Source: Actinoallomurus bryophytorum | GTDB taxonomy: Bacteria > Actinomycetota > Actinomycetes > Streptosporangiales > Streptosporangiaceae | Reading direction: 5' to 3' | NCBI RefSeq assembly: GCF_006716425.1 | Contig: NZ_VFOZ01000001.1 | Span: 62,001-126,000, forward strand | Length of the DNA: 64,000 nt | Shown here: positions 1 through 64,000 of the stretch, piece by piece | Numbering within the stretch: the first letter of the stretch is position 1 | Layout: every line of letters begins with the position of its first letter | The notes under the pieces: model-generated | The model's database searches: none | What the model saw: only the letters and a program-made list of their open reading frames with translations | What the model was told of the DNA's origin: nothing | Position numbers and translations under genes: made by a program

Positions 1-1399
1 CGGCGATGGACATGTAGTGCGCGTCCCGCAGCATCCGGATGTGCTTGTCGTAGCCGAGCCCGCCGCGGAACTCCCCCGGCCCGCCGGAGTCCACCGCGAG
101 CCCGAGGCGTTCGACGAGGAACGGCCAGCGCGCCTCGGCGAACTCCACCGGGATGTTGCGCGAGTCGGGCACCACGTGGATGGTGTCCTCGCCGTCGGCG
201 TAGTAGCGCCCGCCCGACCCGCCGCCGAGCACCTCGCGCATCAGGTACGGCTCGGGCTCGGACCCGTACACGCCGGTGTAGCGGATGGTCTCCTGGTCGG
301 CGGGCATCCGGCCGCCGGTGGCCTTGGCCAGCACCCCGGCGAGGACGCCGAGGAGCCGCAGGATCACGAACGTACGTGCGTTGGTCGGCGCCGGGAAGAT
401 CGGGGTGAGCAGGGTGCCCTTCTCGGGGAAGCGCATCTCGATGAGCGGTACGACGCCCTCGTTGACGTCCAGCTCGGCCATCCGCTCGGGCGTGTCGGCG
501 AGGTTGCGCAGCACCGGCGCCAGCCACTTCTTCAGGAACACGCCGTCGGCGTAGTCGCCCGCGTGGTTGATCGGACCCTTGGCCTGCGGAGACGTCCCCG
601 TGAAGTCGATGATGATCTTGTCGGCGGTCTTCGTGAGGGTGATCCGCTGGGCGTGCAGGCGCGGCGGGTCGACGCCGTCGTGCTCGGCGTAGTCCTCCCA
701 GACATGGGTGCCGTCGGGGATCTTGGCGAGGATCTCGCGCCGGAACGTCTCTGTGGTCTTGTCGATGATCGCGTCGAAGCACGCCTCGACCGCGTCGCGG
801 CCGTACCTGGCGAACAGTTCGCCGAGGCGGCGCGCGCCCATGAGACACGCCGAGCACTCCGCGTCGAGGTCGCCGGCGAGCGAGTCCGGCATCCGCGAGT
901 TGCGGGTCATGATCCGCAGTGCGGCGTCGTTCGGCACGCCCTGGTCCCACAGCTTGATCGGCGGGACCATCAGCCCTTCCTCGAAGGCGCTGCGCGCGTG
1001 CGAGGGCATCGATCCGGGCACCGCGCCGCCGATGTCGTCGTGGTGCCCGAACGCCTGCACGAAGGCGACGACCTCGTCGCCATCGAAGACCGGCACCGTC
1101 ACGCACAGGTCCGGCAGGTGCCCGATGCCGCCCTCGGACAGGTAGACGTCGTTGTGGAAGAAGACGTCGCCCGGCCGCATCGTGTCGAGGGGGAAGTCCC
1201 GCACGATCGGCTGGACCAGCGCGGAGTAGGACCGGCCGGTCAGCTTGCGCATCCTGCGGTCGTGGATGCCGGCGCGGAAGTCGTGCGCGTCGCGGATCAT
1301 CGGTGAGCGCGCCGTACGCGCGATGGCCGTCTCGACCTCCTTCTCGACGGAGGCGAGGGTCCCTTCGACGATCTCCACCAGGATCGGGTCGGTGCTCAT
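1..1399 (-). CDS. hyuB: Hydantoinase B / oxoprolinase family protein, C-terminus cut by window edge
   Basis: The frame opens at an ATG (MSTDPILVEIVEGTLASVEK) and stays open to the left edge, so the C-terminus is missing. Known HyuB proteins form the large partner of ATP-dependent hydantoinases, 5-oxoprolinases and acetone-carboxylase-like enzymes. Family-like stretches are RDFPLDTMRPGDVFFHNDVY and FGHHDDIGGAVPGSMPSHAR, the latter rich in the His/Asp residues expected at the metal site, plus a glycine-rich GGGSGGRYYADG near the truncated end. It lies 87 bases after hyuA on the same strand, so the two are almost certainly cotranscribed and form one cytoplasmic enzyme. The substrate (hydantoin, oxoproline or another cyclic amide) cannot be read from sequence. 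Family assignment is firm. Confidence 0.9.
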   Translation of the reverse strand, partial: MSTDPILVEIVEGTLASVEKEVETAIARTARSPMIRDAHDFRAGIHDRRMRKLTGRSYSALVQPIVRDFPLDTMRPGDVFFHNDVYLSEGGIGHLPDLCVTVPVFDGDEVVAFVQAFGHHDDIGGAVPGSMPSHARSAFEEGLMVPPIKLWDQGVPNDAALRIMTRNSRMPDSLAGDLDAECSACLMGARRLGELFARYGRDAVEACFDAIIDKTTETFRREILAKIPDGTHVWEDYAEHDGVDPPRLHAQRITLTKTADKIIIDFTGTSPQAKGPINHAGDYADGVFLKKWLAPVLRNLADTPERMAELDVNEGVVPLIEMRFPEKGTLLTPIFPAPTNARTFVILRLLGVLAGVLAKATGGRMPADQETIRYTGVYGSEPEPYLMREVLGGGSGGRYYADGEDTIHVVPDSRNIPVEFAEARWPFLVERLGLAVDSGGPGEFRGGLGYDKHIRMLRDAHYMSIA

Positions 1400-1486
1400 G
1401 CGGTCACTCACCCTCCTCACTCGCTACGCGGGCGCCCTCGTACCTCGGCCACCCACTCCACTCGCTCGTCGGGATTCGCTCCCAGC

Positions 1487-3499
1487 TCATGCCGTCACCA
1501 CCAGGTTGCCGTGGCCGTCGACGCGGGCGCTGAAGCCCGGGTGGAGCGGCAGTGTGGACCCGAACTCCTCGATCACGGCCGGACCGGCGAGGACGTCCCC
1601 GGGTTGGAGCCGTTCGCGCGCGTAGATGGGGACCTCGGCCCAGTCGTCGTAGAAGACACGCCGGGTGCCGGTACGGGCACGGCCCGGATCGCCGTCGCCG
1701 GGCGGCCGCGCCGCCTGCCGCGGGCGTCCGATCGGGCCGACGCCGGAGACGCGCAGGTTGACCCACTCGACGTGGTCGTCGCGGTGGCAGTAGCCGTACA
1801 GGCGCTCGTGCTCGTCGTGGAACCGGCCGGCGACCTCGCCGGTGTCGACGTCGCCCACCGGGACGCGTACCTCGAACGCCTGCCCGTAGTAGCGCAGGTC
1901 CGCGGAGCGCAGGTAGCGGTGGTCCTTGAAGCCCTGCCGGTCGAGCGCGGCGCCGGCCTGGCCCTCCAGCTCCGCGTACACCTCCGCGAGTGTCGCCGCG
2001 TCCGGGTCGCGCGTGACGTGGGTCCGCACGTACTCGCTGCGTACGTCCACGGTGAGCAGGCCGAACGCGGACAGGTTCCCCGGGTCGCGGGGAACGAGCA
2101 CGGACGGCAGGCCGAGGATGTCGATCAACCGGCAGACGAGCAGCGGACCGGAGCCGCCGAAGGCCACCATCGGGAAGTCGCGCACGTCGAGCCCGCGCTT
2201 GACGGTGATCTGCCGGATGGCGTTGGCCTGGTTCCAGGCGCTGATCTCCAGGATGCCGGTGGCGCACGCCTCGGGGTCGAGGCGCAGGCGTGCGGCCAGC
2301 TCGACCAGGCCGCCGCTCGCCGCGCCGACGTCCAGCGGGATCTCGCCGCCCAGCAGGTGCGGGGGGATGCGTCCCAGGTGGACGTGGGCGTCGGTGACGG
2401 TCACGTCCGCCGCGCCGCGGCCGTAGCAGAGCGGCCCGGGATCGGCGCCGGCCGACCGCGGCCCGACCTTGAGCGTGCCCTCCGGTGAGATCCACGCGAT
2501 GGAGCCGCCGCCGGCGCCGACCGTGACGATGTCGATCATCGGGATCTTGGAGGGGTAGCGGCCGACCGTTCCCTCGGTGGTGAGGGTCGGCTCCCCGTCG
2601 AGCACCACCGCCACGTCGGTCGAGGTCCCCCCGCCGTCGAGCGTGATCACGTCACGGTAGGGATGGCTCCCGTCCTCCGCGTCCTGGGCCACGGAGCGGG
2701 CGACGAACGCGGCGCCGAGGGCGCCGGCGGCCGGGCCGGACAGGACGGTCGTGATCGGCTGGTTCACCACCTCGCCGGCGGACAGTACCCCGCCGTTGCT
2801 CGTCATGACGTACAGCGGGACGTCGCCGAGCCGGTCGGCGATCCGCGCGATGTACCGGCCGACGGCGGGCTTGACGGCCGCGTCGACGAGCGTCGTGACC
2901 GACCGCTCGTACTCCCGGTACTCCCGCAGCACCTCGTGCGACAGCGACACCACGGCGCCGGGATGCTCACGGCGCAGCACCTCGCGCATGGCCAGTTCGT
3001 GCGACGGGTCCGCGTACGAGTGCAGGAGGCACACGCCGACCGTGTCCACGCCGTGCTCGCGGAACCAGCGTGCCGCGCGGGTCGCGGACTCCTCGTCGAA
3101 GGGGCGTATCTCGGCGCCGGTGTGGTCGAGCCGTCCGCCGACGGTACGCACGCGGTGCGCGGGGACGATCCGCGGCGGCTTCACCCAGAAGTAGGAGTTG
3201 CCATAACCGTCCGGGACGCTCTGCCGGGCGATTTCGAGCAGCGACTCGAAACCCTCTGTGGTGATGAAGCCGAGATCGCCGACCCGGCCTTCGAGCAGCC
3301 GGTTGGTGGCCACCGTCGTGCCGTGGCACACCGCGGCGATGTCGGCGGCGCCCAGACGGGCGATGCCCGCCATGAAGCCCTCCGCCGGATCACCCGGCGT
3401 CGACGGCGTCTTGGTCGTGACGATCTCGCCGCTGTCCTCGTCCACCGCCACGACGTCGGTGAACGTCCCACCAGTGTCAATACCGATCCGGATCGCCAT
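1487..3499 (-). CDS. hyuA: Hydantoinase A / 5-oxoprolinase family protein (N-methylhydantoinase A)
   Basis: 670 residues starting MAIRIGIDTGGTFTDVVAVD, the N-terminal nucleotide-binding signature of the HyuA/oxoprolinase family, followed by the ATPase-like core (LDGGGTSTDVAVV near residue 285; VTVGAGGGSIAWI near 330) and a C-terminal domain. Length is normal for HyuA, usually about 650-700. With the adjacent hyuB it should make the ATP-hydrolysing half of a cytoplasmic cyclic-amide hydrolase. The gene begins 74 bases from the end of the DsbA-like gene upstream, and all three run the same way. A role in ring opening of hydantoins or ureides would fit the purine block 11 kb away, but the two regions are separated by unrelated genes, so this is only inference. 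Confidence 0.92.
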   Translation of the reverse strand: MAIRIGIDTGGTFTDVVAVDEDSGEIVTTKTPSTPGDPAEGFMAGIARLGAADIAAVCHGTTVATNRLLEGRVGDLGFITTEGFESLLEIARQSVPDGYGNSYFWVKPPRIVPAHRVRTVGGRLDHTGAEIRPFDEESATRAARWFREHGVDTVGVCLLHSYADPSHELAMREVLRREHPGAVVSLSHEVLREYREYERSVTTLVDAAVKPAVGRYIARIADRLGDVPLYVMTSNGGVLSAGEVVNQPITTVLSGPAAGALGAAFVARSVAQDAEDGSHPYRDVITLDGGGTSTDVAVVLDGEPTLTTEGTVGRYPSKIPMIDIVTVGAGGGSIAWISPEGTLKVGPRSAGADPGPLCYGRGAADVTVTDAHVHLGRIPPHLLGGEIPLDVGAASGGLVELAARLRLDPEACATGILEISAWNQANAIRQITVKRGLDVRDFPMVAFGGSGPLLVCRLIDILGLPSVLVPRDPGNLSAFGLLTVDVRSEYVRTHVTRDPDAATLAEVYAELEGQAGAALDRQGFKDHRYLRSADLRYYGQAFEVRVPVGDVDTGEVAGRFHDEHERLYGYCHRDDHVEWVNLRVSGVGPIGRPRQAARPPGDGDPGRARTGTRRVFYDDWAEVPIYARERLQPGDVLAGPAVIEEFGSTLPLHPGFSARVDGHGNLVVTA

Positions 3500-3573
3500 G
3501 AGTCAGTGTCTACCCGGCCCGTGCGCACCGGCGAATCGTCGACTCCTGCCAACGACCTCGCGGTTTTTCGTGA

Positions 3574-4188
3574 CTACGCCTGCGCGGCCACCTCACGCAG
3601 GGCGCTCTCGAACACCTCCGCCGGCTGCGCGCCGGAGACCGCCCACGTGTCCTCGAAGACGACGAACGGGACGCCGGTCACGCCCATCGCCCGTGCGCGC
3701 TCGACCTGCCCGGCCACGGCCTCCTCACCGCCGCCCGCCGCGAGCAGCTCCGCCACCCCGTCAAGGCCGGCCTCCGCGGCCAGCTCGGCGAGGGTCCCGT
3801 GGTCGTTCAGGTCGCGGCCCTCGGCGTGGTGCGCGCGGAACAGGCGTCCCACGACGGCGTCCTGGACGCCCGCCTCGCCCGCCAGCGCGATGACCCGGTG
3901 GGCGTCACGCGTGTTGGCGATGATCGCCTTCTCGGGCTCGTACGGGAGGTTCTCGGCCTCCATCAGACCGCGCATCCGCTCGTGCATCTGGGCGACCTTG
4001 GCCGGCCCGCCGAACCGCTCGGCGAGGTAGTCATCGGTCAGCCCGCCGCCCCGCGTGCCGGGATCGAGCTGGAACGCCCGCCAGGTCACCACGGGGTCCG
4101 CGTCGAACGCCTCGACGGCGGTACGGAACCTGGCGCTCGTGAGGTAGCACCACGGGCACACGACATCAGAGAAGATCTCGACATTCAC
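3574..4188 (-). CDS. DsbA family oxidoreductase (FrnE-like)
   Basis: 204 residues beginning MNVEIFSDVVCPWCYLTSAR. The CPWC motif at residues 11-14 is the thioredoxin-fold active site of the FrnE/2-hydroxychromene-2-carboxylate isomerase branch of the DsbA superfamily. An all-alpha insertion follows, and a cis-Pro-like segment VTGVPFVVFEDTWAVSGAQP closes the fold near residue 170. There is no signal peptide, so it is cytoplasmic, like other FrnE proteins. Members act as disulfide oxidoreductases or isomerases in stress response or polyketide pathways. It sits upstream of hyuA on the same strand and starts about 110 bases from the divergent FKBP gene. The physiological substrate is unknown. Confidence 0.88.
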   Translation of the reverse strand: MNVEIFSDVVCPWCYLTSARFRTAVEAFDADPVVTWRAFQLDPGTRGGGLTDDYLAERFGGPAKVAQMHERMRGLMEAENLPYEPEKAIIANTRDAHRVIALAGEAGVQDAVVGRLFRAHHAEGRDLNDHGTLAELAAEAGLDGVAELLAAGGGEEAVAGQVERARAMGVTGVPFVVFEDTWAVSGAQPAEVFESALREVAAQA

Positions 4189-4299
4189 GACTAGGGCAAC
4201 CCGGACCTCGGCGGCGGCATTCCGCGCCGCCGGGTGATGATCACCGCGGAATCGCTACGCTGGACAGCTCATACGTCGTCCAGAACCGAAAGACATCCC

Positions 4300-4674
4300 A
4301 TGGCGCTTGAGCGACCCGAGATCGATTTTCCCGAGGGCAACCCGCCCGCCCAGCTGGAGATCACCGACATCACCGTCGGTGACGGCACCGAGGCGAAGCC
4401 CGGTCACACCGTCAGCGTCCACTACGTCGGTGTGTCCCACTCCACCGGCGAGGAGTTCGACGCCTCGTGGAACCGCGGCGAGCCGTTCGACTTCCCGCTC
4501 GGCGGTGGCCGCGTCATCCAGGGCTGGGACCAGGGTGTGGCCGGCATGAAGGTCGGCGGACGCCGCAAGCTGGTCATCCCGCCCCACCTCGGTTACGGCG
4601 ACCGCGGCGCCGGGCGTGCGATCAAGCCCGGCGAGACGCTGATCTTCGTGGTGGACCTGATCTCCGTCAACTGA
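4300..4674 (+). CDS. FKBP-type peptidyl-prolyl cis-trans isomerase
   Basis: 124 residues, a single minimal FKBP domain without signal peptide. It should be a cytoplasmic prolyl isomerase that helps protein folding. Visible family landmarks are VSVHYVGVSHSTGEEFDASW (strand and FD pair), FPLGGGRVIQGWDQGVAGMKVGG (active-site VIQGWD), RRKLVIPPHLGYGDRGAG and the closing LIFVVDLISVN. An in-frame ATG 66 bases upstream would add a non-conserved tail. The start chosen here (MALERPEIDF) matches the usual actinobacterial FKBP N-terminus. It is divergent from the DsbA-like gene and convergent with the HTH gene, with stem-loops between. Confidence 0.95.
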   Translation: MALERPEIDFPEGNPPAQLEITDITVGDGTEAKPGHTVSVHYVGVSHSTGEEFDASWNRGEPFDFPLGGGRVIQGWDQGVAGMKVGGRRKLVIPPHLGYGDRGAGRAIKPGETLIFVVDLISVN

Positions 4675-4681
4675 CGGCCGG

Positions 4682-4776
4682 CCCGCACGGGTCCTACGTC
4701 GTGCGGGTCTCACGTCGTGTCGGTCCTACGTACGTGCGCCACTCGGCATGCCCGCGGGTGGCGCACGTACCGGACC
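4682..4776. terminator. Two GC-rich stem-loops between convergent genes
   Basis: Downstream of the FKBP stop, CCCGCAC (4682-4688) pairs with GTGCGGG (4701-4707). A stronger stem follows: GTACGTGCGCCAC (4730-4742) pairs perfectly with GTGGCGCACGTAC (4758-4770), extended across a small bulge by GGTCC/GGACC. There is no long T-run, as is common for actinomycete terminators. Position between convergent FKBP and HTH genes suggests bidirectional termination. Confidence 0.6.
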
Positions 4777-4889
4777 AGCCGGAGGATCTCCCCCGTCGCC
4801 CGTCCGGACGGCTGATCACGGCCGGTCCTGCTCGACGCGGCGGCCGTGGTGGTGCTCGTCGCCGATGTCCGCAGCCGGATCCCGTGAGA

Positions 4890-5171
4890 TCAAGCGTCCA
4901 GGGTCCGTCTTCCGCCTCGGCCCTGGCCTCCGTTGCCGACGGCCGATGTCTCCCCGTCCGCGGCGTCCTCGGCCTCGAAGCGCAGCAGGTCTCCCGGCTG
5001 GCAGTCGAGCGCCTCGCAGAGCGCGGCGAGTGTCGCGAAGCGCACCGCCTTGGCGCGGCCGTTCTTGAGTACCGCCAGGTTGGCGGGGGTGATCCCGACG
5101 CGGTCCGCGAGTTCGCCCACGGACAGCTTCCGCTTCGCCAGCATCACGTCGATGTCGACGATGATCGGCAT
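4890..5171 (-). CDS. Small helix-turn-helix (XRE/Cro-CI type) regulator
   Basis: 93 residues. The helix-turn-helix spans about residues 15-60 (LSVGELADRVGITPANLAVLKNGRAKAVRFATLAALCEALDCQPGDLL shape), the YozG-like XRE branch. The tail is an Ala/Gly-rich extension. The start codon overlaps the stop of the upstream DUF2975 gene (ATGA, 4 bases), so the pair is translationally coupled. Membrane DUF2975 proteins paired with such small regulators are a recurrent two-gene module; the function is not established. The perfect dyad in front of the pair is a plausible binding site for this protein, suggesting autoregulation. Confidence 0.88.
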   Translation of the reverse strand: MPIIVDIDVMLAKRKLSVGELADRVGITPANLAVLKNGRAKAVRFATLAALCEALDCQPGDLLRFEAEDAADGETSAVGNGGQGRGGRRTLDA

Positions 5172-5662
5172 CAGATCACCTCGTCCAGCTCGGCCTGCAT
5201 CTGCGCCGCTTCGACGTCGCGCGCGACGGCCTGGGCGAGCAGCATCCGCAGCACGAGCACGATGAGCGCGCCCCCGAGCACCGCCATGCCGATCCCGCCC
5301 ATGATGACGGTTATGCCGGGATTGTCCTGATGGTGCGGCGCAAGGAGAGCCGTGAGCGCGAACCACAGGAGGGCGGCCGCCGTGATCGCGCCGATCACGA
5401 CGTCCACGTACCGGAAGGCGGCGTGGGAGAACACGGTTCCGCGTCGCACCATCGTCACCAGCCGCCATACGCAGACCACCACGACCTGGGCCGTCACGAC
5501 GCCCAGGATCACGATCACCCGGAGCGGGGTCAGCGGGAGCGACCCGTCCTCCGGGTCGGTCCCGCTGACCAGCGTCCACCCCAGCACCGCCTGGACGAAC
5601 ACCGTGCTGGCGAGCACCACTACGAGCACGGCGCGCAGCGCACGAACCGTCAGCTTTCCCAT
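5171..5662 (-). CDS. DUF2975 family membrane protein
   Basis: 163 residues with four hydrophobic segments (about residues 8-28, 47-67, 86-108 and 119-142), matching the four-helix DUF2975 layout. The motif RRGTVFSHAAFRYVDVV in the loop after the second helix is typical. An upstream GTG would add one residue, but the ATG at 5662 sits at a better distance from the AAGGAGG ribosome site (5667-5673). It is the first gene of a two-gene unit with the HTH regulator. Function is unknown; a membrane sensor or anti-regulator for its HTH partner is inference from the pairing only. Confidence 0.85.
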   Translation of the reverse strand: MGKLTVRALRAVLVVVLASTVFVQAVLGWTLVSGTDPEDGSLPLTPLRVIVILGVVTAQVVVVCVWRLVTMVRRGTVFSHAAFRYVDVVIGAITAAALLWFALTALLAPHHQDNPGITVIMGGIGMAVLGGALIVLVLRMLLAQAVARDVEAAQMQAELDEVI

Positions 5663-5692
5663 CACCCCTCCTTCGATCGACTTACGATTAAA

Positions 5693-5713
5693 ATCTATCG
5701 AAAGTCGATAGAT
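5693..5713. promoter_or_regulatory. Perfect inverted repeat upstream of the DUF2975-HTH pair
   Basis: ATCTATCGA (5693-5701) and TCGATAGAT (5705-5713) are exact reverse complements around a 3-base spacer. The dyad lies 31 bases upstream of the DUF2975 start in locally AT-rich DNA, which is where an operator overlapping the promoter is expected. A short TCGATCGA palindrome (5673-5680) lies closer to the gene. The likely ligand is the HTH protein of the same operon. Confidence 0.65.
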
Positions 5714-5808
5714 AGGACAAGAGGGTAGCCGTGGACGGACACCGCCGCAGCGATGCCGATCGCGGGGTGCGTCGATGGACGTGGGCCGGCGTGGCAGGCC
5801 GGCCGGGT

Positions 5809-5890
5809 GAATGCCGGGCCGGGTGTATGCCGGGCCGGATGGATGCCGGGCCGGGCGAATGCCAGGGCCGGATGGATGCCGGGGCCGGAT
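5809..5890. repeat. Five imperfect tandem repeats, 16-17 bp unit
   Basis: A unit resembling GGATGCCGGGCCGGAT is repeated about five times (phases near 5809, 5825, 5841, 5857 and 5874) with small changes and one or two single-base insertions. It lies just beyond the 3' end of the NAD(P)H-binding gene, in the space between that gene and the DUF2975 promoter. No coding frame is convincing here. It may be a slippage-generated spacer. Confidence 0.7.
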
Positions 5891-5907
5891 CCCCTGGAGT
5901 CAGGCGT

Positions 5908-6546
5908 CTAGTAGGCGATCGACACGTGGTGGCGCACCACGGAGTCGTCGGCGAGCAGTCCCAGCAGGCCGGCGGCCAGGTCGGCGCGGGAGATCGTCCG
6001 GCCACCGCGCAGGCCGATGTCGGTCGCCGTGCGGTACCGGCCGGTCGCCTGCTTGTCGGTGAGCCGCGGCGGCCGGACGATCGTCCAGTCCAGGCCACTG
6101 GCCCGGACCTCGTCCTCGCAGCGTCGCTTGTCCGCGAAACCGTGCTTGAGCAGCGGCTGCAGGATCATCGGCTTGACGACGTGGCGGACGAACACTCCGT
6201 CTCCCCTGTCGGCGGCCAGTCCGGCCGCGCTGACCACGAGCAGCCGCCGTACGCCCGTCTTGCCCATCGCCTCGACGATGGCGCGGGTGCCGTCCTCGCA
6301 GATCGTCGTCGGCCCGCCACCGCGGTGGCCGAGCGAGGACAGGACCGCGTCGGCACCTTCGACGGCGGACGCGATCGCGACCGAATCCGTGGCGTCCGCG
6401 GTGACGACCCGCAGCCGCTCGTGCGCGGGAACCCCGAGGCGTGCCGGGTCCCGTACGACCGCGGTCACGTCGTCGCCCTCCTCCAGCGCCTGCCGCACGA
6501 CCTCAGTGCCCGTGCCGCCCGTCGCCCCGAAAACCGTGAGTCTCAT
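5908..6546 (-). CDS. NAD(P)H-binding, SDR-like (NmrA/YwnB type) protein
   Basis: 212 residues from the ATG at 6546 (MRLTVFGATGGTGTEVVRQA). The Gly-rich GATGGTG at residues 7-13 is the Rossmann dinucleotide motif of atypical short-chain dehydrogenases (NAD(P)-binding PF13460 type). Later landmarks are GADAVLSSLGHRG, the strand RRLLVVSAAGL and LDWTIVRPPRL near residue 155. There is no classical YxxxK pair, so a sensor or flavin-reductase-like role is as likely as a dehydrogenase. It is divergent from a TetR gene, and the operator palindrome lies just upstream of its start, so it is probably the regulated target. Confidence 0.85.
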   Translation of the reverse strand: MRLTVFGATGGTGTEVVRQALEEGDDVTAVVRDPARLGVPAHERLRVVTADATDSVAIASAVEGADAVLSSLGHRGGGPTTICEDGTRAIVEAMGKTGVRRLLVVSAAGLAADRGDGVFVRHVVKPMILQPLLKHGFADKRRCEDEVRASGLDWTIVRPPRLTDKQATGRYRTATDIGLRGGRTISRADLAAGLLGLLADDSVVRHHVSIAY

Positions 6547-6563
6547 ACCGGCCCGCCTTCCCT

Positions 6564-6585
6564 GGTTAGTGAGCACTCACTAACC
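6564..6585. promoter_or_regulatory. Perfect TetR-type operator palindrome
   Basis: GGTTAGTGAG (6564-6573) and CTCACTAACC (6576-6585) are exact reverse complements around CA, a 22-bp palindrome in the divergent spacer between the NAD(P)H-binding gene and tetR. TTAGTGAG/CTCACTAA half-sites with this size are typical of TetR-family operators. It should be bound by the TetR encoded at 6645 and control both directions. Confidence 0.85.
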
Positions 6586-6644
6586 ATACTACGGCCTAGA
6601 GCGCCGCTATCCTGCGATGCGCCGGCACCCGACCGAGGAGACCG

Positions 6645-7229
6645 ATGGAGACGCGCGACCGCATCCTCGACGCTGCCGCGGAACTCATGCGGACGCGCGG
6701 CATCGTCCGCACCACGACCAAGGAGATCGCCAAGGCGGCCGGCTTCTCCGAGGCGACGCTCTACAAGCACTTCCGCGACAAGGAGGAGCTCCTCCTGCGC
6801 GTCCTGGGCGAGCGGATGCCGGGCTTCGCCCGGGTGGAGGTCACACCGGGCGAGGGCCGGGTCGAGGACAACGTCTGGCGGCTGATGCGCGGCGCGCTGG
6901 ACTTCTACCGCGAGACGTTCCCCATGATGGGACCCCTCCTGTCCGAACCGCGGCTGATGGCCGCCCACCACGAGCGCATCAACGAGTACGGCGCCGGGCC
7001 GCGGAAGGCCGTCGACCGGACCGCCGCCTACTTCCGCGCCGAACTCGACCTCGGGCGGCTCCCCGCCGGCACCGATCCGGACGCGGCCGCCGCCCTGGTG
7101 GCCGGTGTCTGCTTCCAGCAGGCGTTCTTCGGCTACTTCGCCGAGGGCGCCGAAGCACGGCCCGTGCCGGACGAGACCGTCACCGCCCTGGCCCGTACTC
7201 TCACCCAGGGCCTCCTCACCCCGGCCTGA
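6645..7229 (+). CDS. TetR/AcrR family transcriptional regulator
   Basis: 194 residues. The N-terminal DNA-binding domain (residues about 4-50) reads RDRILDAAAELMRTRGIVRT, then TTKEIAKAAGFSEATLYKHF, the standard TetR helix-turn-helix ending in LYKHF. The C-terminal part is helical and variable, so the ligand cannot be told. The ATG follows a GAGGAG ribosome site. It is divergent from the NAD(P)H-binding protein across a perfect palindrome and most likely represses both genes. Confidence 0.93.
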   Translation: METRDRILDAAAELMRTRGIVRTTTKEIAKAAGFSEATLYKHFRDKEELLLRVLGERMPGFARVEVTPGEGRVEDNVWRLMRGALDFYRETFPMMGPLLSEPRLMAAHHERINEYGAGPRKAVDRTAAYFRAELDLGRLPAGTDPDAAAALVAGVCFQQAFFGYFAEGAEARPVPDETVTALARTLTQGLLTPA

Positions 7230-7257
7230 CCCGCCCACGCGGTCACGGCGAAGGGCT

Positions 7258-7896
7258 TCAGCCGCGCGGGGATCGGCGGGCGATGGCCCAGCCGAGGGCG
7301 ACGCCCGCGAGCGCTACGAGGCCGCCCACGCCGAACGCCGAGGCCATCGCCCAGGCGTCCGAGGGCGAACCCGGCGGCGCGGCGACGGGCACGGCCGCAA
7401 CGGGTACGGCCGGTGCGCCGGGGACCGTGGAGACGACCGCCGCCACGGGGGCCGGAGCGGGGCGGATGATCGCACTCTCCACCGCGGAGAAGAACTCCCC
7501 CGCCGTCCTCTTCCCGACACTCGCCAGCATGCGCTGGCCGACGCCGCCGATCATGCCGCCCACGGTGGCGTCCGCGTCGTAGTCGACCCTGGTGCCCCCG
7601 TCGGCCTCGGACAGGCGGACCCGTACGGTGGCGTCGATCGTGCCCGGCGCGCCCTGGCCACGCGCGCGGAGGGTGAAGGCGTGCGGCGGCTCCGGGTCGG
7701 ACAGCGCCACCTGCCCTGCGTACGTCCCCTTGATCGAGGCCACCCCGGCCCTGATCGTCATGGCGTACGTGTCGGGGGCCACCTCGTCCAGGCGTTCGCA
7801 GCCCGGGATCGTCCGGGCCAGCACGGCAGGATCCTGCAGAGCCTTCCACACGTCCGGGACGGGTGCGGCGACGTTGACGCTGCCGTTGACCTTCAT
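7258..7896 (-). CDS. CoxG-like SRPBCC family protein with C-terminal membrane anchor
   Basis: 212 residues from the ATG at 7896, preceded by an AGGAGG site. The first 145 residues are an SRPBCC fold of the CoxG (carbon monoxide dehydrogenase subunit G) group: MKVNGSVNVAAPVPDVWKAL, DPAVLARTIPGCERLDEVAPD and VGGMIGGVGQRMLASVGKRT. An Ala/Pro/Val-rich linker (about 150-180) follows, then one hydrophobic helix (SAFGVGGLVALAGVALGWAI) and a basic tail, the layout of CoxG proteins that tether molybdenum hydroxylases to the membrane. It stands alone here, 6.7 kb from the molybdenum hydroxylase genes; that it serves that enzyme is an inference supported by the coxD/coxE/xdhC genes at 29-32 kb. Confidence 0.88.
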   Translation of the reverse strand: MKVNGSVNVAAPVPDVWKALQDPAVLARTIPGCERLDEVAPDTYAMTIRAGVASIKGTYAGQVALSDPEPPHAFTLRARGQGAPGTIDATVRVRLSEADGGTRVDYDADATVGGMIGGVGQRMLASVGKRTAGEFFSAVESAIIRPAPAPVAAVVSTVPGAPAVPVAAVPVAAPPGSPSDAWAMASAFGVGGLVALAGVALGWAIARRSPRG

Positions 7897-8142
7897 CGGC
7901 GACCTCCTGTGAGCCCCGAGACTAGAAAACCCCGGAGGCCGGGCGAATGGCAACATCTGCCGAGCACCCGGGCCGACCTTTGTCAGGCGCATTCCCTGCG
8001 CCCGGCCGATCCACGTCCAACGGCCCTGCTCAAAGACCCGCTCGGCATAAGTCGCGGAATATCAAAGCATCCATGGAATCATGACCGGCGGGAGCCAAAT
8101 CCAGACAACTTTGGACCAGTCTGCCACTTGGGGGGCCATCCG

Positions 8143-8991
8143 ATGGCGCTTCGGCCACCGGCGCGAACCATGACCGCGACCGCCTGCACCCTGCTCGCCG
8201 CGAGCGGCCTGACCGCGTGTCACCACACCACGGACCCGCGGTCGGCGGCCGGTACGCCCACGGCCTCCAGGTCCGGCGGGCACGCGCGATCGCGGCGCCC
8301 GGCCGGGCGCCGCAGCGCCGGACCGCCGGCCACCAGGCGACCGGGCGGGAACACGGCCACGACGGCGCAGGTGACGCGGACGGTGGAGCCGTCCGGCCCG
8401 CTCCCTCCGGTGCTCAGCCGCATCCCGGTGCACGGAAAGATCGTGTTCATCACCATCGACGACGGCTGGGGGGAGAAGGACCCCGCGTTCGTCCGGCTGA
8501 TCCGCGAACGCCGCGTTCCCGTGACGCTGTTCCTCACGGACCTGGCCATCAGGAAGGACTACGGCTACTTCCGCGGGCTGCAGCGGGCGGGCGCGCTCAT
8601 CGAGGACCACACGATGACCCATCCGTACCTGCCCAAACTGTCCTACGCGCGGCAGAAGGAGCAGATCTGCGCCTCGGCCGACATCTACGCCAGTCAGTAC
8701 GGCTCGCGGCCGACGCTGTTCCGCGCCCCGTACGGCGCGACCGGGCGCGACACGCTGAGGGCCGCGCGGGACTGCGGGATGAAGGCCGTGTTCTTCTGGC
8801 GCGAGGTCGTCACCGGCGGCCGGATCGCGTATCAGACCTCCGGCCGGCTGCACCCGGGCGACATTCTGCTCGTGCACTTCAACCCGAACATGACGGCCGA
8901 TTTCAAGCGCCTGTTGCACACCGTGGAGAAACAGGGTTTCAAGCCGGGCGCCATCAGGAAGTACCTGCCCGCACGCTATTTCCGCCAGTGA
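8143..8991 (+). CDS. Secreted lipoprotein polysaccharide deacetylase (NodB domain)
   Basis: 282 residues. The N-terminus has a short hydrophobic signal ending in a lipobox (LTAC near residue 26), then a low-complexity Arg/Pro/Thr linker, then a NodB domain from about residue 95. Catalytic motifs are visible: TIDDGW (the Asp-Asp pair), DHTMTHPYL (metal-binding HxxxH), RAPYGA and a late LVHFN. It should de-N-acetylate peptidoglycan, chitin-like or cell-wall glycans outside the membrane. The start MALRPPART follows a weak G-rich ribosome site. The next genes are the secreted beta-helix pair on the same strand, so a joint cell-surface role is possible. Confidence 0.88.
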   Translation: MALRPPARTMTATACTLLAASGLTACHHTTDPRSAAGTPTASRSGGHARSRRPAGRRSAGPPATRRPGGNTATTAQVTRTVEPSGPLPPVLSRIPVHGKIVFITIDDGWGEKDPAFVRLIRERRVPVTLFLTDLAIRKDYGYFRGLQRAGALIEDHTMTHPYLPKLSYARQKEQICASADIYASQYGSRPTLFRAPYGATGRDTLRAARDCGMKAVFFWREVVTGGRIAYQTSGRLHPGDILLVHFNPNMTADFKRLLHTVEKQGFKPGAIRKYLPARYFRQ

Positions 8992-9172
8992 CCCTCGTTT
9001 GACCCCGGCGGCCTCCGCGGAAAGCGGCCGCAAAGGCTGATCGATTTTTGGAGATACGCGAACGGCGCCGCCGTGTGATCTCCCCCGCCCATGTTCTTCT
9101 GCTTCCAGCGAACGACAGGACAGGTCTGTCCGTCGATCTGAAACGCATCCAATTCAGGCTGAGGGCGGTCTA

Positions 9173-10069
9173 ATGGGCTCATTTTCGAGGGTAACGGGCG
9201 GTGCAGGGGCCGCCCTACTCGCGGGAGGAACGCTGATCACGGCTTCCCCGGCGCAGTCGATGGCGAGCGGACCACGCGTCGTGAGAGTTCCGTGCAGTGC
9301 GGCCGCTCTCGCCGCGTCGATCACGACGGCCAACACCATCCCAGCGGTGCTCCGGCTCCGGGCGAACTGCACCTACAGCATCACGACCCCCACGACCGCG
9401 GCCACCGGCCTGCCCGCCATCACCGGAGACGTCACCCTGACCGGCGGCCCAGGGACGACGATCCGCCGCGACCCGGCCGCGCCCACCATCTTCCGCATCC
9501 TGGACGTCGCCGCGGGCGGCACACTCCGCGTGACCCGGATCACCATCGCGAACGGGGTCACCGCCGGCCTCGGTGGCGGCATCCAGAACGCCGGCACGCT
9601 CGTGCTCCGCCAGACGACACTGACAGGGAACAGAGCCGGAAACGGCGGTGCCGTCGCCAACAACGCGGCCGCCACGGCGACGATCTCCCGCACCCTGCTC
9701 ACCGCGAACACCACCACCGGCGTCGGGGGCGGCGGACTGATCAATTCGAGCACGCTGACGGTGATCGACTCGATCATCTCGGCGAACGTCGCACCGATCA
9801 ACGGCGGCGGCGTGAACACTCAGTCCGCGGGCACCACCCGGCTCATCCAGACCACCCTCGACCACAACACGTCGGGCGGCCTCGGCGGCGGACTCTCCAA
9901 CCTCGGCACCACCTCACTGGACCGCACCCTGGTCAGCGCCAACCGCGGATCCAGCGGCGGCGGAATCGCGAGCGGCAACACCAACGTCACACTCGTCCGG
10001 TCGATCGTGCGGAACAACATCCCCGACAACTGCAACCCGCTCAACACCATCCCGGGCTGCGTCGGCTGA
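9173..10069 (+). CDS. Secreted right-handed beta-helix repeat protein, copy 1
   Basis: 298 residues starting MGSFSRVTGGAGAALLAGGT, a short hydrophobic signal with a likely cleavage after the AQSMA region. The body is rich in Gly, Thr, Asn and Ser with irregular 20-25-residue repeats of the type GGGI-N-GTL-(hydrophobic)-T-L-NR: GLGGGIQNAGTLVLRQTTLT, GNGGAVANNAAATATISRTL, GVGGGGLINSSTLTVIDSII, PINGGGVNTQSAGTTRLIQT, GLGGGLSNLGTTSLDRTLVS. This is the pattern of parallel beta-helix (polymorphic outer-membrane/pectate-lyase-like) proteins. Two cysteines near the C-terminus (DNC...PGC) and two near the N-terminus (PCS, NCT) may form disulfides. No catalytic residues of polysaccharide lyases are recognisable, so the function is unknown; a surface adhesin is a guess. 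Confidence 0.82.
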   Translation: MGSFSRVTGGAGAALLAGGTLITASPAQSMASGPRVVRVPCSAAALAASITTANTIPAVLRLRANCTYSITTPTTAATGLPAITGDVTLTGGPGTTIRRDPAAPTIFRILDVAAGGTLRVTRITIANGVTAGLGGGIQNAGTLVLRQTTLTGNRAGNGGAVANNAAATATISRTLLTANTTTGVGGGGLINSSTLTVIDSIISANVAPINGGGVNTQSAGTTRLIQTTLDHNTSGGLGGGLSNLGTTSLDRTLVSANRGSSGGGIASGNTNVTLVRSIVRNNIPDNCNPLNTIPGCVG

Positions 10070-10340
10070 CCGGGCACGACGGCGGAACGACATACTCCGG
10101 CCGTGAGGCAAGGAGACCGGTTTCCGAACGCGGAGCCGGCAGGGTGTGCGGGCACGGTATTTCCGCCGGCGCACCGGCGACCCCTGCGAAAAGCCGCCGC
10201 AAAGGCTGATCGATTTTTGGAGATATGCGAACGGCCGCCGCCGTGTGATCCCCTCGCACGTGTTCTTCTGCTTCCGGCGAAACGGCGGGGCGTTCCGTCC
10301 GTCGCGCTTTACGCATCTGATTCCGGCTGAGGGCAGTCTA

Positions 10341-11237
10341 ATGGGTTCATTCTCGAAGGTAACGGGAGGTGCGGGGGCCGCCGTGCTCGCGGGGACAACG
10401 CTGATCATGGCGTTCCCGGCGCAGTCGATGGCGAGCGGGCCACGCGTGGTGAAGGTTCCGTGCAGTGCGGCCGCTCTCGCCGCGTCGATCACGACGGCCA
10501 ACACCATCCCGTCGGTGCTCCGGCTCAGGGCGAACTGCACCTACAGCATCACTACCCCCACGACCGTGGCCACCGGCCTGCCGGCCATCACCGGGAACGT
10601 CACCCTGACCGGCGGCCCGGGGACGACGATCCGCCGCGACCCGGCCGTGCCCACCATCTTCCGCATCCTGGACGTCGTCGCGGGCGGCACACTCCGTGTA
10701 ACCGGGATCGCCATCGCGAACGGGGCCAGCGCCGGTCTCGGCGGCGGCATCCAGAACGCCGGCACGCTCGTGCTCCGCCGCGTCACGATGTCGGGGAACC
10801 GCGCCGGAAACGGCGGCGGGGTCTCCAATGCCGCGACCGGCACGGCGACGATCTCACGCAGCCTGCTCAACGCGAACACCACGACCAGCGTCGGGGGCGG
10901 CGGACTGATCAATTTCGGCACGCTGACGGTGACCGGCTCGATCATCTCGGCGAACGTCGCACCGATCAACGGCGGCGGCCTGAACACTCAGCCCGGGGGT
11001 ATCAGCCGGCTCGTCCGGACCACCCTCGACCACAACACGTCGGGCGGCCTCGGCGGCGGACTCTCCAATCTGGGTACCACCTCGCTGGACCGCACCCTGG
11101 TCAGCGCCAACCGCGGATCCAGCGGCGGCGGAATCGCGAGCGGCAACACCAACGTCACACTCGTCCGGTCGATCGTGCGGAACAACATCCCCGACAACTG
11201 CAACCCGCTCAACACCATCCCGGGCTGCGTCGGCTGA
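10341..11237 (+). CDS. Secreted right-handed beta-helix repeat protein, copy 2
   Basis: 298 residues, the same length as the upstream copy and similar throughout. The C-terminal segment after SLDRTLVSANRG is identical. The frame is open 195 bases upstream, but the start used here matches copy 1 (MGSFSKVTGGAGAAVLAG) and follows the same GAGGGC spacing. Most differences are conservative (T/S, A/V, R/K), and frame and repeat register are intact, so both copies look functional. It has its own copy of the leader, so the two genes are probably transcribed from equivalent signals rather than only by read-through. The 44-bp palindrome follows the stop. Confidence 0.82.
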   Translation: MGSFSKVTGGAGAAVLAGTTLIMAFPAQSMASGPRVVKVPCSAAALAASITTANTIPSVLRLRANCTYSITTPTTVATGLPAITGNVTLTGGPGTTIRRDPAVPTIFRILDVVAGGTLRVTGIAIANGASAGLGGGIQNAGTLVLRRVTMSGNRAGNGGGVSNAATGTATISRSLLNANTTTSVGGGGLINFGTLTVTGSIISANVAPINGGGLNTQPGGISRLVRTTLDHNTSGGLGGGLSNLGTTSLDRTLVSANRGSSGGGIASGNTNVTLVRSIVRNNIPDNCNPLNTIPGCVG

Positions 11238-11302
11238 CCAGAGGCGGCGGAGCTCGGTACCGCCATGGCCGAGCGCCCGGACGACGACCTGGCCCACCTG
11301 CT

Positions 11303-11346
11303 ATAAAGATGCGGGCCCCGCAATATTGCGGGGCCCGCATCTTTAT
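11303..11346. terminator. 44-bp perfect palindrome: bidirectional terminator or operator
   Basis: The left arm starts ATAAAGATGCGGGCCCCGC and continues to the centre AAT|ATT; the right arm is its exact complement, ending at 11346. As RNA it makes a very stable stem with an A-run on one side and a T-run on the other, which suits a bidirectional intrinsic terminator after the beta-helix genes. It ends only 15 bases before the tetR start, so it must also overlap or abut the tetR promoter and could serve as operator. Confidence 0.75.
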
Positions 11347-11361
11347 GCGTACAGTCGGGGT

Positions 11362-11979
11362 ATGACCACGTCGCGCGCTCCCGGACATCGGGAGCGCAAG
11401 AAGCAGCAGACCCGTGAGGCGCTCAGCTGGGCCGCGCTGCGGCTCTCGGTCGAGCGCGGTTTCGGCAACGTCCTGGTCGAGGACATCGCCGCCGATGCCG
11501 GCGTCTCGCCGCGCACCTTCAACAACTACTTCTCCAGCAAGGCCGAGGCCATCGTCTGGCGCCAGCTCGACCGCCTCCGCCGTATCGCCGAGCTGCTGCG
11601 AGAGCGGCCGCCGGGCGAACCCCTCTGGGAGGCCATCACCGCCGTGGTCACGCTGACCTTCGACCACGGCGACTCGCTCCCGGACGAGCGGTGGACCACG
11701 GGCGTACGGCTCGTCCTCGGCGAGATGGATCTCCAGGGAGAGCTGGTGAAGGGCGGTGCGGCGATCGAGCGGGACTGCGCCGCCGCGATCGCCGAACGGA
11801 CCGGGACCGACGCGGACCACGACCTGTACCCGCTGCTGGTGGCCGCGGCCGTGAGCGCCGCCATCCGGGTCTCCAGCGAGCAGTGGCTGCGCACCGACCC
11901 GCCGGTCCCGCTGTCCACGCTGCTGCGCGACGCCCTTGGCCGGCTCGCGGCCGGCCTGCCCGTCCCCGACGCCGGATAG
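11362..11979 (+). CDS. TetR family transcriptional regulator
   Basis: 205 residues from MTTSRAPGHRERKKQQTREA. The TetR helix-turn-helix occupies about residues 15-60 (ALSWAALRLSVERGFGNVLV, then EDIAADAGVSPRTFNNYFSS). The RTFNNYF form is the variant seen in regulators of monooxygenase or efflux genes. The ATG lies 15 bases after the palindrome and no clear ribosome site precedes it, so a leaderless transcript from a TACAGT box at about 11350-11355 is possible. A FAD monooxygenase follows 63 bases later on the same strand and is the probable target. Confidence 0.9.
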   Translation: MTTSRAPGHRERKKQQTREALSWAALRLSVERGFGNVLVEDIAADAGVSPRTFNNYFSSKAEAIVWRQLDRLRRIAELLRERPPGEPLWEAITAVVTLTFDHGDSLPDERWTTGVRLVLGEMDLQGELVKGGAAIERDCAAAIAERTGTDADHDLYPLLVAAAVSAAIRVSSEQWLRTDPPVPLSTLLRDALGRLAAGLPVPDAG

Positions 11980-12042
11980 TCCCCGCGAACAACGGCCCCG
12001 CCGCGGGGCCATCTCGCCATGCCCGAACGACGGAGGAACCCC

Positions 12043-13539
12043 ATGACGACCGATGTCGCCATCATCGGCAGCGGCCCCAACGGCCTGCTGCTCGCCTGCG
12101 AACTCGCCCTGGCCGGCGTACGCCCCGTAGTGCTCGAACGGCTGAGGGGAGGCGCCGAGATGCCCAAGGCCAACGGACTGGTCGGCCGCGTCGTCCAGGC
12201 TCTGGACTACCGCGGCCTGTACGAGCGGCTCAGCGGTGCGGACCGACCCCCGACGCCGATGCCGGGCTTCCAGTTCGGCGCGCTGCCGCTGGCGCTGTCC
12301 GCGCTGGAGGACAACCCGATGTACGTGCTCCCCATCCCCCAGCGGCGGCTGGAGGAGCTCCTCGAACAGCGTGCGAACGAGCTGGGCGTGGAGATCCGGC
12401 GCGGCCATGAGCTGCGCACGCTGCGCCAGACCGCCGACCAGGTGGTCGCCGAGGTCGACGGTCCGGACGGACGCTACGAGCTGGCGGCCCGCTTCCTCGT
12501 CGGCGCCGACGGCGGGCGCAGCACCGTGCGCAAGCAGTGCGGGATCGACTTTCCCGGGATCACCGACCGCGGCTTCGTGAGCCGCAACGGGCAGGTCGTC
12601 ATCGATCCTCCCTTCGCCGTCGCCGGGACCGGCGAGCTGGAGGTGCCCGGCCACGGAAGGCTCCGGCCCGGGACGTTCACCCGCACCGAGCACGGCATGT
12701 TCGCGTTCGGCATGTTCCAGCCCGGCCTCTACCGGGTGAGCGCCATCGAGTGGGCTCCGACGCCGCTGGAGGACAGCACGTCCATGCCGCTGGAGGAGCT
12801 GCGGGAGGCCGTGGGCCGGGTACTCGGCGCCGACCTGCCGATGCGCGAGCCGGACGAGCCCGCGGCGATGCGCAGGGCCACCGGCACCAACTCCCGGCAG
12901 GCCGAGCACTACCGGCAGGGACGGGTGTTCCTCGTCGGCGACGCCGCCCACGTGCACTCCGGGATCGGCGGTCCCGGCCTGAACCTCGGCATGCAGGACG
13001 TGCTCAACCTCGGCTGGAAGCTGGCCGCCACGATCAACGGCTGGGCTCCGGAGGGCCTGCTCGGCACCTACGAGAGCGAGCGGCACCCGGCGGGCGCGCG
13101 CGTCATCATGCACACCCGCGCTCAGCTGGCCCTGACCTCGCCGGGCCCGAACATCACCGCGGTGCGCGAACTGTTCGGCGAGCTGCTTACCGACACCGGC
13201 AACATCCGCCGCATCGCCGAGCTCATGTCCGGCGCGGACGTCCGTTACGGCGACGGCTCCGGGCACCCGATGACCGGCCGCTGGATGCCGGACCTCCCCC
13301 TGAGCACGGAGACCGGCCCCACCAGGGTCGCCGAACTGCTGCGCGGCGGCCGGCCCCTGCTCCTCACCGCGACGGGCGGCACCATGAAGGCCTGGACCGA
13401 CCGCGTGGACGTGATCGTCACCGCCGACGCCCCCGCCGAGACCGTCCTGATCCGCCCGGACGGCTACGTGGCCTGGGCGGGCGCTGACGGCGACGGGCTG
13501 GAGGACGCCCTGCGCACCTGGTTCGGCGCGCCCGCCTGA
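12043..13539 (+). CDS. FAD-dependent aromatic monooxygenase (PheA/TfdB type)
   Basis: 498 residues from the ATG at 12043 after a GGAGGAA ribosome site. It is a class A flavoprotein hydroxylase: the dinucleotide motif VAIIGSGPNGLLLACELALA is at the N-terminus, the DG motif FLVGADGGRSTVRKQC near residue 160, and the GD motif VFLVGDAAHVHSGIGGPGLN near residue 300. A C-terminal thioredoxin-like extension with VIVTADAPAETVLIRPDGYV is typical of PheA/TfdB, MhpA and rifampicin-monooxygenase relatives. It would hydroxylate an aromatic or polyketide substrate with NAD(P)H and O2. The upstream TetR suggests induction by a xenobiotic or antibiotic. The substrate is not determinable. Confidence 0.92.
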   Translation: MTTDVAIIGSGPNGLLLACELALAGVRPVVLERLRGGAEMPKANGLVGRVVQALDYRGLYERLSGADRPPTPMPGFQFGALPLALSALEDNPMYVLPIPQRRLEELLEQRANELGVEIRRGHELRTLRQTADQVVAEVDGPDGRYELAARFLVGADGGRSTVRKQCGIDFPGITDRGFVSRNGQVVIDPPFAVAGTGELEVPGHGRLRPGTFTRTEHGMFAFGMFQPGLYRVSAIEWAPTPLEDSTSMPLEELREAVGRVLGADLPMREPDEPAAMRRATGTNSRQAEHYRQGRVFLVGDAAHVHSGIGGPGLNLGMQDVLNLGWKLAATINGWAPEGLLGTYESERHPAGARVIMHTRAQLALTSPGPNITAVRELFGELLTDTGNIRRIAELMSGADVRYGDGSGHPMTGRWMPDLPLSTETGPTRVAELLRGGRPLLLTATGGTMKAWTDRVDVIVTADAPAETVLIRPDGYVAWAGADGDGLEDALRTWFGAPA

Positions 13540-13584
13540 CCGCCGGCCGGCCTCCTGACGTGTGAGCGCTACCGGCGTACGGGC

Positions 13585-13605
13585 TTGAAGCTCCTGTTAG
13601 GGGAG
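13585..13605 (+). promoter_or_regulatory. Possible MerR-type promoter element
   Basis: TTGAAG (13585-13590) is followed directly by CTCCTGTTAGGGGAG, an imperfect dyad (CTCC/GGAG) ending at 13605, 17 bases before the merR start. MerR-family promoters place a dyad just downstream of a TTGA-type -35 box with an overlong spacer. No convincing -10 box is visible, so this is tentative. Confidence 0.35.
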
Positions 13606-13621
13606 GCGAGAGGGTGGGGAC

Positions 13622-14560
13622 ATGGACGGCGACACGCTCTACTCGATCGGTGATCTGGCCCGGCGGACCGGACTGACGGTCAAGGCCATTCGGTTCTACT
13701 CCGACCGCGGAATCGTGCCGCCGGCCGACCGCAGCCCGGCCGGTCACCGCCTCTACGGCATCGACGCCGTCGCGCGCCTGGACCTCGTACGGACCCTGCG
13801 GGACCTGGGACTGGACCTCGCCACGATCCGAAAGGTCGTGGACCGGGAGATCTCGCTTCCCGACGTCGCGCGGGCGCATGCCGAAGCACTGGCGGTGCGG
13901 ATCCGGACGCTGCGCCTGCGGCACGCGGTGCTGACGGCGGTGGCCGAGCGCGGGTCCACCCCGGAGGAGATGGATCTCATGCACAAGCTGGCCAGGCTTT
14001 CGGAGGACGAGCGTCGGCGTCTGATCGGCGATTTCCTCGACACCGCCTTCGGCGGCCTGGACGCGGACGCCGGATTCGCGGGCATCAGGCGCTCGATGAC
14101 GCCCGAGCTGCCCAGCGATCCCGGGCCCGGGCAGGTCGAGGCGTGGGTGGAGCTGGCCGAACTCTCCCAGGACCCGGATTTTCGCGCCGGCATGCGGCGC
14201 GTGGCCGAGCACCACGCGGCCGAGCGTGCCCAGGGCGACACCACGGCCCCGCGCCGCGACCCTGCCGCGATGGTCCGTGACCAGGTCGGCCCGGCCCTGG
14301 TGGCCGGCATCGAGCCGATCTCGCCTCAGGCCGACGCGATCGTCGCGGCGGTCACGGCCCAGTACGCGCGCGTCTTGGGCCGCCCCGACGACGTCGGCCT
14401 TCGGCGCCGGCTGTCGATCCGCCTGGAGAGCGCGAACGACCCTCGCCGGGAGCGGTACCTTCGGCTGCTCGCAGTGATCAACGGCTGGCCGGCCCCGGAA
14501 AGCCTGGCGCCGGCGCTCGACTGGTTCGTGGCGGCCTTGCGCGCCCGTACACCCGCGTAG
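13622..14560 (+). CDS. MerR family transcriptional regulator with long helical C-terminus
   Basis: 312 residues. The MerR winged helix fills residues 6-75 (LYSIGDLARRTGLTVKAIRF, then YSDRGIVPPADRSPAGHRLY and a typical LGLDLATIRKVVDREISL coil). The rest is a long alpha-helical region with no recognisable ligand domain, like actinomycete MerR proteins whose C-terminus senses small molecules. The ATG follows a GGGAGGCGAGAGGGTGGGGA purine stretch. The upstream dyad may be its own operator. It is not obviously linked to the flanking genes: the FAD monooxygenase ends 82 bases upstream, and the molybdenum hydroxylase converges from the other side. Confidence 0.9.
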   Translation: MDGDTLYSIGDLARRTGLTVKAIRFYSDRGIVPPADRSPAGHRLYGIDAVARLDLVRTLRDLGLDLATIRKVVDREISLPDVARAHAEALAVRIRTLRLRHAVLTAVAERGSTPEEMDLMHKLARLSEDERRRLIGDFLDTAFGGLDADAGFAGIRRSMTPELPSDPGPGQVEAWVELAELSQDPDFRAGMRRVAEHHAAERAQGDTTAPRRDPAAMVRDQVGPALVAGIEPISPQADAIVAAVTAQYARVLGRPDDVGLRRRLSIRLESANDPRRERYLRLLAVINGWPAPESLAPALDWFVAALRARTPA

Positions 14561-14611
14561 CGGTCCGGTCCCGCCGCGACCTGGCCGCCGGCCGTAGCGG
14601 GGCGGGGCGGC

Positions 14612-17023
14612 TCAGGACGTCGCGCCGGAACGGGCGCGGTTGGTCGGCTCGGCCGTGCCCGCCGCGGCGTCCAGACGCAGGTGGTACAGCTCCGATGGGG
14701 AGATCGGCATCCGCGAGATGCGGATGCCCTCCGCGTCCTCGATCGCGGCGGCGATGACCGCCGAGACCGGGATGACGCCGGCCTCACCGGCGCCCTTGAT
14801 GCCGAGCGGGTTCAGCGGTGACGCCGTCTCCATGTGGCCGGTCTCGATACGGGGGATCTCAGTGGCGTACGGCATGAGGAAGTCCATGAACGATGCGTTG
14901 AGCAGCTGTCCCTCGGTGTCGTAGACCATCCGTTCGTACAGCGCGCCGCCGACGCCCTGCGCCACTCCCCCGTGGATCTGCCCCTCCACGATCCTGGGGT
15001 TGATGAGCCTCCCGCAGTCGTGCAGCACGGCGTACCGCAGGATGCGCACCTCGGCGGTGTCCGGGTCGGTCTCCACGATCGCGGCGTGCATCCCGGAGGC
15101 GAAGGTCGAGCGCAGTGGCGAGTAGTAGTCCTTGCCCTCCAGGCCGGGCTCACCGGTCAGCGGTGGCGCGTCGGCCGAGCCGCCCACGACGAACTGGGTC
15201 GCCTGCTTGGCCGCTTCGTCGAAGGCGTACCTGAGCGGGTTGGACAGCACCGCGACCGTGCGCAGCGGGATCGAGGCCGTCGCGTCGCCCTTGACCCGCA
15301 CGACTCCCTCGACGATCTCCAGGTCCCTCGGGTCCGCCTCCAGCGCCTCCCCGGCGATGCGCAGGGCCTTCTCGCGCACCTTGCGGGTGGCCAGCGCGAT
15401 GGCGTTGCCGCTCATGACCGCCGCGCGTGAGGCGAAGGTGCCGACCGCGTAGCCGAACCTGCGCGTGTCCCCGGTCGTCACGATCACGTCCTCGATGGGC
15501 ACGCCGAGCTCGGACGCGGCGATCTGCGCGAACACCGTCTGGTGGCCCTGCCCCTGTGAGGTCAGCCCGGTGGAGACGTGCACTCTCCCGCTGGAGTCGA
15601 CCTCGACGTGGCCGCCCTCGTACGGGCCGACGCCGGTGCCCTCGACGTAACAGGCGAGCCCGATGCCGAGGCGCCGGCCCTCCCGCTTCGCGTCGGCGCG
15701 CAGCGCCGCGAAGCCGTCCCAGTCGATCAGCTCCTTGATGCGGCGCAGCATCTCCGGGTAGTCGCCGGAGTCATAGATCAGCGGCCGGCCGTCCTGGAAG
15801 ATCAGCCCCTGGTCGTAGGGGAACTCCTCGGGCCTGATCAGGTTGACCTCGCGTACGGCGGCCCGGTCGAGGCCGAGCTCGTCGGCGATCCGGTCCATCG
15901 TCCGCTCCATGCAGAACGCCGCCTGCGGCCGGCCGGCGCCGCGGTACGGCGTGACGATGACGGTGTTGGTGTAGAGGCTGGTGAACTCCACCCGGTACGC
16001 GCCGGGCTTGTAGGGCCCCAGCAGCTGCGTCGAGGTGATGATCGGCACGATGATGCCGTACGGGGTGTAGGCGCCGTGGTCGTGCTGGATCGTCACGTCC
16101 AGGCCGAGGAGCCGTCCGTCGTCGTCGAAGCCGACCCGTACGTGCTGCACCTGGCCGCGTTCGTGCGCGGAGGAGATGAAGTGCTCGCGCCGGTCCTCGG
16201 TCCACTTGACCTCGCGGTCGATGAGCCGCGCCGCCCAGGGCACCAGGACCTCCTCTGGCCACGGATGCACGATCTTGACGCCGAAGCCGCCGCCGACGTC
16301 CGGCGCGATCACCTCGACCTTGTTCGCGGCCAGGCCGAGCTTGGCGGCGATCGCCATCCGGACACTCGTGGAGGTCTGGGTCGAGGAGTACACGCGCAGC
16401 GACTCGTCGCCGGCGTCCCAGCGCGCGTAGACACCGCGCCCCTCCAGCGGCATCGAGGCGCTCCGCTCGATGTCGAGCCGGAACTCCAGGACGTGGGGCG
16501 CGGCCGAGATCGCGGCGGGCGCGTCGCCGACCTCCTGGAGAAGACGCGCGCCGACGTTGCCGGGCACGTCCTCGTGAACGAGCCGCCCGCCGTCCGCCGC
16601 CTTCTCGATCCCCACGACCGGAGGCAGCGGCTCGTACGTCACCTGGACCCGCTCGGCGGCGTCCTCGGCGAGGTAACGGTCGCGGGCCACCACCATGACG
16701 ATGGGCTCGCCGACGTGCCGGACGACCTCCCGCGCGAGCGGGTAGGCGGTGCGCCCGTGGGTGAGCGCCGGGTGCGGGATCAGCAGCGGCAGCGGCTCCC
16801 CGACGCGGCCCGGCAGGTCCTCCCAGGTGTAGATGGCGACGAGGCCGTCCACCTCGAGCGCGTCGTCCACGTCGATGCCGGTGATCCGCGCGTGCGCGTG
16901 CGGGGACCGGACGAACGCGGCGGCGAGCGCGTCGCGGCCGAAATCGTCGACGTACCGGCCCTGGCCGGTGATCAGGCGCGGGTCCTCACGGCGGACGATC
17001 GGCTCACCGAACATCGAGGTCAA
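14612..17023 (-). CDS. Molybdenum hydroxylase large (molybdopterin-binding) subunit, xanthine/CO dehydrogenase family
   Basis: 803 residues. The first 120 residues are the a/b hammerhead domain (MFGEPIVRREDPRLITGQGR); the rest is the molybdopterin-cytosine-dinucleotide-binding domain. The active-site loop reads TPYRGAGRPQ, i.e. the form II AYRGAGR signature with P for A, not the AYxCSFR loop of true aerobic CO dehydrogenase. Other landmarks are VEVIAPDVGGGFGVKI, TGLTSQGQGHQTVFAQ and the catalytic-Glu region GIKGAGEAGVIPVSAV near the C-terminus. It forms the LMS heterotrimer with the next two genes and likely hydroxylates a purine or another N-heterocycle. The TTG at 17023 lies 5 bases after a GGAGG site, better than the ATG at 17014. 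Confidence 0.92.
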   Translation of the reverse strand: MTSMFGEPIVRREDPRLITGQGRYVDDFGRDALAAAFVRSPHAHARITGIDVDDALEVDGLVAIYTWEDLPGRVGEPLPLLIPHPALTHGRTAYPLAREVVRHVGEPIVMVVARDRYLAEDAAERVQVTYEPLPPVVGIEKAADGGRLVHEDVPGNVGARLLQEVGDAPAAISAAPHVLEFRLDIERSASMPLEGRGVYARWDAGDESLRVYSSTQTSTSVRMAIAAKLGLAANKVEVIAPDVGGGFGVKIVHPWPEEVLVPWAARLIDREVKWTEDRREHFISSAHERGQVQHVRVGFDDDGRLLGLDVTIQHDHGAYTPYGIIVPIITSTQLLGPYKPGAYRVEFTSLYTNTVIVTPYRGAGRPQAAFCMERTMDRIADELGLDRAAVREVNLIRPEEFPYDQGLIFQDGRPLIYDSGDYPEMLRRIKELIDWDGFAALRADAKREGRRLGIGLACYVEGTGVGPYEGGHVEVDSSGRVHVSTGLTSQGQGHQTVFAQIAASELGVPIEDVIVTTGDTRRFGYAVGTFASRAAVMSGNAIALATRKVREKALRIAGEALEADPRDLEIVEGVVRVKGDATASIPLRTVAVLSNPLRYAFDEAAKQATQFVVGGSADAPPLTGEPGLEGKDYYSPLRSTFASGMHAAIVETDPDTAEVRILRYAVLHDCGRLINPRIVEGQIHGGVAQGVGGALYERMVYDTEGQLLNASFMDFLMPYATEIPRIETGHMETASPLNPLGIKGAGEAGVIPVSAVIAAAIEDAEGIRISRMPISPSELYHLRLDAAAGTAEPTNRARSGATS

Positions 17024-17090
17024 AGGGACCTCCTTCGTCGGGGAAGATGACCACCGGGCACCGCGCCTTCGGTTCCCTCGCTCCGCTTCG

Positions 17091-17594
17091 TCACCGGTCC
17101 GCCTCCGGAGCTTCCTCGGCGATGATGTCCGCGGCGCGGTGCACCGCCTTGATGATGTTCTGGTACCCCGTGCACCGGCACAGGTTGCCGGAGATCCCCT
17201 CGAGGACCTCCTCGTCGCTCGGGCGCGGGTTGTCGCGCAGAAGCGCGGTCACCGTGCAGAGAAAGCCCGGCGTGCAGAAGCCGCACTGCAGGCCGTGGCT
17301 GTCCTGGAACGCCCGCTGCACCGGTGACAGGCCGCCCGCGTGACCGGCGGCGAGGCCCTCCACGGTGGTGATCTCGTGACCGGACGCGGTGACGGCGAAC
17401 ATCAGGCAGGAGCGGACCGGGTCGCCGTCGAACAGCACCGTGCAGCAGCCGCAGACGCCGTGCTCACAGCCCACATGGGTGCCGGTCAGGCCCAGGTCGT
17501 GGCGGAGGAAATCCGACAGGAGCCGCCGCGGCTCCGCCGAGGCGGTCCGCGGCACCCCGTTGACGATGAGACCGATCTCGCGGGCGCCGGTCAT
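17091..17594 (-). CDS. Molybdenum hydroxylase small subunit, two [2Fe-2S] clusters
   Basis: 167 residues from MTGAREIGLIVNGVPRTASA. The N-terminal plant-type ferredoxin motif is HVGCEHGVCGCCTVLFDGDPVRSC in two pieces: GCEHGVCGCC near residue 43, with a later Cys near 63. The C-terminal cluster motif is QCGFCTPGF near residue 104 and GNLCRCTGYQNI near residue 138. These Cys sets bind the two [2Fe-2S] clusters that pass electrons from Mo to FAD. It starts 10 bases after the stop of the FAD subunit, showing tight operon packing. An upstream extension of the frame into the FAD gene is a shadow. Confidence 0.95.
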   Translation of the reverse strand: MTGAREIGLIVNGVPRTASAEPRRLLSDFLRHDLGLTGTHVGCEHGVCGCCTVLFDGDPVRSCLMFAVTASGHEITTVEGLAAGHAGGLSPVQRAFQDSHGLQCGFCTPGFLCTVTALLRDNPRPSDEEVLEGISGNLCRCTGYQNIIKAVHRAADIIAEEAPEADR

Positions 17595-17604
17595 GGTCGT
17601 TGCC

Positions 17605-18468
17605 TCACAAAGCCTCCTGGGCGGCGGCTCGCAGCGTCCGCTCGGTGAGGACACCGGCGAGGTGGCGCCGGTAGTCGGCGCTCGCGTGGATGTCCTCGTC
17701 GGTGTCGATGTGGTCCCGCGCGTACGCCGCGGCGGCGGCCCAGTCGCAGGTGACCGGCGGCCGGTGCCCCAGGACCCCGGTCAGGTCCAGGACGAGCGGG
17801 GTAGCCGCCACGCTGAGGTAGCCCACCCTGGCCGAGCACACCCTCTGGTCGTCGTCCAGCGTGACGACCGCCGCCGCCCCGGCCATGGCGTAGTCCCCGT
17901 GCCGCCTGGCGACCTCGGCGAACGCGGTGCCGGTACGCGCGGGCAGCGCCGGGAAGAACGCCCCGGCCGCCAGCTCGCCCGGCCGCAGGGACGACTCCAG
18001 CGGCCCGGCGAAGAACTCCGCGGCCGGGATCGTCCGCCGCCCGCCCGACGACACCGCCTCGACCGTGCCCTCCAGGACGGCGAGCACGGCGGGCAGCTCG
18101 GCCGCCGGGTCGGCGTGCGCGAGGCTGCCGACGACCGTGCCCCGGTTGCGTACGACCGGGTGGGCGACCTGCCTCAGGGCCGCTCGCAGCAGCGGTTGCG
18201 CGTCCGCGGCCTCGGCGGAGTGCTCGACCCGCGTGTGCCGGGCCAGGGCGCCGACGCGTACACCCTCCCGCGTGACCTCGAGAGTGTCCAGCGAGGCCAC
18301 GCGGTTGATGTCGACCAGGTGGCCCGGGGCGGCCAGCCGCATGTTCAGCAGCGGGATGAGGCTCTGCCCGCCGGCCAGGACCTTGGCGTCCTCGGCCGTG
18401 CGTGCGAGGACCTCCAGGGCCTCCTCCAGGGTCTCCGGCGCGTGGTGTTCGAAGGCAGGCGGCTTCAC
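17605..18468 (-). CDS. Molybdenum hydroxylase FAD-binding medium subunit
   Basis: 287 residues from a GTG at 18468 (VKPPAFEHHAPETLEEALEV). The FAD-binding PCMH-type domain shows KVLAGGQSLIPLLNMRLAAP near residue 30, RNRGTVVGSLAHADPAAELP near residue 105 and the CoxM-like C-terminal domain after residue 175 (FAEVARRHGDYAMAGAAAVV). It accepts electrons from the small subunit and reduces the final acceptor. The gene starts 7 bases after the permease stop, so transporter and enzyme are expressed together. Confidence 0.94.
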   Translation of the reverse strand: MKPPAFEHHAPETLEEALEVLARTAEDAKVLAGGQSLIPLLNMRLAAPGHLVDINRVASLDTLEVTREGVRVGALARHTRVEHSAEAADAQPLLRAALRQVAHPVVRNRGTVVGSLAHADPAAELPAVLAVLEGTVEAVSSGGRRTIPAAEFFAGPLESSLRPGELAAGAFFPALPARTGTAFAEVARRHGDYAMAGAAAVVTLDDDQRVCSARVGYLSVAATPLVLDLTGVLGHRPPVTCDWAAAAAYARDHIDTDEDIHASADYRRHLAGVLTERTLRAAAQEAL

Positions 18469-18475
18469 GAGAGGC

Positions 18476-19876
18476 TCACTCCGCGCCCTCCGTGGCCGCC
18501 CGGCCGGGTGCGTCGGCGACGGTGTCGCGTTCGCCCGGCGCGATGATCCCGCCTCCGCCGTCGCGCGGGGACCGCTGGGCGGCGGCCAGGGCGTGGTAGC
18601 CGACCAGGACCGCGATCGTGCCGAGCGCGATGCCCTGCAGCGGGAAGTCATCGGTGATCTTGAGGGTGACGTTGCCGATGGCGAGGATGATGCCCGCGGC
18701 CACCGGTACGAGGTTGACCGGATCGCCGAAGTCCACGCGGTTCTCGATCCAGATCTTGGCGCCCAGCAGGCCGATCATGCCGTACAGGACCACGGTGATG
18801 CCGCCGAGCACCCCGCCGGGGGTCGCGGCCACCAGCGCGCCGAACTTCGGGCACAGGCCGAACAGGATCGCCACGACGGCCGCCACGAAGTACGCGGCGG
18901 TCGAGTAGATCCTCGTCGCGGCCATGACGCCGATGTTCTCGGCGTACGTGGTCGTCGGGGAGCCGCCGACCGCGCTGGCCAGGACCGTTCCGACGCCGTC
19001 CGCGGCGATGGCCCGGCCGAGGTAGGGGTCCAGGTCCGTCTCGGTCATCGCGGCGACCGCCTTGACGTGCCCGGTGTTCTCCGCGATCAGCGCGATGACG
19101 GCGGGCAGCGCGACCAGGATGGCCGAGGTCTTGAAGTCGGGGCCGTGCAGGTGCGGGAAGCCGAACCAGTCGGCCGCCTTGACGCTGTCGAAGTTCACCC
19201 GGAAATGCGTGCCCATCTTCCCGGCGCCGTCCACAGCGGTGATCTTGCCCGCGGTCTTGTCGAGCACCCACGACAGCGCGTACCCGAAGACCAGGCCGAG
19301 CAGGATGGCGATGCGGGCCCAGAAGCCGCGCAGCAATACCGCGCAGAACACCACGAAGGCCAGCGTGGCGAGCGCCACCCACTGGTCCTGGGGCCAGTAG
19401 ACGTTCGCGACGACCGGCGCGAGGTTGAAGCCGATCAGCATGACGACCGCGCCGGTGACGACCGGCGGGAAGATCCGGTGGATGACCCCGGCGCCCAGGA
19501 AGTGGATGATCACACCGACGATGCCCAGCACGAGACCGGCGATCAGAATCGCGCCGGTGACGTTGGCGGTCGAGCCGCCCGCCATGCGGATCGAGGCGAC
19601 GGCACCGACGAACGAGGCGCTGGTGCCCAGGTAGCTCGGCACCTTTCCGTTCACGATCAGCAGGAACAGGATCGTCGCGATGCCCGACATCATGATCGCG
19701 AGGTTCGGGTCCAGCCCCATCACGACCGGGAAGACGAACGTCGCGCCGAACATCGCGACGACGTGCTGGGCGCCGATGCCGACGGTCCTCCCCCACGAGA
19801 GCCGCTCGCCGGGTCCTACCACCTCGCCCGGCGCGAGACCGCGGCCGTCGCCGTGCAGTTTCCATCCGATCGCCAT
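18476..19876 (-). CDS. Nucleobase (uracil/xanthine) permease, NCS2 family
   Basis: 466 residues with about 12-14 hydrophobic segments. The ATG at 19876 follows GGAGGG. NCS2 landmarks are TVGIGAQHVVAMFGATFVFP near residue 28, LIAENTGHVKAVAAMTETDL (the conserved ENTG/substrate region) near residue 265 and the signature GSPTTTYAENIGVMAATRI near residue 305. Such proteins import uracil, xanthine or urate by proton symport across the inner membrane. Its position between pucR and the Mo-hydroxylase subunits argues for a purine or related heterocycle as substrate of the whole unit. Confidence 0.95.
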   Translation of the reverse strand: MAIGWKLHGDGRGLAPGEVVGPGERLSWGRTVGIGAQHVVAMFGATFVFPVVMGLDPNLAIMMSGIATILFLLIVNGKVPSYLGTSASFVGAVASIRMAGGSTANVTGAILIAGLVLGIVGVIIHFLGAGVIHRIFPPVVTGAVVMLIGFNLAPVVANVYWPQDQWVALATLAFVVFCAVLLRGFWARIAILLGLVFGYALSWVLDKTAGKITAVDGAGKMGTHFRVNFDSVKAADWFGFPHLHGPDFKTSAILVALPAVIALIAENTGHVKAVAAMTETDLDPYLGRAIAADGVGTVLASAVGGSPTTTYAENIGVMAATRIYSTAAYFVAAVVAILFGLCPKFGALVAATPGGVLGGITVVLYGMIGLLGAKIWIENRVDFGDPVNLVPVAAGIILAIGNVTLKITDDFPLQGIALGTIAVLVGYHALAAAQRSPRDGGGGIIAPGERDTVADAPGRAATEGAE

Positions 19877-19973
19877 GGCGGCCCTCCAGGATGTAGTTGC
19901 GGGCACGCTAGATCCGCGCCTCCCTGTGGACATCGTCGGAAACTGCCAAAGCGCGACAGTGGTGGTTGTGGTC

Positions 19974-21581
19974 TTAGATACCCCGCATGCGCAGTACGTG
20001 AAGCGCGAGGGTGAGGTTGAGGCGGAGGTGCGCGTCCTCGGTGAACGGGCCGAGCAGGCGTTCGAGCTTGCCGATCCGGTACCGCAGCGTGTTGTAGTGA
20101 AAATGCAGCCGCCGCGCCGTCTCGGCGACGTTGAGGTTGGTCTCCAGGAGTACCTGCAGCGTACGCCGCAGGTCGACGGCCTCCGCGTCGCCGTCTCCGG
20201 CGAGCTCGCCGAGGGTCTCCCCGACGAAGGCGTGCAGTTCGGCGGTGTCGTTGACCAGGCTCAGCAGCCGGAACACCCCGAGCTGGTCGAAGTGGGCGAC
20301 CGCCCCGTCGCCGTGGAGCTGGCGGCCCACGTGCACCGCCTTGACCGCCTGGTCGTAGGCGGACGGCAGCTCGCCGGGCACCGCCGCCGTCCGGCTCACG
20401 CCCACTGAGAACGTGCGGCCCGCGTCGGCGAAGACGGCGGTGGCGTCCTTGGCGAGCGCGGCGACGTCGCAGGCGTCCGCGCCGAGCACGGCGACCACCT
20501 CGTGGGAGAAGCCCGCGACCGCGCCCCTGCGGTCGCGGCGGCGCACCGCCGAGGTCAGCGCGGCGGTCAGCCGGTCCTGGAGCACGCGCTCGTCCGGTAC
20601 GCCGGCGGGCGCGCGATCCAGCTCCACGACGACCACGATGACGGGCCGGCCGAGGTCCCAGCCGAAGCTCGCGCTGTGCGCGACGACGTGCTCGTCGTCG
20701 CCGCCGGGACGTCCGGTGAGCACGTCGCGGAGGAAGTCCGCGCGGTACTTGCTCTCCACCGCCGACACGGCCTGCTGCTTGGTGATGACGAGCGCGGCGA
20801 CGGTGGCGGCGCGCTCCAGCATGCCGACCTCGGGCGCGGACTCGCCCACCGCGGCCATCCGGCCGTAGGTGTATCCGCCGGCCACCACGGGGACGACCGT
20901 GCGGTCGCCGTGCGCGCCGTACTCCTCCAGGCCCGGGTCGGCGGCGCGCAGCGCTGCCAGGTATCGCTCGCCGCCCGAGGCGACCAGCTCCCGGCCGTCG
21001 GAGTCGATCACCGCGACGGCGGCGCCGAGCAGGGCCGCGACCTCGTCGGTGATCTCCTGCAGGCCGCCGCCGCACAGCACGATCTGCACGAGCGCCCGGT
21101 GGACCTCCTCGGTGCGCGCGAGGATCGCGGCCTGCCGGTTGAGGATGTCGGTCAGCACCTGGTTGAGGATGTCGTCGAAGCCGACGTCGTTGGCCAGCAG
21201 GATCAGGGGGAAGCCCAGGCGGTCGGCCTGCTCGATCATCTCGACGGGCAGGCCGTCCAGGTAGCGGCCCAGCTTGATGGCGATCGCCGCCAGACCGCGC
21301 TCGTCCAGGTCGGCCACGAGGTGCCCGAGGGACTGGGGGGTGTTACGCAGCGGGTATCCCGTGGTGAGGAGCAGCTCGTGCGGCTTCACCCAGCCCAGGA
21401 TGTCCGGCACCTCCATCACGTTGAGGCGCTGGACGACCCGGCCGAGCCCGCTCTCGCCCGCGATCACCCGGGCCCCGGAGAGCGCGGGCACTCCGAGCAC
21501 CTCACCGACAGAAAGCCCGTACGTCAGTGTTCCGGTGCTCGCGAGGCGCAGTGTGGGGGGTAGGGGTTCGGTGAAGGACAT
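19974..21581 (-). CDS. PucR family purine-catabolism regulator
   Basis: 535 residues from MSFTEPLPPTLRLASTGTLT. Domains in order: N-terminal PucR-like domain (about 15-140: GLSVGEVLGVPALSGARVIA, LLLTTGYPLRNTPQSL), a central GGDEF-like region, and a C-terminal PucR helix-turn-helix (about 465-520: RRTLQVLLETNLNVAETARR, then LHFHYNTLRYRIGKLERLLG). PucR proteins activate purine or ureide catabolic genes in response to pathway metabolites. It is first in the leftward unit with permease and Mo-hydroxylase and divergent from the AllFGH-type genes, so it is the natural regulator of both. Start chosen at the ATG that gives the usual N-terminus. Confidence 0.93.
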   Translation of the reverse strand: MSFTEPLPPTLRLASTGTLTYGLSVGEVLGVPALSGARVIAGESGLGRVVQRLNVMEVPDILGWVKPHELLLTTGYPLRNTPQSLGHLVADLDERGLAAIAIKLGRYLDGLPVEMIEQADRLGFPLILLANDVGFDDILNQVLTDILNRQAAILARTEEVHRALVQIVLCGGGLQEITDEVAALLGAAVAVIDSDGRELVASGGERYLAALRAADPGLEEYGAHGDRTVVPVVAGGYTYGRMAAVGESAPEVGMLERAATVAALVITKQQAVSAVESKYRADFLRDVLTGRPGGDDEHVVAHSASFGWDLGRPVIVVVVELDRAPAGVPDERVLQDRLTAALTSAVRRRDRRGAVAGFSHEVVAVLGADACDVAALAKDATAVFADAGRTFSVGVSRTAAVPGELPSAYDQAVKAVHVGRQLHGDGAVAHFDQLGVFRLLSLVNDTAELHAFVGETLGELAGDGDAEAVDLRRTLQVLLETNLNVAETARRLHFHYNTLRYRIGKLERLLGPFTEDAHLRLNLTLALHVLRMRGI

Positions 21582-21769
21582 CGGTGCCCGATCTGCCGCA
21601 GTTGACCACCTATGCGCGAACAACCATGACAACAGACACGAACGATGGCAACCATCCTTGGCAGAATTATCCATACGGCGGGGCCCAGGCCCGGTCTACG
21701 TTCGCCACGAACGGCCATCATGAACACCTGCGACAGGCCACCACGAACCTTGACCACTGGGAGGGTCCG
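21582..21769. promoter_or_regulatory. Divergent control region between pucR and the AllFGH-type operon
   Basis: This 188-base space holds no convincing gene, although one frame is open through it. It is locally richer in A and T than its surroundings, with a TTGGCA...CCATAC-like stretch near 21655-21675 that could be a promoter. I found no clear long palindrome for PucR. The GGGAGG ribosome site for the rightward operon ends at 21764. Confidence 0.5.
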
Positions 21770-22711
21770 GTGCCGTTGTCCACCGCTCGGCGCAGACCGA
21801 GGCCTGCCCCCGAACACGGATCCCACGCCGTGACGGTCCCCACTCTGGCGGGCGCGGCGAGCCTCGGTGTGCGCACGGCGCTCAGCGGCCCCCGGCGCCA
21901 CGGCCGCGTGATCGCGGTCTTCCCGTCCGCCGTCTACCTGCAGGTGGCCCGGTCCCCCGAGCCGGCGGTGATAGCGCTGACCACCTCCGACGCCGTACGC
22001 CCGCCGAACGCGGTCGTCCTGGCCGTCCCGACGCGGCAGGAGCCGTTCCGGTCGGTACGCGAGGGCGACGAGACGTTCGTCGGTGACGGCTGCGTCCTCG
22101 TCGGCGGACGCCTGCGGGCGCGCGTGCGCCGCTGGTGGGACCCGACCCCGGTGCTCGGCCCGCTGTCGCTGGCCCGTCTCTCGCACGGCGAACGCGCCCT
22201 CGACGCCGTGACCGGGCCGTGGGGCCTGTCCGGCCACGCCGCGCCGAAGAACCTCGCGGACGCCTGCCTGGCCGGAGATCTCGCGCGGGCGGTCGACGCC
22301 GCCGAACGCATCGTCGGCCTCGGGCCCGGGCTGACCCCCAGCGGAGACGACGCGCTCGCCGGCCTGCTGCTGGCGCTGCGCCTGCTCGGCGGGGCCGTAC
22401 CCGGCGGAGGGCGTGCGGTGTGGCTCGCCGACTGGCTCGGCGCCGCCGTCACCGCCCACGCCGGTGAGCGCACCACCTCGCTCGCCGCCACCCTGCTGCA
22501 CTGCGCCGCACGCGGCCAGGCGAGCATGGAGGCGGCGGCCGTCCTGCGCGGCATCGCCGGGCAGGACCCGCTGGTCCCGGCCACGCGGCGCCTCCTCGCC
22601 ACCGGCCACACCTCGGGCGCCGACCTGGCCTGGGGTCTGCTTCTCGGCTGCCGGTCCGCCCTGGCACTGAGCGCGGCGCACCCGCCTCGCCGCGGTGGCA
22701 GCGGCACGTGA
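21770..22711 (+). CDS. DUF2877 protein, AllH-like subunit of oxamate carbamoyltransferase
   Basis: 313 residues from a GTG at 21770, five bases after a GGGAGG site; longer upstream starts would add unlike-family sequence. The DUF2877 core contains LARAVDAAERIVGLGPGLTP, SGDDALAGLLLALRLLGG and ERTTSLAATLLHCAARGQAS, which match the E. coli YlbF/AllH family. AllF, AllG and AllH of E. coli are known to form oxamate carbamoyltransferase, which turns oxalurate plus phosphate into oxamate and carbamoyl phosphate in allantoin breakdown. Here all three families are adjacent in the order H-F-G. The stop overlaps the FdrA-like start (GTGA). Function is inferred by family and synteny. Confidence 0.85.
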   Translation: MPLSTARRRPRPAPEHGSHAVTVPTLAGAASLGVRTALSGPRRHGRVIAVFPSAVYLQVARSPEPAVIALTTSDAVRPPNAVVLAVPTRQEPFRSVREGDETFVGDGCVLVGGRLRARVRRWWDPTPVLGPLSLARLSHGERALDAVTGPWGLSGHAAPKNLADACLAGDLARAVDAAERIVGLGPGLTPSGDDALAGLLLALRLLGGAVPGGGRAVWLADWLGAAVTAHAGERTTSLAATLLHCAARGQASMEAAAVLRGIAGQDPLVPATRRLLATGHTSGADLAWGLLLGCRSALALSAAHPPRRGGSGT

Positions 22712-24126
22712 GCGAAGAAGAACGAGGGAGCACTCTGATCAGGAACGAACTCGTGGAGGTGCGGTCCGGCGCGTACCACGACTCGGTCACGCTCATGCGG
22801 GCCGGCCGCCGTCTGGCCGAGCGCCCCGGCGTGACCGCGGCGCTGACCGCCATGGCCACCACGCTCAACGTCGATCTTCTGGCCGAGATGGGCTTCACAC
22901 CGCCGGACGGCACGCGACCGGATGACCTGCTCGTCGCGATACGCGCCGACGACGCGGACGCGCTGGAGGCCGCGCGCGTCACCGTGGACGAGCTGCTCTC
23001 CACCCGGTCCGCGCCCCGCGCGTTCGGCGTGCCGGCTCCTCCGCGCACCACCGGGTCGGCCGCACGCCGGATCGACGCCACGGTCGCGCTCGTCTCGGTG
23101 CCGGGACCGTACGCCTTCGCCGAAGCCATGGACGCCCTGGACGCCGGCCTCAACGTCATGGTCTTCAGCGACAACGTGCCCATCGAGCACGAGCTCGAAC
23201 TCAAGGAGACGGCGGCGCGGCGCGGCCTGCTGGTGATGGGCCCCGACTGCGGCACCGCCGTGGTCGGCGGCGTCGGGCTCGGCTTCGCCAACGTCGTGCG
23301 TCCTGGCCCGATCGGTCTGGTCGCCGCCTCCGGGACCGGCGCACAGCAGGTGATGAGCCTGCTCGACGAGGCGGGTGCCGGGGTCAGCCACGTACTCGGC
23401 GTCGGCGGCCGCGACCTGTCCGCCGAGATCAGCGGCCGGTCCACGCTCCAGGCGCTGCGGGCGCTCGACGCCGATCCGGCCACCGAGCTCATCGTCGTCG
23501 TCTCCAAGCCGCCGGCGCCCGAGGTCGGGGACCTGATACGTGCCGCCGCGCGGCGGCTGGCCACTCCGGTCCGGTTCGGGCTGCTCGGCGAGGGCGGTGA
23601 CGACCTGACGAAGGTCGTCGAGGACGCCCTGGAGACCATCGGCGTCCCGGTGCCCCCCTGGCCGTCCTGGCTTCCCTCCCGGCGGGTCCATCCCCCACGG
23701 CCGGGTCCGCTCCGTGGCCTGTTCGCGGGCGGGACGCTGTGCGAGGAGGCGGCGCTCATCGCCGGCTCGACCCCGAACGAGATGACCGACCTCGGCGACG
23801 ACCGCTACACCCGCGGACGCGCCCACCCGATGATCGACCCCACACTGCGCCTCGAACGCCTGGCGGCCGAGACGACCGGTGGTGACGCCGCGGTCGTGCT
23901 GATCGACGTCGTCCTCGGCCACGGCTCCGAGCCCGACCCGGCGGCGGCACTGGTCCCGGTGATCCAGGAGGCCAAGGTCCCGGTGGTCGTCTCCCTGTGC
24001 GGGACCTCCGGCGACCCGCAGGGCCGGGACCGGCAGGCCGAGGCCCTCGCCGCGGCCGGCGCGGCGGTGTACGCCTCCAACGCCGCCGCCACCCGCCATG
24101 CCGTCTCACTCGCCGAAGGATCCTGA
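22708..24126 (+). CDS. FdrA-like protein, AllF-like subunit of oxamate carbamoyltransferase
   Basis: 472 residues, GTG start overlapping the DUF2877 stop by four bases. The fold is succinyl-CoA-synthetase-like: LVSVPGPYAFAEAMDALDAG (CoA-binding-type Rossmann region), RRGLLVMGPDCGTAVVGGVG with the GPDCGT loop near residue 180, GLVAASGTGAQQVMSLLDEA and a C-terminal ligase-like domain (GTLCEEAALIAG, VLIDVVLGHGSEPDP). This is the FdrA/AllF family. It is about 80 residues shorter than E. coli FdrA, which I recall as roughly 555 residues. It is central in a translationally coupled set, so subunit assembly with its neighbours is likely. Confidence 0.88.
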   Translation: MSEEERGSTLIRNELVEVRSGAYHDSVTLMRAGRRLAERPGVTAALTAMATTLNVDLLAEMGFTPPDGTRPDDLLVAIRADDADALEAARVTVDELLSTRSAPRAFGVPAPPRTTGSAARRIDATVALVSVPGPYAFAEAMDALDAGLNVMVFSDNVPIEHELELKETAARRGLLVMGPDCGTAVVGGVGLGFANVVRPGPIGLVAASGTGAQQVMSLLDEAGAGVSHVLGVGGRDLSAEISGRSTLQALRALDADPATELIVVVSKPPAPEVGDLIRAAARRLATPVRFGLLGEGGDDLTKVVEDALETIGVPVPPWPSWLPSRRVHPPRPGPLRGLFAGGTLCEEAALIAGSTPNEMTDLGDDRYTRGRAHPMIDPTLRLERLAAETTGGDAAVVLIDVVLGHGSEPDPAAALVPVIQEAKVPVVVSLCGTSGDPQGRDRQAEALAAAGAAVYASNAAATRHAVSLAEGS

Positions 24127-24128
24127 TC

Positions 24129-25571
24129 ATGAGTACGCCCTCAGCGAGGGAGCCGCACGAGAACGGCGACGGCGGGCTCGGCGGTCTTCTCACCCGTGAG
24201 GTAAAGGTCGTCGCGGCCGGCGCCTCCGTACTGGCCGACGCCCTCGGCGAGCAGGCCGTGCCGGTGGAGACGGTCGACTGGCGGCCGCCGGCGGGCCCCG
24301 CCGGGTACACCGGCCTCGCCGAGGATCTCGCCGTGGTCATGGGCGACCGGCGCCGTGCGGCGGCCGACGCCACGGCCGTCGGGCGGCTGCTCGGCGCCCG
24401 GCCGCACCTGGTCGACGTCCGTCCCGCCCATGAGGTCCTCGACCTCGAACCCGGTTCGTTCCTGCACGCCGGGCCGCCACTGACCTGGGAACGCGCGTCG
24501 GGACCGATGCGCGGCGCGCTGATCGGCGCAGCGATCTTCGAGGGCCTGGCCGAAACGCCCGAAGACGCGGAACTCCTGCTGCGGACGGCGCCGCTCGAGC
24601 CCTGCCACCACCACGGCACGGTCGGCCCGATGGCGGGTGTCGTGAGCCCGTCGATGTGGATGTTCGTGGTCGAGGACGCCGAGAACGGCGGCACGGCGTA
24701 CTGCTCGCTCAACGAGGGCCTCGGCAAGGTGCTGCGCTACGGCGCGTACGGCCCCGAGGTGATCGAACGGCTGCGCTGGATGGCCGGCTCGCTCGGCCCG
24801 GTGCTGCGGGAGGCGGTACGCGCCCACGGCCCGGTGGACCTGCGCGCGATCATGGCGCAGGCGCTGCACATGGGCGACGAGCTGCACAACCGCAACCGCG
24901 CGGCGACCTCGTTGTTCGTCCGCGAACTGGCGGGCGACCTGGCCGAGGCCGGCGGCGTGGAGGCGCTGCGGTTCGCGGCCGGCAACGACCACTTCTTCCT
25001 CAACCTGGCGATGGCGGCGGGCAAGGTGAGCGCCGACGCCGCTCGCGACGTGCCCGGCTCGTCCCTGGTCGTGGCGATGGCCCGCAACGGCACCGACTTC
25101 GGGATCCAGGTCTCCGGGACGGGCGACCGATGGTTCACCGGGCCCGCCGGCGTCCCCGACGGTCTCTACCTGGGCTCGTACGGTCCCGGCGACGCCAACC
25201 CCGACATCGGTGACTCGACGATCACCGAGACGACCGGCGTGGGCGGTTTCGCGATGGCGGCGGCGCCCGCGATCGTGCGGTTCATCGGCGGCGAGGTGCC
25301 CGACGCGCTCGCCGCGACACAGCGGATGTACGAGATCACCTTGGCCGAGCACCCGGCCTTCCAGGTGCCGATCCTGGACTTTCGCGGCACGCCCGTGGGC
25401 ATCGACGTCACCAAGGTCGTCCGTACCGGGCTGCTGCCGGTCGTCAACACCGGCATCGCCGGGCGGGTCGCCGGCACCGGCCAGGTCGGCGCGGGTCTGG
25501 TCTCCCCGCCGGCCGAGGTGTTCACCCAGGCTCTGCACGCACTCGCCGAGCAGGCGACAATCGCATCATGA
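24129..25571 (+). CDS. DUF1116 protein, AllG-like subunit of oxamate carbamoyltransferase
   Basis: 480 residues, starting two bases after the FdrA-like stop. DUF1116 landmarks are MRGALIGAAIFEGLAETPED, LEPCHHHGTVGPMAGVVSPS (a His-rich stretch near residue 160), MGDELHNRNRAATSLFVREL near residue 250 and TTGVGGFAMAAAPAIVRFIG near residue 370. This is the YlbE/AllG family. With the two previous genes it completes the AllFGH set. No carbamate kinase (AllK) gene is in the window, so carbamoyl phosphate made here would have to go to another kinase or to biosynthesis. Confidence 0.88.
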   Translation: MSTPSAREPHENGDGGLGGLLTREVKVVAAGASVLADALGEQAVPVETVDWRPPAGPAGYTGLAEDLAVVMGDRRRAAADATAVGRLLGARPHLVDVRPAHEVLDLEPGSFLHAGPPLTWERASGPMRGALIGAAIFEGLAETPEDAELLLRTAPLEPCHHHGTVGPMAGVVSPSMWMFVVEDAENGGTAYCSLNEGLGKVLRYGAYGPEVIERLRWMAGSLGPVLREAVRAHGPVDLRAIMAQALHMGDELHNRNRAATSLFVRELAGDLAEAGGVEALRFAAGNDHFFLNLAMAAGKVSADAARDVPGSSLVVAMARNGTDFGIQVSGTGDRWFTGPAGVPDGLYLGSYGPGDANPDIGDSTITETTGVGGFAMAAAPAIVRFIGGEVPDALAATQRMYEITLAEHPAFQVPILDFRGTPVGIDVTKVVRTGLLPVVNTGIAGRVAGTGQVGAGLVSPPAEVFTQALHALAEQATIAS

Positions 25572-26473
25572 CGCTCTCGGGTAACCAGTACGAGATCTTC
25601 GCGGGGCCGTACGAGGCGATCGTGACAGAACAGGGCGCGAGCCTGCGCGCGCTCCTCCACGACGGCCGGCCGCTGATCCTGTCCCACGACGCCGACGAGC
25701 CGGTGCCCGCCGCGGCCGGACAGCTGCTCGCGCCCTGGCCCAACCGGATCGACCACGGCCGCTACTCCTTCGGCGGCGAGTCCCACTCCCTGCCGATCAA
25801 CGAGGGCGACCTCGACAACGCCATCCACGGCCTCGTCCGGTTCGAGTCGTGGGGGGCCGCCGAGCACGAGCGGCACCGCGTGCGGCTCACCCACCGGCTG
25901 CTCGGCCATTCCGGCTATCCGTTCCGGCTCGACCTCACCGTGGAGTACACCCTCGACGCCGCCGGCGGGCTGACCGTGCGCCAGTCGGCGCGCAACGCCG
26001 GCTCACGCGTCGCGCCGTACGGGCACGGCGCGCACCCCTACCTGACGCTCGGGCGGCCGCTGGACGAGTGCGAGCTGCTCGTCACCGCCGGCCGCTACCT
26101 GGAGATCGACGAGCGTGCCATCCCGGAGCCGGAGACCCGCGAGGTCGCGGGCACGCCGTACGACTTCCGCGCCCCGCGGCGCATCGGCGAAACGGCGATC
26201 AACAACCCGTACACCGCGCTGGACCGCGACGGTGACGGACGCGCGTGGGTGCGGCTGCGCGACGGCGAGCGGTCGGTCGCGCTGTGGGCCGGCGAGGGCC
26301 ATCCCTGGCTGGAGATCTACACCCGCGACGAGGTGATGGACGAGACCCGGCGCACGGGCCTCGGCGCCGAGCCGATGACCTGCCCGCCGAACTCCTTCGC
26401 GACCGGCATCGACCTGATCGCGCTCAAGCCGGGCGAGGAGACGAGCGGTATGTGGGGAATCACCGCGGACTGA
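25568..26473 (+). CDS. Aldose 1-epimerase (mutarotase) family protein
   Basis: 301 residues, start overlapping the DUF1116 stop by four bases (ATGA). The mutarotase beta-sandwich is recognisable by LLAPWPNRIDHGRYSFGGES (the conserved PWPNR) near residue 55, NAIHGLVRFESW near residue 87, the catalytic-His region RVAPYGHGAHPYLTL near residue 153 and LEIYTRDEVMDETRRTGLGA near residue 255. Members equilibrate sugar anomers. Why one is coupled to AllFGH-type genes is unclear: it may act on a ureide or sugar-linked intermediate such as a nucleoside sugar, or be a hitch-hiker. The family call is firm; the role here is open. Confidence 0.88.
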   Translation: MTLSGNQYEIFAGPYEAIVTEQGASLRALLHDGRPLILSHDADEPVPAAAGQLLAPWPNRIDHGRYSFGGESHSLPINEGDLDNAIHGLVRFESWGAAEHERHRVRLTHRLLGHSGYPFRLDLTVEYTLDAAGGLTVRQSARNAGSRVAPYGHGAHPYLTLGRPLDECELLVTAGRYLEIDERAIPEPETREVAGTPYDFRAPRRIGETAINNPYTALDRDGDGRAWVRLRDGERSVALWAGEGHPWLEIYTRDEVMDETRRTGLGAEPMTCPPNSFATGIDLIALKPGEETSGMWGITAD

Positions 26474-26553
26474 CCCCGTCGTCGTTGATCACCGGGCTCG
26501 CGGGGGTTCCGGTCGGTAACGTGTGCCGCAGTGTCTCTGGGAGGGAACCCGCG

Positions 26554-27762
26554 GTGAAGTTGACTCTGTCCACGCTCGATGATCTGAGCGCGCGCGTCGA
26601 GGAGGCGCGGGCCGAGCACGCCCGCCGGTATCCCGGCGATCCGGCGGAGCGGCAGCCGGTGCACACCGTCTACGTGCCGGCGGATCGCTTCACCGCGTCC
26701 GCCCCTGCCGACCTCGGCACCGAGGCGCTGCGGCTGCTGAACACCCACGTCCCGGACGGTGCCGCGGTCGCCACCGCGTTCGGCGTCGACGGCTCGCTCG
26801 GCGACGCCGTACGGGAGCGGGTCGCCGCCAAGCTGGCCCGCGAGCCGGTCGAGGACATACGGATCGACTTCGAGGACGGCTACGGCGTACGTGACGACGA
26901 GGAGGAGGACGCCCACGTCGAACGTGCCGTGGAGGAGGTCGCGCAGGCGTACGAGGCGCGGCGCCTGCCCTACTACTGGGGGCTGCGGGTCAAGTCGTTC
27001 GCCGACGGCGGGCACGCACGCAGCATGCGCACGCTGGACGGTTTCCTCACCGGGCTGGCCGAGCGGCTGGGCAAGCTGCCGGGCGGCTTCGTGGTGACCC
27101 TGCCGAAGATCATCGCGCCGCAGCACGTTGAGGTCTTCGCGGAGTTCCTGGCGCGGTTCGAGGAGGAGATCGGCCTGCCGGAGGGCATGCTGCGCTTCGA
27201 GATCCAGGTCGAGACGACGGAGTCGGTCGCCGGCCTGCGCGCGGTCGTGGACGCCGGCGGCAGCCGGCTGAGCGCGGCGCACTTCGGCGTCTACGACTAC
27301 ACGGCCGCGCTGGGCCTGCCGCCGTCCGAGCAGCGGCTGGACCATCCGGCCTGTGAGTACGCGCGTCACGTCATGCAGGTGACCCTGGCCGGCACCGGCG
27401 TGCGGCTCTCGGACGGCTCGACCAACATCGTCCCGGCCGGCGATGACACGGCGGACGTGCACCGGGCGTGGCGGAGACACGCGGCGCTCGTGCGTTATTC
27501 ACTGCTGCACGGCTACAACCAGGGCTGGGACCTGCACGCGGCGCACCTGGTCAGCAGGTTCGCCGCCGTGTACGGGTTCCACCTGACCGGCCTGGACGAG
27601 GCGATCGAACGCGTCCGGGCATGGAAGGACGCCGATGGTGCGGACACACGGCCGGACGGCGTGCTCGACGAGCCGGCGACCATCCGTGCGCTCACCGCAC
27701 GGTTGCGCCGCGCGGTCGACTGCGGCGCCGTCGACGCCGGCGCCGTCAATCTTCGGAACTGA
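26554..27762 (+). CDS. DUF6986 / HpcH-HpaI aldolase-like protein
   Basis: 402 residues from a GTG after GGGAGGG. It resembles TIM-barrel CitE/HpcH lyases. The carboxylate-binding region reads VEDIRIDFEDGYGVRDDEEE (acidic cluster near residue 110), a later barrel strand is MLRFEIQVETTESVAGLRAV with the typical Glu, then LSAAHFGVYDYTAALGLPP and a C-terminal helical cap. Family proteins of this DUF occur in actinomycete purine-degradation clusters, and its position behind the AllFGH-type genes fits that. A C-C lyase or hydrolase acting on a glyoxylate-type product is plausible but unproven. Its 3' end overlaps the convergent small gene by 17 bases. Confidence 0.8.
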   Translation: MKLTLSTLDDLSARVEEARAEHARRYPGDPAERQPVHTVYVPADRFTASAPADLGTEALRLLNTHVPDGAAVATAFGVDGSLGDAVRERVAAKLAREPVEDIRIDFEDGYGVRDDEEEDAHVERAVEEVAQAYEARRLPYYWGLRVKSFADGGHARSMRTLDGFLTGLAERLGKLPGGFVVTLPKIIAPQHVEVFAEFLARFEEEIGLPEGMLRFEIQVETTESVAGLRAVVDAGGSRLSAAHFGVYDYTAALGLPPSEQRLDHPACEYARHVMQVTLAGTGVRLSDGSTNIVPAGDDTADVHRAWRRHAALVRYSLLHGYNQGWDLHAAHLVSRFAAVYGFHLTGLDEAIERVRAWKDADGADTRPDGVLDEPATIRALTARLRRAVDCGAVDAGAVNLRN

Positions 27763-28075
27763 GATCCGTCTGACGCCCGAAGACCAGCGAGTTGCCGTTG
27801 CGCGGATCATCGTCGCCGCCGTCGAGGCCGGCGATGGTCCGCCGCAGATTGTCCACCGCGACCGTCTGTTCGTACAGGCGGCCCATGATGTCCCGCAGCG
27901 TGTGCACGACGACCAGCGTCGCCTCCGCCTGGGCCAGCATCGCGTGGACCTGCGCCGTCGCGGTGTCCGGCACGTCCTCGCTCAGGGCGCCGGCGGCCTT
28001 CGCCAGGTGGTTGACCGTACTGTCGTTGTGCGTCACCCAGTGATAGCCGGGTTCTTCTGGCCAGCTTGATGTCAT
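27746..28075 (-). CDS. Small hypothetical protein, alpha-helical
   Basis: 109 residues from MTSSWPEEPGYHWVTHNDST; another ATG 33 bases upstream (28108) would add MGGPREGEQFP. The sequence is mostly amphipathic helix (HAMLAQAEATLVVVHTLRDI, MGRLYEQTVAVDNLRRTIAG) with a polar tail, and has no signal or membrane segment. I do not recognise a family. It is convergent with the DUF6986 gene, overlapping its 3' end, and is followed by about 107 bases without a gene before the MobA-like gene on the same strand. It could be a small adaptor or coiled-coil protein. Confidence 0.6.
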   Translation of the reverse strand: MTSSWPEEPGYHWVTHNDSTVNHLAKAAGALSEDVPDTATAQVHAMLAQAEATLVVVHTLRDIMGRLYEQTVAVDNLRRTIAGLDGGDDDPRNGNSLVFGRQTDLSSED

Positions 28076-28182
28076 CGGAAACTGCTCGCCTTCCCGCGGC
28101 CCGCCCATAAATCGCCGCTCGTCATTTCACCACGGGCCCCCCTGGCCTCAACAAGACGCCCGAGAAACATTTCCGGTTGTCA

Positions 28183-28773
28183 TTATGCGGGGTCGATATC
28201 GAACCGCCTCAGATCCTCGGGCGTGTCGATGTCGCGGGGATCGGCGACGTCGTCACACGGGACGGAGACCACGATGTCAGGGCGTGCGCGTAGGAACTCC
28301 CGCGCCCCCACATCGCCCTCGGCGTACTCCGCCACCTCGGCGAAGTGCTCACGGGCGATGAGGACCGGATTGCGGGGACGTCCCTCGTAGGTCGCCACCG
28401 CGACGCGCGCCCCGGCGTCGTACGCCGCGCGGAGCCGGAGCACGGCCTCGGCCGAGACGTTCGGCTGGTCGACCAGGGCGATCACCACGGCCGGGCAGTC
28501 GGGCGCCAGCGCGGACAGGCCGGCGCGCAGCGAGGAGCCCATACCGGTGCGCCAGCCGGGGTTGTACACGACGACGGCGCCCGCCACGTCGACGCGTGCC
28601 GCGCCGGTGACCACGACGATCGGGGTGCATCCCGCCTCGTGCAGCATGCGCACCCCGCGGTCCGTCAGGCGTACGCCGCCGATCTCGACGAGCGCCTTCG
28701 GCGTGCCGAGCCGCCGCCCCTCACCCGCCGCGAGCAACAGCCCGGCGGGCGCTCCCGCATGCCTCGTCTCCAT
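28183..28773 (-). CDS. MobA-like (MocA-type) nucleotidyltransferase
   Basis: 196 residues from METRHAGAPAGLLLAAGEGR. The N-terminal LLLAAGEGRRLGTPKALVEI is the NTP-binding motif of the MobA/MocA family; VVIALVDQPNVSAEAVLRL near residue 100 is the metal-binding DQP region, and RPRNPVLIAREHF and CDDVADPRDIDTPEDL follow the family pattern. MocA attaches CMP to molybdopterin to give the cytosine dinucleotide used by xanthine/CO-dehydrogenase-type enzymes. The xdhC, VWA and AAA+ genes lie just upstream on the same strand, so it most likely finishes the cofactor of the Mo-hydroxylase at 14.6-18.5 kb. Confidence 0.87.
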   Translation of the reverse strand: METRHAGAPAGLLLAAGEGRRLGTPKALVEIGGVRLTDRGVRMLHEAGCTPIVVVTGAARVDVAGAVVVYNPGWRTGMGSSLRAGLSALAPDCPAVVIALVDQPNVSAEAVLRLRAAYDAGARVAVATYEGRPRNPVLIAREHFAEVAEYAEGDVGAREFLRARPDIVVSVPCDDVADPRDIDTPEDLRRFDIDPA

Positions 28774-28935
28774 GCTGGGAGAGCGTATCCACGACAGGGG
28801 CGGGCGACGGGCCGAAACACTGATCTTTAGCGGCATATGGCACCCGCGAGTGCCGGGATCTACGCCTGCGGTCCGTCTTCACGCGTCCAGCGGCGACCTC
28901 CCGGTGTGCCCCGGCCGTCGGATCGGCGGCAGTCG

Positions 28936-30039
28936 TCAGGTGCCGTGGATGCGGCCGCCGGTGTCCGTGAGGGCCTGGCCGGTGCCGCCCCAGCGGAGCT
29001 GGATGAGCTCGGCCGCGATCGAGACCGCGGTCTCCTCAGGTGTACGGGCGCCGAGGTCGAGGCCGATCGGCGAGCGGAGCCGGGCGATCTCCTTCTCGGT
29101 GACCCCCACCTCGCGCAGGCGCTCGAGCCGGTCCTCGTGGGTGCGGCGCGAACCCATCGCCCCGACGTAGCCGGCGCGGGTGCGCAGCGCCACCTCCAGG
29201 AGCGGCACGTCGAACTTCGGGTCGTGGGTGAGGACGCAGATCACCGTGCGCTCGTCCACGTCGCCCTCGGACTCGGTGAGGAACTTGTGGGGCCACTTCA
29301 CCACGACCTCGTCGGCCTCGGGGAACCGCTTGGGGGTGGCGAAGACGGGCCGGGCGTCGCAGACGGTCACGTGGTAGCCGAGGAACTTGCCGACCCGTGC
29401 CACCGCCGCGGCGAAGTCGATCGCGCCGAAGACCAGCATGCGGGGCGGCGGGGCGAAGGAGTGCACGAAGACGGCGAGCTCGTCCAGCCGCCGCTCGCCG
29501 TGCCTGCCGTACCGCCGGATCCCGGTGGTGCCCTGGGCGAGCATGCCGCGGGTGTCGTCGTCGACGGCCTCGTCCAGCCGGTCGAGGCCGAGTGAGCCCT
29601 CTGAGCGGTCCGGCCAGATGACGCGGCGGACGCCGACCTCGCCCGGCCCCTCGATGACGGTCGCGATCGCGACCGGCTCGTGCCGGTCGATCGAGGCCTT
29701 CACCTCGGCGAACAGGGGAAACGTCTGAGGCCCGATCGGCTCCACGAGAATGTCGAGGATGCCGCCGCAGGTCAGCCCGACGGCGAACGCGTCGTCGTCA
29801 CTGACGCCGTACCGCTGCACGACGGCGCTGCCGGAGGCCATGACCTCCTGCGCGAGCTCGTACACCGCGCCCTCGACGCAGCCGCCGGACACGCTGCCCA
29901 CGGCCTCGCCCTCACCGGACACGGCCATCGAGGCCCCGGCGGGCCGTGGGGCGCTGCGGAAGGTGTTGACCACGGTGGCCAGCCCGAACGTCTCGCCCTC
30001 GTCGTACCATTTGCCGATCTCTCGAAGGACGTCACGCAT
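28936..30039 (-). CDS. XdhC family molybdenum-enzyme maturation protein
   Basis: 367 residues. The N-terminal XdhC/CoxI domain shows TFGLATVVNTFRSAPRPAGA and SVSGGCVEGAVYELAQEVM, and LTCGGILDILVEPIG near residue 90. The C-terminal Rossmann domain shows PRMLVFGAIDFAAAVARVGK near residue 197 and ICVLTHDPKFDVPLLEVALR, then AGYVGAMGSRRTHEDRLERL. XdhC binds the Mo cofactor and inserts it, after sulfuration, into xanthine-dehydrogenase-type apoenzymes. The start overlaps the VWA gene by 8 bases, so coxD-coxE-xdhC are read together. Confidence 0.93.
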   Translation of the reverse strand: MRDVLREIGKWYDEGETFGLATVVNTFRSAPRPAGASMAVSGEGEAVGSVSGGCVEGAVYELAQEVMASGSAVVQRYGVSDDDAFAVGLTCGGILDILVEPIGPQTFPLFAEVKASIDRHEPVAIATVIEGPGEVGVRRVIWPDRSEGSLGLDRLDEAVDDDTRGMLAQGTTGIRRYGRHGERRLDELAVFVHSFAPPPRMLVFGAIDFAAAVARVGKFLGYHVTVCDARPVFATPKRFPEADEVVVKWPHKFLTESEGDVDERTVICVLTHDPKFDVPLLEVALRTRAGYVGAMGSRRTHEDRLERLREVGVTEKEIARLRSPIGLDLGARTPEETAVSIAAELIQLRWGGTGQALTDTGGRIHGT

Positions 30040-31129
30040 TTCCGATCACCCCTGCCAGTTCTTCCAGTGCGGCCAGGCTGTGACCGGCCACAAAGTCGTC
30101 AACGTACGGAAGCGCCGCGAGCATCCCGCCTGTGAGTGGTTCGTACCCAGGTTGGGCTTTGTGCGGGTTGGACCACACGACCCGGTGCGCGAGCCGGTGC
30201 AGCCTCTCCATCTGGTGGCCGAGGAGCGTCGTGTCCCCGCGTTCCCAGCCGTCGGAGGCGATGACCACGATCGCACCGCGCGCCATGCCCCGCTGGCCGA
30301 AGCGGTCGAGGAACTCCTTCAGCTCCTCGCCCAGCCGCGTGCCGCCGCTCCAGTCCGGGATCGCCGCGGACACCGCCGTCATCGCCGCGTCCGGCTCCCG
30401 GTGCCGCAGCTCCCTGGTCACCCGGGTCAGCCGGGTGCCGGCGCTGAAGACCTCCGTCGAACGCGGCGCCGAACGCACGGCCGCGTGCGCGAACCTCAGG
30501 AGCACGTCGGCGTACGGGCTCATCGAGCCGCTCACGTCCACGATCAGGACCACGCGCCGCGGCCGTGTGCGGTGCGCGCGGTAGTGCAGTCCGGAGATCT
30601 CCCCGCCGCGGCGCAGGATCGACCGGACCGTACGGTGCGCGTCGAGCCGTCCCCGGTGGCGCGCGGTGAACCTCCGCGACCGCCGCTGCGCGGTGACGTC
30701 GTCGAGCAGGGCGAGCAGGCGGTGCACCTCGGCGCGTTCGGCCGGGCTGAGGCGGGCCACGTCGCGCAGCCGCAGGACCTCGATCTCGCTGGCGGTCGCG
30801 ACGGAGACGTCACCGGGCCGGTCGTCACCGGCCGTGCCGGGCGTGGCGGCGTGCCGCACCACGGTCACCGGAGGCGGGGCGGTGCGCCGCACCGTGGCGG
30901 TGTCGCCGGAGAAGTACGCGGCGAAGCAGCGGTCATAGCGCGGCAGGTCGGCGGGGTCCGCGCACATGGTGAGCCGCCCGGCCCAGTAGACGTCGCGGGC
31001 GTCGAGCACGTCGAGGTGGCCGACCGCACCGATCATCGCCTGGACGCGCTCGGGGTCGGCGCCGACGCCGGCGGCCCGCAGCGTACGGGCGAAGCCGGTG
31101 AGCGTCTCGACGACGTCCCGCGGCGCCAT
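30032..31129 (-). CDS. CoxE-like VWA domain protein
   Basis: 365 residues. The C-terminal von Willebrand A domain starts near residue 190 with RRVVLIVDVSGSMSPYADVL, whose DVSGS is the metal-ion-dependent adhesion site. A Thr/Asp pair follows (WSGGTRLGEELKEFL; IVVIASDGWERGD). The N-terminal part is helical, as in CoxE. CoxE and its AAA+ partner CoxD form a chaperone that matures the sulfurated molybdenum-containing active site of CO dehydrogenase and its relatives. It begins 3 bases after the CoxD-like stop, and its end overlaps xdhC. Confidence 0.92.
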   Translation of the reverse strand: MAPRDVVETLTGFARTLRAAGVGADPERVQAMIGAVGHLDVLDARDVYWAGRLTMCADPADLPRYDRCFAAYFSGDTATVRRTAPPPVTVVRHAATPGTAGDDRPGDVSVATASEIEVLRLRDVARLSPAERAEVHRLLALLDDVTAQRRSRRFTARHRGRLDAHRTVRSILRRGGEISGLHYRAHRTRPRRVVLIVDVSGSMSPYADVLLRFAHAAVRSAPRSTEVFSAGTRLTRVTRELRHREPDAAMTAVSAAIPDWSGGTRLGEELKEFLDRFGQRGMARGAIVVIASDGWERGDTTLLGHQMERLHRLAHRVVWSNPHKAQPGYEPLTGGMLAALPYVDDFVAGHSLAALEELAGVIGNA

Positions 31130-31132
31130 GCC

Positions 31133-32047
31133 TCAGGCCCCGTTGAACAGCGCGCCGATGCCGCCCGCGACCACCCGCTCGGTGTCCTCGCGGTACTTCA
31201 GCACCGCGCCCAGTGTCACCGCGGCGATGTCCGGGTCCAGGTCGCGTGCGCCCAGCGCGACGAGCGCCTCGGTCCAGTCGAGGCTCTCGGCGATCCCCGG
31301 GGCCTTGAGCAGGTCCAGCTTCCGCAGCCGGCCCGCGGCGCCCGCCACCTGGCGTACGAGACTCTCGGTGGCGTCGGGCATCCGCCGCCGGATGATCGCC
31401 ACCTCGCGGTCGAAGGCCGGGTGCTCCAGCCAGTGGTACAGGCAGCGGCGTTTGAGCGCGTCGTGCACCTCACGGGTGCGGTTGGAGGTGACGACGACGA
31501 CCGGCGGGCGCTCGGCCCTGATCGTGCCGAGCTCGGGGACGGAGATGGTGAAGTCGCTCAGCACCTCCAGCAAGAACGCCTCGAACTCGTCGTCGGCGCG
31601 GTCGATCTCGTCGACGAGCAGCACGGCGGGGCGCTCCTCGGTCGAGGTCTCCAGGGCCTGCAGCAGCGGCCGGGAGACGAGGAAGCGCCGGTCGTACAGC
31701 TCGGACTCGAGGCGCTCGACGTCGGTGACACCGGCCGCCTCGGCGGCCCGCAGGTGCAGCAGCTGGCGGGGGAAGTCCCAGTCGTACAGCGCCTGCGCGG
31801 CGTCCAGGCCCTCGTAGCACTGGAGCCGGATCAGCGGCACGTCCAGGACGGCGGCGAGCGTCTTGGCCAGCTCGGTCTTGCCGACGCCCGCCTCCCCTTC
31901 GAGGAACAGCGGCCTGCGCATGCGCAGGCCGAGGAAGCAGGCGGTCGCGAGTCCTTCGTCGGACAGGTACGCGTGTTTCTCGAGAGCCTCGCTGAGGGCC
32001 TGCGGCGACGCGAAGTCCGATGTCGGGATTGACGTGGTATGCGGCAC
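31133..32047 (-). CDS. CoxD-like MoxR family AAA+ ATPase
   Basis: 304 residues from a GTG. Walker A is FLEGEAGVGKTELAKTLAAV near residue 50, Walker B is PAVLLVDEIDRADDEFEAFL near residue 140, and sensor 1 is VVVTSNRTREVHDALKRRCL near residue 185 with an arginine finger in RRRCL style. This matches CoxD/MoxR ATPases, which work with VWA partners. It is first in the coxD-coxE-xdhC group and probably powers assembly of the molybdenum hydroxylase encoded upstream. It is convergent with nothing; the Nudix gene precedes it on the same strand with a 50-base gap. Confidence 0.93.
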   Translation of the reverse strand: MPHTTSIPTSDFASPQALSEALEKHAYLSDEGLATACFLGLRMRRPLFLEGEAGVGKTELAKTLAAVLDVPLIRLQCYEGLDAAQALYDWDFPRQLLHLRAAEAAGVTDVERLESELYDRRFLVSRPLLQALETSTEERPAVLLVDEIDRADDEFEAFLLEVLSDFTISVPELGTIRAERPPVVVVTSNRTREVHDALKRRCLYHWLEHPAFDREVAIIRRRMPDATESLVRQVAGAAGRLRKLDLLKAPGIAESLDWTEALVALGARDLDPDIAAVTLGAVLKYREDTERVVAGGIGALFNGA

Positions 32048-32097
32048 GCATCAAGGCTACTTCCCGCCACGCCTCTTATTACGCGCCCCACACCGTG

Positions 32098-32607
32098 TCA
32101 CGCGTGTGGCAGGTACACGGGGGTCCGCGTCTCGCGGGCGTGCAGAGCGGCGGGAATGCGGGCCGCGATGGGCCCCAGCCGCGCCGCGGCCTGTTCGGGC
32201 GCGAAGAACCCGTGGTCGTCGAGCTCGTCCTCCTGGAGCCGGATCCGCTCCGGGCCGGCGAGGATCCCCGCGTCGAAGACGAAGCTCACCGTGGGCCGGA
32301 ACCGCTCGGCGCGCGCGGGCTGCCAGGCGACGACGAGCAGCGGCCCGACGTCCAGAGCCAGGCCGATCTCCTCTTCGAGCTCCCGCGCGCACGCGGCCTC
32401 GGGAGCCTCGTTGTCGTCGGCGGCCCCGCCGGGCAGCAGCCAGTGGTCACGGTAGTTGGGCTTGACCAGCAGCACCCGGCCGGCCGGGTCGGTGATCAGA
32501 GCCCCGGCGGTGACGTACGCGGCGGCGAGCCCGGCGTAGTAGATCTCCGGCTCGACGAAGGTGGACCGGACCGCCCCCGGCCGGAGATCATCAGCGTCAT
32601 CGGTCAT
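32098..32607 (-). CDS. Nudix hydrolase
   Basis: 169 residues from the ATG at 32607 (a GTG 21 bases upstream is also possible; neither has a strong ribosome site). The Nudix box GGAADDNEAPEAACARELEE followed by EIG fits G-x5-E-x7-REUxEExG, near residues 61-83, preceded by DHWLLPGG. It would hydrolyse a nucleoside-diphosphate-linked compound with Mg2+. The closing segment ELDDHGFFAPEQAAARLGPI is typical of MutT-like members. Substrate unknown; it is upstream of coxD on the same strand but not tightly coupled. Confidence 0.9.
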   Translation of the reverse strand: MTDDADDLRPGAVRSTFVEPEIYYAGLAAAYVTAGALITDPAGRVLLVKPNYRDHWLLPGGAADDNEAPEAACARELEEEIGLALDVGPLLVVAWQPARAERFRPTVSFVFDAGILAGPERIRLQEDELDDHGFFAPEQAAARLGPIAARIPAALHARETRTPVYLPHA

Positions 32608-32665
32608 CCGCAGCAGGCTACGCCGCACGGGTGCGGGCCTGGGAACCCGGCCCGCACCCGCGGAC

Positions 32666-32977
32666 TCAGACGCCGCTGACTCCGAAGCGGTAGGACCCGA
32701 CCAGGGTGGCCTCCTCCGCCTCCGGGGACTCGGTGACGCGGTCGCCGATGCCCTGCTGGAAGGCGGCGAAGGCGGAAGAGGTCCCCAGCGGGTCCTCGGC
32801 GCCCTCGTGCACCACCACGTGGACGAAGCTCACCCCGTCCGCCAGCCGGAACGTCGCGTAGCGCAGCCCGCCCGGGTCCTCCGCAGCCAGTTCGGCGAAC
32901 ACCTTCTCCACGAGCCGCTGGTTCTCATCCGCCGCCTCCGGCCTGGTCCGGTAACGCACGATCCTGATCCTGTTCAT
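32666..32977 (-). CDS. Small antibiotic-biosynthesis-monooxygenase-like (dimeric alpha/beta barrel) protein
   Basis: 103 residues, starting MNRIRIVRYRTRPEAADENQ, with FAELAAEDPGGLRYATFRLA and VSFVHVVVHEGAEDPLGTSS in the order of a ferredoxin-like dimeric alpha/beta barrel. The ATG overlaps the MFS stop by four bases (ATGA), so it is translated with the transporter. Such small proteins can be cofactor-free monooxygenases that modify quinone-like compounds or bind them. Pairing with a drug-efflux type MFS suggests a detoxification unit. The exact activity is not determinable. Confidence 0.78.
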   Translation of the reverse strand: MNRIRIVRYRTRPEAADENQRLVEKVFAELAAEDPGGLRYATFRLADGVSFVHVVVHEGAEDPLGTSSAFAAFQQGIGDRVTESPEAEEATLVGSYRFGVSGV

Positions 32978-34425
32978 GCCGTCTCCTCTGATGCCGTGAT
33001 GGTGATGACTCCGCCGGGTCCGAGTACGGCGGGTACGACCGCGAGCAGCGCGATCGCGGCGGCGGCCACCATGGCCGGGCGGAACCCGTCGATGAAGTTC
33101 TCGGGCGAGGCGTATCCGCCGTTGCCGGCGAAGACGAGGGCGATGATCGCGACGCCGAACACGCTGCCCAGCTCGCGCAGGGCGCTGTTCGTGCCGGCCG
33201 CCACCCCGGCGTCCTCGACGGGCACCGAGCCGGTGACCATGCCGGCGACCGCGGGGAACACCATGGAGATGCCCACACCGGCCACGACCAGCGGGACTAC
33301 GAGGTGGCCGTACCCGACGCCCGGCCGCACGACCTCCGCGAGCAGGCCGAGCCCGGCCGCCTGCAGGACCATGCCGATGGTCATGATCCAACGGTTGCCG
33401 AACCGGTCGGCCAGCGCGCCCGCGAGCGGCGCGACCAGCATCAGCGTGCCGGTCCAGACGAGAACGCGCAGCCCGGCGCCGAACGGTGAGTAGCCCAGGC
33501 CGATCTGCAGCAGCTGCGAGATCATGAAGAGCGAGCCGATGAGCGAGATCTGCTGGCCGAAGGCCACCGCGTTCGCCGCGGCGAACCCGCGCCGCGCGAA
33601 GTAGCCGATCGGCAGCATCGGATGGGCCGTCCGCCGTTCCCAGGCGAGGAACGCCGCGACGAGGACCACTCCCGCCGTCAGCGCGCCGAGCACCTCGGCA
33701 CTCCCCCAGCCGGCCGCGGGCGCCCGTACCGGAGCCCACGTCAGGGCGAACATTCCGGCACCGACCAGGACGAGGCCGGCGACGTCCAGCCGGAAACGCG
33801 CGCCGTGGCTCTCGCGTAGCCGCAGTGCCGACAGCACCGCGACGGCCAGCCCGATCGGGACGTTCACCCAGAAGATCCACTGCCAGGACAGCCCCTCGGT
33901 GATGGCCCCGCCGACGACCGGCCCGGCGGCCACGCCCAGGCCGGTCACCCCGCCCCAGACGCCGATGGCCGCCCCGCGTCGCCCGGCCGGGAAGGCGTCG
34001 ATGATCAGCGTCAGGGTCAGCGGCATCACCGCGGCCGCGCCGACGCCCTGCGCCATCCGGGCCACGATGAGCTCCCCGGCGGTCGACGACAGCGCCGCCG
34101 CCGCCGAGGCCAGGCTGAACACCACGAGGCCCGTCACGTACATGCGCCTGCGGCCGAACCGGTCACCCAGCGCCGCGCCGGTCATCAGCAGGCAGGCGAG
34201 CACCAGGTTGTAGGCATTGATCGTCCATTCCAGGTCGGCAAGGCTCGCGTGCAGGTGGGTGCGGACCACCGGGAGGGCGGTCGCCACCACGACGATGTCG
34301 AGCGAGGTCAGGAAGACGCCGATGGGGGCCAGCAGCATCGTCCAGATCACGTGGCCGCCCCTCGGCGTACCGTCCTGGGGCCGCTCCCCTCGCAGGGGTG
34401 GCGACAGGTCCGTTGTTTCCGACAT
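32974..34425 (-). CDS. MFS transporter, DHA2 (14-TMS, EmrB/QacA) family
   Basis: 483 residues from MSETTDLSPPLRGERPQDGT; the GGAG site 6 bases before 34425 favours this ATG over one four codons upstream. About 14 hydrophobic segments. The family motifs are visible: LDIVVVATALPVVRTHL in helix 1, GAALGDRFGRRRMYVTGLVV (motif A) after helix 2 and GVAAGPVVGGAITEGLSWQW (motif C) in helix 5. Members export drugs or dyes by proton antiport. It follows the ECF sigma gene, and the small monooxygenase is coupled to its 3' end. The TTTCCGA repeats at its 5' end may be an operator. Confidence 0.93.
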   Translation of the reverse strand: MSETTDLSPPLRGERPQDGTPRGGHVIWTMLLAPIGVFLTSLDIVVVATALPVVRTHLHASLADLEWTINAYNLVLACLLMTGAALGDRFGRRRMYVTGLVVFSLASAAAALSSTAGELIVARMAQGVGAAAVMPLTLTLIIDAFPAGRRGAAIGVWGGVTGLGVAAGPVVGGAITEGLSWQWIFWVNVPIGLAVAVLSALRLRESHGARFRLDVAGLVLVGAGMFALTWAPVRAPAAGWGSAEVLGALTAGVVLVAAFLAWERRTAHPMLPIGYFARRGFAAANAVAFGQQISLIGSLFMISQLLQIGLGYSPFGAGLRVLVWTGTLMLVAPLAGALADRFGNRWIMTIGMVLQAAGLGLLAEVVRPGVGYGHLVVPLVVAGVGISMVFPAVAGMVTGSVPVEDAGVAAGTNSALRELGSVFGVAIIALVFAGNGGYASPENFIDGFRPAMVAAAAIALLAVVPAVLGPGGVITITASEETA

Positions 34426-34461
34426 CGCAGGCTCCATTTCCGATTGCGGTCTGTCGGAAAT
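34416..34461. promoter_or_regulatory. TTTCCGA inverted and direct repeats at the MFS start
   Basis: ATTTCCGA (34436-34443) and TCGGAAAT (34454-34461) are exact reverse complements with a 10-base spacer. A third TTTCCGA lies at 34416-34422 inside the first codons of the MFS gene. The cluster spans the likely promoter and ribosome site, so binding there would control the transporter and monooxygenase independently of the upstream sigma gene. The regulator is not identified in the neighbourhood. Confidence 0.6.
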
Positions 34462-34488
34462 AGAGACCCGGCCGCGGTGCCGGACTCA

Positions 34489-35481
34489 TCACCCCAGGCG
34501 GTGCTCCGGGTACGTCGCCGGCAGGCCGAAGGCCGCGAACAGGTCCGGGCCCAGGAACGTGTCGATCCGGGTGATCCCGGCCGTGCGGACGGTCAGCACC
34601 TGGATGCCGTGCGCCCGGTGGACACCGTCCGGCCCGCGCAGGTACGCACCCGCCGCCGGCTGGCCGTTCGCCGCGACCGGCACCAGCCGGAAGTCGCCCG
34701 GAGTCCCCAGGCAACGTCGCTTCAGGAAGCCGATGACCGCCGTGCGCCCCGCGAACCAGCTCAGGTACGGCGGCATCTCCATGACCGCGTCCCGGTGCAG
34801 CAGCGCCACCAGACCGGCGACGTCGGCGTCCTCGAAGGCCCTGACGTACCGGGCGAGCAGCGCACGGCGATCGGCCTCCGGGGGCTCGGTGAGCCCGTCC
34901 TCGACGGCCCCGGCCCGCCCCAGCCGCGCACGTGCGTGCTGCAGCGCGCTGTTGACCGCGACGGTGGTCATGCCGAGCACCTCCGCCACCTCGGCCGCCC
35001 GCCAGGCCAGGACCTCCCGCAGGATCAGCACCGCACGCTGGCGGGCCGACAGGTGCTGCATCGCGGCCACCAGGGCCAGCCGTACGCTGTCGCGCTCCGC
35101 GACGATCACGGCCGGGTCGGCCGGCGCCCCGGCAGGCGGGCCGGGGAACGGCTGGAGCCAGACGGTCTCCGGCCCGGCACCGACCAGCGGCGCGTCCGGG
35201 TCCGCCGGGCCCGCCAGGCCCGAGGGAAGGGGCCGCCGCCCGCGGCGTTCCAGCGCGGTCAGGCACCGGTTCGTCGCGATGCGGTACAGCCAGCTCCGCA
35301 GCGAGGACCGCCCCTCGAACCCCCCGTACGAGCGCCACGCCCGCAGGTAGGTCTCCTGCACCAGGTCCTCGGCGTCCTCGACCGAGCCGAGCATGGAGTA
35401 GCAGAACGCCAGCAGCTCCCGCCGGTACGGATCGGCCAGCCGGCCGAACTCCGCCTCGTCCTCGACCGCCTGCACCGTCAT
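34489..35481 (-). CDS. ECF sigma factor with C-terminal SnoaL/NTF2-like domain
   Basis: 330 residues. Sigma region 2 covers about residues 12-80 ([20 protein letters not shown], then [38 protein letters not shown]), and region 4 about 135-190 ([40 protein letters not shown]). From about 205 a SnoaL-like domain follows ([37 protein letters not shown]). This fusion is the long ECF type (SigJ/SigX5-like) that usually has no separate anti-sigma factor; the C-terminal domain tunes activity. The ATG follows GGGGGAGGGACCG. The MFS and monooxygenase downstream are likely targets or co-transcribed. Confidence 0.93.
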
Positions 35482-35572
35482 CGGTCCCTCCCCCTGTCTC
35501 GGCCGTGAAAGCCCGCCATGAGTACAGACCCGGCTCCGCGCCGAAACTCATCGCGGTGGGAGGCCGGTGCGG

Positions 35573-36130
35573 TCAGTCGTCCACGAGAGCGGCGGCCCCG
35601 GGCGGCCGAGAGGCCGTCAGGTGCTCCGTGAGGAGCCGGCGGCAGGCCGGGACGAGCGACGGGTCGGCCAGGCCCCGCTTGGGCAGGGCCACGGAGGGTT
35701 CGCCCGAGCGGTCCAGGAGGACGAACTGCCGGTCGGACTCCACGAACCCGCTGAACCGCGACCAGGCGAAGGTCTGGGTGATCTCATCCGTACGCAGCGT
35801 CAGGGCTTCGGGGGCGATCTCCTCCTCGTACGCTCTCCGCAACATGGGTGAACGGTCCCAGACTCCGCGCGCACGGCGGCGCAGGCGCCGGCGGGAGAAG
35901 AGCGCACGCGCTCTCAGCAGGTAGCTCCCTGAGATCGCCGCGCAGATCAGCAGGACCGGCAGCGCGCCCGCCGTTCGTTCGGCGACCCCCACCCCCAGCA
36001 CGCCGCACAGCGGCACCAGGCTGACGGCCGCGTTACGGAGCGCACGCCTCCGCTGGCGCCGCAGCTCCGAGGACATGGCCATCAGCTCGACGATGTCGTC
36101 GAGCTCGGGAACGTATCTCAACGTCAGCAC
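35573..36130 (-). CDS. YcxB-like membrane protein
   Basis: 185 residues from a GTG (MLTLRYVPELDDIVELMAMS). Two hydrophobic helices (about 36-66) follow a basic stretch, and the C-terminal part has the YcxB-like pattern EEEIAPEALTLRTDEITQTF, AWSRFSGFVESDRQFVLLDR, then PKRGL. YcxB proteins are small bacterial membrane proteins of unknown function with a PH-like tail. It sits alone between the sigma gene and a gene-poor stretch. Confidence 0.78.
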   Translation of the reverse strand: MLTLRYVPELDDIVELMAMSSELRRQRRRALRNAAVSLVPLCGVLGVGVAERTAGALPVLLICAAISGSYLLRARALFSRRRLRRRARGVWDRSPMLRRAYEEEIAPEALTLRTDEITQTFAWSRFSGFVESDRQFVLLDRSGEPSVALPKRGLADPSLVPACRRLLTEHLTASRPPGAAALVDD

Positions 36131-36527
36131 CGGCCGCGCACTCCCGCTCGTTCTGTGCCGCCACCACCGCGGCGCCGTGGGATCTTATCCAGCGTCCCGG
36201 CGGCCGTGGCGTTGCCGATCGACGAGCTGCCGGGCGTCCGGCTGTACCGCCTGCCGTCCTCGGGTGGTCACCCGAAGTGCTCGATGACCGGCCGGTGAAG
36301 ACTCGCGGCACCCTTCACGTGGACGGCGCGGCGACTCATCACTCCTCGGGGATCGAATTCGCCGGACGTGACGCCTCGTCGCGGTCTCGGCCGCGCCGGA
36401 CTGCTGGAGGCGGCCGCGGCGTTCGCCATCGACCTGTATATCGGCGGCGGGGATCCCCGGTCGGTGTTCCCGCCGGTGGAGTACGCCGGCTCGGCCACCG
36501 GGGGAAGCTGACGTTCCCGACCGGCCG
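36131..36527. other. Gene-poor stretch, possible degenerate remnant
   Basis: No full-length gene is convincing in these 397 bases. One frame on the plus strand (GTG at 36368 to a TGA at 36511) reads VTPRRGLGRAGLLEAAAAFA then IDLYIGGGDPRSVFPPVEYA before stopping, with plausible codon use but no start signal or family match, so it may be a piece of a decayed gene. Nothing else stands out. Confidence 0.45.
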
Positions 36528-36995
36528 TCACCCACCGTTCCGGCGGCCGTGCGCGTGACGGGGGCGCCTGGAGTCGACGTTGCCGGTCAGGGTCGCGAGG
36601 AGGACGGGGAGTTCTGCCACGGTCTGGGCGGGCAGGCCGGTCACGGTCTCCTCCGCCAGAGCGCACCACAGCCGCTTGACCTGGTCGGCCAGCGCCTTGC
36701 CGCTGTCGGTGAGTTCGACGATGCCGGCGCGCTTGTCGGAGGGGGCGGGTCTGCGGCGGATGTGGCCGGCGGCCTCGAGCTTGCGGGTCATGAGCGTGAC
36801 ACTGGGCGGCTCGACGCCGAGCGCCTCGCTGAGCTGCGCCTGGATCATCGGGCCGGTACGGGCGAGTTCGAGCAGGAGCGCTTCCTGGCCGGGGTGCAGG
36901 CCGAGGGGGGCCAGTAGCGCCGCCGTCCTGGCCCGGTGACGCAGGCTCAGCAGGCGGATGGCCTGGTTGAGGGCGTCGGCTTGCTCGAAGTCCAC
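36528..36995 (-). CDS. MarR family transcriptional regulator
   Basis: 155 residues from a GTG preceded by AAGGAGAG. The winged helix covers about residues 30-110: LHPGQEALLLELARTGPMIQ, AQLSEALGVEPPSVTLMTRK, LEAAGHIRRRPAPSDKRAGI with the DKRA wing. It is divergent from wrbA across a 52-bp palindromic region and should repress both; MarR proteins next to quinone reductase and efflux genes usually respond to quinones, phenolics or oxidants. Confidence 0.93.
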   Translation of the reverse strand: MDFEQADALNQAIRLLSLRHRARTAALLAPLGLHPGQEALLLELARTGPMIQAQLSEALGVEPPSVTLMTRKLEAAGHIRRRPAPSDKRAGIVELTDSGKALADQVKRLWCALAEETVTGLPAQTVAELPVLLATLTGNVDSRRPRHAHGRRNGG

Positions 36996-37010
36996 GGGCT
37001 CTCCTTGACA

Positions 37011-37062
37011 GATTAGTTATGCGCATAACATTATCCGCATAACGTTATCCGCGTAACTAATC
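37011..37062. promoter_or_regulatory. Nested palindromic operator between marR and wrbA
   Basis: The outer arms GATTAGTTA (37011-37019) and TAACTAATC (37054-37062) are exact reverse complements. Inside are GTTATGCGCATAAC (37016-37029), a perfect 14-bp palindrome, and two related sites, CCGCATAACG and GTTATCCGCGTAAC. The whole block is AT-rich for this genome and sits exactly between the divergent genes. Three adjacent NTTAT/ATAAN sites suggest that several MarR dimers bind side by side. Confidence 0.85.
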
Positions 37063-37080
37063 CTACTCGAGGGAGTCGCT

Positions 37081-37746
37081 ATGACCGTGAAGGTCGCCGT
37101 CATCTACTACAGCGCGACGGGCACGGTGCACGGACTCGCGCAGGCCGTCGCCGAGGGCGCCGCCTCGGCGGGGGCCGAGGTGCGGCTGCGGCGGGTCGCC
37201 GAGCTGGCGCCCGACAGCGCGATCGACCAGAACCCCCAGTGGCGACGGCACACCGACGCCACCACGTCGGTCACCCAGGCCTCGGTCGAGGACCTGGTGT
37301 GGGCCGACGCGTTCGCGTTCGGGACGCCGACGCGGTTCGGCGCGCCGGCCGCGCAGCTCAAGCAGTTCATCGACCAGACCGGCGGGCTGTGGCAGGAAGG
37401 CCGCCTGGCCGACAAGCCGGTGACGGCCTTCACCTCGGCGTTCAACCGGCACGGCGGCAGCGAGGCCACGATCCTGTCGCTGGCCAACGTGTTCTACCAC
37501 TGGGGGTCGCTGATCGTCCCGTCCGGATTCACCGATCCGGCCGTGTACGCCGCCGGCGGCAACCCCTATGGCACGTCGGCCGTGACCGGCCCGGCCGGAG
37601 ACGGTCCCGACACCACGGCACTCGACGCGGCCCGGTACCAGGGACGGCGGCTGACCCGGACCACGATCCGGCTGCTGGCGGGCGGCCGCGTCGCCGACGG
37701 GAACCCCCGCGAGACCGAAGCCGGAAGAACCCCGCAGACCGCGTGA
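37081..37746 (+). CDS. wrbA: WrbA-like NAD(P)H:quinone oxidoreductase (flavodoxin fold)
   Basis: 221 residues. The FMN phosphate loop is YYSATGTVHGLAQAV at the N-terminus; the second FMN region reads WADAFAFGTPTRFGAPAAQL near residue 76 and KQFIDQTGGLWQEGRLADKP, and then TAFTSAFNRHGGSEATILSL, the WrbA pattern. It should reduce quinones by two electrons in the cytoplasm and so avoid redox cycling. The ATG follows GGGAG. It is divergent from marR and followed by an MFS exporter on the same strand, forming a quinone-defence unit. Confidence 0.92.
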   Translation: MTVKVAVIYYSATGTVHGLAQAVAEGAASAGAEVRLRRVAELAPDSAIDQNPQWRRHTDATTSVTQASVEDLVWADAFAFGTPTRFGAPAAQLKQFIDQTGGLWQEGRLADKPVTAFTSAFNRHGGSEATILSLANVFYHWGSLIVPSGFTDPAVYAAGGNPYGTSAVTGPAGDGPDTTALDAARYQGRRLTRTTIRLLAGGRVADGNPRETEAGRTPQTA

Positions 37747-37858
37747 CCGGGACGTCGCCCGCGATCCCCCGGCCGGCGCAGGGAGCCCGTGAGTCGAGCA
37801 AGAAGGGCGAGCCGGCTCGCCGAACACTTACCGCAGACTTCGCATTCAGGAGGCTCTT

Positions 37859-39298
37859 GTGACGTCCGAACCATCCGCGAACACCCTGACCCGAGGCCAC
37901 ACGGCGGCAAGGACCGGTCCCGCCTGGATGGTCCTGGCCCTGGCATGTGCCTGCCAGTTCATGGTCATCCTGGACGCGTCCATCGTGAACGTCGCCCTGC
38001 CCTCGGTCGACCGGGACCTCGGCTTCACCGCCGCCGGCCTGACCTGGGTGGTGAACGGCTACCTGCTCACCTTCGCCGGCTTCATGCTGCTGGGCGGCCG
38101 CGCCGCCGACCTGTTCGGCCATCGCCGGATGCTGGCCACCGGGCTGTTCGTGTTCTCCGCGTCGAGTCTGGCCGGCGGCCTGGCGAACGCCCCTGAGGTC
38201 CTGGTGACGGCGCGCGTCACGCAGGGCATGGGAGCCGCCATGCTGGCCCCGGCGACGCTGGCCGTGATCAACACCGGCTTCACCGAGGCCGGCGCGCGTG
38301 CCCGGGCGTTCGGCGCGTGGTCCGCCACGGGCGGTGTGGGCGGGATGGCCGGCGCGGTCGCGGGCGGTGCCCTCACGACCGGCCTGTCGTGGCGGTGGGT
38401 CTTCCTGATCAACGTGCCGATCGGTGCGGTGCTGATCGCGGCGGCCATGACGTCGCTGGGCGGCAGGCGAACCGGCCGGCGGGAGCCGCTCGACCTCACG
38501 GGCGCGGTCACCGGGACGGCGGGGCTGGCCGCGCTGATCTACGGGGTCATGCGGAGTACCGATCACGGCTGGACGTCCGTGCCGGTCCTCGGGCCGGCCG
38601 GGGCGGGTCTGGTCCTGCTCGTCGTCTTCACCGTGGTGGAGGCGCGTTTCGCCACCCGGCCGCTGATGCCCCTGCGGCTGTTCAAGATCCGGGAGGTGGC
38701 CGTCGGCACCGGCATGCTGCTGCTGTTCGGAGGGATCGCCATCGCGATGTGGTACTTCACGTCGCTGTTCCTGCAGAACGTCCTGGGCTATGGCGCGCTT
38801 CGCGCCGGGCTCGGGCAGACACCCGCGGCGGTGACGTTCATGGTGATCGCGCGACGGGCCGCCGGACTCCTGCCGCGAACCGGTGCGCGCCCTCTGGTGC
38901 TGGCCGGCTGCGGCTGTTTCGTGGCCGGTTTCGGCTGGCTCTCCCAGGCCCACGCCGGCAGCGGCTACGTCACCGGCGTGCTCGGGCCCACGCTCCTCAT
39001 CGCGGTCGGCATCGGGCTGACCTTCCCCACCCTCATGGCCGCGACGACCGCCGACGTCCCCGAGGGCGACGCGGGGATCATCGGCGGCCTGGCCGGCACC
39101 GCCGGTCAGGCGGGCGGGTCGGTGGGTCTGGCGGTGCTCGCGACGGCCGCCGGCGCCGGAACTCAGGCGGGGACCGGCGGGCGCTCTCCGGCCGCCGCCC
39201 TCGCCGCCGGCTACGACCGGGTCTTCCTCATGGCGGCCGGGCTCGGCCTGGCCATCGCGCTGGCCGGTCTGCTACTGCCGCGGCACCGGCGCGGCTGA
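37859..39298 (+). CDS. MFS transporter, DHA2 (EmrB/QacA) family
   Basis: 479 residues, GTG start after CAGGAGGCTCTT. About 14 hydrophobic segments. Motifs: VILDASIVNVALPSVDRDLG in helix 1, GGRAADLFGHRRMLATGLFV (motif A) and GAVAGGALTTGLSWRWVFLI (motif C, helix 5). It lies 112 bases after wrbA on the same strand and is probably under the same MarR control. The substrate is likely a hydrophobic drug or quinone. Immediately downstream begins the duplicated PH/hisG fragment. Confidence 0.92.
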   Translation: MTSEPSANTLTRGHTAARTGPAWMVLALACACQFMVILDASIVNVALPSVDRDLGFTAAGLTWVVNGYLLTFAGFMLLGGRAADLFGHRRMLATGLFVFSASSLAGGLANAPEVLVTARVTQGMGAAMLAPATLAVINTGFTEAGARARAFGAWSATGGVGGMAGAVAGGALTTGLSWRWVFLINVPIGAVLIAAAMTSLGGRRTGRREPLDLTGAVTGTAGLAALIYGVMRSTDHGWTSVPVLGPAGAGLVLLVVFTVVEARFATRPLMPLRLFKIREVAVGTGMLLLFGGIAIAMWYFTSLFLQNVLGYGALRAGLGQTPAAVTFMVIARRAAGLLPRTGARPLVLAGCGCFVAGFGWLSQAHAGSGYVTGVLGPTLLIAVGIGLTFPTLMAATTADVPEGDAGIIGGLAGTAGQAGGSVGLAVLATAAGAGTQAGTGGRSPAAALAAGYDRVFLMAAGLGLAIALAGLLLPRHRRG

Positions 39299-39329
39299 CC
39301 GCCGGCCGTCACCCGCACGCAGGCCGAGG

Positions 39330-39635
39330 TCAGACCTCGGCGGCCTCGCCGCGTGCGCGCACCATGGCGGCGAGCTCGGCGACCGCGCGACGGGCGCGGT
39401 CGCCGTCGCTCGCCTGGATGCCCATGGCGGGCACGACCGAGCCGTCGGCCAGGTCGAGCGTCGGCCACGGCGCGCCCTCCGCCATCGTCACGCCCAGGAC
39501 CTCGGCCCACTCGTACTCGCCTTGATCGCCGGGATGAGCGTGTTGGCGCCGTGCTCGGCGACCACGCTCTCGACCGGGTGCATCTCACCGCCGGCCAGGG
39601 GAGGTGACCTCGGCGACGACAGTGACGGCATGATG
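39330..39635 (-). pseudogene. Scrambled partial copy of the PH-domain gene end joined to a hisG end
   Basis: Bases 39330-39518 match 40367-40555, the 3' half of the PH-domain gene, with only three differences. Directly joined to it, 39519-39635 match 40849-40965 in the 3' part of hisG, but with six substitutions and two compensating one-base indels. About 293 bases that separate these parts in the intact locus are missing. The chimeric frame can still read IMPSLSSP...LAGGEMH...VESVVAEHGANTLIPAIKA before joining the PH part, but lacks any complete domain. It is a non-functional mosaic flanking the toxin gene. Confidence 0.88.
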
Positions 39636-39662
39636 CCGGCAATCCCAGCTAGGCCGCCGGTG

Positions 39663-39980
39663 CTAATCCAGCTCCAGGACGGCTCGAAGTGACTCATTGA
39701 CCATCATCAGCTCGCCTGCGCTCAGACGGCCGGCGAAGTCGCCCAGGCGCTGTGGATCCACAGCGGTGGTCTGCTCCACGAGCACCCGCACCTCCTGGCC
39801 CAGGAGTTTGATGGTGGGATGGATCAAGGAGTCGAAGGACTTGGTCGTTGTCGGGGCCACCAGCCACGTGGACAGGTGCCCGTACACGCTGGCTTGGACG
39901 ACGACCGCATAGCGTGTACCGCGCTGCTCGTGCCCCTGGACGCCGCGCGCCGCCTTAAGGCGGTACACGTCACCACGCAC
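39663..39980 (-). CDS. MazF/PemK-type endoribonuclease toxin
   Basis: 105 residues from a GTG (MRGDVYRLKAARGVQGHEQR). The PemK fold is seen in RGDVYRL, GHEQRGTRYAVVVQASVYGH, TWLVAPTTTKS, IHPTIKLLGQEVRVLVEQTT and the closing LGDFAGRLSAGELMMVNESL. Such toxins cut RNA at short motifs and stop growth when the antitoxin is lost. The start overlaps the antitoxin by 11 bases. It sits between the scrambled and intact copies of the PH/hisG segment. Confidence 0.9.
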   Translation of the reverse strand: MRGDVYRLKAARGVQGHEQRGTRYAVVVQASVYGHLSTWLVAPTTTKSFDSLIHPTIKLLGQEVRVLVEQTTAVDPQRLGDFAGRLSAGELMMVNESLRAVLELD

Positions 39981-40203
39981 GGAGCTCGTCCAGTTCTTCC
40001 CGCACCGCCCGGACCTCCGCCAGGTACTCGGGGGTGGCCATCAGGTGCTCCGCGTCGGCACGCAGGTCGGCTTGGCGCTTCTCACGCGCAGCCACTTCCA
40101 GCGCATGCCGGATGGCATGGGTGGGGGTGGTGCCATCGGCAGTGAGGGCCGCAAGATTCTTCGCATCATCAATCGTTGGACGGAATGTAATCGGATCGGC
40201 CAT
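39970..40203 (-). CDS. Antitoxin of the MazF-type pair (ribbon-helix-helix-like)
   Basis: 77 residues from MADPITFRPTIDDAKNLAAL. The N-terminal strand-helix-helix pattern (ITFRPTIDDAKNL, PTHAIRHALEVAAREK) looks like a ribbon-helix-helix DNA-binding domain; the charged C-terminal helix (YLAEVRAVREELDELRAW) would wrap the toxin. It is translated first and overlaps the toxin start, the standard antitoxin-first order. There is essentially no room for a ribosome site between the promoter and the ATG, so a leaderless mRNA is likely. A longer upstream frame is not credible. Confidence 0.87.
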   Translation of the reverse strand: MADPITFRPTIDDAKNLAALTADGTTPTHAIRHALEVAAREKRQADLRADAEHLMATPEYLAEVRAVREELDELRAW

Positions 40204-40215
40204 ACAAAAAGTATA
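40204..40215 (-). promoter_or_regulatory. -10 element and leaderless start of the toxin-antitoxin operon
   Basis: On the minus strand TATACT (40215-40210) is followed by six bases (TTTTGT) and the antitoxin ATG. A consensus -10 box at this distance places the transcript start on or next to the ATG. GTATAC and GTAT on both sides give a small imperfect dyad that the antitoxin could bind. No strong -35 box is seen. Confidence 0.65.
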
Positions 40216-40366
40216 CGCTCGATGGCAAGTCCAGCCAGGCCAGCCCGCTCCGAGCACTACCCGAGCCCGAGTCGACCAGCTCCGGGTAAGGCGCATGCCG
40301 GGGAGCTGGGCGTCGAACTCCTCGTCGGTGATCGGTGATGGTCACCTTGAACCCAAAGACGGCGGT

Positions 40367-40795
40367 TCAGGCCTCGGCGGCCTCGCCGCGTGCGCGCACC
40401 ATGGCGGCGAGCTCGGCGACCGCGCGATGGGCGCGGTCGCCGTCGCTCGCCTGGATGCCCATGGCGGGCACGACCGAGCCGTCGGCCAGGTCGAGCGTCG
40501 GCCACGGCGCACCCTCCGCCATCGTCACGCCCAGGACCTCGGCCCACTCGTACTCATGGGTGCGCAGGGCGTTGACAATGGTCAGCCCGCTGTCGTCGGC
40601 GACCACTCGGCTGCGGCCCAGCATGTGCAGGATGCCGGCGACGATCAGCCCGATCACGACGAAGCCGATCCGGTCGCCGAGACCCCAGTTCGACGGCATC
40701 GCCACGGCGAGGACGACCATGCCGACCACGACCACCGCCGCCAGCACGTACGGGATGATGCGTGGCCAGTGCGGTCGCCACGTCGCCGCGGTCAC
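40367..40795 (-). CDS. Small membrane protein with bacterial PH domain
   Basis: 142 residues from a GTG, one base after the hisG stop. Two hydrophobic helices (about 14-33 and 43-60) are followed by a PH-like domain: DDSGLTIVNALRTHEYEWAE, VLGVTMAEGAPWPTLDLADG, then a C-terminal helix. This is the PH-domain protein commonly found behind hisG in actinomycetes; its function is not known. Its 3' half is duplicated at 39330-39518. Confidence 0.85.
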   Translation of the reverse strand: MTAATWRPHWPRIIPYVLAAVVVVGMVVLAVAMPSNWGLGDRIGFVVIGLIVAGILHMLGRSRVVADDSGLTIVNALRTHEYEWAEVLGVTMAEGAPWPTLDLADGSVVPAMGIQASDGDRAHRAVAELAAMVRARGEAAEA

Positions 40796-40796
40796 G

Positions 40797-41672
40797 TCAG
40801 TCGACGATCTTGCTGATCGGGATCTCGAGGATGTCGCGGCCGCCGGCCGCCTTGATCGCCGGGATGAGGGTGTTGACGCCGTGCTTGGCGACCACGCTCT
40901 CGACCGCGTGCATCTCGCCGCCGGCCAGGCGGGTGACCGTCGGCGACGACAGCGACGGCATGATCCCCAGCACCTCCTGGAGCTGCGCGTCGGAGACGTT
41001 GAGCTTCAGCAGGACGTTGCCGCGGGCGCGGATCGCCCCCTGCAGGAGCAGGGCGATGTCCTCCATCGCGGCGCGTTTGTTCGGGTCCTCGTACGCCTCG
41101 CGGTTGGCGACCAGCTCGGTGTAGCTGACCAGCAGCGTGTCGAGGATGCGCAGGCCGTTCTTGCGCAGCGACGAACCGGTCTCGGTCAGGTCCACGATCG
41201 CGTCGACGATGTCGGGCACCTTGGCCTCGGTCGCGCCGTACGAGGGCACCACCCGGGCCTTCACCCCGTGCTGGGCCAGGTAGCGCTCGGTCATCGCGGG
41301 GAACTCGGTCGAGATCCGCACGCCCTCCGGCAGGTCGGCGGCCGACTGCCAGGGAGCGTCGTTGGGCACGGCGATGATGACGCGCACCGGGTTGGACGTG
41401 GCCTTGGAGTACTTGAGCTCACCGAGCGAGACCACGTCGGCCGCGGTCTCGGTGATCCAGTCACGGCCGGTGATGCCGAGGTCGAAGAGCCCCTGTTCGA
41501 GATAGGTGGGGATCTCCTGCGGGCGCAGCACGCGTACGCGGTCGATGCGCGGATCATCGACCGACGCGCGGTAGTCGCGCTCGGAACCACGGCGGACCGT
41601 CAGGTCGGCGGCGTCGAACAGGTCGAACGTCGCACGCTCCAAAGAGCCCTTGGGAAGCACGAGTGACAGCAC
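40797..41672 (-). CDS. hisG: ATP phosphoribosyltransferase (long form)
   Basis: 291 residues from a GTG. First step of histidine synthesis: ATP plus PRPP gives phosphoribosyl-ATP. Landmarks are MLSLVLPKGSLERATFDLFD, LFDLGITGRDWITETAADVV, the PRPP-binding DAIVDLTETGSSLRKNGLRI near residue 160 and a C-terminal regulatory ACT-like domain (SLSSPTVTRLAGGEMHAVES) that binds histidine for feedback. In many relatives hisE precedes hisG; here ribH ends 45 bases upstream and no hisE lies between. Confidence 0.96.
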   Translation of the reverse strand: MLSLVLPKGSLERATFDLFDAADLTVRRGSERDYRASVDDPRIDRVRVLRPQEIPTYLEQGLFDLGITGRDWITETAADVVSLGELKYSKATSNPVRVIIAVPNDAPWQSAADLPEGVRISTEFPAMTERYLAQHGVKARVVPSYGATEAKVPDIVDAIVDLTETGSSLRKNGLRILDTLLVSYTELVANREAYEDPNKRAAMEDIALLLQGAIRARGNVLLKLNVSDAQLQEVLGIMPSLSSPTVTRLAGGEMHAVESVVAKHGVNTLIPAIKAAGGRDILEIPISKIVD

Positions 41673-41717
41673 GGTAGAGACCTTCCTGATGAGAGATCGG
41701 TATCGCGGCGTGGAGAC

Positions 41718-43496
<1,779 letters not shown>

Positions 43497-43500
<4 letters not shown>

Positions 43501-44144
43501 ACCGCCACGGCCTCCAGTTCGGCACTCCGCCGCTGCCGGCGGTACTGCTTGATCCAATTTCGGAATCCGGCGATGACCATCACGAAGAAGATCCCGTACG
43601 CCGCGCCGGAGACGTACAGGCCGGACTTGATCGCCAGCGGCACGCCCACCAGGTCGACCAGCACCCAGATGATCCAGAAGTCCACGAGGGCACGGCTCTG
43701 CGCGAAGGTCGCCACCGCGCTGCCGACGAAGATGTACGCGTTGGCCGTCGGCGACCAGGTGATCTGCAGCCAGGAGATGTGGGCGAACAGCAGGGCCACG
43801 ACCGCGGTGCCGGCCGCCAGGGTGGCGATGAGCGCCGTACGCTCGCGGCCGGTGGCCGGGCGTACGGGCAGGCCATGGCCCTCCTTGATGCCGCGCACCC
43901 ACCTCACCCAGCCGTACGAGGCGAGCAGGAAGAACATCGCCTGCTTCAGCGCGTTTCCGGGAGCGTGCGCGCTGACCGAGGCGGTGAACAGCAGTACCGC
44001 GCCGGCCAGCTGGACCGGCCAGGTCCAGATGGTGCGCCGGATCGCCAGCAACACCGTCGTGAGGGACAGGACGTTGCCCAGCAGGTCGGTCCACAACAGC
44101 TTCTCGCCGAGGACCGTGACGCCCGACTGTGCCCAGGAGCTCAT
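43497..44144 (-). CDS. PnuC-like transporter, probably riboflavin (PnuX type)
   Basis: 215 residues with seven or so hydrophobic segments. PnuC-family signs are [40 protein letters not shown] and [34 protein letters not shown] in two adjoining pieces. PnuC proteins carry nicotinamide-type substrates, but relatives inside FMN-riboswitch operons of actinobacteria (PnuX) take up riboflavin. It overlaps ribE by four bases upstream and ribBA by four bases downstream, which strongly ties it to riboflavin supply. Confidence 0.9.
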
Positions 44145-44734
44145 GCCCGGTCCCCGATGAGGCGCTCGACGTACTTGGCGATCACGTCGACCTCCAGGTT
44201 GACGGCGTCGCCGGGCTCCTTGCGGCCGAGCGTGGTCAGCTCCAGCGTCGTGGGGATGAGGGCGACGGTGAAGGCGTCGGCGCGCGCCTCGACGACGGTC
44301 AGGCTGATGCCGTCGACCGTGATCGAGCCCTTGCCGACCACGTAGCGCACGAGATCCGCCGGCAGGCCGATCGTCACGACCTCCCAGCGCTCGCCCGGCT
44401 CGCGGGAGACGATCCGGCCGACACCGTCGACGTGACCCTGCACGATGTGGCCGCCGAGCCGGTCGGACGGGCGTACGGGGCGTTCGAGGTTGACCGGGGA
44501 CCCGGAGGTCAGAGCGCTCAGGGAGGACCGGTCGAGGGTCTCCTTCATCACGTCGACGGTGAAGGCGTCGTCCTTGACGTCGACGACGGTGAGGCAGACG
44601 CCGTTGACCGCGATGGACGCGCCGTGCACGGCGTCGGAGACGACGAGGGGGCCGCGCACGGTGAGCCGGGCGGAGTCGCCGCCGTGTTCCAGCGCGACGA
44701 CCTCTCCCAGCTCCTCGACGATTCCGGTGAACAT
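44141..44734 (-). CDS. ribE: Riboflavin synthase, alpha chain type
   Basis: 197 residues. Two homologous lumazine-binding domains are visible: [20 protein letters not shown] with [20 protein letters not shown] in the first, and [20 protein letters not shown] with [20 protein letters not shown] in the second. It dismutates two lumazines to riboflavin and the amino-uracil. Its start and the ribD stop share one base (TGATG), and its stop overlaps pnuX. Confidence 0.96.
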
Positions 44735-45909
44735 CAGTGTTCCCTTCGAGATGGGGCCGTCAGGGCGTCGGCTCGGGCACCGCTCGCCTGTTCACGCACC
44801 GCCGCGGTGATCCGCAGATCCGGCCCGATGGTGGTGATGTCTTCGATGTCCAGGTGGTACGCCTCGGCCAGCGTGGTGACCCCGGCGTCGCGGAGGGCGG
44901 CCGGGCCGGCTCCGAACAGCGTGGGTGCCAGGTAGGCGACGACCCGGTCGACCAAGCCGTCGGCGAGGAACGCGCCGGCCAGCGTCGGGCCGCCCTCGAG
45001 CAGCACCGAGACGATCTCGCGCTCGGCCAGCTCGGCCATGAGTGCGTGCAGGTCGACGCCGCCCTTGCCGGCGGCGCGCGGCAGGCGTACGACGGCGGTG
45101 CGGGCCGCCAGGGCGGCTGCGTCCTGTTCGCCGGTGTCCCCGATCGTCTCCTCGGAGACCGCGATCAGCGTCGGCGCCGCGTCGTCCAGGACGCGGCTGC
45201 CGAGCGGGGTGCGCGCACGCGCGTCGGCGATGACCCGGAGCGGCCTGCGGTGGGTGATCAGATGGTCGTGCGGCTCGAAGCCGCGCACGGTGAGGCGGGG
45301 GTCGTCGGCCAGTACGGTGCCGGACCCGGCGATGATCGCGTCGCAGCGGGCGCGCAGGCGGTGGACGTCCTCGCGCGCGGCCGCGCCGGTGATCCACTGG
45401 CTGGTGCCGTCGGCGGCGGCCGACCGGCCGTCCAGGGTGGCGGCGAACTTCCAGGTGACGTGGGGGCGCCGCAGGCGCGCGTAGGTCAGCCACTCGGCGT
45501 TGAGGCGCTCGGCCTCGGCGGCGAGCACTCCGGACTCCACCTCGACGCCCGCCTCGGCCAGCCGCCGGGCACCGCCCCGCGCGCGCTCGCTGGGATCGGT
45601 CACCGCGTACACGACGCGCCGTACGCCGGCGTCCAGGATGGCCTGGGTGCACGGTCCGGTACGGCCGTGGTGGTCACAGGGTTCGAGGGTGACGACGACG
45701 GTGCCGCCGCGGGCGCGGTCGCCCGCCTGTTCCAGAGCGGCGGCCTCGGCGTGAGAGGCGCCGGCGAAGGCGTGGTACCCCTCCCCCGCGCGTTCTCCGG
45801 CGGCGTCGAGCACGACGCATCCGACGACGGGATTGGGACTGGTCAGTCCCTGGGCACGTGCAGCCAGCGCGATCGCGTCACGCATCGCCGTGTGTACCGC
45901 GATGGTCAC
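44734..45909 (-). CDS. ribD: Bifunctional diaminohydroxyphosphoribosylaminopyrimidine deaminase / reductase
   Basis: 391 residues from a GTG at 45909, six bases after GGAGG. The N-terminal deaminase has the zinc ligands in SHAEAAALEQAGDRA and EPCDHHGRTGPCT; the C-terminal NADPH reductase has RPHVTWKFAATLDGRSAAAD, GTVLADDPRLTVRG and VLLEGGPTLAGAFLADGLVD. First gene of the riboflavin operon, directly under the FMN riboswitch. The frame is open further upstream into the leader, but only this start fits the ribosome site and family N-terminus. Confidence 0.95.
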   Translation of the reverse strand: MTIAVHTAMRDAIALAARAQGLTSPNPVVGCVVLDAAGERAGEGYHAFAGASHAEAAALEQAGDRARGGTVVVTLEPCDHHGRTGPCTQAILDAGVRRVVYAVTDPSERARGGARRLAEAGVEVESGVLAAEAERLNAEWLTYARLRRPHVTWKFAATLDGRSAAADGTSQWITGAAAREDVHRLRARCDAIIAGSGTVLADDPRLTVRGFEPHDHLITHRRPLRVIADARARTPLGSRVLDDAAPTLIAVSEETIGDTGEQDAAALAARTAVVRLPRAAGKGGVDLHALMAELAEREIVSVLLEGGPTLAGAFLADGLVDRVVAYLAPTLFGAGPAALRDAGVTTLAEAYHLDIEDITTIGPDLRITAAVREQASGARADALTAPSRREH

Positions 45910-45995
45910 CCCGGGCCTCCTTGTTCCAGGCTCCGGGATGCGGCCGCGCACCATGTGCTGACGCCACTCACCGCACCCTGAACAGGGCACGGCCG

Positions 45996-46120
45996 CGCGC
46001 TGCCTCCCATCCGGACTTTAACCGTCGGTCCCGGAATTTCACCGGGTCAACCGGCCGATGGTTTCGGCCGGGTCGCGGACTGTAACCGCCGGTTCGGAAT
46101 TTCACCGACCCCGGAGCACG
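45996..46120 (-). ncRNA. FMN riboswitch (RFN element)
   Basis: Read on the minus strand, the conserved blocks GGTCGGTGAAATTCCGAACC, GGCGGTTACAGTCCGCGACC, CCGGTGAAATTCCGGGACCG, ACGGTTAAAGTCCGGATGGG and AGGCAGCG follow each other in the order of the six-stem RFN element. It is about 90 bases upstream of ribD. Between it and ribD, CCCGG and CCGGG flank the GGAGG ribosome site, so FMN binding may block translation by sequestration; a CCCTG-TT-CAGGG hairpin is also present but has no T-run. Confidence 0.96.
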
Positions 46121-46187
46121 CTTTCTCGCTAACCAGTGTGCCACGTCGGGCATTCCCCATTACATGTGAGGAAGCGCACGTTGACGG

Positions 46188-46910
46188 CTAAAGCTGGACC
46201 ACGCCCTTGACGACGGTCAGGATGGCGCCCGCCATCGCGAGAAAGATCACGGCGGCCTGCGCGCGCTCCGGGGCCACGCGCTCGGCGAGGTGGTTACCCG
46301 CGACGATGCCGATCAGCAGGCCGGCCCCGACCGTGACCCAGCCGGCCGCCGCCATGGAGGGGTGCCCGCCCTTGGCCACGAGGGACGCGACACCGAGTGC
46401 GGCGAAGACGAGCTGGGCGGTGGCCGCGAAGTTGCGCTGAGCCCATCCGATGGACACGGCGTACACGGCGACCGCCGGACCACCGGCCCCGACCGTGACG
46501 TTGAGGAACCCCGACCCGATCCCCGCGATGACCGCCCCGGTCGTACCGCGCAGGACGCGGGCCTTCTCGCTGGCGACGACGGCGACCAGCGCGACGAGGA
46601 TCAACGCCCCGACGACGATGGCCAGCGGAGCGGCGGGCAGACCGCGCGCCATCCACGCGCCGACCACGACGGCCGGAAGCGCCGGCCCGATGAGCAACAG
46701 CGCACGCCGGATGTCGACGTCCCGCCAGACCTGCGTGAGCACGATCGACGCGGCCACGGCCCCGCACGCGTTGATCACCAGCACGCCGTTGAACGGGCCG
46801 AGCAGCAACACCATGAACGGCGAGGCCACCAGCGAGAACCCGAGCCCGGTGACCCGCTGAGCCCCGGCACCGACGAGCACCACCATCCCCAGCCCGATCG
46901 CCTGGACCAC
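46188..46910 (-). CDS. TSUP (TauE/SafE) family membrane permease
   Basis: 240 residues from a GTG with seven or eight hydrophobic segments. TSUP signs are the N-terminal GAGAQRVTGLGFSLVASPFM and the repeat-like GIGSGFLNVTVGAGGPAVAV near residue 130. These proteins export or import sulfite, sulfonates or other organic anions. It lies upstream of the riboswitch on the same strand and is divergent from the quinone oxidoreductase gene. Confidence 0.9.
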   Translation of the reverse strand: MVQAIGLGMVVLVGAGAQRVTGLGFSLVASPFMVLLLGPFNGVLVINACGAVAASIVLTQVWRDVDIRRALLLIGPALPAVVVGAWMARGLPAAPLAIVVGALILVALVAVVASEKARVLRGTTGAVIAGIGSGFLNVTVGAGGPAVAVYAVSIGWAQRNFAATAQLVFAALGVASLVAKGGHPSMAAAGWVTVGAGLLIGIVAGNHLAERVAPERAQAAVIFLAMAGAILTVVKGVVQL

Positions 46911-47016
46911 GTCGGCCTCCCCTCAGGGTCCCGCACGTCCGCACGGCCCGCCCGCCAGGCCACCACACGTGCCCCGCGACCTCAACCGCCGGACCGTCCC
47001 GTGATGGGTGCGCATG

Positions 47017-47070
47017 TGTTCGATGGCGATCGAACATAGGGCTACGATGTTCGTCGTACGTCGAACATCG
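47017..47070. promoter_or_regulatory. Two GTTCG-type dyads before the quinone oxidoreductase
   Basis: Site 1: TGTTCGAT (47017-47024) and ATCGAACA (47029-47036), exact inverted arms, spacer GGCG. Site 2: CGATGTTCG (47045-47053) and CGAACATCG (47062-47070), exact arms around an 8-base spacer. Both share the ATGTTCG/CGAACAT half-site, and site 2 abuts the GAAGGAG ribosome site of the downstream gene. The half-site order is opposite to the actinobacterial LexA box. Confidence 0.75.
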
Positions 47071-47081
47071 AAGGAGTCGCC

Positions 47082-48071
47082 GTGGACGCGCTGATGATGA
47101 CCGGACCGTCGCAGGGAACCGACCGCACGGAGGTCCGCGAGATCGAAACGCCCAGGCCGGGGCGGGGTGAGGTGACCATCGACGTGGCGTACGCCGGGAT
47201 CAACTTCCTCGACGTGATGGCCCGCCGCGGTGACGCCGGCTACGCGGGCGCCTGGCCGTACGCGCCGGGCCTGGAGGTGTCCGGAACGATCCGGGAGATC
47301 GGCCGCGACGTCACGGACCTGGCCGTCGGCCAGAGAGTGGCCGCGTTCACCGCGGGCGGCGGCCTGGCCGACGTGGTGGCGGTACGGGCAGGCTTCGCGG
47401 TGCCGGTGCCCGACCGGGTCCCGTCGCCGGTCGCCGCGGCCGCCCCTCTCATGCTGACGACCGCGCTCCTCCTCCTGGAGGACGCCGCGGGCTTCCGGCC
47501 GGGGCAGACCGTACTCGTGCATTCGGCCGGCGGTGGCGTCGGCGGTGCCGTCGCCCAGCTGGTGCCGGTGCTCGGCGGAGGGCTCCGCATCGGCACGGTG
47601 GGCCGTCCCGACAAGGTCGTCCCGGCACTCGGCAACGGGTACGACAGGGCGCTGGTGCGCGACGAGAACCTGACTCAGGCGGTACGGGCCGCGACCGGTG
47701 ACGCCGGCGTGGACATCGTGCTCGACCCGCTGGGCACCACCATGCTCGAGACCGACCTGGCGGTCACCGCGCCCGGCGGCCGGATCGTCCTGTTCGGCAA
47801 CGCGGGCGGCGGGGAGCAGGCTCCCCTGCCGCCGGCCGGACGGCTGATCGGCGGCAATCTCGCGATCGGCGGCTTCAGCGTCAGCCGCCTGTGGGCCACG
47901 GCGCCGCGACGCGCCTCCGCCGGTCTGCGCCGGGTCCTCGGCCTGCTGGCCGACGGCCGGCCGCACCTCGCGGTCACCGAGGTCGGCTCGCTCGCGGATG
48001 CGCCCGCGGTCCACCAGATGCTCGCCGAGGGGCGCGGTGCGGGCAAGTACGTCGTCCGCCTCCGCGGATGA
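47082..48071 (+). CDS. Zinc-binding-dehydrogenase superfamily quinone oxidoreductase
   Basis: 329 residues from a GTG six bases after GAAGGAG. GroES-like N-terminal domain (GEVTIDVAYAGINFLDVMAR, YAPGLEVSGTIREIGRDVTD), then an NADPH-binding Rossmann domain (TVLVHSAGGGVGGAVAQLVP near residue 145, and GVDIVLDPLGTTMLETDLAV). It lacks the Cys/His zinc ligands of alcohol dehydrogenases and matches QOR-type reductases acting on enones or quinones. The two dyads upstream suggest tight repression by a regulator encoded elsewhere. Confidence 0.92.
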   Translation: MDALMMTGPSQGTDRTEVREIETPRPGRGEVTIDVAYAGINFLDVMARRGDAGYAGAWPYAPGLEVSGTIREIGRDVTDLAVGQRVAAFTAGGGLADVVAVRAGFAVPVPDRVPSPVAAAAPLMLTTALLLLEDAAGFRPGQTVLVHSAGGGVGGAVAQLVPVLGGGLRIGTVGRPDKVVPALGNGYDRALVRDENLTQAVRAATGDAGVDIVLDPLGTTMLETDLAVTAPGGRIVLFGNAGGGEQAPLPPAGRLIGGNLAIGGFSVSRLWATAPRRASAGLRRVLGLLADGRPHLAVTEVGSLADAPAVHQMLAEGRGAGKYVVRLRG

Positions 48072-48222
48072 CCATCACCGCCGTACGCACGCCCGCATCC
48101 GGTGCCGGCCGCGGCTAGAGTGTCCAGATTCACCGGCCTCAGGCGTGGTCCCGAGCCGGTGAGTCCGGTATAGATCGAATCAGGTTCTAATTTTTCGGAT
48201 CCGGAAAGACGAGGGCGTGTCG

Positions 48223-49239
48223 ATGTCAGATCGGACCGAGTGGATCAAACCTGGAGCGTTCCAGGTCGCGCCTGGAGTGCACCGGATACCACTGCCGCTG
48301 CCCTCGGACGGGTTGCGGGCGGTCAACGTCTACGCCATCGAGGACGCCGAAGGCCTGGTCCTCATCGACGGCGGCTGGGCCCTCGACGAGGCCCGCCGGC
48401 AGTTGGAGACCTCCCTCAAGGACATCGGCTTCCGGGTCGCCGACATCACGAGGTTCCTGGTCACCCACGTCCATCGTGACCACTACACGCAGGCCATCGC
48501 GGTGCGCAAGGAGTTCGGCACGCGGGTGAGTCTCGGGATCGGTGAGCGCCCGACGCTCGAGGTCCTGACCCGTTCCGGGCCGCCCGACCGGTCGCCCCAG
48601 CTCGACCAGCTGCTCGCGTGCGGCGCCCACACCCTCATCGAGCAGCTACGGGCCGCCTGGCGCGAGGGCGGTCACGATCCGGCCGAGTGGGAGATGCCGG
48701 ACGAGTGGATCGAGGGGCGCGCCGAGCTGCCCCTCAGCGGACGTCAGCTGCTCGCCGTGCCCACCCCCGGTCACACGCGCGGGCATCTGGTCTACACCGA
48801 CCTGGCCGGTGGGCTGATGTTCGCGGGCGACCACGTCCTGCCGCACATCACGCCCTCGATCGGGTTCGAGAGCGCGCCCGAGTCCTCGCCGCTCGGCTCG
48901 TACCTCGCGTCGCTGAAGGTCGTCCGTGAGCTGCCCGACCTCCGGCTGCTGCCCGCGCACGGGCCCGTCACCGACAGCGTGCACGCGCGGGTGGACGCCC
49001 TGCTGGACCACCATGCCGAACGCCTGGACGCCTGTGCCTCCGTGATCGCCGCCGGGGCCGGCACCGCGTACGAGACGGCACGCGCGCTCACCTGGACCCG
49101 GCACGAGCGTCATTTCGACGAGCTGGACATGTTCAACCAGATGCTGGCGACCACGGAGACCCGTGCCCACCTCGAGGTGCTCGCCGCCCAGGGCCGCATC
49201 GGCAAGCGGATGGACGGCCCCACCGCGGTCTACGCCTGA
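48223..49239 (+). CDS. MBL-fold metallo-hydrolase
   Basis: 338 residues from [20 protein letters not shown]; an in-frame GTG two codons upstream is also possible. The metallo-beta-lactamase fold shows [20 protein letters not shown] (HxHxDH near residue 83), [20 protein letters not shown] and [20 protein letters not shown], then [20 protein letters not shown]; a C-terminal winged-helix-like tail follows ([20 protein letters not shown]). This is the LACTB2/glyoxalase-II-like hydrolase type. It may hydrolyse thioesters or lactones. Its 3' end overlaps convergent rpe by 10 bases. Confidence 0.9.
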
Positions 49240-49898
49240 GACGAAACCGCGGCGGCGCGCTCGCGCAGGGAGCGTACGGCCGCCGCGGGGTCGTCGGCGG
49301 AGTACACCGCCGAGCCCGCGACGAACACGTCCGCGCCCGCCTCGGCGCAGCGTTCGATGGTCCCGGCGTTGACGCCGCCGTCGACCTGGAGCCAGACGTC
49401 GAGGTCACGGCCCTTGATGAGCTCACGCGCCCGGCGCACCTTCGGCAGGACCACGTCGAGGAAACGCTGCCCGCCGAAGCCCGGCTCGACGGTCATCACG
49501 AGCAGCATGTCGATCTCAGAAAGCAGGTCGGCGTACGGGTCGACGGCCGTGCCCGGGTTGAGGGCCAGCCCGGCACGGGCCCCCGCGGAACGGATCTCGC
49601 GGAGCGTACGTATCGGGGCGCTCGCCGCCTCGACGTGGATCGTGACGCTGGCCGCCCCCGCCGCGGCGTAGCCGGGGGCCCACCGGTCGGGGTCCTCGAT
49701 CATCAGGTGGCAGTCCACCGGAAGCGTCGTCGTCTTGAGGAGCGCCTCGACCACGGGCAGCCCGATGGTGAGGTTGGGCACGAAGTGGTTGTCCATGACG
49801 TCGACGTGGACCCAGTCGGCGTCGGCGATGGCGGCGACCTCGTCGGCGAGCCGGGCGAAGTCGGCGGACAGGATGCTGGGAGCGATTTGCACGGCCAT
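49230..49898 (-). CDS. rpe: Ribulose-phosphate 3-epimerase
   Basis: 222 residues from [23 protein letters not shown]-barrel with the metal site: [17 protein letters not shown] near residue 35, [16 protein letters not shown] near residue 70, [20 protein letters not shown] near residue 140 and [20 protein letters not shown] near residue 175. It interconverts ribulose-5-phosphate and xylulose-5-phosphate, feeding ribulose-5-phosphate also to RibBA. The upstream frame extension is a shadow of the methyltransferase gene. Confidence 0.96.
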
Positions 49899-49924
49899 GA
49901 TGCGCCCAAGTGTAGGGACCGGCG

Positions 49925-50614
49925 CTAGTCGTCGCCGCCGGGCTTCACGGCCGAGAAGTGCGCCAGGGCGCCCGAGCGGCTCACCGAAACGGCCTCGAGC
50001 CCCGCCGCCGACAACCAGCCGCGCAGATCGGTCACGTCGCCGGGAGCTCCGAAGTCGCCCCGCCACCGGAACACCGCGATGAGCGCGTCGAAACGCCGCC
50101 CGGCCCCGGTCACCACGGCGCTGCCCCGGAGTACGCCGCCGGGCCGCAGCACGCGTGCCATCTCGGCCACCGCGGACGTGGGGTCGGGAAGGCAGTGCAG
50201 GCCGTTGTAGGTCACGCAGAGGTCGAACGCCGACGGCGGGAACGGCAGCCGGTCCACGCTCAGCCGCACGAACACGGCCGGCAGACCACGACGGCCGGCC
50301 TCCGCGCGTGCCCGGCGCAGCATCATCGGGGACAGGTCGGCCGCGACGTAGCGCAGGTCCGCGCCCGGCGGCACGCCGCGGAAGGCCACGCCTCCCCCGC
50401 ACGGCACATCCAGCACCGCGGCGCCCGTGGGCAGCCGTCCGGCCTCGGCGAACGAGGCGTACATGGCGCGCACGTCCACGCCCCAGAGCACCCGGCCGCC
50501 CAGTCGTGCCAGCCGCTCGTGCTCCACGACGAAGTCATAGACCGCCGGGATCAGCCGTTGATGCCGCCAGTGCCGCTCGACGCCTCTCGCGCTGCGGCGC
50601 ATGGCACCCCTCAC
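49925..50614 (-). CDS. Class I SAM-dependent methyltransferase
   Basis: 229 residues from a GTG that overlaps the LysR stop (GTGA); an ATG four codons later is an alternative. SAM-binding motifs: [20 protein letters not shown] near residue 65, [40 protein letters not shown] and a late [18 protein letters not shown]. This is the Methyltransf_11/UbiE-like type acting on a small molecule. Coupling to the LysR gene is unusual and suggests that regulator and enzyme are made together. Substrate unknown. Confidence 0.88.
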
Positions 50615-51555
50615 TTCGCTAGATCATCGGCCTTCGGCGGCCGGCCCACCGACATGACGTCGATCTCGGCCACCGCGTCCCGCAGCGCCTCCAACGTAAC
50701 CGCGACCGACGGGCGGCGTACGCTCGCCGTCCGCACGACCGCGTACACGTATCGCGTCACCGAACCGGGCAGTGCGCGTGCCACGATGCCGGGCACCGCC
50801 GCGGTGAGCGCGAGGCTGGGCACGGCGGCGATCCCGACGCCGCGCGCGACCAGGCCGAGGATCGTGCCGAGGCCCTCGAACTCCCACGGCATCGGCGGCG
50901 CGCCTCCCACGTCCGCGAGCAGCCGGTCGAACGCCTGGCGGGACGGCTCGCCCGCCGGCGCGGCCAGCCACGGCTCCTCGCGCAGTCGCCACAGGTCGAT
51001 CTCGTGGCTCTGGTCGGCGGCCCAGTGGCTCGCGGGCACGACCAGGACGAGCGGATCGTGGAGCAGCAGCGAGAACCGCAGGCTGCCCCCGCCACGCGTC
51101 GGCAGCCGCCCGGTCCAGTCGTCCACGAGCGCCAGGTCGACCTCGCCCGAGCGGACCTGCCGCAGGCCGTCGCCGGGACGCGTCTGGCGCAGCTGGAAGG
51201 TCAGGCCCGCGTGGTGGCGCAGGCCGTGGGCGAGCGCGGGGGCGAAGGCCACCGCGGCGGTGGGGAACGCGGTGAGCACGATCTGCCCGGTCGGCTCGGC
51301 CTCGGACAGGTCGGCCTCGGCGAACTCGATCATCCGGAGGATGCGGTCGGCGTGGTCGGACAGCCGCCTGCCCGCGTCGGTGAGCTCGGCGCTGCGCGCG
51401 GTGCGGTCGAGCAGGGTGGTGCCGACCTCACGCTCGAGCACGGCGAGCTGCTGGGACACCGCGGAGGGGGTGTAGCCGAGCGCCTTCGCCGTGGCCGCGA
51501 TGCTGCCGCGGTCGGCGAACTCCCTCAGCAGCCGGAGCCTCCTCACATCGAGCAT
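50611..51555 (-). CDS. LysR family transcriptional regulator
   Basis: 314 residues. The N-terminal helix-turn-helix is MLDVRRLRLLREFADRGSIA, ATAKALGYTPSAVSQQLAVL (residues 1-60). The effector-binding domain follows from about residue 90 (GQIVLTAFPTAAVAFAPALA). It is divergent from the PLP aminotransferase and overlaps the methyltransferase by four bases, so it may control one or both. Confidence 0.94.
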   Translation of the reverse strand: MLDVRRLRLLREFADRGSIAATAKALGYTPSAVSQQLAVLEREVGTTLLDRTARSAELTDAGRRLSDHADRILRMIEFAEADLSEAEPTGQIVLTAFPTAAVAFAPALAHGLRHHAGLTFQLRQTRPGDGLRQVRSGEVDLALVDDWTGRLPTRGGGSLRFSLLLHDPLVLVVPASHWAADQSHEIDLWRLREEPWLAAPAGEPSRQAFDRLLADVGGAPPMPWEFEGLGTILGLVARGVGIAAVPSLALTAAVPGIVARALPGSVTRYVYAVVRTASVRRPSVAVTLEALRDAVAEIDVMSVGRPPKADDLAK

Positions 51556-51678
51556 AAGTTCATCTTACGCATGGCAGCGGAAAGGCTCGCTTGTACTGAT
51601 GGCGCGGTCCAATGGAGCATGGAGTCGTACGGCCCGCGCGAGTGCTACCAGCCAGAACAGCTCCATGGGAGTAAACCG

Positions 51679-52968
51679 ATGCCAGTCGCCATATCCGCGA
51701 CTCTTGCCGCCAATGAGGCCCTCGACCACAGACGCCGGGCCGGACTTCCGGTCCTGCCGCTCGCCTTCGGAGAGGCGGGCCTGCCGGTTCTGCCGGCACT
51801 CGAACGCGAGCTCGCCACCGCCGCGGGACGCGGCGCCTACGGGCCCGTCGCGGGCAGCACCGACCTTCGCAACGCCGCCGCGGGGTACTGGCGCCGCCGC
51901 GGCCTGCCCGCCGACCCGGGCCTGATCGTCGCGGGCCCCGGAAGCAAACCGCTGCTGTACGGCCTCCTGCTCGCCATCGGCGGGGGCGTGGTCGTACCCG
52001 GACCGAGCTGGGTCAGCTACGCCGCCCAGACCCGGCTCATGGGCGCGGAGCCGATCTTCGTGCCGACGCCGCCCGGTGAGGGCGGCGTCCCCGACCCGGA
52101 GGCGCTCCGCGAGGCCGTCACGATCGAACGCGCCGCCGGTCGCAAGGTGCGCTGCCTCGTGGTCACCCTCCCGGACAATCCCACCGGCACACTGGCGCGG
52201 CCGGAGACCGTACGCCGCGTGTGCGAGGTCGCACGGGAGCTCGATCTGATCATCATCGCCGACCAGATCTACCGCGATCTGGTCTTCGACCCGGGGACGG
52301 ACTATCCGTGCCCCTCGCGGTACGCGCCGGAGCGCACCGTGATCACGACGGCGCTCAGCAAGAACCTCGCCCTGGGCGGGTGGCGCATCGGCGTGGCGCT
52401 GCTGCCAGAAGCCCTTCGCGCCCTGCGTGACCGCCTCGCCGGCGTTGCCAGTGAGATCTGGTCCAGCACGTCGGGCCCGACCCAGCAGGCCGCCGCGTAC
52501 GCCTTCGCCGAGCCGCCCGAGGTCGTCGAGCGCATCGCGACGAGCCGCCGGCTGCACGAGACCGTGGTGAAGGCGATGACGGAGCGGTTCACCGCGGCCG
52601 GGGCGCGCGTCGCGAGACCCGAAGGGGGCTTCTACCTCTATCCGGACTTCGAGGACCTGCGCGATCGGCTCGGTGTCCACACGTCCGCCGAACTCTCAGC
52701 GCTCCTTCTCGACCGGTACGGCGTAGGGGTCCTGCCCGGCAGTGCCTTCGGCGAGCCGCCGGAGGCGCTGCGCCTGCGGGTGGCCACCAGCCTGCTCTAC
52801 GGCGAGACCGACGAGCAGCGGTACGCCGCGCTGAACGCCCAGGACCCGGCCGGCCTCCCGTGGATCGCCGCCTCGCTGGACCGCGCGACCGAGGTGCTCA
52901 CCGACCTCACCGCGGGCCTGGGGAGCGCCGCGTGTGACGAGCGGGAGAGGGTCGCCGTCATCGCCTGA
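51679..52968 (+). CDS. PLP-dependent aminotransferase, class I/II
   Basis: 429 residues from [20 protein letters not shown] after GGGAG; an earlier ATG at 51618 lacks a ribosome site at the right distance. Fold type I marks are [40 protein letters not shown] (substrate Asn), [20 protein letters not shown] (PLP-ring Asp and Tyr) and [20 protein letters not shown] with the Schiff-base Lys near residue 234, then a C-terminal Arg in [10 protein letters not shown]. The amino donor and acceptor are not evident. Divergent from lysR, which may regulate it. Confidence 0.92.
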
Positions 52969-53061
52969 CGGCCTCGTCCAGAGATCGCACGCGCGACCGG
53001 GGCCAGGAGCGCTTCGGCGGCCGGTCGGATCACGGCGTCCGCGATCCGACCGCGAAAGAGT

Positions 53062-53087
53062 GGGCGAGGTGCACCCGCACCTCGCCC
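53062..53087. terminator. Perfect stem-loop after the aminotransferase gene
   Basis: GGGCGAGGTGC (53062-53072) pairs exactly with GCACCTCGCCC (53077-53087) around an ACCC loop, 94 bases after the aminotransferase stop. It lacks a T-run. The stretch 52969-53288 otherwise holds no convincing gene; the beta-lactamase promoter must lie in its last 150 bases, where the only AT-rich patch (CTTTTTGGTCTTTGA near 53242) occurs. Confidence 0.6.
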
Positions 53088-53288
53088 AGGCCGAAGCGCT
53101 CCGCCGGGACCTGGACCGGCTCGCCTGAGCGGTGCCGGACCGCGCCGCCCTCCCGTACGACTCTGTCGGCCTCGGTAGGCGCCCGGCCCGCTCCCGCGAA
53201 ATCCGCGAGGCAGGCTCATGCGGAAACAGCATGGAGTCCCGCTTTTTGGTCTTTGACGGTATCGACCACCGGCGGCAGGCTGCCGGGC

Positions 53289-54185
53289 ATGCGTTCTCCC
53301 AGGTACCCCACCGCGCTGCTCGCCGCGTCTCTCGCACTCGGCTCGCTGAGCGGATGCGGCCGCGACGCCGGGCCGAGCGCGGCGACCGTCTCCCCGCGGA
53401 CCTCCGCGCCCGGTGCCCTGGCACGGATCGAGCACCGCTACCACGCCCGCCTCGGCGTGTACGCCGTGGACACCGGCACGGGTCGCACGGTGGCGTACCG
53501 GGCGGACGAACGCTTCGCGTACGCCTCGACGTTCAAGGCCCTCGCCGCCGGAATCCTGCTCGAGCACACCACGGCCCGCCGGCTCGACCAGGTCGTCCGC
53601 TACCGCGAGTCGGACCTGCTCGAGTACGCGCCGATCACCTCCGAGCACGTACGGACGGGGATGCGGGTCCGCGACCTCATCGCCGCCGCGCTGCGCTACA
53701 GCGACAACACCGCCGCCAACCTGGTGATGGCGCGGATCGGCGGACCCCACGCCGTCCAGGCCGGACTCCGCCGCCTGGGAGACACCACGACGCACGTCGA
53801 CCGGACCGAGCCGTCGCTGAACGAGGCGACCCCCGGCGACATCCGCGACACCAGCACACCGCGCGCACTTGGCACCGATTTGCGCCGTTTCGTCCTTGGA
53901 GATGTTCTGCCCGTGAGCCGGCGGAAACCGCTCACGGGCTGGCTCGTGACGAACACGACCGGCGGCCCGTACATCCGGGCCGGCGTCCCATCCGGCTGGA
54001 AGGTCGGCGACAAGACCGGCAACGGCGGTTACGGCACGCGCGACGACATCGCGATCGCCTGGCCGCCGGGCGGCGGCGCGCCGGTCGTCATCGCCGTCCA
54101 GTCCGACCGCGGCGTGAAGGACGCCCCCTCCGACGACGCCCTGATCGCCGACGCCACGAAGGCGGCCCTCGCCGCCCTCCGGTGA
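53289..54185 (+). CDS. Class A beta-lactamase, lipoprotein
   Basis: 298 residues from [20 protein letters not shown]; the lipobox LSGC near residue 23 predicts a lipid-anchored exported protein. All class A catalytic motifs are present: STFK (active-site Ser), YSDNTAANL (SDN loop), [11 protein letters not shown] (general base Glu of the omega loop) and DKTGNGGYG (KTG). Length is normal. It should open beta-lactam rings outside the membrane. No BlaI/BlaR pair is adjacent, so expression may be constitutive. The spectrum cannot be told from sequence alone. Confidence 0.94.
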
Positions 54186-54226
54186 GTGCTCCGGCCGTGA
54201 CGACCGGATTCTGACATCGTGGAGTG

Positions 54227-55045
54227 ATGACCGAAAAGATCAAGGTCGAGCTCGATGGCGTGCCCGGGACCCTGCTCTGGAACCTCTACCACCGGGCCGC
54301 CGAGGCGCGGCGGCCGGACGCGGTGCTGGAGGATCCGCGGGCGATCGAACTGGTCGACTCGATCGACTTCCCGTTCGAGCGGTTCGGGGAGCCGCGGATG
54401 GCGCAGTGGCACGCGCTGCGCGTGCTCTGCTTCGACCGGGCGGTCGGCCGGTTCCTCCAGGCACACCCCGACGGCGTGGTCGTGGCGCTCGGCGAAGGGC
54501 TGGAGACCCAGTTCTGGCGGATCGACAACGGGCGGGTGCGCTGGCTGACCGTCGACCTGCCGGAGACGGTCGAGGTGCGGCGGCGGCTGCTCCCGGACGA
54601 CCCGCCCCGGCGCCGTACGCTGCCCGGCTCGGCACTCGACCTCACCTGGATGGACGAGGTCGACGCGTCCGCGGGCGTCCTGATCACGACACAGGGCCTG
54701 CTGATGTACCTCCAGCCGGAGGAGGTGAGGTCGCTGATCGCCGCGTGCGCCGAGCGATTCCCCGGCGGCACGCTGGTCTTCGACGCGGTCCCCCACGCGC
54801 TGGCCGAGCGCAGCCGGCGGGAGGACCTGGACACCGGCGCGGCCTACCGCGCGCCGGCCTGGCACTGGAGCCTGGACCCGGGCGAGCACGACAAGGTCAT
54901 GGAGTACTCCCCCAAGATCGCCGGCACCCGTGACCTGCGCTACCCCCGCGGACGAGGACTGTTCGCCCTCGCCCCGTGGGTGGGGTACGTGCCGCTGATC
55001 CGCAGGCTCCGGATGCCGATCGTCGAGGTCCGCTTCGCCGGCTAA
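54227..55045 (+). CDS. LCM/TcmP family O-methyltransferase
   Basis: 272 residues from MTEKIKVELDGVPGTLLWNL (a GTG just upstream would add one residue). The leucine-carboxyl-methyltransferase fold shows ARRPDAVLEDPRAIELVDSI, then PDGVVVALGEGLETQFWRID (SAM loop) near residue 85, VRWLTVDLPETVEVRRRLLP and VLITTQGLLMYLQPEEVRSL. TcmP-type members methylate carboxyl groups of polyketides. Its 3' end overlaps rsmB (convergent) by four bases. Upstream is the beta-lactamase, 41 bases away on the same strand. Confidence 0.9.
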   Translation: MTEKIKVELDGVPGTLLWNLYHRAAEARRPDAVLEDPRAIELVDSIDFPFERFGEPRMAQWHALRVLCFDRAVGRFLQAHPDGVVVALGEGLETQFWRIDNGRVRWLTVDLPETVEVRRRLLPDDPPRRRTLPGSALDLTWMDEVDASAGVLITTQGLLMYLQPEEVRSLIAACAERFPGGTLVFDAVPHALAERSRREDLDTGAAYRAPAWHWSLDPGEHDKVMEYSPKIAGTRDLRYPRGRGLFALAPWVGYVPLIRRLRMPIVEVRFAG

Positions 55046-56442
55046 GAACGCCTGAGCAGGGCGAGGAACATCGCGTCGGTGCCGTGGCGGTGCGGCCAGA
55101 ACTGCGCGTACGGGCCCTCGCCCAGGCCGGGGACGCCCTCCAGGTAGGACGGGGCGTTCAGGCGCTCGATGTCGTCGCGTCCCCGCAGCACGTCGTCGAC
55201 CACCACGCGGGTCTCGGCCAGATGCGGTGAGCAGGTGACGTAGGCGACCACGCCGCCGGGCCGTACGGCGTCGAGCGCCGAGGCCAGGAGGCGCCGCTGC
55301 AGCGGCCCCAGCTCGGCGATGGTCTCCGGGCCGCGCCGCCAGCGTGCCTCCGGACGGCGGCGAAGCGCTCCGAGGCCGCTACACGGGACGTCGGCCAGGA
55401 CCCGGTCGAAGGATCCGGGCGCCCAGGCGGGACGGGTGCCGTCCGCGACGGCGACTCCGGCACGCGGGTCGATGGTGCCCCGTACGAGCCGGGCCCGGTG
55501 CGGCTGGAGGTCGCAGGCCAGCAGGTGGGCGCCGCGCTCCCCCGCCAGCCCGGACAGCAGTGCGGCCTTGCCGCCCGGCCCCGCGCACAGGTCGAGCCAG
55601 CGCGCGTCCGGCCCGCCGGCCTCGACGCGGGTGAGGGCGAGGGCGACGAGCTGGCTCGCCTCGTCCTGTACGGCCGCGCGGCCCTCCCTGACGGCGAGGA
55701 CGGCGCCCGGGTCGCCCTCGGCGAGGTAGGCGGCGTACGGGGAGTACGCGGCGGGTTCGCCGCCGAGCTCGGCCACGGTCGAGCGGCCCGGCCTGGCCAC
55801 CAGCGTGACGCGCGGGCGCTCGTTGTCGGCGGCGAGCAGCGCCTCGACCTCCCCGGCGCCGGCCGCGTCGCGCAGGGCGTTGACGATCCAGCGAGGATGG
55901 CTGTGCACGACGGAGAGACGGCCGGTCTCGTCCTTGGGCGCGATGATGCCCAGCCACGCGTCGAGGTCGCGGGCCGCCACCTTGCGCAGCACGGCGTTGG
56001 CGAACTTCGCCTGCCCGGGACCGGAGACCGAGCGGGCCAGGTCGACGGCGGTGCCCACGGCCGCGTGCGGCGGGATGCGGGTGCCGAGAAGCTGGTGTGT
56101 GCCGAGGCGCAGGACGTTCAGCAGCGGCAGGTCGATCTTGGCGACCGGCCGGTCGCTGCACATGCCGAGCACGGCGTCGTAGGTGCCGCGGCCGCGCAGC
56201 GTGCCGTAGGTCAGCTCGGTGGCGAGCGCGGCGTCGCGTCCGGACAGGCCGCGTTCGCGCAGGAGGGAGGGCAGCAGGAGGTTGGCGTACGCGTCGCGGT
56301 CGTCGACGGCCTGCAGGACGTCGAAGGCGGTGCGGCGTACGGGGTCGCGGGGGGCCTTGGGCCGCCGCTGTCCCTGGCGCTGTCCTTGACGAGGTCCCTG
56401 GCGTGGTCCCTGGCGTGGTCCGGCGGATCGTGGTTGAGGCAT
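55042..56442 (-). CDS. rsmB: 16S rRNA m5C967 methyltransferase (RsmB/Fmu type)
   Basis: 466 residues. The N-terminus has a short basic repeat region (RQGP RQGP RQGQ RQGQ, residues 8-25) coded by near-perfect DNA repeats. An NusB-like RNA-binding domain follows (RRTAFDVLQAVDDRDAYANL to about 180). The SAM domain shows LDLCAGPGGKAALLSGLAGE near residue 325, VLADVPCSGLGALRRRPEAR with the motif IV Cys and AYVTCSPHLAETRVVVDDVL with the catalytic Cys. It shares one base with the fmt stop (TGATG). Part of a conserved translation operon. Confidence 0.94.
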   Translation of the reverse strand: MPQPRSAGPRQGPRQGPRQGQRQGQRRPKAPRDPVRRTAFDVLQAVDDRDAYANLLLPSLLRERGLSGRDAALATELTYGTLRGRGTYDAVLGMCSDRPVAKIDLPLLNVLRLGTHQLLGTRIPPHAAVGTAVDLARSVSGPGQAKFANAVLRKVAARDLDAWLGIIAPKDETGRLSVVHSHPRWIVNALRDAAGAGEVEALLAADNERPRVTLVARPGRSTVAELGGEPAAYSPYAAYLAEGDPGAVLAVREGRAAVQDEASQLVALALTRVEAGGPDARWLDLCAGPGGKAALLSGLAGERGAHLLACDLQPHRARLVRGTIDPRAGVAVADGTRPAWAPGSFDRVLADVPCSGLGALRRRPEARWRRGPETIAELGPLQRRLLASALDAVRPGGVVAYVTCSPHLAETRVVVDDVLRGRDDIERLNAPSYLEGVPGLGEGPYAQFWPHRHGTDAMFLALLRRS

Positions 56443-57368
56443 CAGCGCAGCGCATCCCCTTCGGCCGGGCGTACGCCGCGCGCCCAGTCGGTCGCCGCCA
56501 TGCGCTGCTTGCCCTGCGGCTGCACGTCGCCGAGGACGACCGGGTGGGTGCCGGTGCCGGCGAACGTCTCGGTCTTGGTCGCGCGCAGCTCGCCCGGCAC
56601 GAGCGCCGGACCGTCCGGAGCCGGGCGTACGGGGCCCAGCTTGAGCCGGTCGTCGTGGAACGTCGTCCATGCCCCCGGCGCCGGGGTGCAGGCGCGGATC
56701 AGCCGGTCGATGTGGTGGGCCGGCAGGGTCCAGTCGACGTGGGCGTCCTCTGGGGTGAGCTTGGGGGCGAACGAGACACCGTCGGAGGGCTGCGGACGGG
56801 GCTCCAGCTCGCCCTCCTCGACGCCGTCCATCGTCGCGACGAGCAGCTGCGCGCCGGTCTGGGCAAGGCGTCCGAGCAGGTCACCGCTGGTGTCGCCGGC
56901 CAGGATCGGCTCGGTCACGACGCCGAACACCGGCCCCGTGTCGAGGTCCTCCTCGATCTGGAACGTCGCGGCACCGGTGATCTCGTCGCCGTGGAGGACG
57001 GCCCGTTGTACGGGGGCGGCTCCGCGCCAGGCGGGCAGCAGCGAGAAGTGCAGGTTGATCCAGCCGTGCCGGGGGATGTCGAGCGCCACGCCGGGGATGA
57101 GCGCGCCGTACGCCACGACGGGGCAGCAGTCCGGCGCGATGGCGCGCAGCCGGTCGAGGAACTCGGGGTCCTTGGCCTTTGCGGGCTTGAGCACCTCGAT
57201 GCCGGCCTCGGCCGCGCGCTGCCCGACCGGGCTCGCGGTCAGTTTGCGCCCACGACCGGCCGGGGCGTCGGGCCGCGTGATCGCGGCGACGACCTCGTGC
57301 CTGGACTCGAGCAGGGCTTCGAGGGCCGGGACGGCGACCTCGGGAGTACCGGCGAAGACGAGCCGCAC
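56442..57368 (-). CDS. fmt: Methionyl-tRNA formyltransferase
   Basis: 308 residues from a GTG sharing one base with the def stop (TAGTG). It formylates initiator Met-tRNA using 10-formyl-THF. Landmarks: [40 protein letters not shown], the catalytic region [20 protein letters not shown] near residue 107 and the C-terminal OB-like domain ([20 protein letters not shown]). Product is the substrate of the neighbouring deformylase after translation. Confidence 0.96.
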
Positions 57369-57913
57369 TAGAGAGCCTTTCCGAACATCGCGTGCGGAGA
57401 GTCCTTGACGATCGGCGCGGGCTCGCCGAACCACTCGGCCTCGCGGATGGCCTTCATCGCGGCCTTGCGCTGCTCGGCGTCGAGCCGGTCGACGAAGATG
57501 ATGCCGTCGAGGTGGTCGGTCTCGTGCTGGACGCAGCGGGCCATCAGGTGGGTGCCCTCGACGACGATCGGCTCGCCGTACATGTTGAAGCCCTTGGCCA
57601 CCACGCCGACGGCGCGCTTGGCCTGGAAGACCAGGCCGGGCAGCGAAAGACAGCCCTCGTCGCCCTCCTCCTCGTCGTCGGACAGCTTCAGGGTGGGGTT
57701 GACGACGTGGCCCAGAACGTCGTCGACGTAGTAGGTGAACACTCGCAGACCCACGCCGAGCTGCGGTGCGGCGAGACCGACACCGGGAGCTTCGAGCATC
57801 GTGTCGGACAGGTCCTTGACGAGCGCGCGTAGCTCCTTGTCGAAGTCCTTCACCGGATCGGCCGGTGTGCGCAGCACCGGGTCACCGAAGAGACGGATGG
57901 GCTTGACGGCCAC
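57368..57913 (-). CDS. def: Peptide deformylase
   Basis: 181 residues from a GTG. The three deformylase motifs are visible: [15 protein letters not shown] near residue 42, [10 protein letters not shown] near residue 85 and [16 protein letters not shown] near residue 128, giving the Cys and two His metal ligands and catalytic Glu. It removes formyl groups from nascent proteins. Between priA (46-base gap) and fmt (one-base overlap). Confidence 0.96.
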
Positions 57914-57959
57914 GTACGGCTCCGTTCACGACTCGTATTGGGCGAGACCAGTCTACGGT

Positions 57960-60890
57960 TCAGATCAGCTCGAGCGGGTCGACACGGACGCGCACCACGT
58001 CGGCGGTCTTGCGGGTGCTCCGGGCTGCCTGGGCGGTCTTGAGGAGCCGTGACAGCGCGACGCCGCGGGCACGCTCGACCCGTACGAGCGCGCGTTCCTG
58101 GCCCTCGCCCACCTCGACCGGCCCGAGCACCTCGGCGTCCTGGGGCAGGCCGGCGGCGTCGACGAGCTCGCGGACCGACTGCGGGGCGCCGGTGAGGGAG
58201 GCCATCCGCACGGCCGGCGGGAAGCCGAGATCGCGGCGTTCGGCCAGTTCACGCTCGGCGTACGTGACCGGGTCCCAGCGGATCAGCGCCTGGACGGTGG
58301 TCAGGGAGCCGTCGGCGAGCACGATGACCGGGCCGCGCGGGCGTACGAGGGCGGAGGCGTTCATCCAGCGGCGGAGCGCCTCCTCGCCGGCGCGAAGGTC
58401 GGCGCGCCCGAGGAGGACCCATCCGTCCAGCAGCAGCGCGGCCGCGTACCCGCCTTCGGCCACCGGCTCGGCACCGGGCGTGGCGACGACCAGCGCGGGC
58501 TCGCCGGTCACCCCGTCGAGAACGCCGTCCCGCCCCGACGTACGGATCGGAACCCCGGGGAAGGCCCGGCCGAGCTCCTCGGCGGTACGCCGGGCACCGA
58601 CGACGACGGCCCTCACCTGACGGCCGCCGCACTCGGGGCAGGTCCACGCGCCGGCGATCCGCCCGCACCACCGGCAGTACGGCGCCGCGTGCGAGGACCT
58701 CAGCGACAGGGGCCCTTCGCACTCGGTGCAGCGCGCGGGCCCGCGGCAGCGGGAGCAGGCCAGCGCCGGGACGTATCCGCGGCGTGGCACCTGTACGAGC
58801 ACGGGGCCGTGCTCGAGTCCTTGCCGCGCGGTGCGGAACGCCAGGTGCGGAAGGCGCGCGCTGCGGGCCGCCTCGTCACGTGCGAGGTCGGCGTCGTCGC
58901 CGGAGGGCCGGATGTAGGGCATGGAGGCGCGCAGCCGTTCGCGGTCGGGAACGAGCGGATGCGCCCAGCCGGCCGCGAGAAGCTGCGTGGCGTCGGTGGT
59001 GCGCGTGAACCCGCCGATGAGCGCGCCCGCCCCGGCACGGTGCGCGCGCAGCGCGAGCACCTCACGGGCGTGCGGGTAGGGCGCGTGCTGCTCGGCGTGC
59101 ACGTCGTCCCCGTCGTCCCACAGGACGACGAGGCCGAGATCGCGCACGGGAGCGAAGATGGCGGCCCGCGTACCCACGACGGTCCGCACCCGCCCTCGGC
59201 GTACGGCGAGCCAGCGGCGGTAGCGCTCGGCCGGCCCGAGCTCCGCGGTGAGCGCGACGTGCCGGCCCTCGCCGAGCTCACGCGTCAGCGCGGCGTCGAC
59301 GCGGGCCACGTCACGGCCGTCGGCCACGACGATCAGCACGCCGCGGCCACCGGCCAGCGTCGCCTTCGCCGCGCGGGCGATCGCCGAGGTCCAGTCGGCC
59401 CCGGGCAGCGCGTTCCAGACGGCCCGCGGCCCGCGCCCGGCCTCGACGGCGTCGAGGAACGACGGCCCCGCCGGATACGCCGCCCACGGGCCGGGCTCGA
59501 CGCCCGCCGATGTCCGCGAGGCGTCCCTGCCCGCGGACGCGCCGCCGGCCACCGGCCGTCCCTCGTCCGCCGGCATCGGCCGCTCCGAGGACGGCACCAG
59601 GCGCGGCGGCTCCCCCACCGCTGACGGGCCGGGGGCGGTCGCGCCGGCTGCTTCGCCCGGCCGATCGCGGGACGTGTTCCGCCCCGCGGATCCGGGCCGC
59701 TCCTCGCTCGCCCGCAGCGGCCGCTCCGAGGACGGCACCAAGCGTGGCGGCGCCTCGACCACCGGCGAGCCAGGCGCCGTCACGCCGGCTCCGTCACTCC
59801 GCCGGCCCCGAGAGGCACCCCGCCCCGCAGACCCGGGCCGCTCCTCGCCCGCCCGCAACGGCAGCTCCGACGCGCCCGGGGCCGTCATACCGGCTACTTC
59901 ACCCGGCCGCTCGCGAGACGTGTCCCGCCCCGCAGGCCCCGCTTGCTCCTCGCCCGGCCGCTCCTCGGACGGCTCCGGGCGCGGCGCCTCCTCCACCACC
60001 GACGCGTCAGGGGCCGTCGCGTCGCCCTCTTCGGCCGGTCGGCCGTGCTCACCTTCGGTTTCGGGGCCCGCCGGGTGGGCGGCAGGGTGCCCGGGGTTCG
60101 GGATAGCGCCGCCGACACCGGTTTCTTCGCCTTCGCCGGCGACGGCACGCGCGGCGCCGGCCGGTGCCACCGCCTCGGTTCCTCGCCCAGGTGGCTCGCC
60201 CTCGGAGGGGACGCCGGCACCTGGCGCCGATGTTACGGCACTCGTCACATCCGTCCCGGCCGCACCGGCCGCACCAGCAGTAGCGGCAGCGGCGTACCCC
60301 GGCGGCTCTTCCTCGGTGCTGGGCGGAGGCGCGGCCTGTCCTTCATCCGCCTCGCCGACAGGTGCCGCACCGTCCGGGGACTCGTCGGCGTCCTCGGCCT
60401 CGACGCGAGCGTGCCTGGGGGGGATGGCGAGGCGGAGTACGTCGGCGAGGGTTCCCGCGTAGCGGTCGGCGATCTCCCGGGCGAGGGCGGCGATCTCCGG
60501 CGCGAGGACCGGCTCCGGCGAGGTGACCCGTTCCAGGTAGGCGAGCCTGCCCTCGTGGTCGCTCTTCTCGACGCGGTCGAGCAGGAAGCCGTCCACGAGC
60601 TGGCCGGCGAACCTCACCCTGACCCGGCATCCGGGGACCGCCACCGCGTCCAGCGTGACCGGGACGAGGTAGTCGAAGGGGCGGTCCAGGTGCGGCAGTG
60701 ACATGTCCACCGCGACACGCGCCACCGGGAGCGTCTCCGCGGGCTGCTTCGCGCCCTTCTTGCGGCCGCTCTTCCGGCGGGCGGCCGTGGACCGGCCGGA
60801 CGTCGGGGGATCGTCGGCGGGCACGGGCGACGTCCGTTCCGGGAGGTCGCCCATCCCCGGAAGCACACCCATGTCCACGCCGTCGGTCAC
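57960..60890 (-). CDS. priA: Probable primosomal protein N' (PriA) with large low-complexity insert
   Basis: 976 residues, far longer than usual actinobacterial PriA (about 650-700). Residues about 55-160 are the 3'-DNA-binding domain (VARVAVDMSLPHLDRPFDYL, AVPGCRVRVRFAGQLVDGFL). Residues about 163-470 are an Ala/Pro/Glu/Gly-rich insert with repeats. The helicase core follows but lacks a Walker A lysine loop (WNALPGADWTSAIARAAKAT), and the DEAH position reads LWDDGDD, the ATPase-poor form seen in actinomycetes. The zinc region is intact: CSRCRGPARCTECEG and YCRWCGRIAGAWTCPECGG. Role: replication restart. The GTG start is close behind a GGAGG site, so a GTG at residue 5 is an alternative. Confidence 0.9.
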   Translation of the reverse strand: MTDGVDMGVLPGMGDLPERTSPVPADDPPTSGRSTAARRKSGRKKGAKQPAETLPVARVAVDMSLPHLDRPFDYLVPVTLDAVAVPGCRVRVRFAGQLVDGFLLDRVEKSDHEGRLAYLERVTSPEPVLAPEIAALAREIADRYAGTLADVLRLAIPPRHARVEAEDADESPDGAAPVGEADEGQAAPPPSTEEEPPGYAAAATAGAAGAAGTDVTSAVTSAPGAGVPSEGEPPGRGTEAVAPAGAARAVAGEGEETGVGGAIPNPGHPAAHPAGPETEGEHGRPAEEGDATAPDASVVEEAPRPEPSEERPGEEQAGPAGRDTSRERPGEVAGMTAPGASELPLRAGEERPGSAGRGASRGRRSDGAGVTAPGSPVVEAPPRLVPSSERPLRASEERPGSAGRNTSRDRPGEAAGATAPGPSAVGEPPRLVPSSERPMPADEGRPVAGGASAGRDASRTSAGVEPGPWAAYPAGPSFLDAVEAGRGPRAVWNALPGADWTSAIARAAKATLAGGRGVLIVVADGRDVARVDAALTRELGEGRHVALTAELGPAERYRRWLAVRRGRVRTVVGTRAAIFAPVRDLGLVVLWDDGDDVHAEQHAPYPHAREVLALRAHRAGAGALIGGFTRTTDATQLLAAGWAHPLVPDRERLRASMPYIRPSGDDADLARDEAARSARLPHLAFRTARQGLEHGPVLVQVPRRGYVPALACSRCRGPARCTECEGPLSLRSSHAAPYCRWCGRIAGAWTCPECGGRQVRAVVVGARRTAEELGRAFPGVPIRTSGRDGVLDGVTGEPALVVATPGAEPVAEGGYAAALLLDGWVLLGRADLRAGEEALRRWMNASALVRPRGPVIVLADGSLTTVQALIRWDPVTYAERELAERRDLGFPPAVRMASLTGAPQSVRELVDAAGLPQDAEVLGPVEVGEGQERALVRVERARGVALSRLLKTAQAARSTRKTADVVRVRVDPLELI
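59480..60404. repeat. Repetitive low-complexity insert inside priA
   Basis: This segment codes for about 300 extra residues. It contains at least three copies of a 41-47-residue unit built on EERPGSAGR-(N/G)-(T/A)-SR, ...TAPG..., PPRLVPSSERPLRAS, starting near residues 308, 349 and 396, with DNA repeats to match. Upstream of them the insert is Ala/Gly-rich without clear periodicity. Reading frame is kept throughout. Confidence 0.8.
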
Positions 60891-61404
60891 GCCTCCGTCC
60901 TACCAGACGCTCACGGTCGCGGCGCCACGCCCGCACGGACGGTCCTCACGGCGTGCCGCCCGGAGGCGCCCTAGCCGGTCCGGATCCCGATGAGAACGCC
61001 CCGCCTCCCCACCCATCGCGATCCAGGCGTGGGACCACGGCCGCCCTGGCGGAGGCGAGCATGGCCGGGGACACGTCCCAGAAGCGCTCGGCGTCCAGCG
61101 GCCGAGCTCGCGTCGAACGGTGTGGTGACGAGGCATGACGCCTTTCCTTCGAAGGGATGGGACGGCCCTACGGACCACGGGAGATGACCCGCCGGGCGGT
61201 CTGCGCGGAGATCGCCGCGAAGGCGGTGGAACTCTTCGCCGGATCAGTGGCTTCGAGCAGACGACGGCTGTCCTGCCTCGACGTCCCGGCGACCCCCGGC
61301 GGCACGGCATCCCACCGTCCGCGCCGTTCGAGACCGACGTCCGTCATCGGCACGTGCCACGCGAACCAGCCGGCGCATGCCGGGCCCACCGCCCCGGCAT
61401 GCGC
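60891..61404. other. Gene-poor stretch upstream of priA, possible decayed gene
   Basis: No gene here is convincing. A minus-strand ATG at 61137 with an AAGGAAAGG ribosome site opens a 79-residue Arg/Pro-rich frame to 60900 that looks out of register. The neighbouring frame reads LDAERFWDVSPAMLASARAA, with better codon use but no start, so a frameshifted remnant is possible. Another minus frame (61389-61168, 73 residues) has no family. The priA promoter should lie near 60891-60960. Confidence 0.4.
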
Positions 61405-61764
61405 CTAGACGCCGTCGCCCGCGGCGCTCTCCGCGTACGCGGCGGCCACGCGTTTGGGTACCACGCCCCGCCAGGCGTCCAGGATGAGTTCGCGCATCTC
61501 GCCGAGGTCGAGCGCGGCCATGCGCACCTCGATCCAGTTGAAGCGCTGGTCCGCCACACTCGGCATGACGAACTTGTCCGGCTCGGCGGCGATCGCCGCC
61601 TCGCGTTCGTCCTTGGGGAAGCCGCAGCCCATCATGGTCTCGTCCCGCGAGATCGCGACATAGACGATCTTCCCGATACGGAACTTCACCCGGTCCCTGA
61701 TCAGGTGTTCCTCCGAGCGGGGCAGCCGGGACGCCACCCGCCGGATGTCGTCGACCGTGACCAT
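61405..61764 (-). CDS. MmcQ/YjbR family DNA-binding protein
   Basis: 119 residues from MVTVDDIRRVASRLPRSEEH. The CyaY-like YjbR fold shows RVKFRIGKIVYVAISRDETM, GCGFPKDEREAAIAAEPDKF and ADQRFNWIEVRMAALDLGEM, RELILDAWRGVVPKRVAAAY. The function of this family is not settled (proposed DNA binding). The ATG is 11 bases past GGAGG; an upstream start adds MRAGAEGTVH. It follows the P450 gene by 81 bases on the same strand. Confidence 0.88.
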   Translation of the reverse strand: MVTVDDIRRVASRLPRSEEHLIRDRVKFRIGKIVYVAISRDETMMGCGFPKDEREAAIAAEPDKFVMPSVADQRFNWIEVRMAALDLGEMRELILDAWRGVVPKRVAAAYAESAAGDGV

Positions 61765-61845
61765 GTGGACCGTCCCCTCCGCGCCGGCCCTCATGATCTC
61801 ATTCGCGGCCGGGTGGCACCGACGATCCGCGTCACGCCGCCGACG

Positions 61846-63057
61846 TCAGCGGGCGAAGGTGACCGGCAGCCGCCTGGGGCCGCGCAGGCCGCCGATCTGC
61901 CACTCCAGGTCCTCGTGGGGTACGGCGAGGGCCAGGTCGGGCAGGCGCCGCAGTACCGTGCCGATCGCGATCTCCCCCTCCAGCCGTGCCAGTGGTGCTC
62001 CGAGGCAGTAGTGGACGCCGTGCCCGAACGCGAGGTGGGCGTTGTCGGTCCGGGTGACGTCCAGCCGGTCCGGATCGGCGAACCTGTCCGGGTCGCGGTC
62101 CGCGACGGCCGTCGCGATCATGACGGTCGCACCCCGCGGGATGGTCACGCCGCCGATCTCCACGTCCTCGGTGGGGAACCTGACCACACCGGGGTTGACC
62201 GGCCCGTCGTACCGCAGGAACTCCTCCACCGCGCCGGGCAGGAGCCCCGGGTCGTCACGCAGGAGCTTGAGCTGCCCCGGATGGGCGAGGAGCGCCGCGA
62301 CACCGCCGGCGATGAGGTTGACCGTCGTGATGTAGCCGGCGACCAGCAGCAGGAAGGCCATCGCGACGAGCTCGTCCTCGTCGAGGCTGCCCTCCTCGTC
62401 ACGCGCGGAGACGAGCGCGCCGAGCAGGTCGTCGGCCGGCCGCGCGCGCTTGGCCGCGATCAGCCCCTCGAGATAGCGCCACATCTCGTGCCAGGCATGG
62501 TCCATCGCCTGCTTGTCGAAGTGGTCCGGATGCTGCGCGAGCATGACGTCGGTCCATTGCTGGAACCCCGAACGGTCCGCACCCGGCACCCCGAGGAGTT
62601 CGCTGATGACGGTGACCGGCAGCGGCAACGCGAGGTCGGCGACCAGGTCGGCGGCGCCCGTGGGGATCACGGCGTCGAGCAGTCCGTCGGTGATCTCCTG
62701 TACGCGCGGGCGCAGCGCCGCGACGCGGCGCGCGGTGAACGCCTTGGAGACGAGGCGGCGCAGCCGGGTGTGGTCGGGCGGCCCGACGCGGATCATGCTG
62801 CGCAGGAACGATTCACGCTCGGTCGTCGGCAGCTGGTCCAGCAACCGGGTGTCGGCGGCGTCGCGCAGGTCGCTGCTGAGCCTTGGGTCCGACAGCGCGG
62901 CGAGCCCGTCCTCGTACCGGGTGACCAGCCACGCCTCCACGCCACGGGAGGCGACCACCCGGCGTACGGGACCCTGGCCGCGCAGCGTCCGGTAGAAGGG
63001 AAAGGGATCCGCGACGAACGCCGGGTCGTCGTACGGGAAGACCGTCGGCTCACCCAC
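61846..63057 (-). CDS. Cytochrome P450 (CYP107/CYP105-like)
   Basis: 403 residues from a GTG six bases after AGGAGG. The heme loop FGHGVHYCLGAPLARLEGEI near residue 345 holds the thiolate Cys; the ExxR-like EEFLRYDGPVNPGVVRFPTE is near residue 275. The I-helix reads FLLLVAGYITTVNLIAGGVA: the conserved Thr is there, but the acidic residue that normally precedes it (AGxD/ET) is Ile, which is odd for a monooxygenase. Soluble; needs ferredoxin and reductase, neither nearby. Substrate unknown. Confidence 0.93.
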   Translation of the reverse strand: MGEPTVFPYDDPAFVADPFPFYRTLRGQGPVRRVVASRGVEAWLVTRYEDGLAALSDPRLSSDLRDAADTRLLDQLPTTERESFLRSMIRVGPPDHTRLRRLVSKAFTARRVAALRPRVQEITDGLLDAVIPTGAADLVADLALPLPVTVISELLGVPGADRSGFQQWTDVMLAQHPDHFDKQAMDHAWHEMWRYLEGLIAAKRARPADDLLGALVSARDEEGSLDEDELVAMAFLLLVAGYITTVNLIAGGVAALLAHPGQLKLLRDDPGLLPGAVEEFLRYDGPVNPGVVRFPTEDVEIGGVTIPRGATVMIATAVADRDPDRFADPDRLDVTRTDNAHLAFGHGVHYCLGAPLARLEGEIAIGTVLRRLPDLALAVPHEDLEWQIGGLRGPRRLPVTFAR

Positions 63058-63216
63058 CGGGCACCTCCTGCGCACGTGGCGGGTGCCGCCGTGCGAGGCC
63101 CCCGCGCCGCTGACGGCGCCCGAGATCAGGTCGCCCCGGACGCACCGTGCCGGGCGATGACCCGGCATTACTCTCTGTGCCCGCCCGCACACGGCTCCAA
63201 GCTCCGGGGAACGCGG

Positions 63217-63252
63217 AAGGGCGGCCCCGGCCGACCGGCCGGGACCGCCCTT
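63217..63252 (-). terminator. Intrinsic-type stem-loop after metK
   Basis: AAGGGCGGCCCCGGCC (63217-63232) and GGCCGGGACCGCCCTT (63237-63252) pair with a single mismatch around a 4-base loop, starting 8 bases beyond the metK stop. A strong GC stem of this type is the usual actinomycete terminator. The region 63061-63216 upstream of the P450 start holds no gene. Confidence 0.75.
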
Positions 63253-63259
63253 CGTGGAC

Positions 63260-64000
63260 TCAGAGGCCGGCGGCCTCGCGCAGCGAGTCGGCGCGGTGGG
63301 TGGTCTCCCACGAGAAGTCCGGCTCCTCGCGGCCGAAGTGGCCGTACGCGGCGGTCTGGGAGTAGATCGGGCGGAGCAGGTCGAGGTCGCGGATGATCGC
63401 GGCCGGCCGCAGGTCGAAGATCGACAGCACGGCCTCCTGGATCTTGGTCGTCGGGACCTTCTCGGTGCCGAAGGTCTCGATGAACAGGCCGACCGGGTGC
63501 GCCTTGCCGATCGCGTACGCGACCTGGGCCTCGCAGCGGTCGGCGAGCCCGGCGGCGACGACGGTCTTGGCGACCCAGCGCATGGCGTACGCGGCCGAGC
63601 GGTCGACCTTGGACGGGTCCTTGCCGGAGAACGCGCCGCCGCCGTGGCGGGCCATGCCGCCGTAGGTGTCGATGATGATCTTGCGGCCGGTGAGGCCCGC
63701 GTCGCCCATCGGGCCGCCGATCTCGAAGCGGCCGGTCGGGTTGACGAGCAGGCGGTAGCCGTCGGTGTCGATGTCGAGGTCGGCGATGACCGGGTCGACG
63801 ACGTGCTCCTTGATGTCCGGCGTCAGCAGGTCGCTCAGGCTGATGTCGGGAGCATGCTGGGAGGACACGACGACGGTGTCGAGGCGGACCGCACGGTCGC
63901 CGTCGTACTCGATGGTGACCTGGGTCTTGCCGTCGGGCCGCAGGTAGGGGACCACGCCGTTGTTGCGGACCGCGGACAGCCGCGCCGCCAGCCGGTGCGC
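63260..64000 (-). CDS. metK: S-adenosylmethionine synthetase, N-terminus beyond window edge
   Basis: The frame runs in from the right edge and ends at 63260; about 246 C-terminal residues are present. Landmarks are [60 protein letters not shown] and [20 protein letters not shown], the P-loop-like and K+ site signatures of MetK. It makes SAM from methionine and ATP, supplying the methyltransferases of the window. Any internal ATG is not the real start. Confidence 0.97.

Follow-up and report, generated by a model that had tools for sequence, protein, structure and literature searches.

Genes around an AllFGH-type operon of Actinoallomurus bryophytorum suggest a role in oxidative pyrimidine breakdown

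Results

The window, a stretch of 64,000 nt from Actinoallomurus bryophytorum (GCF_006716425.1, NZ_VFOZ01000001.1 positions 62,001-126,000, forward strand), contains the features summarized in Table 1. Plain coordinates refer to positions within the window, and those marked C1 or C2 to genome contigs (G000 is the window's genome).

Table 1. Features of the window
Feature	Position	Strand	Evidence and remarks
HyuB, part within window	1..1393	-	full match G000:C1:61600-63393; 78% identity to the G113 HyuB (distant cluster)
HyuA (hydantoinase/oxoprolinase A), recurrent partner	1487..3499	-	PF01968/PF05378; 10/18 compared genomes
Mo-hydroxylase large (molybdopterin) subunit, a candidate for the large subunit of uracil (thymine) dehydrogenase	14612..17023	-	PF02738/PF20256/PF01315
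Mo-hydroxylase 2Fe-2S subunit	17091..17654	-	PF01799, PF00111; start uncertain
Mo-hydroxylase FAD subunit	17605..18468	-	named by position and homologues; start by inspection, open frame to 18651
NCS2 nucleobase permease, ENIG motif (pyrimidine type)	18476..19933	-	PF00860
PucR-family regulator	19974..21581	-	PF07905, PF13556, PF17853
Conserved pucR-allH intergenic element TTGGCANNNTTNTCCRTACG, likely promoter/operator	21658..21677	+	48/70 loci
allH (DUF2877) subunit	21770..22711	+	PF11392, 87 bits; 32% identity to E. coli AllH over 128 residues
allF (FdrA) subunit	22708..24126	+	PF00549, 109 bits; PDB 3dmy FdrA, 226 bits; 37% identity to E. coli AllF
allG (DUF1116) subunit	24129..25571	+	PF06545, 315 bits; PDB 3clq, 371 bits; 47% identity to E. 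coli AllG
Aldose-1-epimerase-like gene, local addition	25568..26473	+	PF01263 Aldose_epim, 158 bits; beside allG in 23/72 scorable loci
DUF6986 gene, local addition	26554..27762	+	PF22484, 464 bits; <=3 kb from allG in 23/72 scorable loci
MobA-like nucleotidyltransferase (Mo cofactor maturation)	28183..28836	-	PF12804
XdhC-family maturation factor	28936..30039	-	PF13478, PF02625
CoxE-like VWA protein (Mo hydroxylase maturation)	30032..31129	-	PF05762
MoxR/CoxD-like AAA ATPase	31133..32047	-	PF07728

A profile search identified all three subunit families of the AllFGH oxamate carbamoyltransferase side by side. As originally predicted, the Pfam matches on the + strand followed the order AllH, FdrA/CoA-ligase fold, AllG, Aldose_epim, and DUF6986, with PucR on the - strand. 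The overlaps of a few bases proposed within allHFG were present between allH and allF (4 bases), whereas allF and allG are separated by a 2-base gap; allG and the epimerase gene also overlap by 4 bases. The allH frame is open from 21584 and probably starts with the GTG at 21770, which is preceded by a GGAGGG site, and the DUF6986 gene starts at approximately 26554, 80 bases past the end of the epimerase gene. The NCBIfam FdrA model scored 374 bits on allF, under its cut-off of 433. AllF and AllG were joined in a single frame at 4 loci.

The divergence of this operon from pucR, the permease, and the Mo hydroxylase recurs in relatives: pucR was divergent at 67/67 scorable loci, and allH, allF, pucR, the permease, and the Mo large subunit occurred together at 55 of these 67. 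The sole exact match of TTGGCANNNTTNTCCRTACG in the 9.47 Mb genome was the pucR-allH region, and a regulon search of the same genome did not find the element upstream of the kinase, the amidohydrolase, or the hyu genes. A homologue of the FAD subunit was detected in 64/81 loci, some of which are too short to reach that gene.

The permease scored 380 bits against the RutG model (cut-off, 759). All 63 permeases carried the ENIG motif, which is also found in E. coli RutG and UraA, while XanQ has QNNG; the window permease is of the ENIG type rather than the QN.G type. The Mo large subunit matched NCBIfam NF040766, which carries a CO dehydrogenase label, with 1507 bits (cut-off, 950), and is close to CoxL (8uem, 433 bits vs 455 and 448 for the top two matches). 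AYXCSFR is the active-site motif of CoxL, the large subunit of form I aerobic CO dehydrogenase. This motif was absent, and the window protein and 76/76 related open frames had PYRGAGR instead. We did not accept the CO dehydrogenase label because its motif was missing.

An amidohydrolase gene (PF09663) is located outside the window at G000:C1:51177-52283, approximately 31 kb left of the operon. The top solved-structure match of its product was Barbiturase 5hwe (599 bits); cyanuric acid hydrolases reached at most 325 bits. Barbiturases (Bar, group VI) are characterized by Asn195, His321, Lys325, Val345, and Ser/Ala346 in AtzD numbering, and cyanuric acid hydrolases by Arg195, Thr321, Arg325, Gly345, and Gly346 (PMC3758960). 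The PF09663 protein has N194, H324, K328, V348, and A349, which correspond to all five Bar positions, and not the R-T-R-G-G of cyanuric acid hydrolases. Although the NCBIfam cyanuric acid amidohydrolase model scored 477 bits, over its cut-off of 360, we rejected that label because the signature residues are of the Bar type, and the protein is a predicted barbiturase.

The original prediction noted no carbamate kinase, allantoinase, or ureidoglycolate dehydrogenase in the window; this does not hold for a kinase in the whole genome, in which a kinase gene (C1:52288-53289) adjoins the barbiturase gene 8.7 kb left of the window. It scored 353 bits with TIGR00746 (cut-off, 358) and 313 with PRK12352 (cut-off, 266). 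The kinase gene was within 140 bases of the PF09663 gene in 15/21 PF09663 genomes (one kinase was fragmented), 3.3 kb away in another, and not nearby in the remaining 5. The kinase and AllFGH genes are approximately 31 kb apart in the window's genome, and the kinase lies inside the AllFGH cluster at loci L091-L095, L097, and L098/L099.

Among 41 relatives, 20 had both AllG and PF09663, 19 had neither, and one had each alone (p=1.6e-9); the corresponding counts for the Mo hydroxylase and PF09663 were 20/0/1/20 (p=8e-11), and those for AllG and PF09663 by genus were 15/1/0/16 (p=5.7e-8), all in Fisher tests that ignore phylogeny and with mostly related actinobacteria. The same 5/8 genomes of the window's own genus had AllG, PF09663, and the Mo hydroxylase together. 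Among 296 genomes of the phylum, AllG was present in 36, PF09663 in 18, and both in 14 (p=2.6e-11, also by a Fisher test); the two were on one contig, 6-44 kb apart, in 11 of these 14. PF09663 was also present in 20/20 AllG-locus genomes picked from 80, which may overlap with the 41 relatives. A single cluster of pucR, the amidohydrolase, the NCS2 permease, the kinase, allHFG, and the Mo trio was found in 5/8 distant actinobacteria, which had been chosen for an AllG-PF09663 distance of less than 18 kb. Gene order varied among lineages, while the gene set was largely kept.

AllG occurred without PF09663 in 1/21 AllG-bearing relatives and in 22/36 AllG-bearing genomes of the phylum sample (15 of a distant AllG type and 7 of a near type). 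One relative (G027) had PF09663, the kinase, and the Mo hydroxylase, but no AllG. HyuA and HyuB were present in 10/18 compared genomes, with HyuB mostly 75-82% identical, and the CoA-transferase III gene of the window's genome is split across two frames.

Discussion

The AllFGH-type carbamoyltransferase of the window probably functions in oxidative pyrimidine breakdown and not in allantoin breakdown. We consider it most likely to complete the oxidative degradation of uracil, with energy conserved in carbamoyl phosphate, because its genes recur alongside those for a uracil-type permease, a carbamate kinase, a predicted barbiturase, and a Mo hydroxylase. The NCS2 permease would import uracil (or thymine), and the Mo hydroxylase may convert uracil to barbiturate (thymine to 5-methylbarbiturate), which the predicted barbiturase would open to ureidomalonate. 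AllFGH may then convert ureidomalonate and phosphate to carbamoyl phosphate and malonamate, similar to the reaction of E. coli AllFGH on oxalurate, which gives carbamoyl phosphate and oxamate, and carbamate kinase would yield ATP, CO2, and ammonia from carbamoyl phosphate. In the order of last steps proposed here, HyuAB and CoA-transferase III are candidates for the conversion of (methyl)malonamate to (methyl)malonyl-CoA. No dedicated malonamate amidase was seen in the listed components, the genes common to at least 3 of 18 compared genomes, and HyuAB is the only candidate for the malonamate step. PucR is the expected controller of the divergent promoters.

The original prediction was supported in its linking of an AllFGH-type enzyme to a PucR regulator and a Mo hydroxylase, a wiring that recurs in relatives, and in its proposal of a route that differs from that of E. 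coli and is probably aerobic. The recovery of carbamoyl phosphate also appears plausible; however, its proposed use in biosynthesis is less likely than ATP formation because the kinase gene lies beside the barbiturase gene.

The purine or ureide substrate of the original prediction would mean that the operon encodes a conventional oxamate carbamoyltransferase with oxalurate, derived from purines or allantoin, as its substrate, which is unlikely. The three families are those of E. coli AllFGH (identities in Table 1), the regulator is of the PucR type, and the genome has an allantoinase above the cut-off. However, this allantoinase is on another contig (C2:608974), did not correlate with AllG in the 41 relatives (p=0.12), and was missing over the cut-off from 6/21 AllG genomes. 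AllD, through which oxalurate would arise, had no match in the window's genome and exceeded the cut-off in 0/41 relatives. E. coli AllG was also placed outside the barbiturase-linked group in the AllG tree (weak support of 0.24 for the group of 25, 0.96 for 23 of them). We largely reject the purine/allantoin route because the permease is of the uracil type, AllD was not detected, allantoinase was uncorrelated, and the barbiturase family was correlated. It is rather improbable that the pathway serves another cyclic ureide, a hydantoin- or parabanate-like ring that the Mo hydroxylase and HyuAB would generate and open for cleavage by AllFGH, with barbiturase forming a parallel branch. The recurrence of HyuAB fits this explanation, as do G071, G173, and G195, in which AllFG is joined to HyuAB and a Mo hydroxylase with no PF09663 match, so that the ring opener or the substrate may be a different one; nevertheless, the presence of the Mo hydroxylase matches that of PF09663 in nearly all of the window's relatives.

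A cyanuric acid (s-triazine) route, with cyanuric acid hydrolase as the ring opener, is very improbable. Besides the NCBIfam score, plasmid AllFGH modules carry cyanuric-acid-type hydrolases; however, N-H-K-V occupied the first four signature positions in 25/25 rows of at least 69% identity (repeat copies and the query included) and R-T-R-G-G in none, and the Mo hydroxylase and uracil-type permease would have no evident role. Chance or a taxonomic artefact of one lineage is an equally remote explanation for the linkage. The narrow sampling and the neglect of phylogeny would allow it, but the genes appear and disappear jointly within the window's genus and between genera, and the gene set persists in differing orders.

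Oxidative pyrimidine breakdown remains our preferred reading, and several described systems resemble it in part. E. coli AllFGH, an oxamic transcarbamylase, acts with AllK (PMC11326118); the window's genome similarly has the three subunit families, a carbamate kinase, and a proposed conversion of an acylurea and phosphate to an amide and carbamoyl phosphate. In contrast to E. coli, AllD was not detected and no allantoin genes were found beside the operon, which is linked instead to barbiturase, the Mo hydroxylase, the uracil-type permease, and PucR; AllG belongs to a different branch, and AllF has 472 residues rather than 555. The oxidative pyrimidine pathway was first reported in the 1950s; in Rhodococcus, it comprises pyrimidine oxidation, barbiturase, and ureidomalonase, which yields malonate and urea from ureidomalonate (PMC3758960). 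The group VI signature is shared, and the Mo hydroxylase could plausibly oxidise pyrimidines; however, phosphorolysis and carbamate kinase appear to replace the hydrolytic last step.

In nitrifiers, allFGHK is beside biuret/triuret genes and was interpreted as serving oxalurate degradation (PMC12625717). AllFGH and carbamate kinase are co-located with non-allantoin ureide genes there as well; that paper reports no atzD in its nitrifier MAGs, and the string 'barbitur' is absent from its main text. A ureidoglycine carbamoyltransferase and carbamate kinase have been proposed for Rubrobacter (PMC4016543), also an actinobacterium in which such a pair would take the place of a ureide hydrolase. Its enzyme, however, is of the ATCase family, to which AllFGH is described as having no similarity (PMC11326118), and its suggested role is in purine degradation, with allantoate as the substrate. 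The best-ranked matches in open-licence PMC text did not join barbiturase or barbiturate with AllFGH, FdrA, or DUF1116.

The plasmid modules suggest a broader function, and we lean toward the view that AllFGH is an acylurea phosphorolase family (R-CO-NH-CO-NH2 + phosphate -> R-CO-NH2 + carbamoyl phosphate) that is not specific to oxamate. Sources of acylureas, namely the ring openers barbiturase and cyanuric acid hydrolase, perhaps also HyuAB, and in E. coli the allantoin route, may recruit AllFGH and carbamate kinase. If so, the pair would gain one ATP per ring, which a hydrolase would waste, and the window's lineage would represent the pyrimidine branch of this family.

To our knowledge, no gene or sequence is known for the first enzyme of the oxidative pyrimidine pathway (uracil/thymine dehydrogenase). 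The present cluster may provide a near-complete, testable gene set for this pathway, including candidate genes for uracil dehydrogenase activity, an energy-saving substitute for the final hydrolytic step, and a new substrate for AllFGH, an enzyme only recently identified. The labels 'oxamate carbamoyltransferase' and 'CO dehydrogenase' may hide pyrimidine genes in such actinomycetes.

The inclusion of the epimerase and DUF6986 genes in the functional unit was not borne out. Both were beside allG at just 19/72 scorable loci, and DUF6986 tracked AllG weakly (13/21 AllG genomes vs 6/20 without, p=0.062) and was also present in congeneric genomes that lack AllG; we regard both as local additions rather than pathway genes. 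In G014, G015, G035, and G036, DUF6986 was instead at most 1.2 kb from allantoinase.

Gene organization

We consider it likely that the oxamate carbamoyltransferase-type enzyme AllFGH of A. bryophytorum participates in the oxidative breakdown of uracil and thymine, together with a molybdenum (Mo) hydroxylase, a barbiturase, and carbamate kinase. The predicted families and the divergent PucR regulator were borne out by Pfam: AllH (DUF2877), FdrA/CoA-ligase (AllF), AllG (DUF1116), an aldose epimerase, and DUF6986 follow one another on the + strand. Behind pucR, an NCS2 permease and the large, 2Fe-2S, and FAD subunits of the Mo hydroxylase are encoded on the - strand, the FAD subunit being named from its position and homologues. 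The start of allH was originally placed at 21582, but probably lies further downstream (see the table). Overlaps of 4 bases were found for allH/allF and allG/epimerase, whereas the predicted overlap of allF and allG is instead a 2-base gap. To the right of the operon are MobA-like, XdhC, CoxE, and MoxR/CoxD-like genes, which are Mo-hydroxylase maturation factors by family. The genes hyuA and hyuB mark the left end of the window. To their left, a CoA-transferase III gene is split over two reading frames, which represents a pseudogene or an assembly error; it is unbroken in N. gerenzanensis (L110) and G027 (L129). The window also encodes an FAD monooxygenase resembling rifampin monooxygenases (387 bits; the model cut-off of 800 was not reached).

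Coordinates of features in the window and on its contig (C1 of G000)
Feature	Contig C1	Window	Other
Window	62001-126000		
Amidohydrolase (AtzD/barbiturase family)	51186-52268		
Carbamate kinase	52288-53289		
CoA-transferase III	58461-59617		L112:8461-9617
FAD monooxygenase		12019-13539	
Mo hydroxylase, large subunit		14612-17023	- strand
TTGGCANNNTTNTCCRTACG, exact match		21658	
allH, probable start		21770	+ strand

Barbiturase-type amidohydrolase and carbamate kinase

A family search of the host genome (9.47 Mb, three contigs) revealed an amidohydrolase gene of the AtzD/barbiturase family (PF09663), adjoined in the same direction by a carbamate kinase gene. Neither lies more than 11 kb to the left of the window, and the absence of a kinase originally stated for the window does not hold for the genome. 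Among solved structures, the amidohydrolase scored 599 bits with 5hwe (named Barbiturase) and at most 325 bits with cyanuric acid hydrolases. Passages of PMC3758960 distinguish barbiturases (Asn, His, Lys, Val, and Ser/Ala) from cyanuric acid hydrolases (Arg, Thr, Arg, Gly, and Gly) at five positions; the present protein carries Asn, His, Lys, Val, and Ala, the barbiturase type. In 32 aligned rows, which include the query, repeat copies of its own gene (L089, L090, and L112), and some genomes twice, the signatures were NHKVA (17), NHKVS (3), NHKVG (5), RTRGG (5), NYKGG (1), and a fragment (1). The last position of the NHKVG rows deviates from the published Ser/Ala. Two RTRGG rows are actinobacterial (G088 and G229), and both genomes are without AllG. 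In G219 (L126), a divergent gene of this family (NYKGG) directly adjoins a Mo hydroxylase, and no AllG match was found in the genome.

Recurrence of the locus

The best 80 loci from an AllG search of genome contigs were taken; more exist. Sixty-seven had at least 7 kb of sequence on the left, and among these we found allH and divergent pucR in 67 each, separate allF and the permease in 63 each, and the Mo large subunit in 61. Together, allH, allF, pucR, the permease, and the Mo large subunit occurred in 55 of the 67, a count in which four loci with AllF and AllG in a single open frame (L045, L054, L062, and L068) were scored as misses. This fusion fits a stable complex. On the 3' side of allG (72 scorable loci from the best 80), the epimerase was adjacent in 23 and DUF6986 was within 3 kb in 23, with both in 19; therefore, these two genes are a local addition. 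DUF6986 is also present in genomes of the same genus without AllG (G001, G005, and G007). Its weak sequence similarity to malate synthase and HpcH/HpaI suggests that it may act on glyoxylate. In G014, G015, G035, and G036, an allantoinase gene lies within 1.2 kb of DUF6986.

A 20-base element, TTGGCANNNTTNTCCRTACG, derived by eye from pucR-allH intergenic sequences, was present between these genes in 48 of 70 loci. Its exact match occurs only once in the host genome. When the genome was scanned with a weight matrix, no such element was found ahead of the amidohydrolase-kinase pair or the hyu genes.

Co-occurrence and physical linkage

All co-occurrence tests ignored phylogeny; counts are given as both/one alone/the other alone/neither. 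In 41 relatives, AllG and PF09663 were strongly associated (20/1/1/19, p=1.6e-9), also by genus (15/1/0/16, p=5.7e-8). The Mo hydroxylase (matches of at least 70% identity) was found in 20 of the 41, all of which carry PF09663; the sole PF09663 relative lacking the Mo hydroxylase, G028, has a genome that is 77% complete. Mo hydroxylase and AllG gave 19/1/2/19 (p=1.7e-8). In the same genus, AllG, PF09663, and the Mo hydroxylase were all present in the same 5 of 8 genomes. The controls with AllG were allantoinase (see below), DUF6986 (>380 bits; 13/8/6/14, p=0.062), and carbamate kinase (>300 bits; 19/2/6/14, p=9e-5). Among 296 genomes of the phylum, 36 had AllG, 18 had PF09663, and 14 had both (p=2.6e-11); all 14 were among the 21 with the close AllG type (E below 1e-89), and none among the 15 with the distant type. 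PF09663 was also present in 20 of 20 AllG-locus genomes hand-picked from the best 80 loci, which overlap the 41 relatives in at least one apparent case (G334 = G006, identical coordinates).

AllG and PF09663 were on one contig in 10 of the 20 relatives with both (22-65 kb apart) and in 11 of the 14 phylum-sample genomes (6-44 kb apart). Stretches of eleven genomes were compared, among them eight distant actinobacteria (L091-L097 and L098/L099) chosen for a spacing below 18 kb. A single cluster of pucR, the amidohydrolase, NCS2 permease, carbamate kinase, allHFG, and the Mo trio is present in five of the eight: L091, L093, L094, L097, and L098/L099. L092 has the whole set minus the Mo large and FeS genes, with the FAD gene at the edge of the stretch. 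In L095, where the contig breaks off next to allG, the permease was not found; in the stretch of L096, the kinase, pucR, and permease were not found. In 18 compared genomes, selected for AllG or PF09663 and counted as lower bounds from limited stretches, we found allG and allF (17 each), FAD (16), amidohydrolase, FeS, and Mo large (15 each), allH and kinase (13 each), pucR and NCS2 permease (12 each), CoxG (11), hyuA and hyuB (10 each), and CoA-transferase III (6). No kinase was found within the 50-kb stretch of N. gerenzanensis. By eye, the unlabelled conserved frames listed for these genomes resembled antisense shadows or general genes.

Substrate and proposed reactions

The original prediction was a purine or ureide route. 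In the 41 relatives, allantoinase (over the cut-off) was not correlated with AllG (15/6/9/11, p=0.12). The best permease models were RutG (380 bits), the NCS2 superfamily (299), and uracil permease (279), of which only the superfamily score exceeded its cut-off; the xanthine model pbuX scored 171. The permease motif ENIG is that of E. coli RutG and UraA, that of XanQ being QNNG, and all 63 related permeases (63 of 63) share ENIG. NCBIfam assigns the Mo large subunit the name aerobic CO dehydrogenase group 5. AYXCSFR is the active-site motif of the CO dehydrogenase CoxL; the large subunit has PYRGAGR and lacks AYXCSFR. Judging from these motifs, the name is probably a misannotation reaching many genomes. 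The nearest solved structures were 6-hydroxypseudooxynicotine dehydrogenase (455 bits), quinoline 2-oxidoreductase (448), and a CoxL (433). Quinoline 2-oxidoreductase hydroxylates the carbon beside the ring nitrogen, as uracil oxidation would require.

Ureidomalonate is oxalurate plus one CH2 group. Because of this small difference and the E. coli AllFGH reaction, given in part of PMC11326118 as oxalurate + phosphate <-> oxamate + carbamoyl phosphate, we propose ureidomalonate as the AllFGH substrate in pyrimidine breakdown. By analogy, ureidomalonate and phosphate would yield malonamate and carbamoyl phosphate, on which carbamate kinase would act next. HyuAB and the CoA-transferase are recurrent candidates for malonamate processing. 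The published pyrimidine route, according to passages of PMC3758960, has ureidomalonase as its last step, forming urea and malonate, whereas phosphorolysis is proposed here. Literature linking barbiturase with AllFGH was not found among the best-ranked matches in open-licence PMC text; passages of the closest paper, PMC12625717, interpret allFGHK as oxalurate degradation.

Wider AllFGH family

On plasmids of Klebsiella quasipneumoniae (L107) and Aminobacter sp. SR38 (L108), FdrA and DUF1116 neighbor a ring-opening amidohydrolase and carbamate kinase. The order on K. pneumoniae pHS08204 (L109) is amidohydrolase, NCS2 permease, DUF2877, FdrA, DUF1116, and arcC. These amidohydrolases carry the cyanuric-acid-type signature RTRGG, and plasmid AllFGH may cleave carboxybiuret or biuret. 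The gene atzF is close by on L107 and L109. Among the matches listed, 18 records held both AllG and an amidohydrolase, 15 of them within 4.5 kb; most of these, enterobacterial plasmids of equal spacing, do not represent independent cases. AllF-AllG, HyuA-HyuB, and a Mo hydroxylase share one cluster in G071 (L115), G195 (L116), and G173 (L117), genomes with no PF09663 match, and another ring opener or substrate is possible.

As carboxybiuret, ureidomalonate, and oxalurate all belong to the acylureas, we lean slightly towards AllFGH being an acylurea phosphorolase family that converts an acylurea and phosphate into an amide and carbamoyl phosphate. Tree analysis of 41 AllG proteins placed sequences linked to barbiturase, those from plasmids, those linked to HyuAB, and those of E. 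coli in separate groups; the 25 barbiturase-linked sequences as a whole had weak support (0.24), and 23 of them had support of 0.96. Other AllG loci have the kinase without an amidohydrolase (e.g., L113, L114, and Peptoclostridium). In Peptoclostridium acidaminophilum (L135), PucR, two xanthine permeases, a cysteine hydrolase, AllHFG, and arcC are encoded in one row.
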